NCBI RefSeq assembly: GCF_026151205.1
Contig: NC_087072.1
Span: forward strand, 69,501-133,500
From: Bolinopsis microptera
Taxonomy: Eukaryota; Ctenophora; Tentaculata; Lobata; Bolinopsidae
Direction: 5' to 3'
DNA length: 64,000 nucleotides
Made by a program: the position numbers and the translations under genes. This document shows, piece after piece, positions 1 through 64,000 of this stretch (positions are counted from its first letter, which is position 1; each line of letters begins with the position of its first letter). The notes beneath the pieces are model-generated. The model ran no database searches. It was not told the DNA's origin and was given only the letters and a program-made list of their open reading frames with translations.

Positions 1-3000
1 CGTTATTTAAACAAGGAAGCTCGGGGACTATTTCTTTTAAAATGTAGCACAATCAAAATTGTTAATGGGGTCATAATTTGAGTATGGTATCATATTCATA
101 ATTTAAACAATTGTACGAACATGTTTTTAACTTACACTTTCAGGCAACCTGCACTAATATACTAAACCATTGCTTGCTCGGGGGTCCGAGTTCTCAATAC
201 TTGTATAACAATAGTATAAGATTTCTAAGTTATCTTACACAGGCAGTTTTATGTCTGTGTTTGATGTCCATCCTGTGGCACATGTGTCCAAGCCTTGTCA
301 TATCTTTGTTCTTGTAGCTTCCAGCTGGACACTCAGCTAAAAAAACACAGATTTGAGAAGTTTTCTTGGCTCTAAAGCTTTTTCAAAGTGTTTGACTTCT
401 AAACAAGTCCAAACTATCATATCACTAGTACAATTACTCCGGTCTGATTAACCAGATTTAAGGACCCCCATTCGTAACCTTACCCCATTCACACTTGCCG
501 GGTTCTTGAAAGAATACTTACCACAAGCGCAATCTGAGTTTGATTCTTTGCTAATGTTACAGGTCGCAGGAAGTGTTTAAAAAAGTATGTGCGGCTATAG
601 TTGTCACTTTTAAATTGTAATATATAATTACTTTGCCGAACTTTATTTCAACGGAATTAATGGACGCTGGATGCTCTAGCTTTTATATTAATGATCCGTT
701 CAAATTAAAATGTGGTACAAGTCAATACTTCTTTGGGACAGTTTTCACCAAAAAGTGGTCACTACGTGTAATTATTGTCCAGGAACATGACTTACTATTT
801 TAAAACATAACAATAGATAAGCTTCCAAGTTATCTTACCAAAGGCAGTTTTGTCTGTATTTGGTTGTTAATCCTGCGTCACATGTGTCACAGCTTGGTCA
901 TAGCACCATTTCCGAATATTGTTCCTTCTCCACCAGCTATGAAATGTATAGCGGTACAAGTTGCTTGTTTTCTGACGATAAGGAAAATCGTTATATAAGT
1001 ACAGTTCAGTGTGATACAGACTGAAAAATAAAGAAGTAGTTAGAAAAATATGAGCTAAAAAATATAAAATGTGAATTTTACAGAATGCCTGAATTGTCCC
1101 CTGGTCCTATAATAAGAATCCTTACAACACGCAGTCCTCCTGAGTTTTTGCGTTCCTGGCCTGGGTGGTAACTAGTTGTACACAAGGGTACTCCTTCTGA
1201 ACTGATCATATTATCAGGACATTCTTCACAGTGTTAATCATCAATATTCTTGAGCTTCCAGGTGACATGACTCTGAATAAATTGGAAATCTTTTTAAACA
1301 CGCGACGTTTGAAATCACCATAGTGAAAAGTTATTTTAAGTACAATTTATATCCTCGGTCTTTTTAAACAAGTGAAGCTCGGACTATTCTTTTAAATGTA
1401 CGCACAATCATAATTGTTAAAGGGGTCATATATTGAGTAGGATCATATTCATAATTTACACAAACTGTACGAAACCAAGTTTTTAACTAACCCTTTCAGG
1501 CAACCCAGCACTAATATAACTAAACAAATTGCTTGCTCGGGGGTCCGAGTCTCAAATACTGGTGTAACAATTAGTATAAGTTACTAAGTTATCTTACCAC
1601 AGGCAGTTTTGTCAGGTTTGATGTCCATCTCTGTGTCACATGTGTCACAGCTTGTCATTTCTTTGTTCTTGTAGCTTCCAGATGGACACTCAGCTAAAAA
1701 AAAACACAGATTGAGGAAGTTTTCTTGGTCGAAGCCATTTCAAGTGTTTTGACTTCAACAAGTCCAACTTCATATCACTAGTAAATACTCCGGTTTGACT
1801 TTCACCCAGATTTAAGGCAACATCGTACCTTCCCCAATCTCACACTTGCCGGGTCTTTTGACAAGAATACTTTCCACAAGCGGCAATCTGACGTTTGATT
1901 CTTTGCTAATGTTTACAGCGTCGCAGATGTTTTAAAAAAGTATGTGCGGCTATCCTTATAGTGTGTCACTTTAATATTGTAAATATATAATTACTTTGCC
2001 GATCTTTATTTCAACGGACATTATTGGACGCTGGATGCTTAGCTTTTATTTTAATGTCCGTTTCAAATAAAATGAGTACAAGTCAAACTTCTTTGACAGT
2101 TTTCCCAAAAGTGGTACTTACGAAATTATTGTCCAGAAACATGACTACATTTAAAACATAACAATAGTATAAGCTACAAGTTATCTTACACAGGCAGTTT
2201 TGTCCAGTATTTGTGGTTAATCCTGCGTCACATGTGTCACAGATTGTCATAGCACCATTCCAGATATGTTCCTTCTCCACACAGCTTCTGAAATTATAGC
2301 GGTAACAAGTTGCACTGTTTTCTGGACGATAAGGAATCGTTCATACAGTACAGTTCAGTGGTGATACTGAACTGAAAAATAAAGAAGTAGTTAGAAATTA
2401 ATGAGCTAAAAAAATATAAAAATGTGAATAATACAGAATGCCCTGAATTATCCCCTGGTCCTAAAAAAAGATTCCTTACCACACGCAGTCCTCCCTGAGA
2501 TTGGTTCCTGGCCAGGGTACAAGTTGTACAACAAGGTGCTCCTCTCTGAACTGATCATATTATAAGAATTCTTCACACGTGTTCATATCAATATTCTTGT
2601 AGCTTCCAGGTGGACATGACTCTGAAGAAATTGGAAATCTTTAAACAGGAGATCGTTTGAATAACCATATTGAAAAGTTATTTTCAGTACAATTTATATC
2701 CTAGGTTTTTAAAACAAGTGAAGCTCGGACTATTCTTTAACATGAACGACAATCATAATTGTTAAGGGGTCACAATTTTGAGTATGTATCATATTCATAA
2801 TTAACAAATGTACGAACAAGTTTTTAACTAACCCTTTCAAGCAAAACCAGCTCTAAATAACTAAATCATGCTTGTCGGGGGATCGAGTCTCAAATAATGT
2901 GTAAAAACAATTTTAGTATAGCTTCTAGGTTATCTTACACAGGCAGTTTTGTCAAGTGTTTATGTCCTTCCTTGCGTCACATGTTTAACAGCCTTGTCTA

Positions 3001-3573
3001 TCTTTGTTCTTGTAGCTTCCAGCTGGACACTCAGCTAAAAAAATCACAGATTTGAGAAATTTTCTTGGCTCGAGTCATTTTCAAAGTGTTTGACTTCAAA
3101 CAAGTCCAACTATCATATCAATAGTACAATACTTCCCGGTTCTGACTTAACCAAAGATTTAAGGACCCATCGTAACCTTACCCAATCTCACACTCTGCGG
3201 GTTCTTGACAAGTATACTACAACAAGCGCAATCTGAGTTTGATTCTTTGCTAATGTTACAGGCGTCGCAGAAGTTTAAAAAAGGTATGTGCAGCTATAGT
3301 TGTCATTTTAAAATTTTAATATTAATTACTTTGCGAACTTTATTCATGGACATAATTGGACGCTGTAGGCCCTTTTATTTTAATGTTCCGTTCAACAAAT
3401 AAAATGTGTACAAGTCAAACTTCTTAAAAGTTTTCCCAAAAGTGTTCCACTACTAATTATTGCTTTATTGTTCCAGACCATGGACTTAGAAAAATAATGA
3501 GCTAAAAAATATAAAAATGTGAATAATACAGAATGCCTGAATTTCCCATGGTCCTAAAATAAGATTCCTTACC
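1..3573. repeat. Tandem array of a ~1.35 kb exon-bearing unit
   Basis: The same stretch, beginning near an AAGCTCGG motif, recurs at about positions 14, 1370 and 2720, giving a period of about 1.35 kb. Two units are nearly complete. The third is shortened near 3480 and stops at 3573, right at a splice-donor copy. Each unit carries several minus-strand cysteine-rich exons between AT-rich introns. Copies differ mainly by one-base insertions and deletions, many in or beside homopolymers, and these break the reading frames. This could be decay of duplicated exons or uncorrected long-read error at a contig end; the sequence cannot separate the two. Confidence 0.8.
1598..2621 (-). CDS. Best-preserved exon cassette of a cysteine-rich (ephrin-receptor-like) extracellular protein, partial
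   Basis: On the minus strand at least three exons of the middle repeat can be read. Exon 2621-2480 follows a TTTCTTCAG acceptor, begins CPPGSYKNIDMNTCEE and ends at a GTAAGG donor. Exon 2287-2190 contains the CDTCDAGL motif and ends at GTAAGAT. Exon 1693-1598 follows a T-rich AG acceptor, reads ECPSGSYKNKEMTSCDTC and ends at GTAAGAT. A fourth motif, CDACNISKESNSDCAC, is best seen near 3270-3220 in the next copy. The CPxGSYKN...C..C spacing resembles the ephrin-receptor-like / GCC2-GCC3 cysteine-rich modules of secreted and membrane proteins. Exon 1598-1693 is 96 nt with phase 1 at both ends, as expected for shuffled extracellular modules. The gene continues beyond the window, and indels break several copies. 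Cysteine-rich modules of another family are possible. Confidence 0.5.
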
Positions 3574-6373
3574 ATTGGTAATTTAAAGTTATTGCTAACT
3601 TTGATTTAAACCAATGCTTGTTGTTATTAATCACCTGGTTTGTGGGTCTTGTAGTAATCAAGATGCTGTGGTTTTCGAAGGACTGGAAAATTTATCTCTG
3701 TCACGTCTCTGTTCCAGAACGTGCTGCTACAGTAACTGTTACCACACGTGCTTGAAGAGCAGTTTGTTGACCAAAAACCTCTACCTGTTACGTGTATCAA
3801 TACTCTGACACCTTGCAGTTCTGGTTAGAGTGATGCGCACACCTTGTCAGCGTAGAGGGAGAATTTACAGGGAAGTTATAGTCCAGGTTGTGCCGCATTA
3901 TTGGTGATTTTAGTATTGTGGAGTAGAGGTGAAGTAGAGCGAGATCTTACTGCATCCAATCCATCAGCAGAGAAGAAGTCCACACCACTTGATCGTCACT
4001 CCCCAGCACACTTTAGTTTGAAATTTCTATGGTGTCGACTCAGATCCCATTCTATTTTCCACCTCAAGTTTCTTGGTAACCAACCTGTTAATTGTATGTT
4101 TAAATCATTTCTTCATAACTATCCGAGAAACGATTAATGAATTTCATCAATTTATTATTTAATAGAAGAGGTGTTTAGCCAATTGTGAGGAATTGTAAGA
4201 TTGTCGCCCATAGTTAATCTCAGAATTTTTAGGCCGACCTTACTATGACTGTTTTCACCATGACAGTTTTTCATAGTGCAGTCAGATGTAATGCCAACAG
4301 GCACGGACAGTCATGACTAGAGGCACGTAGTGTGATTAGAGGATAACGCGAAACTCAGGCACGCCAGGAAATCTTTTCAAAAGACGTTGCCTACTTTCCT
4401 AGCTAAAAATCGTGCCTGACGTGACTGCAGGCAACAGTCTGCTAAGTTGACTCGTGCCAACCTGTCCATGAAGATAACAATTCTTATTAATTATTAACTT
4501 AATTTTTGTCGGCTATGACTTTAATAAGGCCTCTATGGTTTACTTTTTTTACTAGATGGTTTGTACAGTGGGGAGATGCATATTATCTTATAGTGGGTTC
4601 TTTTTGTCGTGCGCGCATTTGTACCACTTACAAACTGAGAAAAAATTTCACCTTTTTACTACTTCCAATTAGCATAGTAAAAACTTATCATGTTTCTTCT
4701 TGTGGATTGACAATTTCATGGACCTTCTCAGTCTGTGCTTAAAGAAATATGGTGCACTTTTTTCCAGTCACACTTTCATCTTCAATAGAATTTCAATTAA
4801 TTCCATAATGGTACAAGTACTTGGTAGGGAAAATTGATCGTGCATGGTTTAACGCGGCGAAATTCTTGTTTAAAATACTGTAGAGTGAACAAGGGGCAAT
4901 AATTTGCAAAACCCGCTTATCAATTTATTATAAGTTCGCACTTTATAGTTATTACTTAAACTTACCATTTTCGTCATACAGCAGAGGCCCCCCCAATTGA
5001 ACATAGTCATGGATAAGATGGTCAAGATGTCCTTGGTGCTGACCACTGTGAACGTTTTGGCGAAAAACCCATTGGTTCACCTTCATTCTTAGTAAAACGA
5101 ATGAAAGAAGACTTTCACAGCCTTCTTCGGTTGAGGGCTATAGAATTGGATGCAAAAGCAAAGGGTTGAACTAAGTTGTGGTGACCTTAGACTGAGCTTG
5201 CTCTCAGAAACACGGGTAATGGTACAGCAAATCGTTCGCATTAGTCTCCGGATACGTACTAGCAGTCCACCAATTCATGAGCCTTACCTTGTTGGTCGAG
5301 AGCCCTGGTTGGTGGAATGCTCTATTTTAAAGTTGCTACGAGGGCTATTGTTCGAGTGCCTAATTACACAGACGGTTGGTTCCTTAAGCTAATGCTATTC
5401 AAAGAGGTCGCTAGTAGCCAGATCACTAGTTTTACGTTAAGCATCTATTCTAGAAAACAACGTACCCGAGGCTCTCAGCTTAGGAGTTAGGACAATATTG
5501 TCGGGACGGCGCTCAAACTCTCTCTCTCCACTGAATTAAAGATCGATGTTTAAGATGAAATATAAGCCGTCTGGTCATATAGTATAGTGTGGAGCTGCTG
5601 ATTGAACGGTTTAGACAAAATAGTTGAATCCAGATGACATGGTATAGTATAAGAGAGCTTTGCCCTCATGGCTAATATGTAATATTATTGGTATTTGCTA
5701 CAGCAGATTGCTGATCATTGTATAGTTTAAAATATTTATAGCTTATTATAACCATTGATAAATTTAAGCCATAATCTTTCGCCTGCTCTCCAATATCCAC
5801 CTTGAAGGTGCATTTTTAATCCTTGAACTACACAATATAAAATCAAGCATGTTTTAGTGTAGACTTTTTGTCACAACAAGACTGCAACCTAGATAGTAAA
5901 AACTTTAAACAGAACCCCTAATGTCTGCTAACAATTTTTCGTACAGTCCTAATGTGAGCCTTGTCTCTAAAAACTTAACTGAACTAGCGTTTTGGTGTGT
6001 GCAAAAGCTCCCAGGCACGCGCATTCCTTGCCCCGTTAGTTACCTGTCCTTCCAAAACCAAACAAGCAGTCAAGGACAAAAAGTCATACACCAAATGGGC
6101 ATTATATTTTATGAATTGTTTTACATCTTTTTACTCTGTAAAATGTGCTAAAATTAAATTTCTTGTTTCATTGATCAAACTTTACACAAATATAATATAA
6201 AAACATTCTAGGGATCTGATAAGTCTACGTGAAGAACTCTGAAAACAAATTTAAATATTTAACCCAAAAAAATTAAAGTATCCAAAACTAAACAAGTTTT
6301 TCTTATGGTTTCTGTTCGAGGCTATATGTCGAAGTTATGTCAAATCTGTCAAATTACATAAATTAATTAAACC
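3574..6373. other. No gene recognised
   Basis: There is no convincing gene here. A minus-strand stretch near 3830-3650 contains a WSTNCSSSTCGNS motif reminiscent of a thrombospondin type 1 repeat, but the frame breaks straight after it. The piece 5050-5170 has about 40 open codons of unknown meaning. The rest is AT-rich unique-looking sequence. Confidence 0.5.
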
Positions 6374-7252
6374 ATGAGATACCTCTCCAAAACAGATAGC
6401 AAAGCCAACCCCCAGCATACTCTCAGGTACATCTCACAAGACCACTATGAAAGATTCCACCTTAAGTTTATCAAGTGGTCCTTGTCTGTCCATTCAAAAG
6501 CATCAAATATAGGCTGCTGGGGCGAAAGTGGGCGCCACCCCCTCTTCTTTGAAGCCTGCAAACTTGCAGTAGATTTCTATAGTCGCCTTGAAAGCACTGA
6601 AAATGAACTTCTCTCCGCTGCATTTCACGAGCAGATTATGCTGGGCCTTCCTTGGTACACCAACATCTCTAATCTTCTCACCAAATATAACTTCCCCCAC
6701 TCATCCTCTTCAAAATCCAAGCTCTCTACCCAAATCAGTCACAACATGAGGGAAGAATTTGTGGATACCTGGAAATCTGCCAAGGCATCCTCACCTAAAT
6801 TAGAATTCTACAATCAAATTAAACATGATTTTCAACCAGAAACATACTTAGGAGTGGTTAAGATCCCCGATGCTCGGAAAAGCTTAACAAGGTTTCGTAT
6901 TAGCTGCCACAATCTTTACATTGAGAGGGGCCGTTACGAAACCCCCCTAGTACCAAGAGAACATCGATGGTGCACTTTTTGCTTTTTCAGCAAGGGGCTT
7001 AAGCCTATTGAGGACGAAATTCATGTTCTAACTGACTGTTTACTCTACTCCTCAGTTAGAGAAAAATTTAACTTCCATCCCAAAAATATTACTGACCTAG
7101 CCGGTTTGCTATCAGATAAAACTCTAGACCCTACAAAATTTACTGCCACAGCAAGAGCAATCCATTCAATTCTCTCTGTGAACGAAAATTTTACAGCCTA
7201 CTATAAGAGCCCAGATTTCCACTCAAATACTGGCCAATGCATAATGCTATAG
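6374..7252 (+). pseudogene. C-terminal part of a non-LTR retrotransposon reverse transcriptase (5'-truncated LINE)
   Basis: This 292-codon open frame matches the region downstream of the polymerase domain in many invertebrate LINE ORF2 proteins. The HSKASNIGCWGESGRHPL motif occupies the usual position after the thumb. Near residues 195-225 there is a Cys-x2-Cys ... His-x4-Cys cluster (CTFC ... HVLTDC), the C-terminal zinc-binding motif of LINE proteins. No endonuclease, no polymerase motifs and no FADD box lie upstream, so the copy is truncated at its 5' end, as is common for LINE insertions. The frame stays open to its stop, so the insertion may be fairly young. An AATAAA lies at 7362 and an 8-bp repeat tail follows. 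Confidence 0.75.
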
Positions 7253-7380
7253 GACCTCAAAAATAGTATTATAAAACATTTCTATTTTATCCCTACACAT
7301 TTGTAAATAACTAGAATTGTGTAACCTTAAATTATTTCAGAATTATAACTATTGTGAATTCAATAAAATAATTATCACTT

Positions 7381-7420
7381 TTGTATCCTTGTATCCTTGT
7401 ATCCTTGTATCCTTCTATCC
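7381..7420 (+). repeat. 8-bp 3' tail repeats of the LINE fragment
   Basis: TTGTATCC is repeated five times without spacers; the last copy has one change. It begins 128 bp after the stop of the LINE frame and about 14 bp after an AATAAA. Tandem short repeats instead of poly(A) mark the 3' end in several non-LTR clades (CR1 and related elements), so this probably marks the true 3' end of the insertion. Confidence 0.7.
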
Positions 7421-9098
7421 ACATGTAACATGCGTGTTTTATCTTATAACATCTTATCTTATAACATATATTAAACCTTGACTAGCTTGCTAGATTAATA
7501 TTCGATTTTTCCACAAAGAAGAACCTTGGAAAAAATAGGGATTGACGTGCCAAGCTAATAACCTAAGCTGTATGTTTTTATGTATGTACAAAATAATTAC
7601 AAACTAATGAATACTGCACTGTGTGTTATGGATGAGTTTCAATGTGTCAAGGCGAACATTGTGAATTTCATTTAAATATAAATATTCTTTATTCACCATT
7701 TGTAGTGTCATAGATGATATTCACTGAGTCGAGTCGACTTAGGGACTGTCATTTATATTCTTTATTTACTATTAGTACAAGTTTACCTCTGATCTTTGGT
7801 GAACTCTGCTGTATTAGTATACAGTATCAACCATTACATGCCGCACGGATTCATTCATAGTCAATAGGACTGCCTCAAGATAATCAATCCACCATCTGGG
7901 TCTTTATCTCTGGCTCGCCTATCAGTCTCTTCCAATGGGGCGGGCTGTCAAGCTCTTTAAAAGCAACATGGATGGGACGCATTGTTGAGGAACGGCGTGA
8001 CAAGTGAACTTGATACATATATAGCTTCTTGCTGACAATAGCACCCTACAAATTCACCCTGTGCCCCACTTAGGAAGACCTATAAGTCTCCCATGATATG
8101 ACAGCTGGTAACAGCTGTTATTTAGGAAAGGATCATTTTCCAAATCTTTACGGTCTACTTTTATCCACACCTGAAGCTGGTCTTCCACCTCACGTGACAT
8201 TGACTGTGACAGTACAGCCCCGGTACAGGCAAAGCCTCTTCGATGCGGAGAGATGCAAGATATTAACACTTTCAAATCATCGCGTAGTGCGTACCTTGTA
8301 TACCTGCTTCAGTTACATTATCAAAAAATCACTGTCACATGATCACTCAAGCACGCATGTCACATGATCACTCACGTGACTATTTAAAGCGACTGAATTT
8401 CAAGAATAGTTTAGCAGCAAAGTTTCATCAGCACAATCACGATGTGAATTGCCAGCTCTCATATGATTGACTGTCATAACCTAAGTTAGGAAAGGGATTG
8501 ATATATATTATTCATTATAGTTCACTCTCTCTGTATCTAAGAGTGTCTACCGTATTTATCTTACGGGTTACTTTAACCAACAATTTTTTGTCATCATTTT
8601 GTAACCCTTAGCATTAGGAATGGCCGTTCTTATCATGTAATGTAATAAAATGATGTCACAAATACTAACTAACCTCAAGGTTACAGTTCTAAGTAAATAT
8701 TAATCAATAAGTATATAGACGTTAGCATTACTAATCGCACTACGTATGAGCATCCAGTATCAATTATCCTAATATAATAAGTATAAGGCTCCCTCCCTAG
8801 CGTATTGATGAGAAAAGACAATTTTTTTTTTTTTGAGAAAAGACAATTTTATTATTTATCACCAATTCAATACATAATCAATAAATATATATCCGAATAA
8901 ATTTGATTAAAAATTAAATGATACAAGTATGCTAGCAGCTAGCGCGCTTATATCACCAGTGCAGTTATACACGCTTTTATTTCGTTGCTAATTTGTGCCT
9001 CTGTTATCAGCAGCGCTTATCATCTCAACAACTATCTCATACTCGCAGCTACAGCTTGTTTTACGGATACTATACACTGTGTATAACTGATCAACGAT
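7421..9098. other. No gene recognised
   Basis: AT-rich sequence. TCACATGATCACTCA occurs twice close together at 8336-8374, each beside CACGTG-like hexamers. A GAGAAAAGACAATTTT unit is duplicated around a T-run near 8811-8852. The last ~250 bp may be the 5' UTR of the following LINE ORF1 remnant. Confidence 0.4.
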
Positions 9099-9973
9099 AT
9101 GCCGACAGTAGCTGAACGTTTCAAATTTGACTTAGTAGAGACCGATGGACAAAAGTTCCTACTTGATACCGTGAAACAGTGTAAAGTCGATTGTGTTCAA
9201 GAACTAAATCATGAGAGCGTGAACAAAATTGGTAACAAGGGGGATTTAGCGGCAAAGTTTTTGCAAGCCATGCAGCTCATTGAGAGACAGCATAACATGA
9301 TCATAAATCAGAGGGTACACGTTAGTCAGTATCAGTCTAGTATGATACAGCTGCAGGACCAAGTTATAAAACTACAGGAGCAACTATTATCTGCAAAAGA
9401 AGGACTTTCTAAGGCAATAGAGTTTAACGAACATCTCAAGACTGAGTTTTTTGAGGGTGTTCAGAAAGAAGTCAGTTCAGTTAAACAAAGTTTTAGCGAT
9501 GTGGTGAAATCCGGTAGTATCGAGAACTCAGCTGCGATTTCTACAGAATCCATTAAATCAGTTGCCAAGCAAATTGCTTTGGAGGAGGAGTTGGGTAGGA
9601 ACATCATGGTCTTTGGGCTATGCGAGGAGGTCAATGAGGAGATCAATACAAAGTCGCTGAAGTATTGGAATCATTGGGAGAGAAACCCCGAGTTGAGGCT
9701 TGTAGAATCGGCAAGAAATCACCGTCAGCTGCAAGACCGGTTAAAGTTTCCTTTTCCAGTTCTTCGATTGTGCAACAAATACTGAAGAAGTCGAGTAAAC
9801 TGTGTGAAACAGAGAGATTTAAGAGGGTGTTCCTAGCTCCAGATCGTACAGCAGAAGAGAGAGCTCAGCGTAAAGAACTTGTCCTAGAGCTAAAAAGAAG
9901 AGCTGGTATTGAGAAGGACAAAAAACTCTTCATTCGTGAAGGGAAGATTTGTAGCCTTGAGAGGCAAAAATGA
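9099..9973 (+). pseudogene. LINE ORF1-like protein (coiled coil plus RRM-like domain), broken by one frameshift
   Basis: The frame opens with an ATG at 9099. A long heptad-rich helix follows (residues ~60-150, with repeated Gln/Leu), as in trimeric LINE ORF1 proteins. After RNIMVFGL, typical of the first strand of the ORF1 RRM fold, the frame is lost near 9650-9665. It continues in another frame to 9973 with RIGKKSPSAARPVKVSF and a basic ERAQRKELVLELKRR end, both characteristic of this family. The break looks like a single lost base. No endonuclease or reverse transcriptase frame follows, so this is an ORF1-only remnant, comparable in layout to half-LINE copies. The exact clade is not determined. 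Confidence 0.7.
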
Positions 9974-10564
9974 GTTTCTAAATATTTTTCGTGTTGTGAG
10001 CAAATCAAAAAGTTTAGCTCTATGAGTATTTGTCTTCTGTGTGCTTAGTTTTTGTCGAAGGATCTAACCATTTTATTTCACTTATACAAAACTGTATAGT
10101 TTTCAAGGGGTTAATCTGGTTTTAGGCGAATCTTGTTCAGAGATCGCTGTTTCATTACTCTTAGTCAGCTGGTGCAGCCTTTATACATACTTTTATATGT
10201 ATATTTACAATTTTAAATTGCTGTTCAATATCTATTTTTAGTAAACATTAACTGGGGTAGTAAAACCCAGTTCCCAATCAATCATATTTGATAAATATTC
10301 ACGCTGTTAAAATGGGTTTTACCACACCACCACTCACATTAGCACAGTTGGTGAACGGACCCAGGCGCTGTTAAGCTTTTATGAGCCCTGGTTGACTGCT
10401 GAGAGTGGCGAAGGGGCTGATATTAATTTTATCTTAGTTTAACCTAGATTCCAATAAAATTTTAGTTTTGAGTTATAATTATATGATTTTTATGCGATAT
10501 TTAAGTTAAAGCTGCTCGCAATACATTATTGCTTAAAAATTGTTAAATATGCTCGCTATACGCT
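9974..10564. other. Possible 3' region of the ORF1-only LINE
   Basis: Non-coding. It contains GGTAGTAAAACCCAG at 10256 and AATGGGTTTTACCAC at 10313, an imperfect inverted pair, and later a GTGGCGAAGGGGC stretch. No polymerase motif is seen on either strand. It ends at the target duplication of the next short element. Confidence 0.35.
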
Positions 10565-10638
10565 TTACCTGAGGACCCCAGGCTATTATGTTCCGAATAA
10601 AGATTTGGCGGAATGACAGGCTGAGCGCGGCCCAGTAA
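10565..10638 (-). mobile_element. Short inverted-repeat element, family A (74 bp) with 8-bp TSD
   Basis: The element begins TTACCTGAGGACCCC and ends GCGCGGCCCAGTAA. It is flanked by the perfect 8-bp duplication TATACGCT at 10557-10564 and 10639-10646. Its short imperfect ends (TTACCTGRGG / TTACTGGGCC) are shared by at least five other copies in the window. The 8-bp duplication is the length produced by hAT-type transposases, but the termini are not the usual hAT ones, so the mobilising family is left open. Confidence 0.75.
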
Positions 10639-11056
10639 TATACGCTTAATTTTAGATACCGTACGTATATATTATACATATCAGCTCATAATACCAAATA
10701 ACAATAATAAATAAATTAAAAGCATTGAAGAGGTCCAAAACCAATTCAAGCATGACACAATTAGTTGAATACATTTTCATCGGAAGCTGCAAGCTTATTA
10801 ACGTTTGATTCCGTACTATATACGTTCATGATCCGTTATTATGCATTCACCTTCAGGCGGTGTCGACGGATTGCATGCGAAAAGGGTTTTTGACAGGCTG
10901 TGCCCTTACCATAATTAAACTGAACCATTGCCTGATACGATGTAAACAAGAATGTTGGATAGGTGAGCCGCGCATGAGGTTAGCTCGAACCCTGAGTCAT
11001 TTATATTAACCGTGGTCTATAAAACTGTGTTTTCAAAAACACAACAGTACCATTAA

Positions 11057-11150
11057 TTGTAGGTTTATAACCTACCAAGACGCACGCCGGGTTGGACTCG
11101 TCGACGGTCTATTTGAAACAAATATTTTACGAGCATCACTGTTAAAACTA
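11057..11150 (+). mobile_element. Short palindromic element, family B, diverged copy
   Basis: It starts TTGTAGGTTTATAACC and carries the hallmark core TTGGACTCGTCGACGGTC, followed by an ACGAGCATCACTGTTAA end. It is one of at least six copies of a ~93-bp GC-cored element. No clean flanking duplication is visible. Two reverse-oriented partial copies lie at about 11403-11450 and 11732-11797. Confidence 0.65.
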
Positions 11151-11205
11151 TTGAGGAAAACAAAATTTGGGGTCGTTCACATTTTTATTTCAATAAATAT
11201 AATAA

Positions 11206-11391
11206 TCAATAAATTAGAATAGAAACTTGTCTTCTTTTCAGCTCACTCTTCTGAGAAACGTCTTCCTCTACATTCTCAGCCTCATCCTGAACTTCATTAT
11301 CTTCATCATCAACATCATCACCCCTGTCTTCATCGTTGGTAGTGTGTGCAAGATTTAGGTCCAGTTCGTTCACATATTGCAAAAAAACCAA
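11206..11391 (-). CDS. Possible terminal exon with acidic tail, unrecognised
   Basis: A minus-strand open stretch encodes VNELDLNLAHTTNDED followed by a run rich in Asp and Glu, a short basic SELKRRQ segment and a stop. An AATAAA lies a few bases after the stop in the same orientation (about 11190). Highly acidic tails like this occur at the C-termini of many nuclear proteins and some transposases. It is enclosed by family B element pieces, so it may belong to a larger dead transposon. There is no ATG of its own and no family was recognised. Confidence 0.25.
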   Translation of the reverse strand: MVFLQYVNELDLNLAHTTNDEDRGDDVDDEDNEVQDEAENVEEDVSQKSELKRRQVSILIY

Positions 11392-11796
11392 AAACTGGAT
11401 TTTTCATTTCGACGAGTCCAACTCGGCGCGCGTCCTGGTAGATTATAAACTTACACGCTAACTACCAATCGGGAAAAACGAAGTATACGCCACAAGAGCC
11501 ACACACTGAAGAAGATTGTAAAATCTGATTATTGGATTTAATTGTAAAATCGCCAAAATACGCCCGCATTTGCTCTAACCAGAGCCCTTTCGCTTGCAGT
11601 AGGCCGTGACCGCCAAAGGCGGCAAAGATGTATATTCTACTTGTGAAACAAGCGCGTTACGCAGTACGCGTAGACACATGGTTATATTACTATTATGTAT
11701 TATTATGTGAAATACAATAGCTATGTGTATTAACGGGTGATACTCGTAAAATAATTGTTTCAAGACCGTCGACGAGTTCAACTTGGTGCGCATTTT

Positions 11797-13571
11797 AGTT
11801 TATCACGTCGTGACCCCCACGGTCGTTTCACTATGGTAGAGTTTCTACGATACAGTTGAGCCGCGCACTCGTGCGCGGCGGGTCATACAACGTATGACAA
11901 CGTTTTAGTAGGTTATAAACCTACAACTATGTGTAAAACTGATTTCGAAGAGGGTAACAATTTATCAAAAAGTGATTATGTAATTGGTAATATGTGAACA
12001 ACCACTTATTAATTTTTTAGAATATGTATTTTTAAATCGCTAAGCTGCTGATCATGACCGCGCGCGCAGTCAAGAAAATTAAAACTTGTCTTTTTTACAT
12101 ATTGTCTTTTCTCAGCTAGTAGCTTAACATTATAATTTGCCGCTCTCACTGAATTTTGGCGCTCTCTTACAGCTAAGCTTTTTGACGTTTCCAGTTTTGG
12201 TATTTTTTGTAATCCAAATATGTTTTTGCTTTGTCGGAACGTTTGATCAAGATATTGTACATTTTTTGTACCTTTTTGTCTTGATTCACGATGTCAATCC
12301 TTAATTTTCGCATCTCGCGGATTTGTATACGTGCATGTGGTTGTGAGAAGATGCGCGGCGCGGCCCAGTAGTGCATAGCGCTATAAATTTTTGTCGTTCA
12401 AATCTTAAAATTCGTTATTTTTAAGACTGTCGCTCCGATGCTCCAAAAGTGCGCGGCGCGGCACAGTAACGCATCACGCTACAAAGAGGGGACATAAATG
12501 ATGTCCCCTCTCGATCCCCTCACAATGGATATGCTCCTTAAAGCTAGTGGGAATCGCAATACAAGCACACCTATAATGTATTGATTATGAAAGGCTGGGT
12601 GGAACTTTTGTAGATTGGCTGTCTGAAAGTTTGGAGGTGTCTTTCTCCTTTGTTAGTTTTGCTAGATTTTCTTTATAAACTTGAAGTTGGGACTCTGGCT
12701 GATGATGAAGCATGAAAATATTAAAGGAATACACTTTTTTTTCACAAATTTCATTTTTAAGTTGTCAATTTTCAATGTCACTAACATGTTTCAAAGCTGA
12801 CAACTTGTTTGTTTCTGCAGAAAGGAATCGGTGCCAACTTGCTAATGTCTCTCCATTGTGAGTATTTTACCTATCGATATAGTGCAGATTAACCCTGAAA
12901 CGTTTGCCCAATGCTGATGCTATCATTACTAATTGGACAGGGTCTTTAGTCCATTTTTGTAAATTAAGATTGTCATTGTCTAATGCAAATACTTTGTTTT
13001 CGTGAAATTTGTTGTTCATGTGTAGTCCGTACATCAATGTGATGTACAGTCTTACAGTTTTGAGGTTATTCTTCGTAATTTTCTTAAATTATTTTGATGC
13101 ATTTAGATACGTTTCATACCAGTACACTTCAACAAGGAGCTTCTTTTTATATTTATTTCCATTGACATCATAATTTGCCTACAACTAGGGGCCATACTTG
13201 TTTCAAATTATAAGTCATAATTCATCATCCAATTGATGTTTCACTACATTTCCTGTAACTTTTAAAATAAACATTGGATTAATGCTCCCTTTAAATCTGT
13301 ACTGACATGTACTGAATGATGCACTTACAAGATCTATGATATTTTAACAAGGCCCCCTATTAAGGCCCCCTAATAATTATGTAGCAATATAAATATTAAA
13401 AAAAAAAAAAAGGAAGCAACTCACGGTATCACTCTCATAAGAGACATGTTTCATCATTTACCGGAGTTGCAACCAAATATACATAATAAGGTTTGGTACT
13501 TTATCCGTACCTCCCCTTTCATAGAAATAATAGCAAAAATATACACCTATCTTTAAGAAATCAACATCTGA
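11797..13571. other. No gene recognised; GC-rich hairpin remnants then AT-rich sequence
   Basis: The first 700 bp contain short GC-rich pieces (GCGCGGCGCGGCCCAGTA-type at 12353 and 12450) shared with 46.8 kb, 56.3 kb and 57.8 kb. A small hairpin lies at 12486-12510, with 10-bp arms GAGGGGACAT / ATGTCCCCTC. The remainder is AT-rich with no supported gene. Confidence 0.45.
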
Positions 13572-13639
13572 TATAAAGGGGGGGGGGGTGTCACGTCCGT
13601 CTATGTCCGCTTGTCTCATAGAATCCAAAAAGGACAGGA

Positions 13640-13735
13640 CATAGGCGGACATAGGCGGACATATGCGGACATAGGCGGACATAGGCGGACATAGACGGAC
13701 ATAGGCGGACATAGGCGGACATAGGCGGACATTAA
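13640..13735. repeat. 10-bp minisatellite GGACATAGGC
   Basis: The decamer GGACATAGGC, with a few GACATAGACG and GACATATGCG variants, is repeated about nine times. It is the internal extension of the element terminus, which reads ...CTATGTCCG on the other strand, so the array probably grew from the terminal repeat itself. Confidence 0.85.
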
Positions 13736-13904
13736 TGGACACCTAAATTGCTAAATAAAATGTTCAATTTTTGCTGTTATAGGGGGGATCATGTTTTTTG
13801 TCCGTTCGGTACCCTATATTTTCAAAACGGACAAAAAATAGAGCGGACAAAAACGGACAAAAATTGACAAAAACGGACAAAAATGGAAATAACATTTAGA
13901 TGCT

Positions 13905-14937
13905 TCCTCCTCCTACTCTTCTTCCTCCTCCCCCTGGGTCTTCCTTATCTTCCTCAGTCCTCTTTCTCCTCCCCTCCTCAGTCCTCCTCCTACTCCTCGT
14001 CCTCGTCCTCAGTCCTCCTCATCAGTCCTCAACAGTCCTCCTCCTCCCCAGTCCTCCTCCTCCTCCTGAGTCCTCCTCCTGGGTCCTCCTCCTGGGTCCT
14101 CCTCCTCCTCTTCATCCTCCTCCTCTTCCTCCTCAGTCCTCAGTCCTCCTCAGTCCTCCTCCTCATCCTTCTCCTGAGTCCTCCTGAGTCCTCCTGAGTC
14201 CTCCCCCAGTCCCCCTCCTCCTCCTCCTCCTATTCAGTCCTCCTCCTTCTCAGTCCTCCTGAGTCCTCCTCCTCCTCCTGAGTCCTCCTCCTCCTCCTCC
14301 TCTTCCCTCTCAGTCATCCTCCTCAGCCATCCTCCTCAGTCCTCCTCAGTCCTCCTCAGTCCTATTCCTCAGTCCTCCTCAGTCCTACTCCTCAGTCCTA
14401 CTCCTCCTGGGTCCTCCTCCTCTTCCTCCTCGGTCCTCAGTCCTCCTCCTCCTGGGTCCTCCTCCTCATCCTTCTCATCAGTCCTCCTCCTCCCCAGTCC
14501 TCTCCCAGTCCCCCTCCTTCTCCTCCTCCTATTCAGTCCTCCTCCTCCTCCTCAGTTCTCCTCAGTCCTCCTTCTAATTTCTCCTTCATTTCTCAGTCCA
14601 CCTCCTGAGTCCTCCTCCTGAGTCCTCCTCCTGAGTCCTCCTTCTCTTCCTTCTGAGTCCTCCTCCTGAGACCTGAGTCCTCCTCCTGAGTCCTCCTCCT
14701 CCTTCTCATTTCTCCTCCATTTCTCAGTCCACCTCCTGAGTCCTCCTCCTGAGTCCTCCTCCTGAGTCCTCCTCCTCTTCCTTCTGAGTCCTCCTCCTGA
14801 GACCTGAGTCCTCCTCCTGAGTCCTCCTCCTCCTCCTCCCTCTCAGTCATCCTCCTCAGTCATCCTCCTCAGCCATCCTCCCCAGCCATCCTCCTCAGCC
14901 ATCCTCCTCAGTCCTCCTCAGTCCTCCTCCTCCTCCT
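13905..14937. repeat. Polypyrimidine tract, TCC/CTCAG-based, first block
   Basis: About 1 kb of C and T with interspersed CAG/GAG words (CCTCCTCAGT, CCTCCTGAGT). Larger blocks are duplicated: a ~120-bp segment starting TTTCTCAGTCCACC occurs at 14590 and 14711. The strand asymmetry makes triplex (H-DNA) formation plausible. It is non-coding in any convincing sense. Confidence 0.85.
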
Positions 14938-15087
14938 GGGTACTCCTCTGTTTCTAATGAAGTTTTAGCAAGAATTGAGGGAGCCAGTTATGTCAGTAAT
15001 AAAGAGAAACATAACAATTATCTTTGGTTCCATCCTTATGTGGCAAAGAAGCGTTTTATAAATCTTTATTCCACTGGGAAGTTTTAA
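14938..15087 (+). CDS. Short coding-like tail between the pyrimidine tracts, unrecognised
   Basis: This 49-codon frame follows five in-frame CCT codons. It reads GYSSVSNEVLARIEGASY and later NNYLWFHPYVAKKRF before TAA at 15085-15087. Its mixed hydrophobic and charged composition is unlike the flanking low-complexity DNA, which suggests a captured exon or the end of a decayed gene. There is no start codon or clear splice acceptor, and I do not recognise the family. An open stretch of this length is not improbable by chance. Confidence 0.25.
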   Translation, partial: GYSSVSNEVLARIEGASYVSNKEKHNNYLWFHPYVAKKRFINLYSTGKF

Positions 15088-15254
15088 AAATAGGATAATG
15101 TTTTTGATGAAATTGTTTTTAAATATTGTATTTGATAATTAATTAATGTTGGTGGGGAAATATTTATTATATATTTTTTCACACAGTGCGATGATAGTTT
15201 GTAGACATGTGTGATGATGTGATGTCATAAATTTTACTTTACTTTACTTTACTT

Positions 15255-15890
15255 CCTCCTCCTCCTCCTCCTGGGTCCTCCTGGGTCTTCCTGATCCTCC
15301 TGGGTCCTCTTCCTCCTCCCCTCCTCAGTCCTCCTCCTACTCCTCCTCCTTGTCCTCAGTCCTCCTCATCAGTCCTCAACAGTTCTCCTCCTCCCCAGTC
15401 CTTCTCCTCCTCCTGGGGCCTTTTCCTGGGTCCTCCTCCTGGGCCCTCCTCCTCCTGGGTCCTCCTCCTCCTGGGTCCTCCTTCTCCTCCTCAGTCCTTC
15501 TCCTCCTCCTCCTCAGTCCTCTTCCTCCTCTTCCTCCTCCTCCTCCCTCTCAGTCATCCTCCTCAGCCATCCTCCTCAGCCATCCTCCTCAGTCCTCCTC
15601 CTTCTCAGTCCTCCTCAGTTCTCCTCCTGAGTCCACTTCCTCCTGAGTCCTCTTCCTCCTGAGTCATCCCCCTCAGTTCTCCTCCTCCTCCTCCTCCTAG
15701 GTCCTCCTTCTGGGTCCTCCTCCTCCTCCTCCTCCTGGGTCTTCCTGATCCTTCTCCTCCCTCTCAGTCATCCTCCTCAGTCATCCTCCTCAGTCATCCT
15801 CCTCAGCCATCCTCCTCAGCCATCCTCCTCAGCCATCCTTCTCAGCCATCCTCCTCAGTACTCTTCAGTACTCTTCAGTCCTCAAAATGT
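15255..15890. repeat. Polypyrimidine tract, second block
   Basis: It starts after four ACTTT pentamers (about 15234-15254) and continues the TCC/CTCAG repeat, including many TCAGCCATCCTCC and TCAGTCATCCTCC units. It shares long blocks with the first tract, for example the GTCCTCAGTCCTCCTCATCA region near 14008 and 15353. This indicates internal duplication of the whole tract. Confidence 0.85.
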
Positions 15891-15894
15891 TTGT

Positions 15895-16075
15895 CCGCTA
15901 ATGTCCACCAATGTCCGCTAATGTCCACCAATGTCCATCCAAGTCCGCCAACGTCCGTCCGGGTCCGCCAATGTCCGTCCGAGTCCGCCAATGTCCGTCC
16001 GAGTCCGCCAATGTCCGTCCGAGTCCGCCAATGTCCGTCCGAGTCCGCCAATGTCCGTCCGTGTCCGCCAATGTC
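15895..16075. repeat. 20-bp minisatellite AATGTCCGTCCGAGTCCGCC
   Basis: Five or more copies of the 20-mer, with outer variants containing GTCCACC. Like the 13640 array it is built from the GTCCG word found in the element's termini, but in the opposite sense and with a different unit length. Confidence 0.85.
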
Positions 16076-16269
16076 CCAAAAAACACGTCCGTTGTCTCAT
16101 AGAATCCAAAAAGGACAGGACATAGACGGACATAGACGGACATGACACCCCCCCCTATAAAACATTCGATCAACCAAAGTTAAAACAATTAAATATATGT
16201 GTTATTGTTACAGATGAGAGCTCAGTGTGGTGTTATTGTTTACAATTAACTGGGACCCTGAAGCCTCAA

Positions 16270-16336
16270 GGTGGCCTAGTGGTTAGAGTGTCTCCCTTCT
16301 GCGATGAAGGTCCAGGGTTCGAATTCCAGTGTCACC
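16270..16336 (+). ncRNA. tRNA-like sequence (pol III A and B boxes), probably the head of a SINE
   Basis: GGTGGCCTAGTGGTTAGAGT carries an A-box-like TGGCCTAGTGG. GGTTCGAATTCC is a near-perfect B box. The ends pair as an acceptor-like stem (GGTGGC with GTCACC, one G-T pair). At 67 nt it is short for a tRNA, the anticodon loop has six bases and the T stem has an A-A mismatch, so it is not a functional tRNA gene. An ATAATAATGATAAT-rich tail follows within 20 bp. This fits a tRNA-derived SINE head or a tRNA pseudogene. Confidence 0.6.
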
Positions 16337-16743
16337 TAGTCAAGGGGTATAATAATAATGATAATAAATTAATTTAATTTTATACAAAACCAAATTCAAA
16401 AGGTTAAATAATTTTATGCTCAGCTGTAAATGATACCTAAATGACAGTAGAGATAGTGCATCCCGCCTTGGACGGGAGTGAAAACAGAAGTTTATAGCTG
16501 CAAATTAAATCCTGACTAATAAGGCAGATACACCTAACAAGAAGATATCCATAATGAAATTTGTTTCACATGTAGGTAGATCTATGCGAAGTTACACAAT
16601 ACACATTTGTGTAATGTATCAAGCATCTTCTTGGGGTACATCTACAGTTAACGCTGGATCACAGATCTAAATTCGTAGATCATTCGTAGACTCAACGGCA
16701 TAGCACCCATCCTATACTTGTAAGAGGCTTGATTTTTTAAATG

Positions 16744-17465
16744 TTTTTGATTGAAATAAATTTTCGTGCACATACAGAATGAATGGTTAATAATTTAATA
16801 TATATGTAGACCAAGCTCTGTGCACGGGATGCTTCCTGGAAGAATCCAGTTCTTTTAGCGGGGCACCCTACCTAAAGCCAAATTGAGATATAATAATCAT
16901 ATTCCTAGAGAAATAATCAGAAATCGAATACCAATCAAATAATATGATATATATGAGTAGTAACCATATTTACTATGCAAAATGCCCCAACCACATAGTA
17001 TAAATTTATATAGAATTCAAATTCCATATCATCATTAAACCTCAATACCTAGTCAATATAATAGCCCAAGCAAAATTAAATAACTTCTTATATACCTTAC
17101 TGTCATACTACAAATTAATTAAACATTTGAAATCTGTTGACCAGAGAATAAATTTCTAAGCCTAATGCAAGTGAAATAATTTAGATGCAATAATGAATGC
17201 CTAATGTGAGTATCATTTGTCAATGTCCTTGTAAAAAAGTCTGTACAAGAGATATGAGTAACTAATATAGAAGAAAAAACAGGAAGTTGTCGTCTGTTGT
17301 AAAATAAATAAAATATCTAGAATATAAATTAGAATATAAAATAACATTCAGTCAATGTGTCGTCAATAAACTGTACAATTATCAAATGTTAAAACTGGGT
17401 GATACAGTCACCAAAAAAAAATACTAAGTATGATAAGTTAATAAATTAAATGTGGTCTATAAAAC
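16744..17465. repeat. Left arm of a ~722-bp long inverted repeat
   Basis: Reverse-complementary to 26156-26876 with only scattered single-base differences over the compared stretches. It begins TTTTTGATTGAAATAAATTT and ends GTGGTCTATAAAAC. The arms are about 8.7 kb apart and enclose the bicistronic LINE and a TA-flanked element. Near-identity implies a recent duplication. No ORF is present in the arm. Confidence 0.85.
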
Positions 17466-17873
17466 TACCACTAAGTATAATAGGTCAATAAATTAAAAGT
17501 GGTTTATAAAACTACCACTGTGGGAACCCCTTCTCCAGTTAAAACATGTCAGTCATGTGCAAAATCAATCAGAATGGTAAGGTGGTAAAAAAGGGAATAT
17601 CTTTTCGGTACTATCTTTACTAGAGTATATAAGGTCCGCTAAGCTAGGTGATTCCATGTTGTGGTGTAAATTAAACTGGTGTTTTTAAGGCCAGAGGTGG
17701 GGGGGGGAATGGCACTTTTGTAGTTTTTGCATATTTGATAATAGCTACTGGAGACGAACAAAAAGAAAAAAACCGGATCAAAATCTGACCTTGCGCTTCT
17801 GAGATATCGCGCGCTCAATTTTGAGGTTTACCTGTAATTACATGTTAAACTGGAACTTTAAACGGCTGTAACT

Positions 17874-18188
17874 TTTTTGACCTTTCGATTCCTTAGTTGA
17901 GAAAACCGGCCAATCCCTGATCTTGAGGTTTGGTACAGTGGTTCCTTGGACAATTATCCTCACATCTGGTGCAGCGATTTTTTTTATTTGACTCTGTTCT
18001 CAAATTATGAGGTTAACCAGGTCAAAAATTCGAAAACTTTAATTGGTTAACCTCATAATTCGAGAACTGAGTCAAATAAAAAAATCGCTGCACCAGATAT
18101 CTAGATAGTTGTCCAAGGAACCACTGTACCAAATCTCAATATCAGGGGGTGGCTGGTTTTTCTAACTAAGGAATTGAAAACCAAAAAA
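17874..18188. repeat. Fold-back palindrome centred on GGTTAACC
   Basis: Arms of about 145 bp (17874-18018 and 18042-18188) are reverse complements with modest divergence. Landmarks include GGTACAGTGGTTCCTTGG and ATCGCTGCACCAGAT. The centre has TGAGGTTAACCAGG facing TTGGTTAACCTCA. It lies inside the TA-flanked element. Confidence 0.75.
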
Positions 18189-18497
18189 GTGTGTTTTGAG
18201 ATAGATGCAATTTAGTGTTTTCAAAATTTTGAATATTCACTGGAATGTATCACAGTTCGTTAGTTAAATAAATAAATAAATAAAGTCAATTTTTACAGCA
18301 CAGCAATATATATCTAAATATCAGATCCTCTGTAATCATAATGTATAAAAAAAGGAGCTTTTCTCTGTGCTGAAGGATGAATCAAGGCAGATCATGGTTC
18401 TGTTAGCAGGCCACCCTGCTAAAATAGACGTATTCCCTTCGTCAAATTAACTATTTACAATACTAAACTTAAACGAACTTAAACGAAATATAGGAAA

Positions 18498-19025
18498 ATG
18501 TTTGCCAATGCACTCATGTTGCCACAATTCGATTATTTAGACACAATCTATTGTAGAGCTGGCAAGACAAAACTTGCTGAACTTGACACTCTGTACAAAA
18601 AGGTAGCCAAAATAGCTCTCAACGTTCCAAAAACAGAGAGCAGCCTTAATGTTTATAGAGACATGAAATGGTTACCACTCCATCTTAGACGACAACTCCA
18701 TCTGTCAAATTATATGTTTAGAATCATCCATGACAATTGTCCTACAAACTTTATGAACAAATTTAGTTACATATCAGGAGGTAGTAGGAGCGGCGAAAGC
18801 TGCAACCTTTATGTCAATAGATCAACATCACATAAAAACTTTCAATACTTGGGGGCAAAATGTTGGAATAATGTTCCAACAGATCTACGAAATCTGCCCG
18901 ATGTTAAAAGCTTTAGTGATTCGTATAAGAAACAGCTACTATCATCTATAACAACGGACCCTAATTATACCGTCGACAATTCATATGACAAATTTTACAC
19001 TGCAATCATAGTCGCCGATAACTAA
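18498..19025 (+). pseudogene. 3' end of a LINE ORF2, same family as the LINE at 27202-30222
   Basis: The 175-codon frame aligns along its length with the C-terminus of the minus-strand LINE at 27202-30222: both have MFANALMLP.FDYLDTI, LYKKVAKIAL-type, WLPLHLRRQ and KFSYISGGSR motifs. Similarity begins about six codons before the ATG (near 18480), so the ATG is internal and the copy is 5'-truncated. The two copies differ at many residues, so they are separate, older insertions of one family, in opposite orientation. Confidence 0.8.
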
Positions 19026-19211
19026 GTAACTTCTAATTCTTTTAAATCTGAGGCATATATAATTGATGTATCGAAAAGATATTCCCTTTTTTACCACCTT
19101 ACCATTCTGATTGATTTTGCACATGACTGACATGTTTTAACTGGAGAAGGGGTTCCCACAGTGGTAGTTTTATAAACCACTTTTAATTTATTGACCTATT
19201 ATACTTAGTGG

Positions 19212-20545
19212 TAATAAAACAAAAGTTTTAATAAAACAAAAGTTAAATTTATTACCAATTATTCAATCAATACATATCATAAATTCTAATATTGGAAACA
19301 CAATGCAAAATGGATGTCTTAAACTATAATTTCATTGTGACTAATAATCTATTGACTTTCAAAGTTGAATTTTAGTTAAGTATGAAATGCCACCACATCA
19401 TAGTTAGGGTAAAATGTTATTTTTAAATTTTAAAATTGAGAAGATTGCTCTATGGCTTAAAATGTAAAATTCTAGCAAAAGATATCTTATTTTTAAATAG
19501 TTGGTTACAGTTTATGACAGTACTGGCATGACTAGTTTTATTGTGGCTGGTAAAAGGACCCAGTTGCCTGTAAGGGCTTTACCGAACCCCAGGGGACCAC
19601 AATGTGATAAGATCAGGCCAGATGTTTCTATGTAGAGCAATTTATTTATTTTGGAGCTATGATTACGTGGTATAGCTGGTGGTCATGTTTAAAGGTCAGT
19701 TTATCCTTGTGTGCTAATTATCCATCCAGATGCTTAGTGATGTGGGTAAATCATGCCCTTCTACGATATATAATGTTTGACCATAAATTTGTTTTTACCA
19801 CATAAACTGTGGCACTAATGTCAATTAACAATATTTACATTCATTGATATTTAAAGCGTGTTTTTTCCCCAGCACTACTACACAACAAAAACCTGTCGGC
19901 CCACCGAGGAAACACGGTCGCAGAACAAAGAGCCCAATTGTGCTCTTCTATTCTGTGATCGTGTGTATCTACTATAAACTAGCTAAATATACTAAGAAAA
20001 TTTAATGGAATCATTACAGTCGTTTGATAAGTTCACGTGTCAAAGTAATGTTCATGGTGATCATATTTTTTGATCCCCGGTGGGCAAACACTCGTCCGAA
20101 AGGTCAAGGCAAACCTGTCGATGTTTCACCATACGAAGTAAGGCGATTTGAACATATACTCAGCTTACAACTCAACCCATGGGACGAGACGTCGTGAGCC
20201 TCAAAATTCTTCAAAATATACAGCACATACCTAGTTAGCAAACACTAAACACAACATACATACGATACCAAATAATGTATAATGCCATTACTAATTCGAA
20301 AGAAAATATATCTGCTATCTAATTTAAAAAATTGAAGAATAAACCTGAAGAAAGGGGAAGGAGAGGGGTTTGGGAGAGGCAGAGTAGGAAAACAACAGGA
20401 TCCTGTGCCGCAGGATTTTAAAATTTGTTGTATGATGATTCGTTTTGTTTCGTCTCTTAGATTAATATATAGGTCTGATACCCTTGTCATGGTTCTTTGC
20501 AATAACACCGTGGTTTACTCATATGATTAAGTTTAGTTAATTAAC
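19212..20545 (-). other. Probable 3' UTR of the bicistronic LINE
   Basis: It lies downstream of the LINE ORF2 stop. At its far end (19214-19246) the word AATAAAACAAAAGTTTT is duplicated, i.e. AACTTTTGTTTTATT repeats on the minus strand, a plausible tandem tail of the LINE. It abuts the TA-flanked element exactly. An imperfect hairpin of about 22-bp arms lies at 19912-19964 (ACACGGTCGCAGAAC ... GTTCTGTGATCGTGT-type). No other gene is supported. Confidence 0.4.
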
Positions 20546-23500
20546 CTATTTCAATGATAATTCATTTGCATCAAAGTTGTAACTGCACCATAGTTGTCTG
20601 TCATATTTAGATTGTAGTTCTAACAAAGCTTTCTTAAGATTATTCTTGAATATACTGATAGGAGTGGAGAAGTCTATTTCACTCGTTGACTTACGGCAGT
20701 GATTCCAAATACTGGTTGATTGGTAGATGAATAGTGAGGACGGAGTGGGTGGGATGAAGTAGTTGTCTCGTCTTGGTGACCTGTTGAATAAAGAGAACAT
20801 TGAGACTGGTGATTGGAACTTATTAATTTTAAACATTTCCAGTAAACAGTGCAACTTATGAAGATTGTGGACAGTCAGGAAGTTATACTCGTTACAGATT
20901 GGTTTACTGTGTTCTAGTTCAAAGAAATCTTTGCCTAACATCTGCTTGATAACTTTACCGGTCTTATCCCTAGTGATAGGCCTTACTCTGGCACATGTTT
21001 TGAACTTATTGAAGTACGCATCATTATCACCAAAGAGAATTCTTATGCATTTCTTTTGTGTTTTAAATATGGCTTCTAGTTTATTATTTGATACACCTCC
21101 CCAAACAGATATTCCATAACATAGGTGTGATTCAAAAAGGGTGTGGTACAGGTCCTTATAGAGTGTTTTAGGTACACAGCGTCTGATTCCACATAGTCTA
21201 CCAATCTCACATTTCAATTTACGATTTAACGCTCTCAAGTGAGCATCCCAGTTCAGTTTTTGGTCAATAATGACTCCAAGAAACTTAGTTTCCTCTACCT
21301 TTTTAATTATTATATTATTCAGTGTCAGTTCTAATTCATTAGTGTTTGAATCTGGTTCATTTCTACAGTTCGGCTTAAAGTGGATATAACAACATTTCTT
21401 TGTGTTGATATGCAGCAAGTTACTCTTCATATATTGATGAACAAGTTTAAGAATTTTGTTAGCTTTGCAGTAAAGTGTTTTTATACATTTATCTACAACA
21501 AATATGTTGGTGTCATCGGCAAAAAGTATAAACTTACCTAGGTCTGATACTCTATATATTTCATTGATGTAGATAATGAAAAGCAAGGGACCTAATACTG
21601 ACCCCTGAGGCACACCAAATATTACAGACAGTTTTTCGGATTCTTCTCCAAGTACTGAAACATATTGCTGCCTATTAGAGAGGTAACTGGCTATTAATTT
21701 ATTTGCAGTCCCTCGAATTCCATAATCATTCAGTTTTTTAAGCAGTTTATCATGACAGATTGTATCAAAAGCTTTACTTAAATCAATGAAGATGCCTAGT
21801 ACATGATTTTTATCTCTTAGTGATTTTTCAATGTAGTCGACAGAGAAGTTAAGTGCATGGCTTGTCGAATGATTTTTTCTGAAGCCATATTGATTTTCAT
21901 ATAATAATCCTTGCGACTGGAAGAAACTGTAAAGCCTGGAGAATATAATTTTCTCAAGTATTTTACCAAATATCGCTAAGGTTGAGATAGGCCTGTAATT
22001 TTCAAGAAGCTCAGCATTTTCTTTCTTATATATTGGACTTATTTTACCTACTTTTAGGTCGTCTGGAAAAACTCCCTGTTGCATACATTCGTTATACAAT
22101 ACCGATAGTAGTGGACTAATTTTGCCTGATACTGCCTTTACTATATGTACTGGTATATCACTAGCCTTGCCATTCTTTAGTTCCGATATGATCTTAGCCA
22201 CCTCTTCAGGTGAGCAGTCATGTAGATATATATTAGCTGTATTCGATTTAGGTAAGAGGTCACAGAAACTTGGAAGCTGATTAATTTGTATTTCTCCTAG
22301 TTCTGTGTAGGCTGCATTAAGGTTAGATGCTAGGGATACAAAATACTTATTGAATTCATTCGCTATAACTCTGCGATTAGTTATCTTTTCATTGTCTATG
22401 GTAAATATAGGTCTGATCTCACGTTTCTGTTTGCCACGAATTTTATTTATAAGTTCCCAGGTTTTCTTGGAGTTTCCCTGAGTTTCAAGAAACTTGTCAG
22501 AATAATATTCAGATACAGCCATTTTACGAACCTTTTTTAGAGCCTTTCTATATTCTTTGTAGTCATCATAATGGTTTCTTTTATTACAGCAGATAGAACA
22601 CAGGCATGTGCCCCCTTTTGTGTCAGTTTCGCCTTGTTTACACTTAACTTTCCTGACTTTCGCCCAGTCATCATACAGTCCATGGCAGTGGTTTACTGAG
22701 GCTATAATCCCGCCAGTAATCCAGGGGTTGTTCTGGATAGTGCGCTTAGTGGTTTTGGGTACAGCTAGTTTGCAGGTTTCGTCAATGCTGTTTTTAAAGA
22801 TATCATGAAAGTTGGTAAAATCTATAATTGGTTCATTATCTAGTTTATTACCCAAGACTTCAGCAAATTTATCAGTGTTTGACTTACAATAGTCATAATA
22901 TTGAGTGTGCTTATGAGTATTTTTGGTCTTGCTAATTTCCCAGTCAGATATATTAAATATAGGGAGGTGGTGAGATATGTGATCAGTTATGACTCCAGAG
23001 GCAGTAACAGAGTCTAGGTCATTTGTAATGATGTTGTCGATGCATGAGGCATTACATCCAGGCTTTTCATGAGTTGCTAATGATATCAATGGGAAGAAGC
23101 CTCTACTGAATAGGACGTCTTCATACTGTGCAATAATGTTACTGTGTTTACCATGGAGATTAATGTTAAAATCACCTGCAATTTGTGTATGTTTTGGTGC
23201 TTTATCAAGGATTGACGACAATTCTTGGAGAGCTTGCTCAGCATTGCCACTTGGAGGGCGGTATATTACTCCTATAGAAGTAGAATTTCCTATACTTCCT
23301 ATGGTTACAAAGAGGGTTTCTAGATTTTCTGTTACTTGTGACAGGTTGTTATTTTTAACAGCATTAAAGGAGTTAAGGACATATAGAGCTACTCCTGAGC
23401 CTTTTACTTTCGAGTCAAAGGTATCTTGATAGAAGCTCTCATAGCCTGTGAGTTCGTACAAGTTTTTCAATTCAGGGCCAACATTTGTTTCAGCGAGACC

Positions 23501-23929
23501 AATTACAGAGAATTTGTTAGTAAATCTAGCTATTTCAATTGCCAGCGAGTCAAAGTTTGATTTGTTGCCATCAAGATTTTGAAATATTAGTGAGTTTTGC
23601 ACTTGTAATTCGTGAGCAAAGGTGTGGTTTATGCCTTTTACAGAATATGAGTCACAGCTTTCAAGTACCTCAGAGATTTTACGTGTAACATCATCTGCAT
23701 CAGTGTTATCATCATTGTCATCATTCAGAAGCTTGAATGGGTTATAACGGATTACTGCTAGGTGGAGACAATTATTGCAGTACAAGTCAACTTTTTGATT
23801 TTGTTTGTCACTGGTGTTATAGCATCTAGAGTGAATGGGACAGTTACAGTTGTAGCATTCAAATATAGATTGACCTAGATAGATACTTTTTAAACAGTGG
23901 GCACAGACCTCTTTTTTAAGAACATTCAT
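20546..23929 (-). CDS. LINE ORF2: zinc finger, AP-like endonuclease, reverse transcriptase (1127 aa)
   Basis: The protein copies element RNA into DNA at a nicked target. An N-terminal zinc-binding module (residues ~9-55, CAHC...CYNC...HSRC...CNNC) resembles a PHD or C1 finger. The endonuclease follows (~115-335): QNLDG, GLAETNVG, YRPPSGN, the catalytic AGDFNINL, CIDNIITND and TDHISHHLPIF. The reverse transcriptase (~600-860) shows NYRPISTLAIFGKILEK, NQYGFRKNHST, FIDLSKAFDTI, GVPQGSVLGPLLF and the metal-binding FADD box. The start is an ATG that overlaps the ORF1 stop as ATGA (23929-23926). All expected active-site residues are present and no frameshift is seen, so this looks functional. Confidence 0.92.
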   Translation of the reverse strand: MNVLKKEVCAHCLKSIYLGQSIFECYNCNCPIHSRCYNTSDKQNQKVDLYCNNCLHLAVIRYNPFKLLNDDNDDNTDADDVTRKISEVLESCDSYSVKGINHTFAHELQVQNSLIFQNLDGNKSNFDSLAIEIARFTNKFSVIGLAETNVGPELKNLYELTGYESFYQDTFDSKVKGSGVALYVLNSFNAVKNNNLSQVTENLETLFVTIGSIGNSTSIGVIYRPPSGNAEQALQELSSILDKAPKHTQIAGDFNINLHGKHSNIIAQYEDVLFSRGFFPLISLATHEKPGCNASCIDNIITNDLDSVTASGVITDHISHHLPIFNISDWEISKTKNTHKHTQYYDYCKSNTDKFAEVLGNKLDNEPIIDFTNFHDIFKNSIDETCKLAVPKTTKRTIQNNPWITGGIIASVNHCHGLYDDWAKVRKVKCKQGETDTKGGTCLCSICCNKRNHYDDYKEYRKALKKVRKMAVSEYYSDKFLETQGNSKKTWELINKIRGKQKREIRPIFTIDNEKITNRRVIANEFNKYFVSLASNLNAAYTELGEIQINQLPSFCDLLPKSNTANIYLHDCSPEEVAKIISELKNGKASDIPVHIVKAVSGKISPLLSVLYNECMQQGVFPDDLKVGKISPIYKKENAELLENYRPISTLAIFGKILEKIIFSRLYSFFQSQGLLYENQYGFRKNHSTSHALNFSVDYIEKSLRDKNHVLGIFIDLSKAFDTICHDKLLKKLNDYGIRGTANKLIASYLSNRQQYVSVLGEESEKLSVIFGVPQGSVLGPLLFIIYINEIYRVSDLGKFILFADDTNIFVVDKCIKTLYCKANKILKLVHQYMKSNLLHINTKKCCYIHFKPNCRNEPDSNTNELELTLNNIIIKKVEETKFLGVIIDQKLNWDAHLRALNRKLKCEIGRLCGIRRCVPKTLYKDLYHTLFESHLCYGISVWGGVSNNKLEAIFKTQKKCIRILFGDNDAYFNKFKTCARVRPITRDKTGKVIKQMLGKDFFELEHSKPICNEYNFLTVHNLHKLHCLLEMFKINKFQSPVSMFSLFNRSPRRDNYFIPPTPSSLFIYQSTSIWNHCRKSTSEIDFSTPISIFKNNLKKALLELQSKYDRQLWCSYNFDANELSLK

Positions 23930-25995
23930 ACTGGAGGCTGATAGCCTTCAACATGAGGCTGTCCTCCGGCGGCATGAGAATAAAGTGTTGAACCAACCTT
24001 ACCGTCCCTCCTACCCCTCTTCCTCCTATCAGTCCCTCCATGCATCCTAACAAGGACAGTATTACGGATTAAAGTAGCAAGTTTGGCCACTCCCTTCCAA
24101 TTAAGGTGCAGGTAATCCGTCCGGCCATATTTGTCAAACTCCCTGGACAAGGTTGGGCAAAGTAAGCCAGTGTTATTATCCAGGAAGTCATCAAAGCCAT
24201 CAACGAACTGGACACCAAAGTTTTTGGGAAGTAGCTCACGTCGAATAAGCTCTATAAAGTATAGAACTTTCCTATTTAAGTCAGTATTTCGAGTTGGTAA
24301 AAGTGGACAAAGAAATACTTGAGCAGTTGGATTGGCCTCTTGGATTTGCTCAATCTTGAATTCTAAAAGACTAAATATAGCAAAAATTTCACGTTGAGAT
24401 TTAACAGATGGTCTTCTAACATCATTAATACCACACATAATAACAACGTTCTTGTATCCACATGCAAGATATGGGTTAATGTCATCTATTGTCGGAGTCC
24501 AAACATTCCGACCAGGCAGCCATTTACCAAAGCTCCTCTTGTGATCCTCTCCAAATTTCATACCTGATCCGTTTGAATCAGAGAAGATACAAGTACTAGC
24601 ACGATTCTTTCCGTCTATTGATCTGAAAGTAAAACTATATCGTACTGCACCAGTGACTGACCCCTTCTGGATAGAGTGCTTGTAGTGAGCCTGACTCCTT
24701 CTGGTCATCCTGTAAACTGACCTGGGGGTACACTTGTGTGTGTGAACTGAGTTGTTCATTTCAGTGAAGAGGACTTCGCATTCACCTCCAATGGAAAGAG
24801 TCAATATGCTAGATTCTGGATGTATCACTGGTTCGTTGTCAGAATGTTCTGGCAGGTAACCCTCGCCTTCTTCGTAGCGGTTGATCAACACGCTATTCAT
24901 TACAGGATTTTCTTCTGCACAGAACTTCTCATTAATTTTCAGGATGAGCGCAGCCAGTTTCTCCGGTATTTCTGCATTTTTCTTGTTCTCATCCCTGGAT
25001 CCACTGTATTTGTATTTCTCTCCAAACGAACACACTGAGTGCCCATTCTCCTTGCTGAACTGAAGAGATTCGCAGTACTGGAGAAGATCTGATTCAGCAT
25101 CACTGTCTATGAATTCTTCCACTGTGTCTGCCACAGGTTTTTCTTCATTTTTAAAGATGGTCTTTGATAGAAGGTGCTTATCATTTAATGCAGAGCCAGA
25201 TGATGGCTTATCGTGAGGAATTGTAGTCTGTTGGGTAGACAGTTGGTCTAGAGACTGCTTGATATCCTTCAATTCAAGAGAAATGTGCGGTTCCTGCCGA
25301 GTATGTTCATCAAGCTGGTCAATGATATCATGTATCAGTTTCTCAGTGTCAAGCTTGGGAGCAGTAGATGAGACAAGACCTTTGGTGGAAAGATCAGTGA
25401 TTTGTTTCTGAAGGTCCTCAATAGCCGTTTTAACACCATTCACATCTTCACTTAGTTCTCCTTTACAGTGGTCTTCTATGCTTTTGACCCGGTTTTGATG
25501 GTCTTTCAAACCATGTTCATTGGTTAGCAGGTGTTGCAGGTGAAGGTCGAGGTTTTGGATCACCTGGATTGACTCTTTCATTTTATCAACATCAATTGTT
25601 GATAGTGATTTTGTCAAGGTTTCTATGTCTTTGAGGTTCTGACAGGCAGAGTGTACCTCATAATCACTATTGGACTGTTGTAGACTCAGGGTGTTCCGAC
25701 ATTTGTAGCAGAAGTTGTCGTGTGAGTTGGTTGGTACAGGTGCTACGTAGCAAAATGGACATAACCACTGTTCCAGCTTCAATATTGACGGCTTCGTGAT
25801 ACCCTTTAGTCCCAGACAATCTGCATGCCAGTTCTGTTTGCATCCTGTGCATACTAGCTTGAAGCTTCCAGTATTCGACTGGCTACATGGGCATCTATCA
25901 ACATTATGATGCTCTTTTTTAGTGTTTTGCCCTGTTCCTGTCACAGAGCCACGTCTATTTCCGGTAGATGGTGTTTTTATACCTGTACCTGACAT
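23926..25995 (-). CDS. LINE ORF1: PHD-like finger, coiled coil, AlkB-type 2OG-Fe(II) dioxygenase, SGNH esterase (689 aa)
   Basis: I chose the ATG at 25995, reading MSGTGIKTPS. The open frame runs upstream to 26058, but only with a GTG start and a hydrophobic stretch. A PHD-like finger comes first (~residues 33-83: CPC..C..C...H..C...LCPFC). A coiled coil occupies ~120-270. Then an AlkB domain (~310-460) has NRYEEGEGYLPEHSDNE with the HxD iron ligands, ILTLSIGG, the distal His in HYKHSI, and RYSFTFR with the two Arg that bind 2-oxoglutarate. Last is an SGNH hydrolase (~465-670) with SDSNG (nucleophile Ser), CGINDVR (oxyanion Asn) and DYLHLNW (Asp-x2-His). A basic RKRGRR patch lies near the end. 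PHD plus esterase is known in CR1-like ORF1; the added dioxygenase is unusual. Likely roles are RNA binding and repair or modification of element nucleic acid, which is inference. Confidence 0.88.
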   Translation of the reverse strand: MSGTGIKTPSTGNRRGSVTGTGQNTKKEHHNVDRCPCSQSNTGSFKLVCTGCKQNWHADCLGLKGITKPSILKLEQWLCPFCYVAPVPTNSHDNFCYKCRNTLSLQQSNSDYEVHSACQNLKDIETLTKSLSTIDVDKMKESIQVIQNLDLHLQHLLTNEHGLKDHQNRVKSIEDHCKGELSEDVNGVKTAIEDLQKQITDLSTKGLVSSTAPKLDTEKLIHDIIDQLDEHTRQEPHISLELKDIKQSLDQLSTQQTTIPHDKPSSGSALNDKHLLSKTIFKNEEKPVADTVEEFIDSDAESDLLQYCESLQFSKENGHSVCSFGEKYKYSGSRDENKKNAEIPEKLAALILKINEKFCAEENPVMNSVLINRYEEGEGYLPEHSDNEPVIHPESSILTLSIGGECEVLFTEMNNSVHTHKCTPRSVYRMTRRSQAHYKHSIQKGSVTGAVRYSFTFRSIDGKNRASTCIFSDSNGSGMKFGEDHKRSFGKWLPGRNVWTPTIDDINPYLACGYKNVVIMCGINDVRRPSVKSQREIFAIFSLLEFKIEQIQEANPTAQVFLCPLLPTRNTDLNRKVLYFIELIRRELLPKNFGVQFVDGFDDFLDNNTGLLCPTLSREFDKYGRTDYLHLNWKGVAKLATLIRNTVLVRMHGGTDRRKRGRRDGKVGSTLYSHAAGGQPHVEGYQPPV

Positions 25996-26155
25996 CACAC
26001 AGCCAAGCAACACACAGCTAATAAAGACAGCACAGCAAACAAACAACGAATTACTCACGGCTCCCCTTTGGGGGTACTAGTACATGCTATTCCTCAATAA
26101 ATGTATTTAATTGTAGTTGTGAAAATAGTTTAAAAGAAGTTATTTAATTTTGCTT

Positions 26156-26876
26156 GTTTTATAGACCACATTTAATTTATTAACTTATCATACTTAGTAT
26201 TTTTTTTGGTGACTGTATCACCCAGTTTTAACATTTGATAATTGTACAGTTTATTGACGACACATTGACTGAATGTTATTTTATATTCTAATTTATATTC
26301 TAGATATTTTATTTATTTTACAACAGACGACAACTTCCTGTTTTTTCTTCTATATTAGTTACTCATATCTCTTGTACAGACTTTTTTACAAGGACATTGA
26401 CAAATGATACTCACATTAGGCATTCATTATTGCATCTAAATTATTTCACTTGCATTAGGCTTAGAAATTTATTCTCTGGTCATCAGATTTCAAATGTTTA
26501 ATTAATTTGTAGTATGACAGTAAGGTATATAAGAAGTTATTTAATTTTGCTTGGGCTATTATATTGACTAGGTATTGAGGTTTAATGATGATATGGAATT
26601 TGAATTCTATATAAATTTACACTATGTGGTTGGGGCATTTTGCATAGTAAATATGGTTACTACTCATATATATCATATTATTTGATTGGTATTCGATTTC
26701 TGATTATTTCTCTAGGAATATGATTATTATATCTCAATTTGGCTTTAGGTAGGGTGCCCCGCTAAAAGAACTGGATTCTTCCAGGAAGCATCCCGTGCAC
26801 AGAGCTTGGTCTACATATATATTAAATTATTAACCATTCATTCTGTATGTGCACGAAAATTTATTTCAATCAAAAA
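26156..26876. repeat. Right arm of the ~722-bp long inverted repeat
   Basis: Reverse complement of 16744-17465. It sits exactly between the 5' end of the bicistronic LINE and the 3' region of the second LINE. A 23-bp segment from inside this arm (AAGAAGTTATTTAATTTTGC at 26531) also occurs immediately outside its inner edge, at 26134-26156. This is filler-like duplication at the LINE junction. Confidence 0.85.
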
Positions 26877-27201
26877 AAACTCCGGGTAAAATAAACGTAA
26901 TCCCTTTGTCAAACTTGCTATTTACAATAAGTTAATAAATTAATACGGTTGAAAATTATTTCATATTCAATAACAATGTAGCATCAATATAATTGATACA
27001 AATGAGGAGCATACATAGCAGTGAGAATTGCACATAACAGGAGGACTGGAGGTATGGAGCAATAATGATTGACAGTGCACCTTTCCACTGATGTTCCTAA
27101 TTTCCTGTAATAGCTTAATAGGCATGGAAATACCTTGATTGCAGGGGATAGATTGGATTCACTTATTCACTGAGATAACTTAACCGAAATAACATAACTG
27201 C
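26877..27201 (-). other. 3' UTR of the second LINE
   Basis: Non-coding DNA between the arm and the LINE stop. Its first part (AAAATAAACGTAATCCCTTT ... CTATTTACAAT) resembles plus-strand 18421-18462 just upstream of the LINE tail fragment at 18480. A further repeat therefore borders both LINE copies, in the same orientation although the LINEs are opposed. Confidence 0.4.
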
Positions 27202-30200
27202 CTAGATACATTGGCTAGTGTTGGGTGGGATCATGAATTTATCGTTAGAGTTATCCCCTTGGTAATTCTCATCAGTTAGCACCATATTCATAAGAGTTTC
27301 TTTGTATAACTTAGAAAATTTCTTAACGTCGTCACACTCTCTAAGGGACTTTGGTAATATGTTCCAGGCCTTAGTTCCTAGATAGTTAAACTCCTTGTGA
27401 GATCTTGATTTAGGAGTATAAAGATTGCAGTTTTCTGCCTCACGTGATCCACCAGAAATATACGAGAATTTCCCGATAAAATGCTTTGGACATGTTTCAT
27501 TGATTATACGGTACATATATGAGCTAAGATGAACCTGTCGTCTCAAATGGAGAGGAAGCCATCCCATATTTTTGTATACATTAACCGACCTCTCTCTGAT
27601 GTTTACATCTAGGGCTATTTTAGCAACCTTTTTGTACATGATATCTAACTCTCCTAGTCGTTTTTTATATGTTCTTGACCAGATGGTGTCTAAGTAGTCA
27701 AAATGTGGCAACATAAGTGCATTAGCAAACATCTTCCTGAACTTAAGAGGGAGAAGTTTTTTTGATCTATACATAGCACCAATTCTTTTGGATATCTTTT
27801 TCTTAATGTTATCAATATGTTCATTAAATGTCAATCTGCTGTCAACTATAAGTCCAAGGTACTTATGGGATTTAGTTTCACAGATTACCAAAGTAAGGTC
27901 ATCACAAATTTCAACAAGGATGGCATCAAGGTTAGGCTTAGAGTCAAGGATCATTAGTTTTGTTTTTTCATTATTCAGGGATAGTTTATTAGCCTGAAGC
28001 CATCTGATAACTAATTTCAACTCTTGTTTGATGTTACCATAGTTTCCTCTAGATATATTGTCAAAATATAATGCACCGTCATCAGCAAATAGATAAGGTT
28101 TAGAAAATAGGCATGCATTAGGCAGGTCATTGATAAAAATGCTGAATAGAATTGGTCCTAATATACTTCCTTGAGGCACTCCAGAGTTCAATGAATGTAA
28201 ACTGCTTATCCTACTCCCAACTCTAGTTTGCTGTAATCTATCTGTGAGGAAGCTCCTAAACCAGCTCAATGCAGTATCTTTTATTCCATAATGCTTCAGC
28301 TTTTGAATGAGAATATCATGGTTAACAGTATCAAATGCCTTTCTGATGTCCAGGAAGATAATTGCAGGATGCTTGGCGCTGTTCTTAGCAGTAAATATAC
28401 GATCAAACAGATCTAACATGAGATAAGTTGTAGAGTGATCTTTACGGAAACCATATTGATGCTCTGAAAGTATTCCCTTTTCATCAAGATATTGAGTCAG
28501 TTGGGAGTTCACACAAAATTCGATGCACTTTCCAAGAATCGGTAAAATTGAGATTGGTCGATAATTACTAGGATTCTCAGTATCACCATCCTTATGGATT
28601 GGGGTGACTTTTGCAACCTTGCAGCTGTTTGGCATGATGCCACTGGATAAACTCAAATTTACAAGATGTGTTAATGGAGCAATAAATGCAGGTAAAATTT
28701 GTCTAAACACTCTCAATGGTATATGATCATTAGTGGATTTGCTACAAGGGATACTTGCCACATAGTCTAAGATATTGGACTCAGTTATTTCAGTAAAGCT
28801 ATTCAAGCTGGTCTCGTTGTCAATCTGCTCATTTTGTAGATAAGATAGAAATTCATTTTCATTTTCCAGCTGCACTTCTGCTTGGATCTTTGGACCTATT
28901 TCAGCAAAATATTTATTGGTGGTTTCAGCATCAAGATTGTTATTGATATTGTTAGCTTTAACAGGCAGATTTGATGCTGTCTTTATCGTTTTCCATACAC
29001 CCTTTAGATCATTCATGGCACACTTGGCTTTCAGTTCTGTTGCTAAGTTAGTCTTCCTATTAATTCTAGACAAATAGGTTGAATAGTTTCTCTGCCGTTT
29101 ATATGCCATCCATAATGAGTCACATTTATTACAGTGTATAAGACCATTTGGATGTATACGTCTGTTCTTGTTGTGTGTTAAAAATTTACGGTAAAGTTTC
29201 CCTTTCAATTTCTTACTTTCTAAAAATTCTGGAGATGGCTTATGGATGTAATCACTATGGCACTTAATTTGTTTAATTGGACAGAAGTGATCATAGTAGT
29301 GATCAATATGTTCGTTTAAACCATCAACTGCATCATTCAGACTAGTTGAATCTATTATTGGTCTATAATCACAAGTTTCCAAAAATTCTTTAAGAGCAGT
29401 AACATTCATTTTGCTGTGATCTCTTCTTAGTAACTTCTTGAATTTTGAGGCCTTATGCACATTGAAATCGACAATGAACTTTACGACCTGATGATCTCCT
29501 ATACAATCATCAAGGACTTTGCAGTCAAGAAACTTGGAGTAAGTGTTTGTTATGACAACATCGATTGTGGTCTTTGTGATTCTGTTTCCTAGTTTAGCAA
29601 TGCGGGTAATATCCTGAACTACCTGTACCATTCCAAACATTTTCATTGTAATGTCTAATTTCTTATAGTTCATACTGCTGATGTTGTTTTGGTCTACATT
29701 TACATCACCCAGCCAAATAACATTCTTACTTCCTATACTCATCATGCAGTCTGTCATATAATCTAAAAATTTGTCAAGAGGACTAAACAACTCAGATCTG
29801 TAGAAACAGCAGATGAAAATATTGCAATCTGTAAGATGGATCCAAATAGCCTCGATTTGGTCATATTGCAAAACTAAGTTTAGTTGAATCATTTTAAACT
29901 TTATGTGCTCACTGATGAGAATGCCACATCCCCCATGACCATTGTCGTTAGGGCGGTCTTTGCGGATAAAAGTAAAATTCTTGGGTAGGTTTAGACTGGC
30001 TGAGTCAATATCCGACTTAAGATTTGTTTCATTCAGGCATAAAACATCTAATTTCTCTTTCCAGATTAGATCTTGGATTTCAAGACATTTTGGCATACCT
30101 GTTAGTCCTCCCTGCATGTTGCAATGTCCCACTGCAAGCTTTTTGGCATGGTATGAAACTGTGATTTTACTAATGCACGGGTTAATGCAAGAACTGCTGT

Positions 30201-30222
30201 GAGAGCATGAAAATTTTTCCAA
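27202..30222 (-). CDS. LINE ORF2 of a second family: endonuclease plus reverse transcriptase (~1006 codons)
   Basis: The endonuclease (~residues 28-270) shows VGHCNMQGG, LCLNETNLK, GHGGCGILIS, WLGDVNVDQNN, TTIDVVITNT and IGDHQVVKF. The reverse transcriptase (~520-760) shows NYRPISILPILGKC, HQYGFRKDHSTT, IFLDIRKAFDTVNHD, SGVPQGSILGPILF and the FADD box. A conserved C-terminal domain follows, with WLPLHLRRQ and KFSYISGGSR. The frame is open throughout. There is no in-frame ATG before the first endonuclease motif: the frame begins after a TAG, the first candidate is TTG at 30222, and the first ATG falls right after the motif's essential Asn. So the copy is probably 5'-truncated or uses a non-AUG or coupled start. 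No ORF1 is found upstream. Confidence 0.88.
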   Translation of the reverse strand: MEKFSCSHSSSCINPCISKITVSYHAKKLAVGHCNMQGGLTGMPKCLEIQDLIWKEKLDVLCLNETNLKSDIDSASLNLPKNFTFIRKDRPNDNGHGGCGILISEHIKFKMIQLNLVLQYDQIEAIWIHLTDCNIFICCFYRSELFSPLDKFLDYMTDCMMSIGSKNVIWLGDVNVDQNNISSMNYKKLDITMKMFGMVQVVQDITRIAKLGNRITKTTIDVVITNTYSKFLDCKVLDDCIGDHQVVKFIVDFNVHKASKFKKLLRRDHSKMNVTALKEFLETCDYRPIIDSTSLNDAVDGLNEHIDHYYDHFCPIKQIKCHSDYIHKPSPEFLESKKLKGKLYRKFLTHNKNRRIHPNGLIHCNKCDSLWMAYKRQRNYSTYLSRINRKTNLATELKAKCAMNDLKGVWKTIKTASNLPVKANNINNNLDAETTNKYFAEIGPKIQAEVQLENENEFLSYLQNEQIDNETSLNSFTEITESNILDYVASIPCSKSTNDHIPLRVFRQILPAFIAPLTHLVNLSLSSGIMPNSCKVAKVTPIHKDGDTENPSNYRPISILPILGKCIEFCVNSQLTQYLDEKGILSEHQYGFRKDHSTTYLMLDLFDRIFTAKNSAKHPAIIFLDIRKAFDTVNHDILIQKLKHYGIKDTALSWFRSFLTDRLQQTRVGSRISSLHSLNSGVPQGSILGPILFSIFINDLPNACLFSKPYLFADDGALYFDNISRGNYGNIKQELKLVIRWLQANKLSLNNEKTKLMILDSKPNLDAILVEICDDLTLVICETKSHKYLGLIVDSRLTFNEHIDNIKKKISKRIGAMYRSKKLLPLKFRKMFANALMLPHFDYLDTIWSRTYKKRLGELDIMYKKVAKIALDVNIRERSVNVYKNMGWLPLHLRRQVHLSSYMYRIINETCPKHFIGKFSYISGGSREAENCNLYTPKSRSHKEFNYLGTKAWNILPKSLRECDDVKKFSKLYKETLMNMVLTDENYQGDNSNDKFMIPPNTSQCI

Positions 30223-30361
30223 TTTATGCTGCTATAAACTTGTCAGTAAGACTTGTCAGTAAGACTTTCTATACACTTAACAACGTTTCCTTGATCAGAC
30301 CTAGCCATCCCCTAAATGATTTTAGCCACCTTTAGTAGTTAATGTCCTTGTATTGTAAAAA

Positions 30362-31080
30362 ATGAGGTTAACCAAGACTTCCTGTAAACACTTACTACTT
30401 AAAAGTAGGAAAAAATTGGTTGTTAACCTCGCTTTAGACCATATAACACTGGGATTAGTTTATTAATATCTTATTATATATGTAGTAAAACATTTGCACA
30501 GTGTAACGAAATTAAGTTTTTGAGGTTAACATGTATTTGACTGGTCAGATATTCCAAAAATGAGAGGTTAATCTCATTTTTTAGCCATTTACGGATAAAA
30601 TCTTCTACTAAAATGTGGTCGGTTCAAATCACCTTTGTCGCGTGATTATAGTTGTAGGCATTGTGATACCAATAGATACCTCACTGCGATATTGTGGTAC
30701 ATTACATTTAAGTAAGAATCGTATGTATATTCCCTACAGTACCAACATGTGATGGTTAACCTCATTTTTCCATTTTTCCAAGATAAAAGAAAGTCAATCA
30801 ACACGTCATCTATTTAGAAATGTGTATACCGTAAACTAACGATGAAAATAATAGCTCTATCATTTGATCTATTCTCGCTATAACTAAAAAAAAGAGGTTA
30901 ACCTCATTTAATCACGTTTGGAAATTACTTTTTCTGATAATTATGAACCTAAAATTTAGAGTTAACATTTGCTGACCGAAATTTAAAAAAGATTATGGAG
31001 TGTAATAAAATATTAACCTCAATTTTATTAACCTCAATGTTGTATAGTCAATTTTGTGAAAATCGGTTAACCTCAATTAT
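30362..31080. repeat. Cluster of GAGGTTAACC motifs
   Basis: The word GAGGTTAAC or its complement GTTAACCTC recurs around 30363, 30423, 30521, 30566 (variant), 30753, 30893, 31013 and 31025 (TTAACCTCA) and 31065. The copy at 30893 is a full palindrome, GAGGTTAACCTC. Spacing is irregular (20-200 bp) and both orientations occur. The same motif forms the centre of the fold-back at 17874-18188. It could be subterminal transposase-binding repeats or transcription-factor sites near the NOL8 5' region. Confidence 0.6.
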
Positions 31081-31763
31081 TAAAAAAAGTTGAGCAGCTA
31101 CAAATATGTGAATAGCAGCAATGTTTTTGTCATTAAAAATTATATTGATTTAGATAATAATATTTTGGTCGATGTTTTTGACCCCTTACCCCCCCCCCCC
31201 CCCCCCCTCTGGCCTTAAAAGATTAAATAAATAAAACTTAAATGTCTTCCAAATCGTATGTCTTCAAAATCACTAACGAACTTCATTTGTGTCTTAACAT
31301 CCCCCTCCAGTGCCTTTGAAGTGTGATCACTGTCCAATTCTTTACATCATCAAGTTCCCTTTTTAAAACAGTAGTATCTAAAACAGAATAAAGCTATGTT
31401 TTTCCATGTTCTTAGTGATTCAGGACTCTGGGATCTCTGGATTCTAAACGTTACGCAAACCAGTGGTAAAAATATTTACACACTTAATTTGACATCAGTG
31501 TTGATATGCACACTTGAAGCTAAGTTGATATATGAGATTGTTCCAATTAATTCATCTAAAAAGGCAGATAAGGTTTGACTTTTAACAATAAGGGCAACAT
31601 CTGATCCTCATCATGTGAGGCACTTCTGTAAGTTAAAGTGGACCAGACCTGTTGGCTGTTTAATTTTACATTTAAATATTTAATAGACAAATCTTTTACA
31701 TTCAAGAATACTAAGTACTTTTCAATTGAAATCCAATATTTACAGTATTATTGTAAAGCAATT

Positions 31764-32849
31764 ATGACCCAAAAGAACTCCAATGAAAAGCGGCTTGCAG
31801 CATTACAAAATAGAAAGCTGACTCAGTCCTCCCAAAATGAACTTGTTCGTAATGCATTGTCTGACAAAGCTGTCAGCAAGATTACCAAGTTCAGTGATTC
31901 TGACGATGATGACACACAAGACGACCAAAAAATGACTGACATTCTTCATGATGTTGATGAGGAAGAAGATGTTTGCTTTGCTGTCAAGCCACAATTCTTG
32001 GGTAAAAAGGGTGTAAAACTTATGACAATGCAAAGTAAAATAGGTTCAGATGATAGATTCCAGCTCGATACTCGGTTTGAGTCTGGCTCAGACAGTAACA
32101 CTGATTCTGAAGATGATGAAACAAGAGAAATGAATAATGAAAGACAAACTTTGTACAACACAATGGATTCTGTGTTGGGTGGCCTTGGTATAACTGCTAA
32201 ACCAATAACAGCGGCAGAAAACCAGCACGTCGTTGATCAGTATGTAAGGTTTGATCCAACTGATGTCAACCATGAGAAATTTTTAGTTTCTCACAAAGCT
32301 CCACTAGAAGCTGATGGTCCTGTTGAGGAGACAATTCTGGGGCATGATTCAAATAACAAAGAAGATGAAACAAAAGCAAAAGATAAGATTGATCACATGC
32401 CAATAGTTGATGAAAGTACATTCTTTGAAGTAAAAACTGATTTTAATAAGACTATTGCTGATAACACAAGCAATTCCAACGGTTTTAGTTTCAAATTTGA
32501 TTTTGCTATTGAGAGTTCACAAACTAATGTCCAAGAGAGTGATACAAATCAGGCCCAAGCACAGGACTTCTCAATTAAAGAACTTCAACGTGATTCTTCC
32601 GATGAAGAAGAAACAATTGACACTAAAACTTTTAATAAAGAATCTGTAAAACGTCAACAAGACAACTATTTCTTTTACAGCATAAACCCCTTATTTAGAA
32701 AGGGTCCCATTTCTCAGTTCAAGAGAACTAAAACTATGGAAGAAATTGAGCAAGATTGGATATCCCAGAGACAACAGCTTACTGCAGAATACAAGAAGAG
32801 GCATAAAGATGCTGTCAGGTTTCAGAAGAAGTTTATTGCTAAAACCTGA
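31764..32849 (+). CDS. NOL8: Nucleolar protein 8 homologue, C-terminal portion (361 aa from this ATG)
   Basis: NOL8 is a nucleolar protein tied to pre-rRNA processing and growth control. The sequence follows the C-terminal third of animal NOL8 in order: NEKRLAALQNRK, an acidic DSDDDDTQDD stretch, VKPQFLGKKGVKLM with SKIGSDDRFQLDTRF, a central FDPTDVNHEKF, GFSFKFDFA, an acidic SSDEEE, FFYSINPLFRKGP, and a basic KKRHKDAVRFQKKF end. The frame is open upstream to 31638, but only with non-ATG codons. A TTTACAG acceptor at 31745 suggests that 31764 may be an internal Met in a last exon. The N-terminal RRM of full-length NOL8 is not found upstream, where only repeats and LINEs lie. Either distant 5' exons exist or this is a short form. 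Confidence 0.85.
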   Translation: MTQKNSNEKRLAALQNRKLTQSSQNELVRNALSDKAVSKITKFSDSDDDDTQDDQKMTDILHDVDEEEDVCFAVKPQFLGKKGVKLMTMQSKIGSDDRFQLDTRFESGSDSNTDSEDDETREMNNERQTLYNTMDSVLGGLGITAKPITAAENQHVVDQYVRFDPTDVNHEKFLVSHKAPLEADGPVEETILGHDSNNKEDETKAKDKIDHMPIVDESTFFEVKTDFNKTIADNTSNSNGFSFKFDFAIESSQTNVQESDTNQAQAQDFSIKELQRDSSDEEETIDTKTFNKESVKRQQDNYFFYSINPLFRKGPISQFKRTKTMEEIEQDWISQRQQLTAEYKKRHKDAVRFQKKFIAKT

Positions 32850-32898
32850 CTTGAAATTTTTAACTTCTTAACTTACAAGGGTATTTATTTGATTTTTT

Positions 32899-32904
32899 AA
32901 TAAA
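32899..32904 (+). terminator. Poly(A) signal AATAAA of the NOL8 gene
   Basis: A canonical AATAAA sits 50 bp after the NOL8 stop in a T-rich context, with GT-rich sequence shortly downstream. Confidence 0.7.
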
Positions 32905-33581
32905 GGTTTTTAACTCATTTAGCTCTTATCAAAGTGCAACAAGAATTTGTTTGTTTTACTTTCATTCCATCCTATAGTCAAGCTCATACTCTGAGGTTTT
33001 TATTTGCAGCGCTGAGACCGATAATGTGGCTATTTTCTCGCAGTATTTTACAGATTTCAAACATAAATTAATGGATTAAGTTTGTATGAAGTTGTTAGAA
33101 CTATACTAACGAAAACATGGTTTGGTAATTTAAACCTATTCAGTATCCAAGTAGGCTGAGCACTTACGGTAGATATCGAACAGTCTTTAGTAATAACTTT
33201 ACCCTTGTGTCTATCCTTCTGTCTACCCTTAGTGGTCGGGCTTTTTGGGTACTGATCAATTTTTTTAAAAACAATTGGACATGTGATTTATTTAATTTAC
33301 AGCAGTGAAAGTTGTGTACCAATATTTTAAGTTGATTGTTTGATCGCTGTCAAATCTCATGACAAGCTTGGTTAAATTATTATGCTGGACCAATTTCTGC
33401 ATGGACAAAGAAATGGCTAGAATTTTAATTGATCATGCCCTATTCTCTGAAAAAAAACCCTTTTATTCTACCATTACTACTACACATTTTAACCACACAA
33501 TTTAATAACTAACAAACAAACTACTATAGCGATGTGAGCCATGTGAAGGATGCCATCTACCTCCTGCAGTAATGGTCAGGC

Positions 33582-36500
33582 ATGAAAAGAAGAAACAACT
33601 TCTCCTGGCTAGATGCGACCAAATTTGTAAGTTATTTCAATAAACGCTGTCTGTAACCCTGATCCCGCCAGGAAATTGGCATAAATTTAAATTTTCTCCA
33701 TATAAATTTATGCCATTTTATAATGCCATATTGGTACTTTAGAAAAACCAATATTTTACAAAGTTTCAACCTTAGAGAACGATGTAAATTAATTTCAATA
33801 TTTATCTAGAAATTATTTTTAACGGAGAAATGACAGTTTTTGCCCTTTTCAATCGATTTCGACCTTGAACTTGATTATCTAGCTTGAACACGTATAAGTT
33901 TTCTATAATATAAATTCAAGCTGATTGTACAGTAACTGCCCACACGCAACCCTTCAATAACTCACGTAATTCGTATCAAAATTGCACAAAAGTTTTAGAG
34001 CATATAGATATGGGTCAAACTTAAATTTCCTAAAGGTTTCGTAAAATTTCATTGATGAGAGAGGGTGTGGCACGCCATTCCCATTCAGCTATTCAGCTAG
34101 GAACTCCAAAGTTTCTAGACACATTTGGTTTGATAATTGAAGTGCTTTCCCAAAATTTCAAGTTGGTTGTTCACAATTTAACCGAGTTATGACTCTTTTA
34201 AGATCTCGCAGATACGTGATTTCGGCACTTAATCAGTGATTTCGTCACCCACCCACCCCCTTTGCGGTACTAACTGTTTTTTAGGATAATAATTAAGACA
34301 CCCACCCTTTTTGCCGGCTTTAATTTTGCGGTACTAACTGTTGAGAAATCACGGTACTAACTGTGTCTTGGTATATAAAATAAGATACCCACCCATAAAT
34401 TGCTTCCCATTGCTTTAAACAGCTCATTAAGCATTGTAAATGGACAAATTATACCCGCTATTTAGTAGGGGTTTTGTTTTCAATGTAGTCGAATTAGATA
34501 AAAAAAAGAGAAAAATTCAAAAAAAACCCAAAAAAAAGGAAAAAAACCTCAAAAACCATTCCCAAAATTGAAATATGAGGTAAAATGGGTTTTTTTGGGG
34601 TTGGACGTGCCCCCCTTAGTACCATGTATTAACTGTTTTCTGGGAAATGAGCAGCAGACCCACCACTTAGTACAAAAATACTAACTGTGTTTTGGAAAAA
34701 ATATGACCCACCCTCCCCCCCCCCCCCCTAACGTCACGTACGGTACTAAGTGTATGATCCCCCCCCTCTTCAGTTACACTCACAAGAATTTGTGGAACGA
34801 TATCTAAAGTACTGTGTGTTAAGGAAAAAATCGTAATTCTTCTGTGCACTCAGCTTTAATCAGCTTGTAACTTAGTCATCTATTGTTCAATCAAATATTA
34901 ATTTGAAAAGGTTCTCGTAGGAATTAATGTGAAGGTTTACGAATTGGCTCGATACCTTGAAAATAAAACCGACTAAATATAGCAACCGATGTGACTTAAC
35001 CAAAAACATTTAAAAAAGCTTTTCGAGTACTTTTCGAATATTTTCGAAAGTGCGAATACTTTAAGGGGGGGGGGGGGTTCACCCTGATTTTTTTGTGAAA
35101 CTTGTTTTCGAGATAGCAGTTGACCAACAAACTAGGACCGGTGACCAAACTGTTGAGGGGGTACCGGACCCCAACCACCAAACGGTGCCCGCGGTGCAGC
35201 CACGCCCATATTCTGTCCAAATTAGGCCCAATTTAGCTAAATACCCTGAACATGCCCAAACCCCAGATTTTAGGTGGTCTACTTGTAGCTAGTGGTCCCC
35301 TGAACCCGTATATGAATTTTCATCAAGATTGGACAAAAAATGGCTGAGTTATGAACCAAAAACCATATGACCATATTTGGGCATACGCACCAATTAACAT
35401 TTGATCGTTTTTGGCCCATAAATTGATAAATATCAATATTTTTGAATGAAACTAACTTTACATGGAAGGTAAGCCTATACTACACATTCTCTATGAATAT
35501 CAGCTCAATATCTACATAACTGTGGATTTTGTGTTCAAATAATCGCAAAAAATGAACAAAATTGCCCATATATCTCAGTTCGCGATATTTGCAAAACTGA
35601 CTTCGCTCAAAACAATAGAACTTAATAGGGTTTCAATATTTTTACATGAAATTTTCAGAATCAACGTAGAATCGCATTTCGACCTTAAGTTTTGGGACAG
35701 AATTTTGAGTTAGGCCTTTAAAAAAATTTGGCTGCCAAATTCCAAAATTTGCCGGGCATTTTTCAGAATTCGGCCGTTTTGAGCGAAGTCAGTTTTGCAA
35801 ATATCGCAAACTGAGATATGGGCAATTTTGTTCATTTTTTGCGATTATTTGAACACAACCTCCACAGTTAGGTAGATATTGAGCTGATATTCATAGAGAA
35901 TGTGTAGTATAGGCTTACCTTCCATATAAAGTTAGTTTCATTCAAAAATATTGATATTTATTCAATTTATGGGCCAAAATCGATCGAAATTGGTGCGTAT
36001 GCCCAAATATGGTCATATGGTTTTTGGCTCATAACTCAGCCATTTTTTGTCCAATCTTGATGAAAATTCATATACGGGTTCAGGGGACCACTAGCTACAA
36101 GTAGACCAGGCCACCTAAAATCTGGGGTTTGGGCATGTTCAGGGTATTTGGCTAAATTGGGCCTAATTTGGACAGAATATGGGCGTGGCTGCCCCGCAGG
36201 CACCGTTTGGCGGTTGGGGTCCGGGACCCCCTCAAAAGTTTGGTTACCGGTCCTAGTTTGTTGGTCAACTGGCTATCTCGAAAACAAGTTTCACAAAAAA
36301 ATCAGGGTGAACCCCACCCTCCCCCCCTTAAAAAGTGCCAAAATACATTGTTTGTGTCTATATTTTCCTAATAGGGAGTCATTTGCTCTGCCAAATCATA
36401 AACGGTTTTGGAGTATGTTCCCTTAACCCATTAGGGACGATAGGGTCGTTTTTATGACCCACCTTTTCTAGACGAAAAACCAAATTACTAAACGCTATAA

Positions 36501-38773
36501 CGAATCTATAGCATATATACTCAAAATTTATTGGGCTTCATTATATGTAGCCCAATAAATTTTGAGCATATATGCTATAGATTCGTTATAGCGTTTAGTA
36601 ATTTGGTTTTTCGTCTAGAAAAGGTGGGTCATAAAAACGACCCTATCGTCCCTAATGGGTTAAAACACTCACATTTTTCTCCGTTTACTCAAAAAAAATA
36701 TGCATATAAAGGGACATTTGGGAGCAGGACTGTAGAGCGGGGGACTATAGAGCTGTAGGGAGTACTTGGTCAAAAGTAGGACCCTAGAGCGGGGTCAAAT
36801 CGCAGGTGCAATGCGCATTTAATCCAGACAAGATACTAACAATTTCACCTTAATTTAGTATCATGCCAAAGTCTTGCAGATCATGCCTCTAGCAGCCTGG
36901 TGGCTTGTATGAGCCTCTAGTAGCCTGGCATGAGTAAATAAACAATAAACATGTTAGGTCGCCCAATTTAGGTGTCACATGTAATTCGATGTTCAAAATC
37001 CATGGCATGTAAAATGTCAGGTTTTTCCATTTTCCCCATAAAAATGTATGCCATTTATGCCATTTTAGGAAAAGACTGTCACAACTGACAGCGTTTTGAA
37101 TTTTACCTATCAATTGATTCCAAAAGATGAGATTATTGCGGAGCTTCAAATTCATTGTACATCGCGTCGTTTTGAAATTTTCAATATTTTACATTCGGAT
37201 CTGAAATGTTTATTGGTTATAACAAATTAACCCTCCTTCAGGTACTAAGTAAATCTGAGGGAGCCATGTGTCAGACTCAAATCCTACAGAAAATATCCGA
37301 CCTCGGGCTCAAAGATACAAGGTAAGTAAAAATAAGTGTCAAATAACCACAAACCTTCTCACTCAATTGTAATTAGTAATTAGATTTCACTTTCCAAAAT
37401 TAGAACTGTTAAAAATCTTCTGAATTGACTTACCCTACCGTAAAGAATTTCCGAGAAATAGCCTTCAGAAAGGTTAGAACGGTTAATAAAACCAATCTAA
37501 ACATTATAAGATAGGTGCTAACTGTCAGAAAAAGATGTCTGTAACAACAATTATAATCTTATCAATCGTAAAGATTCTAAGAATTGTCTGTCAAAAATAA
37601 AGAATTGAATGTAAATTCTATGTGTTAATGAATTTGTATTATTTGCAGGGTTCCAAACAGCGGAGAAATGGTGATGAGAGCGTTGCTAGCTAACTCAACT
37701 GGTAAAAATCCAGTGATCTGCAAAGTGGAGGACAAGAAATTCGTTATTAACGTGAGTTAACCATTTTATATATAAATACCACGTTTATCAATGATATAAA
37801 TTTAAAGAGACTTGAGGATATTGTTTCATCCCACCACCAGACTTGTTAATAAACCATGTAAAACTTCAGTAAGAATCTGGGACCAAAATAGCCCAGAAAA
37901 ACACCCAAAAATAAATACTGTCTTAAGATGCATCCAGGGTTTTAAGTTTCTCCATATCCAAGGTTTTTGACTGTGGTGGACATTTTTTAACCGGACGCAT
38001 CGATAAAGAGAAATAAATCTTGCGATCAATTAGTTTACTCTTTTTTATAATATTGGGAATATTGCAACAATCCTCTTAATTTTATTCGCATCTTAGGTTA
38101 GTAATGAAGTCCCCATTATATTCAAATAATTTACAGTAAATTATAGTAATGTTGATCTTTCTTCCATTATTTATTTATAGCTACTGGACCCTGGGGACTG
38201 AAAGCACCTAGATTTTGTTTTGTCAGATATTCTCCCAAGATCCTTCTCGTTTTATACTACGTTTTATACTATGCGAGAAGCAACATTAATATCAATCTCT
38301 TAGTACATTATTATGTACCATTAATACATAGTGTACCATTATTATTACTACAGTCGCAATAAAAAACATGTGCCCCATTCCGCATTAAAAGCTACCTTAA
38401 TCTCGCTGGTCATTTAACCATGACATAGTTATAATCGGGTTTACCTTGCGTCACCATCAATAAGTTTGAGGCATAAATCCTACTTTAACATTTAGTGATG
38501 GTTTGGTCTCCCTAATTTCCTTTATATAAGGATAAAAGATATCCTGCAAGGCACACCCGATGCTGTTTCGCAATCTTTGCACAATAGGAGGCCCGTGAAA
38601 GTCGTCACTTATTGTATCAGTTATTGCTTCGATAAAACGTCATGACATCACAACTATTTGTACCATTCCCTAATAGAGATGTCTTAGAGAAGGAGCAACC
38701 ATTCCCGTCAAAAAGTGGTCCAAAACAATATCTCAGCCTTGTACCACACTTAATGGAAGTAAATCTAGTATAT

Positions 38774-38806
<33 letters not shown>

Positions 38807-41800
38807 TTACTCATGATCCCCCCCCCCCCCCCCCCCCCCCCAGTATATAATAAGAACTAGTTTATAAAGCAAGGTAACATGAGCTGTAGCCTGTTTAAAG
38901 TGTTCTTATCAAATGTAATAGAAAGATGAGAACTTAACATCAGTTTACGTTAAGTACACTAGTGCCATTAAGAGGGGGAATGTTGGGAAACAACATGCTC
39001 CCTCTCTAGTGGCTGTATTACACAGTATCTTCTTGCTCCCTTTTTCCCCTCCACTATTGTTTTACTACCTTCATAGCTCATTGCTTCTCTTGTCGTGCCC
39101 TTATTTTAGCCGCCCTTTCGAACCCTTTTAGTTACTTTCCACTTTTCGGTTTGATAAGACTTGAAGTTAATGTTAATCTATATTAGATGTTTCTTGTGAA
39201 CGAATACTCGTGAAATAGCAGCAGCATACTAGAAGACCCTTCTTTGGTTGGGGAGCCATTTTCGTCTGGGCAGGTTATGTTCCGGGATTTCCTTATTAGT
39301 TAGGAGAATATTGTCGTTTTACTAAAAGCTTTTTCTAGAAGATTACAAGGAATCTCCAAAATAGAAGATGGCCTGGTTCAGTATGACAATCTTCAATACT
39401 ATGTAGAATGTAGATAAACGGCATCAGATTATCAGTCAAACTTACCTGTGAATGAAGGGAAGTCAATGTTATTGAATCTTTTCTCTTCTGGATCATGCTG
39501 AAAGGCAGTAAGTCTCTCACCTCGCAGTAGTTATACACCATCAGTTGTTGATGGAAATGACTATATTATTCAATTTGCTTGCTCAGCCTCCAGCCTTTTG
39601 TGGTTTGTCGATATCCCCATAGCGGTCCTTCAGAGGCCTGTCCAAATCTTGTACGCGCGCGTGCGCGTAGACCACATAATTTCAGCATCAATCCTAGTCA
39701 CTCGTAAACAAACTGCACTGCTTTCAGCATTTTCTGTGTCTCAAAATAATTATAATGACATAAAAATTTTCTTGACGCTGATCCAAGATGTGATATCCCG
39801 TCGCTCTTGCAGAATTTCCTCAATTTTATGAGCGGTTGAATCATGAATGACATTACCTGTTATTACTTCACTCCAACCCAAGATTAGCACCCTATATATT
39901 CTCTTAGATCATTACGCAACCTACAATAAGTGTTCCTTAGATGTTACCATCAACCATGACGTAGTATTGTGTATTGAGACAACTGAAACACCACTAAAAT
40001 GATCCCAATAATTTTATTCTTCCAGGACAACCACAAGGCGTCTATATTTACCCACGGTAAGCTGTTCAGATTCGCTTTAAATATACCCACGATTTTATCT
40101 CCAGCATTAATTAAATATCAATTGTATTATTATCGAACTCCGATTAAATTTGGTTAAATTTAATTGTGATTGCAGACAACATCTGTGCGAACAAAAGGCA
40201 GCTACCTCAAAGAAAGAAAGCAAAAGCAATATCTGACGACTTCGTGGACTCAGATTCGTTGATCCATGCAAAAGAGGAGAAAGTCAGCTACTCTCCTTAC
40301 TCGTCACATAGCGTCAGTTACATTTCCTTATGATACTTATTTGCACTTCCAATTATTTTCTGGGCCCTTCAGCGTTTTCTGTGTAAAGGTTGCTAAGAAT
40401 TTGACTCTCAAAGCTAGCAAATCAGACCGGTGCCGGAAATTTCCCGAATTTCGGGCTCTTTACCCGCAGTCTTACTAAGTTTTGACTCTTTCAGTTTGAC
40501 CATGCCCGCAAGAACAAAAGGATGCGAACAAAGCCGGCTGTTTCAGTTTCGAGGTCCTCTGTAAAATCATCTATTCTCCTGAAGGAAGCTGTTAACTCCA
40601 CAGTACAACCCTCCTCGGAAACCAGAGCTGTTGTGCAGGAAATGCTCAATGGAAACAGCGACATCATGAAATATGACGGCATCGCCAAGGTTAGTCGCAC
40701 TTTAGAACTCTTAGTAAACGTTTTCTTTTCCCGCCCTTGTACGAAACGTTTGACTATATTTAGTGACGAAGATAGTTTACAAATGTGATTTTCAGAAGTG
40801 TCTGAACATGGAAGAGTTCATGAACCTGTCCAAGTGCCAGCAGCGTTACCTCGCCTCTTTACTGCCCTCCTCGGACGTCAGAAAAGAACGTAACAATCTG
40901 AAGTAGGTGTATTTTCGTGTCCTTAGCGGTGATCTGGGGCCATGTTGACGTAATCTCGGACAATGATTTGTAATAATAAAGCCATTTTATGTATACTAGA
41001 CCAGGACGAAGCCCATATTGTTCTTATACACGGCCCTAAACTCGGAATCGTTAATATGTATTCCCTGACACTCTTGTATTGTGATGGTTGATAAGTCTAT
41101 TCTCCAGACTGGCACCGACTGCTCTCACCAACTCCTTCTTTGTTTCCTACTTCCGTGAGTGGCAGGACAAACTCGGCAAAGGTAAGCAGTGCAGCTTCAA
41201 CTTTATTCAAACCTTCGACACGGTCATTTTGTTATTTGATCACCAGTCACTCAGCTGATTTCTATGAAGTTCATATTATTGTAACTGTATTGTATATTTT
41301 ATAATGAACCAAAGTCAATGATCGGTAGATTACATTAAATCATTGATTGATTAAATTGCCAATGCTTTCCTAGACTTGGTGACTAAGGTGTGATTATTTT
41401 ATCATTGACCACGCCTCAGTCATGATGCGAAATATTTTCAAACATAATCAATTATAATGAACCAAAGTGGTGCTTTTCTATCGTGCAGTTTTTCATTAGA
41501 TTATACCATTTAGGAGAGTTGTCGGTTGAATTCGCTGCCAAGATTAAAGCTGAAGCTGATAAACAGGTTTCTAGAGACCCTTGGAAGGAAACCTTCTTCG
41601 AGGATGTCTGGGGATTCTCGTAAGTATTGTTAACTAATCAATAACTAATCAAGTATTACGTTTTTTCATAACGTCTGCGGTAAGGATTAGGATTTCCGTT
41701 TCCGGTATTACAATCCTGGTATAGTGTTTAAATATTGATAATATGGTTATTTTAGGCGAACGGAAGAAGTACGGAGCAGCAAGTCAAGGTTGCGGCAGTG

Positions 41801-43841
41801 GCACGAACCTTTTGAGGACAGCATCAAAGAAGCTCTGGCTCTAGTTCCCACCACTTTTTTCATCGCTCCGACTCCAGACCCCTTACAAGAAACTCTAACT
41901 CCTCCAACATCAGACGGCTCAGAACACGACAGGTCACACTCGTTAAACCCCGATATTACTGATAAGGATCTCCACATTCTCACCCCAGATCATGAAATCG
42001 ATCAGGGTCCCGAAAAGCTCGAGTTAGAAGAAAAGGTCCATCAGACTCATTCAGTTGGTGGTTTCGATTCAGATGTGCTAGAGGAACCCGAGAGTCCTGA
42101 AAATTCTATGATAGAAGCCGGGATTGGCATTCTTTTTGAAGAGGAAGCGAGGACACAAACAAATGATAATTTTTGTGGAGAGACTTCTGACCCACCTCAG
42201 GAATCAAATCAATCTTTAACACTCGAAAAAGAAGATTCAAAAGAAGTCCCTTCAGTAAGTGATATTGCTACAGCTGATCCTGAACATCTTGATCGTCCTA
42301 TATCATCTGAAACGAACTCTGAGTTGGTGGAGGCATCGTTAAATCTTGATTTTCGAGAAGAAATAACCCCTCCAGAATCACCCAAGAAAGTTCGAATGGA
42401 ACATCAAAATAGTTCTGAGCAGGGTTCAAGCGTTGGTAAAATAAAACTGGTTATCACAATGGGCGGCCAGAAAGAAACTGTGGAAACTGAAGCTGTGGTT
42501 GTGCCACATATCATTAATCGGAATGATACGTATGTTAAGCCTGAAGTTTCCCAAACTCCTGTTTCACCAATCAAAGCTTCTTATATGAAGCATGAAGTTT
42601 CTGAAACTCCAATTTCACCTATCAAAAGTCCGCCTTCTAAATATCTTGGAGACTTGGATCTGGAGTTAGATCTAGACCATTCGATTATGAGTGATTATGG
42701 TGTCGAAAAGAAGCGCGATTCCCTAGGTGATTTAGATGATCCTGAACTGAATTGCGACTTTATCAATGAAAAGTCCTGTGATATCAAGATCGAGAAGCAC
42801 CCTGAGGAACCGGTTTTTTCGGTCAAACCATCTGACGAGATGCCCTTCGAGACAGTGACAAAACTTGCTGTTTCTGACGATATCTCTCTTAATATTATGA
42901 ACGAGATCAAAGTTGATTTGAAAATCCCGGAACCGAAAGCCAAGAAAGTGGATCCTCCACCAACACCAGCACCACCTGCCCGACAAAACGGTGTAGATGT
43001 TTCCAATCCTCTGAATATTTACAATTCACCGAGTGCTAGCTCGTCAACCTCCTCCTCCCCTAGAACCGACACGGAGCGAAGAGAAAAACTTACCCTGAGA
43101 ATTCCTAAGAAGGACATCGTTTTACCTCCAGAAAATGTTCTTCTCTCAAAGAAGCAAAAGTCTAAGAAGCGTAAATCGAAAAACAATTATTACTACGCGG
43201 ATCAAGGAGGTCCCAGCAGTCAAATACCACCATATTTAGGTGGCGGGTACAGTCCGGATTTGTACGGAATGTACAGCGAAGAGGAAACGGATCTACGGAG
43301 AATATCGCTCCAACAGCAACTTCTTGCTGAAAAGGGGATCAAAACAAGCTCCATACCTGTCGAGCAAACACAGAACCTGGTGAAAAACATGAGAGAAAAA
43401 CAGCAAACCCAAGCTCTTCCAAAACTGACGAAGGCTCCCTTGGAACACCAACCCATGATAGTGTTAGACAGTGGTTCTCAAAGGACGCCAGCTCACAAGT
43501 CTATACCTGTTGTCAAGGACCCTAGTTTGAAATCTGCAAAGCCGTCAAGTTCATCACGACAACCACCCCCCTACTCTCGGTCCGACAGCAGTGAGAGTAT
43601 AAGGAGTGCGCTGAAAGCCAAGATAAACCAGCGGCGGTACACGGACATGCCATCCCCGCCCTCCCAATACCCAAACCTGAGTAGCGGCAACCACTGCTGC
43701 TACGTAGTGAAGGGAAGCCCGGGGGAGTGCGTGTGTTCCACCGCTCCCATGCTCTTCTGCACTAAGTGCTACCATCTCTCCCATTCCACCTGCTCCAATA
43801 TTCTGTGCAGCAATTGTGGAGCACTTTTCAAGTTCAATTGA
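33582..43841 (+). CDS. ASXL: Additional-sex-combs-like protein, ten coding exons, 987 aa
   Basis: ASXL proteins activate the BAP1 histone H2A deubiquitinase (PR-DUB) in the nucleus. Exons: 33582-33626, 37242-37321, 37649-37751, 40026-40056, 40176-40312, 40495-40689, 40796-40902, 41108-41181, 41514-41619, 41756-43841. All have GT-AG borders and compatible phases, and the sum of 2964 nt equals 988 codons. Exons 1-4 give a HARE-HTH domain (~8-85): SWLDATKF, VLSKSEGAM, TQILQKISDLGLKD. Exons 6-9 give the DEUBAD domain (~188-293): MEEFMNLSKCQQRYLASLLP, LTNSFFVSYFREWQDKLG, DPWKETFFEDVWGF. The long last exon is mostly disordered, with a KKQKSKKRKSKNN nuclear-signal-like stretch and a C-terminal Cys/His PHD finger. 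The donor after exon 5 (GTCAGT) is weak, and 5' UTR exons are not assigned. Confidence 0.9.
34230..34780. repeat. Irregular GGTACTAACTGT / ACCCACCC repeats in ASXL intron 1
   Basis: GGTACTAACTGT or a close variant occurs at least five times (34264, 34332, 34353, 34677, 34741), usually followed within 30-60 bp by an ACCCACCC or C-run block. A C-run of about 14 lies near 34718. This looks like a degenerating array; no ORF is present. Confidence 0.5.
35065..36327. mobile_element. TTAA-flanked fold-back element with G-run ends (1.26 kb), ASXL intron 1
   Basis: Arms of about 545 bp (35065-35612 and 35786-36327) are near-perfect inverted repeats around a ~170-bp spacer. The ends are a G-run then TTCACCCTGATTTTTTTGTG, and on the right the complement, with a slightly different C-run. 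TTAA stands at both edges (35061-35064 and 36328-36331). TTAA duplications are typical of piggyBac and Kolobok transposases. No coding capacity is supported; apparent ORFs are mirrored arm readings. The divergence between arms is low. Confidence 0.8.
36427..36659. mobile_element. TTAA-flanked palindromic MITE (233 bp), ASXL intron 1
   Basis: It begins CCCATTAGGGACGATAGGGT and ends with its exact complement. Arms of about 105 bp are essentially identical, with a small loop around GGGCTTCATTATATGTAGCCC. TTAA at 36423-36426 and 36660-36663 flanks it. CCC...GGG ends and TTAA are the usual piggyBac signature. It lies 100 bp from the larger TTAA fold-back. Confidence 0.85.
38774..38841. repeat. G32 / C24 fold-back in ASXL intron 3
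   Basis: A run of 32 G is followed by ATTACTCATGAT and a run of 24 C, with AGTATAT on both outer sides. It can form a hairpin or a G-quadruplex. Run lengths are likely unreliable in any assembly. Confidence 0.8.
41756..43841 (+). CDS. ASXL: Last exon of ASXL: disordered region and C-terminal PHD finger
   Basis: This 2086-nt exon supplies residues ~293-987. It completes the DEUBAD end and continues with an acidic, Ser/Pro-rich disordered region containing repeated SETPISPIK / SQTPVSPIK motifs (about 42540-42630). A lysine-rich basic cluster follows (~43150). It ends in a compact finger at ~43690-43838: CCYV, CVC, CTKCYHLSHSTC and CSNC, matching the atypical PHD that closes ASXL1-3 and fly Asx. 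No in-frame ATG opens the exon; it begins with the last base of a Ser codon split by the preceding intron. Confidence 0.9.
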
Positions 43842-45751
43842 TCATTCTTTTTGCCGCTACTACTAAGCAACTTGTCTGGTTTTGGACATGATGTTGAAGC
43901 AGTTACTTCTATAAACTATTGGTAATTTTAAATATTGTACAGCATAGGTTATATAATTGGTGTATAAGCTGGGGACTCAAACGCCCGACTTTCGATATAG
44001 GAAGGCATGTTCCACAAGACTTCTCACATCGAATATTGGGTCCCTTAACTATTTTGATGATGTTATTTTTGCTCGAGAAAGATAAGCCCGAATAGCCCTC
44101 GGAGAGTAATTAGTTATTACTAACAAGTTAATTTCTGATAATCTTCTTTTCACTGCAGCGAGTCTGGTGATGATATATATTTTGTACATAACAAATATGC
44201 TTTGATTGTAGGATACATTGGGTGAAGATCTTTCCCCCCCAGCGTGCCCGCCGAATTGATACGATATATATATATTTATGTTTTGTTTACAAGGGGGTCA
44301 GGAGATTTTTTGACATGTTTTCATGATCAGTCAGTGGATATTATGTTTCCATTTTTAGAATTAGACGTGGCTCTTAGCGCATGCCAGGTCACTGCATGAC
44401 ATTACTCGTTTTAGGAGGAAAGCTTATGAAATTTTGTGTTTAAATTTGTTATGGTTGTTTCCAAAAAATTACCCTTATAATTAATCAATTATCATGTTAT
44501 CAACGTGTTTAGTTCAAGCTCACGTTTGAATACACAAATGCTCTTAAAATTTACATTGATTTCTTTTTTTCTTGTATCAGAATCTGATGGTCTTATAGTA
44601 TGGAAAATCAGGATCAGAAATGTTCGCATTTCAATATTTTTACATGATGCATGACACTGTGATTGTTATCGTTTCACTGCTGAGTGAAGGCCGAAATCTA
44701 GGGATAGTCTATCTTTTTTCTAAAACAAAAAGTAAGTTCTGCCTAATGTTATGTGATTATTTGGGTCTAAATTTGGGTTCGCTTGAATTTGAAATATTTA
44801 TTGATTTTCAAAAGTTTAGTTTTTTAATCTTATCGAGTTATCTTAACCGTCCTTTCGGTCTTAGGATTTTCTTTTAATCTAGTGTAATTTCCATTTAGAT
44901 TTACTGACAAAACCAACTTTTAATTCTATTCTGTTTGCTGAAGACACCAAGAAAAGGGGGTGATTATCACTTAAAGCTGTCAAATTAATTACCGAGGATA
45001 ATTTCGAAATATAATTTGGGTAATTGTACACTGCTCTGTTGAAATATAAATTGTGTTCTCAAGTATTAGATCAGCAGTTGGTTTGTCAGATACTATTTTT
45101 ACCAATTGCAATGGGTTGCATGCCATAATGACCACTCCTACCTGTTCATTTGTTCTATGAGCTAGCCTCCTTTGCCCCATGCCTAATTTGTCCCAGCTTT
45201 TGAAAATTTTTGAAATGCAAATACCGCTTTACTGAAAAGGACAATTTAAAATTTCCCCCAAATTCTCTAAATCATTTCTGGGTCTGATGCTGATCTGAAC
45301 GTACTGAACCAATTTTTTATGATCTCTGTGCTATTGATAAAATGGTAGCGACAGCTTTGAATTGTTTTCCGGCCGAAGATAACCTAACGATGTATATTGA
45401 TGCCATTATATTATTAATTTGAGATTGAACATACTCCTAACAATGAGAATCAGGGACCAGTTCCGTGTCCTATATTTAGACATTGATATTATGCAAAGAT
45501 TCGTTAAGTTCTATTTTTCTAATGTTTGATACGAATACATGCTTGCTACACCAAATTGATTTAGCTGTAACAGTATAGTTTAGAGACCATACTAGATACA
45601 GACTTATTTGAAATTTGTGTTGTAATTTGGAGTATTTGGTTATGTCTTCAAAATCAGAAACTGGTATTACTCGTTTTGTGTTGAGTATTATCAGTAAATC
45701 CGTCAAAAAACCCCGGCCCCTAAAATACGGTTTCGGTATGAAAATTACAGA
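43842..45751. other. Downstream of ASXL: no further gene recognised
   Basis: The ASXL 3' UTR must lie in the first part, but I see no clear AATAAA close to the stop. The rest is AT-rich with no supported reading frame or obvious repeat, until a family B remnant at about 45752. Confidence 0.4.
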
Positions 45752-45813
45752 GTTGGACTCGTCGACGGTAATATTTGGAACAAATATCTTCCGAGTATCA
45801 CCCTTAAGTGATT
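45752..45813 (+). mobile_element. Family B element, 5'-truncated copy
   Basis: It retains the GAGTTGGACTCGTCGACGGT core, then ATTTGGAACAAATATC and a GAGTATCACCC end. The first ~30 bp of the family are absent. Confidence 0.6.
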
Positions 45814-46095
45814 CAGCATTATCTACACGGAAAACACAGTAGAAATGACAGACGCTGCAACCCCTTTTGATCGCGCGCGGTCCATTAACATTCCAGACAA
45901 TTTATACCCCCGGCCCCCCCCCCCCCCCCCCCCACGTAATAACTTTTTGAAATTGTTCAATATAGTTATATGTGAACGACCCCTATACGCCATACGGTAT
46001 ACAACGTGTAGGAACAGATTCATTGACATACGTTGCATGCCACTTTTCGCGCACGAAGCGAGCGTCGCCGATACGTAACATGTATCGACAGATTC

Positions 46096-46186
46096 ATAGG
46101 TTTATAACCTACCAGGACGCGCGCCGAGTTGAACTCGTCGACGGTCCTGTATATGGAACAGATATTTCACGAGTATCACCCGTTAA
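46096..46186 (+). mobile_element. Family B element copy
   Basis: TAGGTTTATAACCTACCAGG, the GTTGAACTCGTCGACGGTCC core and a CGAGTATCACCCGTTAA end. The first few bases have drifted and no clear duplication is visible. Confidence 0.7.
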
Positions 46187-46343
46187 AAGTGACTAATTGC
46201 GTCAAAAGTTTATCTAGCTTGCTAATCTAGTTAGTCCATTCAGTTAATCATAATGGACTAGACCGGCGCACGCTACTTCGAGGAAATTTAGACGAGTACA
46301 GAGTATAATCCGTCAACGCATTCGTCATATAATAGTATAAAGC

Positions 46344-46423
46344 AGCCTGGGGACTTCAGGCTATCATGTTTCTAAACATAGAGATTAGGCGGAATGACAT
46401 AACAGGCTGAGTGCGGCCCAGTA
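46344..46423 (-). mobile_element. Family A element, degraded copy
   Basis: It shares AGGCTATCATGTTT, GGCGGAATGACA and GTGCGGCCCAGTA with the intact copies, but has lost the terminal TTACC and carries a small insertion (GACATAACAGG). Confidence 0.6.
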
Positions 46424-46430
46424 TGCAGTG

Positions 46431-46646
46431 AGGGGTCGTTCACGTATTACGTATTCATCCGAGGGGGGGGGGGTTTGGTCGTTGATTACGTAATCAAAAT
46501 TTTAATTTTTTAGCGATTTTCGAAATACCGATTGGACAATTTTCATTCATTATTGATTATGTAATCAAAATTTTCGTTTTTTTATTTTCGAATTTGTATA
46601 AACCATTTGACATATTACAAAAATCTTCTCAAGTCTCAGACAGCAA

Positions 46647-46683
<37 letters not shown>

Positions 46684-47069
46684 ATGTGTATTTCTTGTAT
46701 CTCTACATCAAAATTTAACACAAAAAATGGGGGGGGGGGGGGGGGGGGTCGTATATTGTATATATTTCTTCGAAGTAGCGCGCGCCGGGTTGGGGGCGTT
46801 CACATATTACGTAATCAGCCGAGGGGGTTAATTTGTAATTAAAGATGTGAATTCTTCGCAGCTTGCAGCGTGGCCCAGTAGCGCATCTCGCCGATGGTTG
46901 CGAGAAGCATAATTGAGTGCGCGGCCACGTAACGCATCGCGCTACAACTTGGGGGTTCCAAATGATTACGCTAGTGTGATTTTGACACAACACGCAATAG
47001 CTATGTGTAAAACTGATGCCGGGGTAAAAATGTTCCAAAAATGATAACGTAATATGTGAACGACCCCTT
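46431..47069. mobile_element. Inverted-repeat element with GGGGTCGTTCAC ends
   Basis: The left end AGGGGTCGTTCACGTATTAC and the right end GTAATATGTGAACGACCCCT are inverted matches of about 22 bp. The interior holds a (TA)n run (46649-46681), a G20 run (46729-46748) and a GC-rich GCGCGGCC block. A second GGGGGCGTTCACATATTACG end lies inside at 46793, so it may be nested or composite. Other solo ends of this type are at 11170 and 45972. No transposase is seen. Confidence 0.5.
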
Positions 47070-47088
47070 AGTCCATTCGAGCGTGCTA

Positions 47089-47435
47089 AATCACTCTACA
47101 GTCGATCTTCAAGATTGTTCTAAAAGGGTCCCCGACGATTGTAACCAACCTCTATCGATGTATTTTCGGACGCTGATTCCGAACCACCCCCATGACATAG
47201 GGTTAAAATGCTCCCCTGACGAGATATTGGCGAAAAACTGTCTCGATCACGTAATATGACCGTATAAGGAAGTTAGTCTAATTTCTCGTTAGGGTTAGGG
47301 TTTCAGCATATGTTTTTGTTAAGGGTTGGGTTAGGGTTAGGGTTGGGATCAGATTACAAATTAGAGGGGTAGGGTTTCAAAAGGTCGTTCAAAACCAGCT
47401 AGAGAGCGCCGAGCGGGTTGAAAAAGTCACGTGAC
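47089..47435. mobile_element. Family C element with telomere-like repeats, 3' end damaged
   Basis: Closely related to 56879-57232: it starts AATCACTCTACAGTCGATCT, has CATGACATAGGGTTAAAATG, a TTAGGGTTAGGG block (about 47288-47345) and ends near GTCACGTGACAGACG, where the other copy has its inverted end. Confidence 0.65.
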
Positions 47436-47578
47436 AGACGGTGGAGATGCAAGACATTCTTGGCCTGGTAGCACTCTAGCTCGGAACCCAACCCAAGTAA
47501 CCCAAGTAAGTAAATCCTAGTCCATTAACAAGTTTATTTAAATAGTGCCTCGTGCGCGCTACAAGTAATATTTTTAAT

Positions 47579-47692
47579 TTGTAGGTTTTTAACCTACCAA
47601 GAAGTGCGCCGATCAGTTGGACTCGTCCACAGTCTAGGTGCCTGAAAACATTTGGAACAAATATTGAATATGTTTCGAGTATCACCCGTTAA
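47579..47692 (+). mobile_element. Family B element copy with internal insertions
   Basis: It starts TTGTAGGTTTTTAACC and ends TTCGAGTATCACCCGTTAA. It is about 20 bp longer than other copies, because of GTGCCTGAAAAC and a lengthened AT segment. Confidence 0.65.
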
Positions 47693-47720
47693 GTCGTAGT
47701 ACACACATATAACATTGCGC

Positions 47721-47805
47721 TTACTGGGCCGTGCTCAGCCTGTCATTCCGCCTATTAATCTTTATTCGTTGTTTATAAACATGATAGCCTGAGGTCCCCA
47801 GGTGA
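47721..47805 (+). mobile_element. Family A element copy
   Basis: TTACTGGGCCGTGCTC ... GAGGTCCCCAGGTGA. It is flanked by CATTGCGC and CATTGCAC, a near-perfect 8-bp duplication. Confidence 0.75.
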
Positions 47806-48017
47806 CATTGCACGCGCATTTATAAATATATAAGTGTACGTTTATATAGCTTAGGCGCAGCATTTCACCGCAGTTTTCATCGCAATGTACGTTTCATTGC
47901 AATGTCATAGTTAAGGCGCCAATATTAGAGACTATATTGTATATTATAGCGAGCCCATGTCGATCTATCATATCCCACTTCAAATAACACCCGTTATTCT
48001 GATTTCCTAACCTTGCT

Positions 48018-48107
48018 TTGTAGGTTTACAACCCACCAGGACGCGCGCCGAGTTGGACCCGTCGACGGTCCTGTGTGGAACATATATTTTACGAGTATCA
48101 CCCGTTA
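48018..48107 (+). mobile_element. Family B element with 9-bp TSD
   Basis: TTGTAGGTTTACAACCCACC ... GAGTATCACCCGTTA. Flanked by AACCTTGCT on both sides (48009-48017 and 48108-48116). Confidence 0.75.
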
Positions 48108-48135
48108 AACCTTGCTTTAACGTACCAGAGCCCTC

Positions 48136-48217
48136 TTACTGGGCCGCGCTCAGCCGGTCATTCCGCCTAATCTTTATATTACGTTTATAAACATGATAGC
48201 CTGAGGTCCCCAGGTAA
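48136..48217 (+). mobile_element. Family A element with 8-bp TSD
   Basis: TTACTGGGCCGCGCTCAGCC ... CCCCAGGTAA. Perfect duplication GAGCCCTC at 48128-48135 and 48218-48225. Confidence 0.8.
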
Positions 48218-48293
48218 GAGCCCTCTCGCTTGCAAGTCATACGCTGTATACCTGCCACGCACGATCGACGCGACTCGAGTGTTGCTCTAACCA

Positions 48294-48370
48294 TTACTGG
48301 GCCGCGCTCAGCCTGTCATTCCGCCTAATCTCTATGTTTATAAACATAATAGCCTGGGGTCCCCAGGTAA
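48294..48370 (+). mobile_element. Family A element with 8-9-bp TSD
   Basis: TTACTGGGCCGCGCTCAGCC ... CCCCAGGTAA. Flanked by CTCTAACCA on both sides. Restoring the target gives CTCTAACCAGAGCCCTC. That target also contains the GAGCCCTC site used by the neighbouring copy, so both hit copies of one underlying repeat. Confidence 0.8.
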
Positions 48371-48437
48371 CTCTAACCAGAGCCCTCTCGCTTGCAGTAG
48401 CGCGCGACCGCTGAAGGCGGCCAGGGATTCTATTTGT

Positions 48438-48492
48438 GGAATTAAACTGGAATTAAACTGGAATTAAAACTGGAATTAAACTGGAATTAAAC
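48438..48492. repeat. 11-bp tandem repeat GGAATTAAACT
   Basis: Five head-to-tail copies, one with an extra A. Confidence 0.85.
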
Positions 48493-48686
48493 TTAAATAG
48501 TCAGAGGGAACACTAACGGACCCGTCGTGACAATACATCAATGAGATAAATAAGATAATTATAAAATAATCATAAATAAGACCCAAAACACGTAAAAAAA
48601 TTAACTTCACTACAATCTGTACGAAAAAGAAACAAGATCAAATATAATAATTTAACCGGATAAAAGTGGATAATGCACCGATAAGG

Positions 48687-48766
48687 TTACCTGAGGACCC
48701 CAGGCTATTATGTTCATTAACCGAATATAGATTTGGCGGAATGACAGGCTGAGCGCGGCCCAGTAA
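48687..48766 (-). mobile_element. Family A element with 8-bp TSD
   Basis: TTACCTGAGGACCCCAGGC ... GCGCGGCCCAGTAA. Perfect duplication CGATAAGG at 48679-48686 and 48767-48774. Confidence 0.8.
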
Positions 48767-49167
48767 CGATAAGGTAATAAATTATGCAGGAGAGGTTCAT
48801 AAAATTCACAAAGTTACTCCAAAAGTCAAAAATACACTATCAAGAAAGATTACACACAAACTCAAAGACGGGCGTAAATTATGCAACTGTAACTCCGAAT
48901 GAAAACAGTTCGAACACTCATTTAAGGGACACTGGGGTAGTTAGAATGTCCTTAAGACAGTGACTCGGAATCATTACCGGATGTGTTAGATCAAGTGGAA
49001 GACGATGTGAAACAAGCGCGTCACGCAGTCACAAGCGCGTCACGCAGTACGCGTAGACACATGGCTATGTGAAACGCGAGTGCGTGGCTGTATTGTGGCC
49101 ACGATACTACGTACTAGCCACTTAATGAAACAACAACGGAAATGGGTTCACCTAACCATGTGCTTTC

Positions 49168-51102
49168 TGTTAAGAGGCGTACTCGGATTTCAGCACGACA
49201 ACTTACTTAACGGCCTATTTAATGCTCTAATTTTCCATGACTTCTAGAGATTATTTATTTATTATATTTCATTAAATTGTGATGGTATTAATTTAACTAC
49301 GTATAATGGGCTCCTTTTAACTAGAGTATGGATATTCAGGTTCCGATATTATGGAATACCTCCCGGCTTGAGACTCACTCAGGGCATAGTTCAAACCCAA
49401 ACTCTCAGTGTACAATGGTAGATTTATGACAGGAATTTATGTTATAACTATGGACTTCGAACTTTCAGGTTAATTTATGTCTAGAGTTTTAACTTCGAAC
49501 TTTTAGATGAATTTATATCTGGAAGATAACCAATTAAAACAAGTTAATAAGAATTGTAAAATAATGCAAGACCAATCCAATCGTACATAAAATAAGTGTT
49601 CAATCTCATGGTAAAGTCCGTTACCCTAAATCAGTTGGGTAGCTGGGTGATCAATGGGAACTGGTGTGTATTATAACGGGGCTGGCTGACTCTCTCTCTG
49701 GACGATGGACAGGTAGCTTCTAGGATCACTGACTGCGAAATGGAATTGGTAAGAGAACGTAAAGTGGACATATAATTAATTAAGAATCTAATGACACGTT
49801 AGGTCGGATAAATCAACATATAATAAAGTGATACGTAATATAATGACAAATAATAATTAATTACACAATGTAAATAAGTCTAGTGACTGACCGTGATTTG
49901 CCCTCGTTCTCTCTACTACATTCTTTCTAACGGCTGGGAACGAGGCACAATCTGTGGGAGGGGTTTGTCCTGAAAACGGACAAATTATAAGCAAGTGACG
50001 GATTAATTAATGACAATAATATACTAACTAGGATAAAATTAAACAAGATAAAGTTAAATAGAGTAAACGGTAGAATACGAAATATGTAGAACGTATCAAT
50101 TAATGCTCAATGACTTACGAGATAATAAGGTAGGTGCTGCTAAGGTTGGGACAAGCAGGCAGGTTAGGGTAGGGCTCACCCACAATATTACCTAGGAAAT
50201 GATAAACTATTAGGAACTAAATAATAACCAATCGGGAATGACCTTAGTATTACGAACAATGTGAAACAATAATTTGGGAATAACATTGCAATGAACAACA
50301 TCTAATGAATGGGTTACATAATAATAGAACAATACCTCGAGCAACAAACTTCCTAGCTTAGCGGGAATTTACGGAAGTGACGGGAACCAATTGCAATGTT
50401 CTGGTGACTTCTTCTTAATGGACTAGTGACATGGGAGAGAGAGAGAGCACACTAAATCACCCCGGGCCGGGTTTGCCGAAGAAAGAGCGATGGCAGAAGA
50501 AAAAGGCCGTGATAAACTTGTCTTCCATCCTTTTGTAGTCCTAGAGTGTTCCGTGGAAGGGGAGTTCCAGTAGATGAGGCGGTATAGCGCGTTATCCAGG
50601 TAGCAACAAACAGGTTATTACAAACAGGTTATTGCAAACAAACAGATTATTAATACAAATCCCGGTTTTTAAAACTGGTTAAAATACCGTTCCACTAAGT
50701 GGTTATATTTTGATTTTATTTTGCGCCACATGTTATATTGTATGTAAATTTTGAAAAGATTTTCATAAAAAAATTGACGAATTCAATAACTCCATTAATC
50801 CAATAATTTCGTTATAAATAATTCTAATAAAACTAAATGTCCTTTCTGACCAATGGTTGCAGTGCTCTGCAAATCTCTCCAATCAGATCTTAATCATATA
50901 AATGATCACTTAATTCATCTTAATCATATAAGTTCTCACCTAATTCATCTTTATGACACTTTATGTTACGGTGAATATTTGCAAATTTACATGGTTTATT
51001 TACCATTTTAATCCACATATTTACAAATCTAATTACTACTAACGCAGCATACTGGGGTTCAACTTAACTTCTAGTTCTGAGGTACTACACACGTCCCTAA
51101 CA
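49168..51102 (-). repeat. 3' LTR (1935 bp)
   Basis: Direct copy of 54214-56073. It differs mainly by a 75-bp extra segment at about 50699-50773 and a C/G-run change near 50663. It begins TGTTAAGAGG and ends CCCTAACA. Confidence 0.92.
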
Positions 51103-51525
51103 TGTCCCCGATCGATTTTAGGACGTCCCCGTCATAACAACCCCATCTATAATTTAAGAACTTTATAAAATAATGCCCCTTCCTTTTATTTTTAAAGAAA
51201 ATATCTTACATTAAAAAAACTAACTATCTTTTAAAAAAAAACAAATCTCTAAATCCATGGGCATAAGGTTTAATAAATTTTAATATAACGGGTGGATTTG
51301 GATTTCTAGGAATCAACACACTAATTAAATTTGCACAGAGAATTTCAGAATTTCTAAGAAATTTAGAGCCACTAATGCCATTACCAGGAATTAAAGGATT
51401 TCCAGGAATCTGGTATAAATGTTGGTGTGTCATGATTAATATATACAGACTTGTTGCCACAAGCTTCAATAAATTAATTTTTTAATAAAAGAAAAAAAAA
51501 GAAAAGAAATATACATGCCCACAAC

Positions 51526-52515
51526 TTAAAACCTATAATTAAAGTCATTGTCCTCATGGTCATTGTAGGAACCTTGGCCTCGTCCTCGTCCTTCACGGTA
51601 ATAGTTGTTGTAACGTGCATTTTGGCTGCTGAAAGCCATGTTGTCAAAGTTGTTGGACTGTTGTCCATAGTAATTTATGTTAGGTAGTCCGATGCTTACA
51701 CGTGATCCTTGGTAATTGTATGGGAGGTTGAGGCCATTATTGTAAGCGGGAGTATCGGTATTTGGGTTTACAGGCTGAACTTCACGTGGTGCGACTTGGC
51801 TGATTGCATTAACAGATAGTAAATCTATAATAGTGTTTAACTTATTGGTTGTATCATTAATGTCCGGCGTGATGGCTGTATCCACAGCGTTGACAGCTTG
51901 GGTCCTAGATAGGGAAGCGTTTTTGCAGTTGATGAGAAGGTCTGCCCTCTCTAAAAGTTGTTCATTTTGTAGCTCAGGTGTTTCTCTAAGTCGGGCACTG
52001 ATATTGGCATCCTGTATGTTATTTATGAAGCTATCTCTTAGTGCATTGTCCCTCACAAGTACTAACTCGTCTCCGGGGTAGGCCTTCTTAGCAATGTTGT
52101 ACAATTTAATATAGAAAGCTCTCACAGACTCATTACGTTGGCGCAGGGTCTTCCTCAGTAAAGACTTCGACTCTTCCCTATTTCCTCCTCCGATCCCTAA
52201 TTCTCTCCTTAGCACTATCAACAATTCCTCAAAGGTGATCTCTGGTCTTATATGCCTCTCTACCGCGAGTAGACACTCATCGGATAAGCAATTTATGAGA
52301 ATGTGAGGTATCTCGTTATCTCTAGCTCCGATACTATCGACATAGCTCTGGAAACGCCGGATGTATAACTCTAAGTCATTGTCCATTCTTAACAAAGGAG
52401 GTGCTCGGAGAAATTGAAGTGGGGCTCCCTGATTAACATGATTTTGCCTAGGAGGTAATGGAGGTTGAACTTCACCCTGTCCAATATCGAGGTTGTCATT
52501 ATCACGTTCGGCCAT
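51526..52515 (-). CDS. gag: Gag-like capsid protein of the LTR element (329 aa)
   Basis: The protein starts with an ATG at 52515. Residues ~45-215 match the retrotransposon capsid pattern: LELYIRRFQSYVDSIG, ILINCLSDECLLAVERHI, FEELLIVLRRELG, SLLRKTLRQRNESVRAFYIK and LRDSFINNIQ. The tail is Asn/Tyr-rich and ends in an RGRGQG patch. There is no Cys-Cys-His-Cys zinc knuckle, so RNA binding would rest on the RG-rich end. The general layout is that of Ty3-type gag, though other LTR clades are possible. No pol frame follows within the element. Confidence 0.8.
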   Translation of the reverse strand: MAERDNDNLDIGQGEVQPPLPPRQNHVNQGAPLQFLRAPPLLRMDNDLELYIRRFQSYVDSIGARDNEIPHILINCLSDECLLAVERHIRPEITFEELLIVLRRELGIGGGNREESKSLLRKTLRQRNESVRAFYIKLYNIAKKAYPGDELVLVRDNALRDSFINNIQDANISARLRETPELQNEQLLERADLLINCKNASLSRTQAVNAVDTAITPDINDTTNKLNTIIDLLSVNAISQVAPREVQPVNPNTDTPAYNNGLNLPYNYQGSRVSIGLPNINYYGQQSNNFDNMAFSSQNARYNNYYREGRGRGQGSYNDHEDNDFNYRF

Positions 52516-53030
52516 TCCTATTTTTAATGTTTTTTAGAGGTAAATACTTAAGCTAATGTGTTCAAATAATGTATATGAGCATTGAGCAAGAATTTCACTA
52601 TGTGTCATTTAATAGTGAAGAATACCTCATAACTATTGTATTATAAAATAATGATTGTACAATGTACACGACAGATAAACTTTCTATACCACAAAAGCTT
52701 GACCCAAAACTAAAATTACTTTGACTTTGAAATATCTTACAGCTAGCGGCTATACTTCGATCAGCCGAATCTACTTATAGTTACACAATTCAAAACACAG
52801 CACAAAAGGGTTTGCTGCAAAAAAAAACAATATTCTAACTTATTTATTATCACTAAAACATCTGACCTGCAAGTTCTCTCAACTTTGTTCGTAACTAAAA
52901 GACAGGCGTTATTCTTCTTCACGCTCTGTATAATACTTGAATTACTGCAGCTGCTGATCTGTCTCAGTATTCTGCGGAACCTTCAAGATAAAAAATAATA
53001 ATACTGCCTGATGCAGTAAACAATATGCAT

Positions 53031-53086
53031 TAATAACTGTGCAGTAATAACTGTGCAGTAATAACTGTGCAGTAATAACTGTGCAG
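53031..53086. repeat. 14-bp tandem repeat in the LTR element
   Basis: TAATAACTGTGCAG occurs four times in a row, upstream of the gag frame in its orientation. Confidence 0.85.
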
Positions 53087-53239
53087 CCACCAGCCAACAC
53101 TCACAACTTAAAATACCCTGCATCCAATAAAATTTGTATCCCTTATCTCCCAACATATTTCCAACTATGCCAACTTTAACCAATATACCCTTTATAAAAT
53201 CTCATATTACTCGTCTCATCTCAATTCATCTCAATTCAT

Positions 53240-53490
53240 CTTCCCCATCTTCACGTCCGCATACCCTATTACACTAACATCTTTATTTCTAAACAACAAC
53301 CCCTTTATCAAATCTCCCTCTGTCTCATCACAATTCAAATATCTTCTCTTCTTCACGTCCGCATACCCTATCATACTAACACTTCTTTTTTTCTAAACAA
53401 CAACCCCTTTATCAAATCTCCCTCTGTCTCATCACAATTCAAATATCTTCTCTTCTTCACGTCCGCATACCCTATTACGCTAAATCATGT
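53240..53490. repeat. ~102-bp tandem repeat in the LTR element leader
   Basis: CTTCACGTCCGCATACCCTA recurs at 53249, 53351 and 53455, and the intervening C/T-rich sequence also matches. It lies in the leader between the 5' LTR and gag. Confidence 0.75.
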
Positions 53491-54213
53491 TGCCAATCTT
53501 AGTTTCAAAGTTCGAAGGGTCTCACTGGATCTGAAGTGTTTCTAACCACCAAGAGCTCTTTTGGCGGTATCACAACACTCAAATAACAGATAAGAAGCCC
53601 ATCTACTAATTAAAACCAACGCCTTGTCAACAACCATTATAGCACCTCCTCCCAATAAACTTCACAACATCTTCTGAACCCCGTATCCCTTAGCCGGCTA
53701 ATAGTTTATACTGCAGTTTAATATATCTCCCCATAATATACTTGTCTCACATTTCAACATCTCATAATATCCCGTAATCTTCTCAACTTTATCATACATC
53801 TCCTCTCATCATTCCCATATTTACCCAATTATACGGCCGTATATTACCTATGATATTTATCACCACTTTCCCTTTCACATCCTCATCACATCGTCATCTC
53901 ATTTACCAAATCTCTTCCCAAATCTCCACTTCATCCCTCTTGCCCAAATATCCTCATCATATCTACCCCACAATATCTTATAAATTCTTTTCCACTTCTA
54001 CACTAAACCATTATCTCCACTTCAAAACTTCTCAGTTGTGGCTTCACCATTCTATGGTGATGGCTGCAACAACTACTATCAATGTAAATAAACAAATTGC
54101 ACTAACGGTGCAATAACAACAAAAACAAGCAAACTAAAGTTTGGCGTCTCTTCCAGATTTTTTGAAATTTTGCTACCAAAATTTGTACAGAGAGAGCCGC
54201 ATTAGGGCTACAT

Positions 54214-56073
54214 TGTTAAGAGGCGTACTCGGATTTCAGCACGACAACTTACTTAACGGCCTATTTAATGCTCTAATTTTCCATGACTTCTAGAGATTAT
54301 TTATTTATTATATTTCATTAAATTGTGATGGTATTAATTTAACTACGTATAATGGGCTCCTTTTAACTAGAGTATGGATATTCAGGTTCCGATATTATGG
54401 AATACCTCCCGGCTTGAGACTCACTCAGGGCATAGTTCAAACCCAAACTCTCAGTGTACAATGGTAGATTTATGACAGGAATTTATGTTATAACTATGGA
54501 CTTCGAACTTTCAGGTTAATTTATGTCTAGAGTTTTAACTTCGAACTTTTAGATGAATTTATATCTGGAAGATAACCAATTAAAACAAGTTAATAAGAAT
54601 TGTAAAATAATGCAAGACCAATCCAATCGTACATAAAATAAGTGTTCAATCTCATGGTAAAGTCCGTTACCCTAAATCAGTTGGGTAGCTGGGTGATCAA
54701 TGGGAACTGGTGTGTATTATAACGGGGCTGGCTGACTCTCTCTCTGGACGATGGACAGGTAGCTTCTAGGATCACTGACTGCGAAATGGAATTGGTAAGA
54801 GAACGTAAAGTGGACATATAATTAATTAAGAATCTAATGACACGTTAGGTCGGATAAATCAACATATAATAAAGTGATACGTAATATAATGACAAATAAT
54901 AATTAATTACACAATGTAAATAAGTCTAGTGACTGACCGTGATTTGCCCTCGTTCTCTCTACTACATTCTTTCTAACGGCTGGGAACGAGGCACAATCTG
55001 TGGGAGGGGTTTGTCCTGAAAACGGACAAATTATAAGCAAGTGACGGATTAATTAATGACAATAATATACTAACTAGGATAAAATTAAACAAGATAAAGT
55101 TAAATAGAGTAAACGGTAGAATACGAAATATGTAGAACGTATCAATTAATGCTCAATGACTTACGAGATAATAAGGTAGGTGCTGCTAAGGTTGGGACAA
55201 GCAGGCAGGTTAGGGTAGGGCTCACCCACAATATTACCTAGGAAATGATAAACTATTAGGAACTAAATAATAACCAATCGGGAATGACCTTAGTATTACG
55301 AACAATGTGAAACAATAATTTGGGAATAACATTGCAATGAACAACATCTAATGAATGGGTTACATAATAATAGAACAATACCTCGAGCAACAAACTTCCT
55401 AGCTTAGCGGGAATTTACGGAAGTGACGGGAACCAATTGCAATGTTCTGGTGACTTCTTCTTAATGGACTAGTGACATGGGAGAGAGAGAGAGCACACTA
55501 AATCACCCCGGGCCGGGTTTGCCGAAGAAAGAGCGATGGCAGAAGAAAAAGGCCGTGATAAACTTGTCTTCCATCCTTTTGTAGTCCTAGAGTGTTCCGT
55601 GGAAGGGGAGTTCCAGTAGATGAGGCGGTATAGCGCGTTATCCAGGTAGCAACAAACAGGTTATTACAAACAGGTTATTGCAAACAAACAGATTATTAAT
55701 ACAAATCCCGGGTTTTAAAACTGGTTAAAATACCGTTCCACTAATTGACGAATTCAATAACTCCATTAATCCAATAATTTCGTTATAAATAATTCTAATA
55801 AAACTAAATGTCCTTTCTGACCAATGGTTGCAGTGCTCTGCAAATCTCTCCAATCAGATCTTAATCATATAAATGATCACTTAATTCATCTTAATCATAT
55901 AAGTTCTCACCTAATTCATCTTTATGACACTTTATGTTACGGTGAATATTTGCAAATTTACATGGTTTATTTACCATTTTAATCCACATATTTACAAATC
56001 TAATTACTACTAACGCAGCATACTGGGGTTCAACTTAACTTCTAGTTCTGAGGTACTACACACGTCCCTAACA
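54214..56073 (-). repeat. 5' LTR (1860 bp)
   Basis: Starts TGTTAAGAGG and ends CCCTAACA in plus orientation. It lacks the 75 bp present in the other LTR and is otherwise almost identical. Long LTRs of this size are at the high end for animal elements. Confidence 0.92.
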
Positions 56074-56878
56074 CTTTCGCGCCGCTGCGGGCGCGCTTGT
56101 TTCACAAGCGCGCGCTATACTGCAAGCGCAAGGGCTCTGGATAGAGCAAGAATACGGGGGCCACGACGTGATACAATTACAACCCTAATATAAAAGGATT
56201 GATATCGTGAATCAAACCTGCCGCGCGCAAGTTTAATTGACAATGTCAATTTTAGCAGTTTGGCGAGGCCCAGGAGCGCATCTCGCCGATCTAACGAAGC
56301 ATTGCGACAAGCATTATTCATTATTGGATGCGCGGCGCGGCACAGCTAGTTCATAGTTACGCATCGCGCTAAAAGTAACGCACGAGTGCGCGGTTGTATC
56401 GTGGCTTTTGCCACGATAATAGTTAAACGACTATAAAACAACAATGGGGGTCACGACGTGATACAAGGTCCCCTTCATGTAAAAAGTGTTTCTTACCATT
56501 CTCCATTAAAATCCACATTTTTAGTTACCATGACAACCGAGAATGGAGAAAGGCATTTCAGCATTAATTGCGATACCTTTGGTAATTTTATATCGGGAGC
56601 GCGTGCATCCAAGAATCGTAAAGAATTACAATTAGAGCTAGGAGAGTCATCGTTATTATTCGTAGCGTAATGCACTACTGGGCCGCGCAACCAATAATAC
56701 TTCTTGCTAAAAGTAGATCGGCGAGATGCACTACTGGGCCTCGCCGAGCTGTCAAGGATTGACATCTTGAATCAACGTTGTTATATGAATAAATGATTTT
56801 GAGTTCATAGGGAGTTTGTAAGAAGCAATTCTCACTATAAACCAATAACCACGCTATTGTGATTCATACGAGCGTGCT
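56074..56878. other. GC-rich palindromic element remnants, no gene
   Basis: Contains a GCGCGCTTGT / ACAAGCGCGC hairpin (56091-56113) and GCATCTCGCCGAT / GGCGAGATGCACTACTGG pieces that recur at 46.88, 56.72 and 58.97 kb. The two opposed ORFs at 56458-56765 read through these repeats and are not convincing. Confidence 0.5.
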
Positions 56879-57232
56879 AAATCACTCTACAGTCGATCTT
56901 CGAGATTGTTCTAAAAGGGCCCCCTACAGTTGAAACCAACTTCATTCGATGTATTTTTGGACGCTGATTACAAATCACCCCCCATGACATAGGGTTAAAA
57001 TGCTCCCCTGACGAGATATTGGCGAAAAACTGTTTCGATCACGTGATATGACCGTATAAGGAAGTTAGTCTAATATCTAGTTAGGGTTAGGGTTTAAGCA
57101 TATGCTTTTGTTAAGGATTGGGTTAGGGTTAGGGATGGGATCAGATTAGAGGGTTAGGGTTTCGAATAGTCGTTCAGGACCAGCTAGAGAAGAGGTTGAA
57201 AAAGTCACGTGACAGTCGAGTGTAGAGTGATT
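56879..57232. mobile_element. Family C element with 17-bp inverted ends and telomere-like core
   Basis: Ends AATCACTCTACAGTCGA and, inverted, AATCACTCTACACTCGA. The interior includes CATGACATAGGGTTAAAATG, GTCACGTGAC words and TTAGGGTTAGGG-like repeats at 57083-57160. It is non-coding. A second copy is at 47089. Confidence 0.7.
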
Positions 57233-57865
57233 AATCATCATCCTGATTCATATCAGCCCCTCTTCATGTTAGCATGGCTACCAGATGTTTAATCGCCTAC
57301 CTGACACCAAGAGCTTATACTCCAAGGTTTACTGAGATCGGGAGGCAAGCGAGTCAAGGATTTGCTATTTAAAGAAGCGATTTTGAGTTCAGAAGTGTCC
57401 AGTCGGGGTTGAGAAAGTATTGACTAATAATAATATAAAGTATTGACTAATAGATCTACTTCTCTACTTGTTCTAAATCTAAAATTTGTTGAGTCTCTTT
57501 CCGGCCGGGGAGAAACATAGTTTTATTTCAAAAGGACAGCCTCTCGTGATAAATTAGTCTAGTTCCCTAGAAAGGGGTAATTTTAATTGTAAATTAGTGT
57601 TGCTTATCATTCTTTTAATATTTTAAAAGTTTATCTTCGAGTTTCACTTGTCAACCTTGAACTTTGCTTTGAGATTATTTCGAGCTTACTCTCGGTCATC
57701 GCGATCGCTCTTTTACAGTCTTTTGCGTAAAGTATACTTTACAGAACTGGACTAGATTAACCTCAGGTGATCCAAGAGGATCCTCTAGGCCACTCTTGTA
57801 GCGCGATGAACTACTGGCCACTGGGCCGCGCCGCGCATATTCTCCGTAGATCGGCGAGATTTAAC

Positions 57866-58051
57866 CGCTCCTACTAAATCGCTCGCCCAAATTTTAAGAA
57901 AATTCTTGTGAAAAGGCCCTTTGGGCATGACAGTGATCGGAATCGGTGTGTTTTTGGACGCTGATTCCGAATCACCCCACATGACATAGGGTTAAAATGC
58001 TTCCCTGGAGAGTTATGGGCAAAAACCGATTTGGTCACGTGACACCAATTA
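57866..58051. repeat. Family D repeat, uninterrupted copy
   Basis: Reverse-complementary to 59277-59562 apart from a family B insertion there. Shared words include AAAGGCCCTTTGGG-like, CCATAACTCTCCAGGGA and TCACGTGAC. It serves as the empty-site reference for that insertion. Confidence 0.75.
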
Positions 58052-58776
58052 CACGCGCATGGGTAGTTGGGCTGTCACTTTTGCAAGTTTTAATCTCAGA
58101 TCGTTTCGTTCTGTGGTGTGTGGGAGATGGATTTGAGTTAACGATAATCAGGGAAGAATAGAAATGTTGTTTTAATCCTACCCTATCTATTATATTGCAA
58201 GTTTTAGTCTGAGGGAAATGACATTATAGAAATAGCAAAGCATTTACCCTCCCGGAGGCGGTTTTTCTCTTTCATTATTTTCTCGCCAAACTCAGCGACG
58301 TTCTGAACAATTTCCAAAGCTTGTTCCATGGTAATTCTAAACGGAAATGGGGTTACAATCAGGATGTAAAATCTGGTTCGAGGGAGCATTTTGTTTGTTG
58401 ACTGGTGTTTGAGACCCAAAGGGAGCTTGTTTGTTGTTCTGTGGCTTTTTGTTCGGTGATTTCGTCGGGCATTCCTTTTCTGTTCATGGCTTTGATTTTC
58501 CTAATGTAATGATAAATTAGAAAAGATTTGAATGTTTAACTCAGTCTGCGAGATTTTGAAGTAAACCATTAAAACTTAATATTTATTTTGACACATCTGC
58601 AGCAAAATTAATTTGAGTGAAACCAATTGTTTGATTGAGATTTATTAAAAGGAATGTTTTAATAGGTCTAAAACAACGTATGGGCATGTTTACGGAAATC
58701 TGGTTCGAGGGACAATTTTGTCACGTTAGTAATCTGTCTCTAATTAGTTGAATGGCTAACAGAGCGACTAGAAGAC

Positions 58777-58877
58777 TTACTGGGCCACGCTCAGCCTGTC
58801 ATTCCGCCTAATCTCTATATTATATATGTTTACATGTTTATGAACATGATGATTGATAGCCTGAGGTCCCCAGGTAA
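58777..58877 (+). mobile_element. Family A element copy, lengthened
   Basis: TTACTGGGCCACGCTCAGCC ... CCCCAGGTAA, with about 20 extra bases in the AT centre. CTAGAAG is present on both sides as an imperfect duplication. Confidence 0.7.
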
Positions 58878-58984
58878 CTAGAAGTAGAAGACTTATAACG
58901 TACCAGATCGAGTAAGAGTGGCCTTGATTCACGATGTTCGATCAATCCTTCCTAGCTCGGCGAGGCCCAGTGGTGCATCTCGCC

Positions 58985-59077
58985 TTGTAGGTTTACAACC
59001 TACCAGGACGCACGCCGAGTTGGACTCGTCGACGGTCCAATATATGAAACAAATATTTTACGAGTATCACCCGTTAA
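58985..59077 (+). mobile_element. Family B element copy
   Basis: TTGTAGGTTTACAACCTACC ... GAGTATCACCCGTTAA, 93 bp. The flanks ATCTCGCC and ATCTGGCT are only partly alike. Confidence 0.75.
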
Positions 59078-59169
59078 ATCTGGCTCTTACTAATTCGCTC
59101 GCCCAAAAATTTCACGTGACTTTGGTTTTTATGGTTTTGCAGCCGTACAAAACAGTTTTACATAAACCC

Positions 59170-59255
59170 TTATCCCAACCCTAACCCTAACCATAACCCC
59201 GAAGCTAACCATAACCCTTACTACAACCCTAACCCTAACCCGAGCCCTAAACAAT
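59170..59255 (-). repeat. Degenerate telomere-like CCCTAA repeats
   Basis: Multiple AACCCTAACCC words with variants (AACCATAACCC), in the opposite sense to the TTAGGG blocks at 47.3 and 57.1 kb. This is consistent with an inverted internal part of the same or a related repeat, not a true telomere. Confidence 0.65.
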
Positions 59256-59276
59256 CGAATTCGTATTTTACTAGCC

Positions 59277-59562
59277 TGTCACGTGACCAAATCGGTTTTT
59301 TGCCCATAACTCTCCAGGGAATCATTTTAACCCTACGACATGTGGGGTGATTCGTAATCAGCGTCCAAAAATATTGTAGGTTTACAACCTACCAGGACGC
59401 GCGCCGAGTTGGACTCGTCGACGGTTCAATATATGGAACAGATATTTTACGAGTATCACCCGTTAACCAAAAATACACCGATTTCGATCATTTTCATCCC
59501 CAAAGGGCCTTTTCACAAGAATTTTCTTAAAATTTGGGCGAGCGATTTATTAGGAGCGGTAA
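59277..59562. repeat. Family D repeat interrupted by a family B insertion
   Basis: Runs opposite to 57866-58051. The match is broken exactly at 59374-59466 by a family B element. Confidence 0.75.
59374..59466 (+). mobile_element. Family B element, 93 bp, TSD CCAAAAATA, with empty site in the window
   Basis: TTGTAGGTTTACAACCTACC ... GAGTATCACCCGTTAA. Flanked by CCAAAAATA at 59365-59373 and 59467-59475. The uninterrupted family D copy (complement of about 57945-57960) has a single TCCAAAAACA at this point, which confirms insertion with a 9-bp duplication. Confidence 0.85.
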
Positions 59563-61321
59563 TTGGTGCATGCCTCAGTAAAAACTCTTCAAGTATTCTT
59601 GCACAAATAACGTTTATATGTTGTATGTAAACTATTTACACCCTTTGGTAACATCTGTTTTAATCGGTCCAAAATCATAACACAAAATTACTTCCAAATC
59701 TTCTGACAAAAAATTAAATCTGTCAAATTCAAACAAGGTGTCCGTATAAGAATACCTTTGCTACTGCAATAACACATGTATCATATCAAAGGAAAATTAA
59801 TCTAAAAACGCATCTGCACTCAGGGTCCACATGTTCAGCTTTATGATGAGTAATAGTATAATAAAAATACACGACCATCAGCACAAATATGCTTTTCTCT
59901 TTTCTATCGAGTCAGTCCTCCAATCTGCAGCGGCCTCCAAGTAAAGTAGGGGATTCAGCCGAGTTTGAAGAAGCTCATTTACACTACTTCAAAAGTCAGG
60001 GCGCGTCAGGGGGAGCCTCTACACTGGAAATGTTTAGCCCGTGTTAGACTTAGACACATACAAAATTGAAAAAACCGACTAAACGTGCCATTTCTACTTA
60101 CGATAGAAAAACCTCCATTGAGCCAATTAATTCGCAGTTTTTAGTCAAAAGACGTTACCCACCTGGTTCTCGAGAGAAAGGAAGGTGACGGGGTGGCGAC
60201 AATTTTCATTCCGGTTTAGACTCACAGCTAAAGACGCCCACTTTACTCTCTGCTACAACCAGTGTTACACGTGGACTAGTTCTCACTCTCCAGCCTTTTA
60301 AAGGAAAAAACACGTTAGATCTTTCATAAAAAGGTCTAAAGCCAAAGGCCTATGCTCCATTGGACGCGAGCGTTCTCAAATATGGTAAACTTAGATACGG
60401 CGTCACGGTACTCACCATAGACAGTTAGGCCGCTCACTAATCGTAGGTGCGTTCGCTGACAGCCCTGGCTAAAACACACGTCCTGAAAGATGCTTCTAGT
60501 TCTATCGCCACAAAATAAGGTCTCATAATGTAGCACAGTAGGTGGTAGTAGTACCTAGCTGCCTGATGCAACTAGGTCCAATTGGTGGACTAATTATAGG
60601 AATGAAGTTTATTGGTTGTAGTGAAATGCTTTTACAGTACCTAATGATAGGTATGAAAGTTGAAACTAAACGATGGGAAATGAGAACGTGTATGATTTGA
60701 GCTTTTGAGGTACTGAACTTTGGTTTCTATATGAACTAATTTGAATCAGGTGTGAAAAATGATCTTACAATAAACATGAACATAATAGCCTGGGGTCCCC
60801 AGGTAAACACTAACGCGTCCACCCGGGCCTAATATGAATAACGCTGTTGAGGAGCTGTCGACCTAGGAATGCGCGGGAGTCGAACTTTTCACTCTCCATC
60901 CAGTTTTGGAAGGGAGCGTAGGAATGTCGGGGTAAGGCTCATCTTCAACAGTCAATCCCTACGAGTGTAAAGGTTGTTATTTACCGGGATCTAGAGGACT
61001 AGTCTGAGTCATGTCACAGTGCTGGCAAGCACGAGCGGTGTCTTTATTGGGGGTATACTATGTACCCCCTTTACTATTGTACCCCCTTTACTATTATTCC
61101 CCCTTTACTATTATAACCCCTTTACACCCCCTTTGGTACACGTCAGAAGCCTCTTTCGTGCACTCCAGCCGGAGGCGGCGGCCGAAGGCCGCCACCTCCG
61201 GTAGGAGTTTTTCAGGCATTTAAACTCATCAGAAGTCGTTCAGCAGATTTATTTTTAGTTCAAAACATTCTAATTTGATGTCAAAGATGACAGAAATAAG
61301 AAATAGTTATGTTGAGATTTT
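59563..61321. other. No gene recognised
   Basis: Mostly unique-looking sequence. A family A end (ATAATAGCCTGGGGTCCCC) stands alone at 60783-60806. Near 61050-61130 a CCCCTTTACTATT-type unit repeats about four times. GGAGGCGGCGGCCGAAGGCC at 61174 starts a GC-rich palindrome. Confidence 0.4.
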
Positions 61322-61397
61322 TAAGAAATTTGCATAAAATACGCGCCAGCACTGTTATATATAACAGTGCTGGCGCGTATTTTATGCAAATTTCTTA
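61322..61397. repeat. Perfect 76-bp palindrome
   Basis: Every base from 61322 to 61397 pairs around the centre at 61359/61360 (GTTATATATAAC). The arms include AATTTGCATAAAATACGCGC. There is no spacer. It could be a minimal fold-back element or a replication artefact fixed in the genome. Confidence 0.9.
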
Positions 61398-61780
61398 TAT
61401 ACGAAATTCGGTAAAAACCCCGACATCGCCATATTCAGGTGCCTTAAAAACCATGTTAAAATTGAGTTAGAGATCTGAAACTTTGCAGGACGTCTAGACG
61501 GTGACATAATCGACTGTAAAAAAAGTTTCAAGTTTCAGGAGCATCGGGAAATGGGTTTTCTAGAACCCCTGTTTTACGACAGATTTTCGGGACATATACA
61601 TAATATATACATATACAAAATGAAACGACCAGTTGAGTCAGACAAATGTTTCAATCATGATACAAAACCATGATATCATCAGTGACAACTCAGGTATAGG
61701 AACTGAAATCAAAATTACAAAGCTAAAAATTAACATAAACATTCACTCGTGAAACAATACTAGGGGTTAGATATATTAAG

Positions 61781-62160
61781 AACTGAGCTCCACAACCCAA
61801 GGGATAGCTAAGCCCAACACCAGAGAATACTAAATCGCAAAATTGACGTTTTTATAAAATAATTTTTCGAAAAAGCACTAACTTCAAAGGCAAATATCTT
61901 TATGAAGGAGTAAGATAAGAAAACTTTCCGGTAGACTTTCAGAATGCTTGAACAATTATCTAAGGTGAAAATTTCCTCAGATGTTGAAAAAAATTACTTC
62001 TAAATGGTGTAAAATAAATTTTAAAAGTTATTACTTTGACCTGTGGTCGGAAATGGCGGTATCTTTTATACTTTTGAATCTATGGACACTTAAATTTAGG
62101 ATACAATTGACTACATTTGACTGTCAAAGCGTCTATCCCTAAATATGTATATATATATTA
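61781..62160. repeat. Dispersed repeat, first copy
   Basis: Direct repeat of 63461-63935, starting AACTGAGCTCCACAACCC and ending near CGTCTATCCCTAAATAT. It lacks a ~95-bp segment present in the other copy. Non-coding. Confidence 0.8.
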
Positions 62161-62371
62161 TACCTTATCGGCAAGGTTGTTAAATACGTATTAGGAGGGA
62201 ATACGTATTGGAATACGAATACGTATTAATCCTCGAAAATTGACGTATTACAACGTATTCTTTATTCCAAAAATTCAAATATGTTGAGGGGACTGAACTT
62301 TAGAAAATGGTCTTAAACTTTGACAATTTCAAGATCGTTTTCAGGAAACGAAATCATTAAATATGTATTAA

Positions 62372-62891
62372 ATATTTTACCAAAACCCATAATCATGGGT
62401 AGATTGGACCGCTGTCAGTGCCTCTCTTTCCCAAACAAAAGGAAATGATATTACTTTGATTGACCGTTCTCAAATGCAAAATGATACCGAGAATGAAATC
62501 GGTCGCTCGCTTTTCCCATTCATTCACGGCTTACGAATTGTATAATTAAGTTTCGATTGATTACATCAATCAGATGCTGTAAAAATCTCTTTGGGTTGCG
62601 TTCGGGTCGATACCTAGTATTTCGGGGTAAGGGACAAGGGTGGTAGTTATTACTTATTGAACAAGCTGAAGTTTATTGAATCTTCATTGCCGAGTACAGC
62701 TGCCTTTGGGTAGTTCTTCTTAATCTATTACAATTGTAAATGAATGGGAAAAGCGAGCGACCGATTTCATTCTCGGTATCATTTTGCATTTGAGAACGGT
62801 CAATCAAAGTAATATCATTTCCTTTTGTTTGGGAAAGAGAGACACTGACAGCGGTCCAATCTACCCATGATTATGGGTTTTGGTAAAATAT
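62372..62891. repeat. Fold-back element with 153-bp arms
   Basis: Arms 62372-62524 and 62739-62891 are nearly perfect inverted repeats, starting ATATTTTACCAAAACCCATA. The spacer is about 214 bp with no ORF. Confidence 0.85.
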
Positions 62892-63460
62892 CATCTCTTT
62901 TTGATTATAATGTCAGGGTACTTTATAAAGTCGAAATATAAACTGATATCTTCGTTAATAAGGAGGAAGTTTCAACGATTTCGAAATGTTTCCTTTAAAA
63001 ACATTTCCTTGTGTTTAGGGAAGCATATCGGTCGATCACTGACTGAATATGCCACTTAATACTCATTCAAGTTGGCATTATATTCATATTGATGACATTA
63101 AACTGTCGTGGCAAAGCAGGATTTGTTGGAAATCACGAATGAGCAAAATTCTCACCTTTCGCACGTGCAAACTTTGAGCGGACGTTACGTGCGCATCCAA
63201 CATTGAATCGCCGTAAATTTGTGCATGTATTTTTTATGCATTGTTTTATATATAGTTTGATAAGCATGCAAAGTTTCAAAGTATTTCAAGAAGAACTGTA
63301 ATCACAACGGCACTCTAAAGTTGACAGAAAATGACGAAAACAGCAATTTTCAGTGATTTTAGCGATTTTCTATCAATTTGGGCGTGTCCCCACGTGTGCA
63401 ACTTTTCGATTTTCAACTTTAAAACTAGCCTAATGCAAAATTTATACCTATAGGAAGCAG

Positions 63461-63935
63461 AACTGAGCTCCACAACCCAAGGCATGGCCCAACACCAGAG
63501 CATACTAAATCGCAAAATTGACGTTTTTATAAAATAATTCTTCAAAAAAGCACAAACTTCAATGACGAATATCTTTATGAAGGAGCAAGCTAGAAAAATT
63601 TTCTGGTAGATTTTCAGAATGCTTGAACAATTATCTAAGGTAAAAATTTCCTCAGATTTTGAATAAAATTACTCCTTAATGGTTTAAAATTAATTTCAAA
63701 AGCTATTACTTTGTCAAAAATCAAGTTTTAAAAACGGTTAACTTGATGACGTCATCAAGGGGTGTCTATGACGTCAAATAATTTGTTTATACAATTTAAA
63801 CTAAAGTATAAACAATTATTTGCAAGACCTGTGGTTGGAAATGGCTGTATCTTTTATACTTTTGAATCTATGGACACCTAAATACAGGCTACAATTGACT
63901 GGCAAAGCGTCTATCCCTGAATATATATATATATC
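63461..63935. repeat. Dispersed repeat, second copy with CRE-like palindromes
   Basis: Longer version of 61781-62160. The extra segment contains the palindrome CTTGATGACGTCATCAAG (63742-63759) and a second TGACGTCA (63769-63776), both full cAMP-response-element cores. Regulatory use is unproven. Confidence 0.75.
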
Positions 63936-63937
63936 AC

Positions 63938-64000
63938 TACAATCTATCGTAAAACAGGGGTTCTAGAAAACCCACTTCCCGATGTTCCTGAAACCTGAAA
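63938..64000. repeat. Start of an inverted repeat running past the window end
   Basis: Reverse-complementary to about 61526-61585 (TCTAGAACCCCTGTTTTACG). The two pieces therefore bound a ~2.4 kb segment that includes the dispersed repeats and the fold-back. The outer boundary lies beyond 64000. Confidence 0.75.

Follow-up and report, generated by a model that had tools for sequence, protein, structure and literature searches.

What would a retrotransposon do with a demethylase? LINE ORF1 proteins are viewed as RNA chaperones to which a few accessory domains may be added, and enzymes of the AlkB family take methyl groups off RNA and DNA. An earlier note on the 64,000-nucleotide stretch of Bolinopsis microptera DNA studied here (the window) had brought the two together, reading a LINE ORF1 as an AlkB dioxygenase combined with an SGNH esterase and a PHD-like finger. 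The locus raises the question of how sound that reading is, how many elements share the domain and what it may do for them. Its features are as follows.

19214..26108, minus strand: whole LINE copy, ~6.9 kb (5′ UTR ~113 bp, ORF1, ORF2, 3′ UTR ~1.3 kb)
23926..25995, minus strand: ORF1, 689 aa (ATG at 25995, stop at 23926)
25750..25893, minus strand: PHD-like C4HC3 finger, ORF1 residues 35-82 (PF00628, 23.8 bits; DIDO1 PHD match)
24622..25023, minus strand: AlkB (2OG-Fe(II) dioxygenase) domain, ORF1 residues 325-458 (Pfam limits, PF13532)
24586-25134, minus strand: modelled AlkB stretch, ORF1 residues 288-470 (structure model and fold matches)
24091..24588, minus strand: SGNH/GDSL-like esterase domain, ORF1 residues ~470-635 (PF13472 and S474, N524, D627, H630)
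20546..23929, minus strand: ORF2, 1127 aa (start codon overlapping the stop codon of ORF1 in ATGA)
23768..23905, minus strand: N-terminal Cys/His finger of ORF2, residues ~9-54 (C1_1 match at E 0.0016, under the cut-off)
22958..23578, minus strand: endonuclease region of ORF2, upstream of the reverse transcriptase (weak Pfam matches)
21266..22027, minus strand: reverse transcriptase of ORF2 (RVT_1, E 2.2e-36; human L1 ORF2p, E 1.8e-21)
26109..26155, no strand: 47-bp filler at the 5′ junction, between element and target
27202-30222, minus strand: ORF2 of another LINE in the window, 1006 aa (RVT_1, E 6.1e-37)

The ends of the element were set by comparison with other copies. At the 5′ limit, 12 other fetched copies extend far enough to be compared: the match ends exactly at 26108 in 9 of them, and at 26106, 26132 and 26135 in the remaining three. 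The 3′ limit is given by the flanking repeat, which starts again at 19213; the 3′ UTR is common to other copies down to at least 19500, where the query ended. The ORF1 open frame opens at a GTG (26058) 5′ of the ATG from which we count residues. The LINE sits in a high-copy repeat whose two pieces (18486-19213 and 26156-26881) are contiguous in other genome copies when compared by eye. We saw no target-site duplication at this insertion, and the flank pieces adjoin without overlap in the copies checked by eye. Part of the filler is similar to 26525-26553. Elsewhere in the window, a short palindromic motif like GAGGTTAACCTC recurs in noncoding DNA (18000-18063 and 30350-31085), and two plus-strand open frames (41790-43841 and 31638-32849) are host-like, which by eye we take to resemble ASXL and NOL8.

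Only the AlkB and reverse transcriptase matches pass curated Pfam cut-offs in ORF1 and ORF2. The endonuclease is matched below cut-off by Exo_endo_phos (PF03372, E 5.8e-4) and Exo_endo_phos_2 (PF14529, E 3.3e-4), and the ORF2 finger of a relative gives weak Prok-RING_1 and PHD_2 matches. Many copies are 5′-truncated and match only from within ORF1 to its end. By its predicted endonuclease-reverse transcriptase ORF2 the element is a LINE (a non-LTR retrotransposon), CR1/L2-like as judged by the domain make-up of ORF1.

The AlkB assignment proved robust. PF13532 (2OG-FeII_Oxy_2) matches the window ORF1 at 55.1 bits against a curated cut-off of 31.2 (E 1.5e-14), bearing out the dioxygenase that the earlier note had read from its ligand set, and it also exceeds the cut-off in the relatives L129, L136, L138, L139 and L146 and in L138(-). 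The iron triad HxD...H and the R-x5-R motif (H384, D386, H440, R452 and R458) are invariant across an alignment of the window, 8 further LINE ORF1s and 28 bacterial AlkBs. These bacterial relatives derive from the best 80 of 516, of which 53 were clustered at 65% identity and 29 kept; the alignment omits L049, and a further set (n = 25) omits L032, L049, L053 and L058. The 2OG-contacting N-x-Y is N372-x-Y374 in the window and N-x-F in the two related families B and C described below. The modelled stretch is predicted to adopt the double-stranded beta-helix of AlkB, in the model itself and by its fold matches, as expected had the note been right. A profile built from six LINE AlkBs found ALKBH2, ALKBH3 and ALKBH8 with E values between 1e-10 and 3e-8, E. 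coli AlkB at E 0.011, and neither ALKBH5 nor FTO up to E 0.1; ORF1 alone found ALKBH2 among PDB sequences (E 1e-4). ALKBH2 and ALKBH3, which repair m1A and m3C, are the best sequence and fold matches listed and share the full ligand set, but they are cellular enzymes and only 16-22% identical to the LINE domain in fold alignments. Judged from residues and model, the ORF1 AlkB domain looks catalytically competent. Its N-terminal lid region appears by eye shorter than in bacterial AlkBs.

The flanking domains are graded more cautiously. All eight C4HC3 zinc ligands of the finger (C35, C37, C49, C52, H57, C60, C79, C82) are invariant in the aligned ORF1s and the DIDO1 PHD is matched among PDB sequences (E 5e-4), but PF00628 falls 0.2 bits short of its curated cut-off (23.8 versus 24.0 bits), so that we call the finger PHD-like. 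In family C the same profile scores 19.5-19.7 bits, under the cut-off, and in family B a Pfam scan up to E 0.1 gave no PHD match. The stretch between finger and AlkB is predicted to be helical at low confidence (single-sequence AF2, pLDDT 39). For the esterase, the SGNH set of Ser, Asn and Asp-x-x-His (S474, N524, D627, H630) is as the note described and is invariant, together with the Fe ligands and both arginines, in five aligned ORF1s, but PF13472 (Lipase_GDSL_2, residues 508-635) reaches 26.2 of the 32.9 bits needed (E 1.3e-5; 6.7 bits short; 19.1-27.5 bits in relatives). As a single sequence the domain matched no SGNH structure; a profile of six LINE SGNH domains matched such structures at E 0.0036-0.053, ZfL2-1 (4c1b) not being among the 8 PDB matches listed for it at E values of 1 or lower. 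A search of plasmids and phages found nothing resembling it. We grade the domain SGNH-like, since it scores below the Pfam cut-off.

CR1/L2-type LINEs reportedly include ORF1s with a PHD or an esterase (Kapitonov & Jurka 2003). The available text of Metcalfe & Casane 2014 (PMC4120745) and Schneider 2013 (PMC3905857) likewise gives both as known ORF1 domains of this group, in agreement with the note, and assigns them to separate types, PHD to ORF1 type III and esterase to type IV; the ZfL2-1 ORF1 esterase is active (PMC3905857). The window LINE resembles these elements in its PHD-like and esterase-like ORF1 domains and in an ORF2 with a putative endonuclease and a reverse transcriptase, but differs in combining the two ORF1 domains in one protein and in its AlkB. 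In the portions of PMC4120745, PMC3905857 and PMC5408684 available to us the words AlkB and oxygenase do not occur. The note knew of no LINE of this make-up, and none with an AlkB is described in the open-licence PMC titles and abstract starts listed, although a prior Repbase or Dfam entry is possible. The nearest precedent in open-licence PMC text is an orchid element: the accessible part of PMC9289625 describes a Phalaenopsis Ty3/Gypsy retrotransposon encoding an AlkB-family domain with its cofactor residues kept. That domain lies in a separate extra ORF of a plant LTR element, is ALKBH5-like and demethylates m6A RNA in vitro, whereas ours lies within the ORF1 of an animal LINE, beside an SGNH-like domain, and is nearest ALKBH2/3/8. 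The same source lists AlkB domains in RNA virus replicases (Alphaflexiviridae, Betaflexiviridae, Closteroviridae). These too are RNA-based elements with an AlkB, and proteins of Grapevine virus T, GLRaV-3 and a Picornavirales sp. are among the top fold matches listed, but there the domain sits in a replicase or polyprotein and is 18-28% identical to that of the LINE. Single-protein queries, sensitive to close relatives only, found no relatives of ORF1, the AlkB domain or ORF2 in viral contigs; nine viral loci, which we set aside, resemble the reverse transcriptase of the two window ORF2s at 22-29%.

The genome containing the window (264.65 Mb, 232 contigs) holds many carriers. With 63 of 1143 candidates scored, three full-length ORF1s were 100% identical (in the window, on C9 and on C43). 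The 1.4-kb 5′ flanks of these copies and of a 99% identical copy on C4 do not match one another, and the four are therefore separate insertions. The 5′ flank of L097 (G000:C9 near 2322400-2323800), upstream of an identical copy, holds a short tandem repeat array with a period of ~8 bp. We also fetched twenty relatives at 43-46% ORF1 identity: in every one ORF1 is 640 aa or longer, and 16 of the 20 have an ORF2 that carries the motif GVPQGS and measures 1084-1122 aa. They split into family B (L126-L136) and family C, which comprises L137-L145 in two subfamilies ~85% alike, and ORF2 identity among A (the window's family), B and C is 61-67%. In a distant family (L146) AlkB and SGNH were matched and a Pfam scan found no PHD. 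P0001, interrupted by the end of its locus, is the first part of a further family, with PHD_4 at 28.5 versus 30.6 bits and the beginning of an AlkB visible by eye without a PF13532 match. HxD and R-x5-R are kept at 45 of the 46 distinct places matching the core pattern; among the 53 frames that a profile detected, another 4 have a truncated or altered core. AlkB-LINEs are a multi-family, recently active lineage whose carriers have spread recently.

Genome-wide searches couple the two domains. Among the 150 SGNH matches listed (150 of 521 candidates scored), 118 have an AlkB directly upstream on the same strand; the other 32 have none listed, several of them in short frames. Conversely, 32 of the 150 AlkB matches listed (of 783 candidates) lack a listed SGNH match. 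Three SGNH matches with B-type scores have no AlkB upstream among the matches listed. The first (G000:C1:9182035-9182670; 782-aa frame, adjoining a B-type ORF2) is the sole clear long ORF1 without AlkB among them; the second (C3:19436125-19436760; 318-aa frame, likewise beside a B-type ORF2) is perhaps truncated; and the third (C11:15168906-15169541) lies in a 1474-aa frame near the high-copy repeat that hosts the window AlkB-LINE. A bacterial AlkB query (150 of 687 candidates scored) shares four places with the LINE-AlkB list, for a union of at least 296; frame lengths in it vary widely, and not every place need be a LINE. Its top matches (38-43%), at G000:C5:18690421, C2:9636388 and C5:22266868, are possibly host ALKBH genes. 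Other AlkB matches fall in open frames of 2225-3388 aa (G000 C3:14441689, C10:16875804, C9:15868165, C9:11092847 and C12:2469586).

Selection appears to have preserved the AlkB domain in several copy families. For three pairs of subfamilies, Nei-Gojobori omega in the domain came to 0.064, 0.158 and 0.141, with respective Fisher p values of 3e-17, 2e-8 and 2e-18 and with bootstrap intervals below 0.3 once draws with saturated dS had been dropped; between-family pairs, saturated or nearly so, were left unused. Such purifying selection supports a function, but does not say on which substrate. Between L129 and L136, ORF1 dS was 0 in the PHD, 0.31 in the AlkB and saturated in the SGNH, a sign that this ORF1 may be mosaic, its segments as if exchanged between subfamilies by recombination.

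The high-copy repeat around the AlkB-LINE is itself the 3′ end of another LINE lineage. The end of its reverse transcriptase frame (18498-19025) is 63% identical to the LINE at 27202-30222 and has no significant match to the ORF2 of the AlkB-LINE; over 586 aa, the two ORF2s of the window share 28% identity. On the strand of the 27202-30222 LINE, no AlkB HxD pattern was found up to 34000. A search with the RT end (150 of 1266 candidates scored) gave an open frame of at least 900 aa in 46 of the 150, and these 46 were compared with the 150 matches listed for the bacterial AlkB query (of 687 candidates). At least 31 of the 46 have a same-strand AlkB no more than 6.5 kb upstream, at a start-to-start spacing of 3.7-3.9 kb in 29 of these 31 pairs, and none is listed for 15. 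Among the matches listed, AlkB lay on the opposite strand in 0 of 46 and downstream in 1 of 46. These coordinates and AlkB scores are a sign that a second LINE lineage also carries AlkB.

What might the domain act on? LINE ORF1 proteins bind element RNA, and we take this one to coat it as they generally do. AlkB enzymes act on m1A/m3C, m6A or tRNA, and fold alone does not decide the substrate. We think it probable, in keeping with the function that the note suggested, that the AlkB of ORF1p removes methyl groups from element RNA or nascent cDNA, acting inside the RNP with Fe(II), O2 and 2-oxoglutarate. Its most likely substrate would be m1A/m3C, since in sequence it lies closest to ALKBH2/ALKBH3/ALKBH8 and these marks block reverse transcription; a template cleared of them would give more full-length copies.

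The strongest competitor, which we hold to be unlikely, is that the domain strips host-deposited m6A from element RNA and so evades silencing or stress granules. Two points count against it: m6A does not block reverse transcription, and the LINE profile lies nearest ALKBH2/3/8 rather than ALKBH5 or FTO. The model has a parent in the orchid element, for which m6A removal from element RNA was proposed as an escape from silencing or stress granules (PMC9289625). In human cells, the available part of PMC7873242 indicates, m6A helps L1 and ALKBH5 suppresses it, which argues against plain m6A removal.

Action on DNA or chromatin, with the PHD docking on histone tails while AlkB clears alkyl groups or 6mA at the target or cDNA during target-primed reverse transcription (TPRT), would suit a finger nearest the DIDO1 reader and an AlkB whose best sequence match, also among its top fold matches, is a DNA repair enzyme, ALKBH2. 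We give it little credence: L146, with AlkB and SGNH but no PHD match, shows AlkB to be independent of the PHD, and the short lid, judged by eye, also speaks against it. Similarly improbable is that the fold persists solely to bind nucleic acid, without catalysis. The change to N-x-F in two families would fit such a role, as would the orchid catalytic mutant, which still binds RNA (PMC9289625), but Fe ligands and arginines so widely invariant go beyond what RNA binding alone would demand. Chance resemblance, assembly error or a host ALKBH gene hit by a LINE has next to no chance of being the explanation, as the domain lies in a single open frame between PHD-like and SGNH-like parts, at many sites and with strong profile support; artefact and captured host gene were rejected on the multi-family evidence.

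Returning to demethylation of the template, we advance tentatively a wider form of it, in which AlkB may be a standard, exchangeable ORF1 module that at least two distant LINE lineages of this animal group share, and that repairs the RNA template from within the element by clearing RT-blocking methylation, from damage or deposited by the host, before TPRT. AlkB carriage, known from RNA viruses of plants and from a single LTR element of an orchid, now extends to animal LINEs. If our reading is true, a LINE alters the chemistry of its own RNA, and nucleic-acid methylation may be a front in the conflict between LINEs and their hosts in animals. A conserved, selected demethylase in ORF1 would mean that some LINEs control nucleic acid modification in their life cycle, and AlkB-LINEs would make it possible to test directly whether retrotransposition in animals is held back by methylation of RNA.
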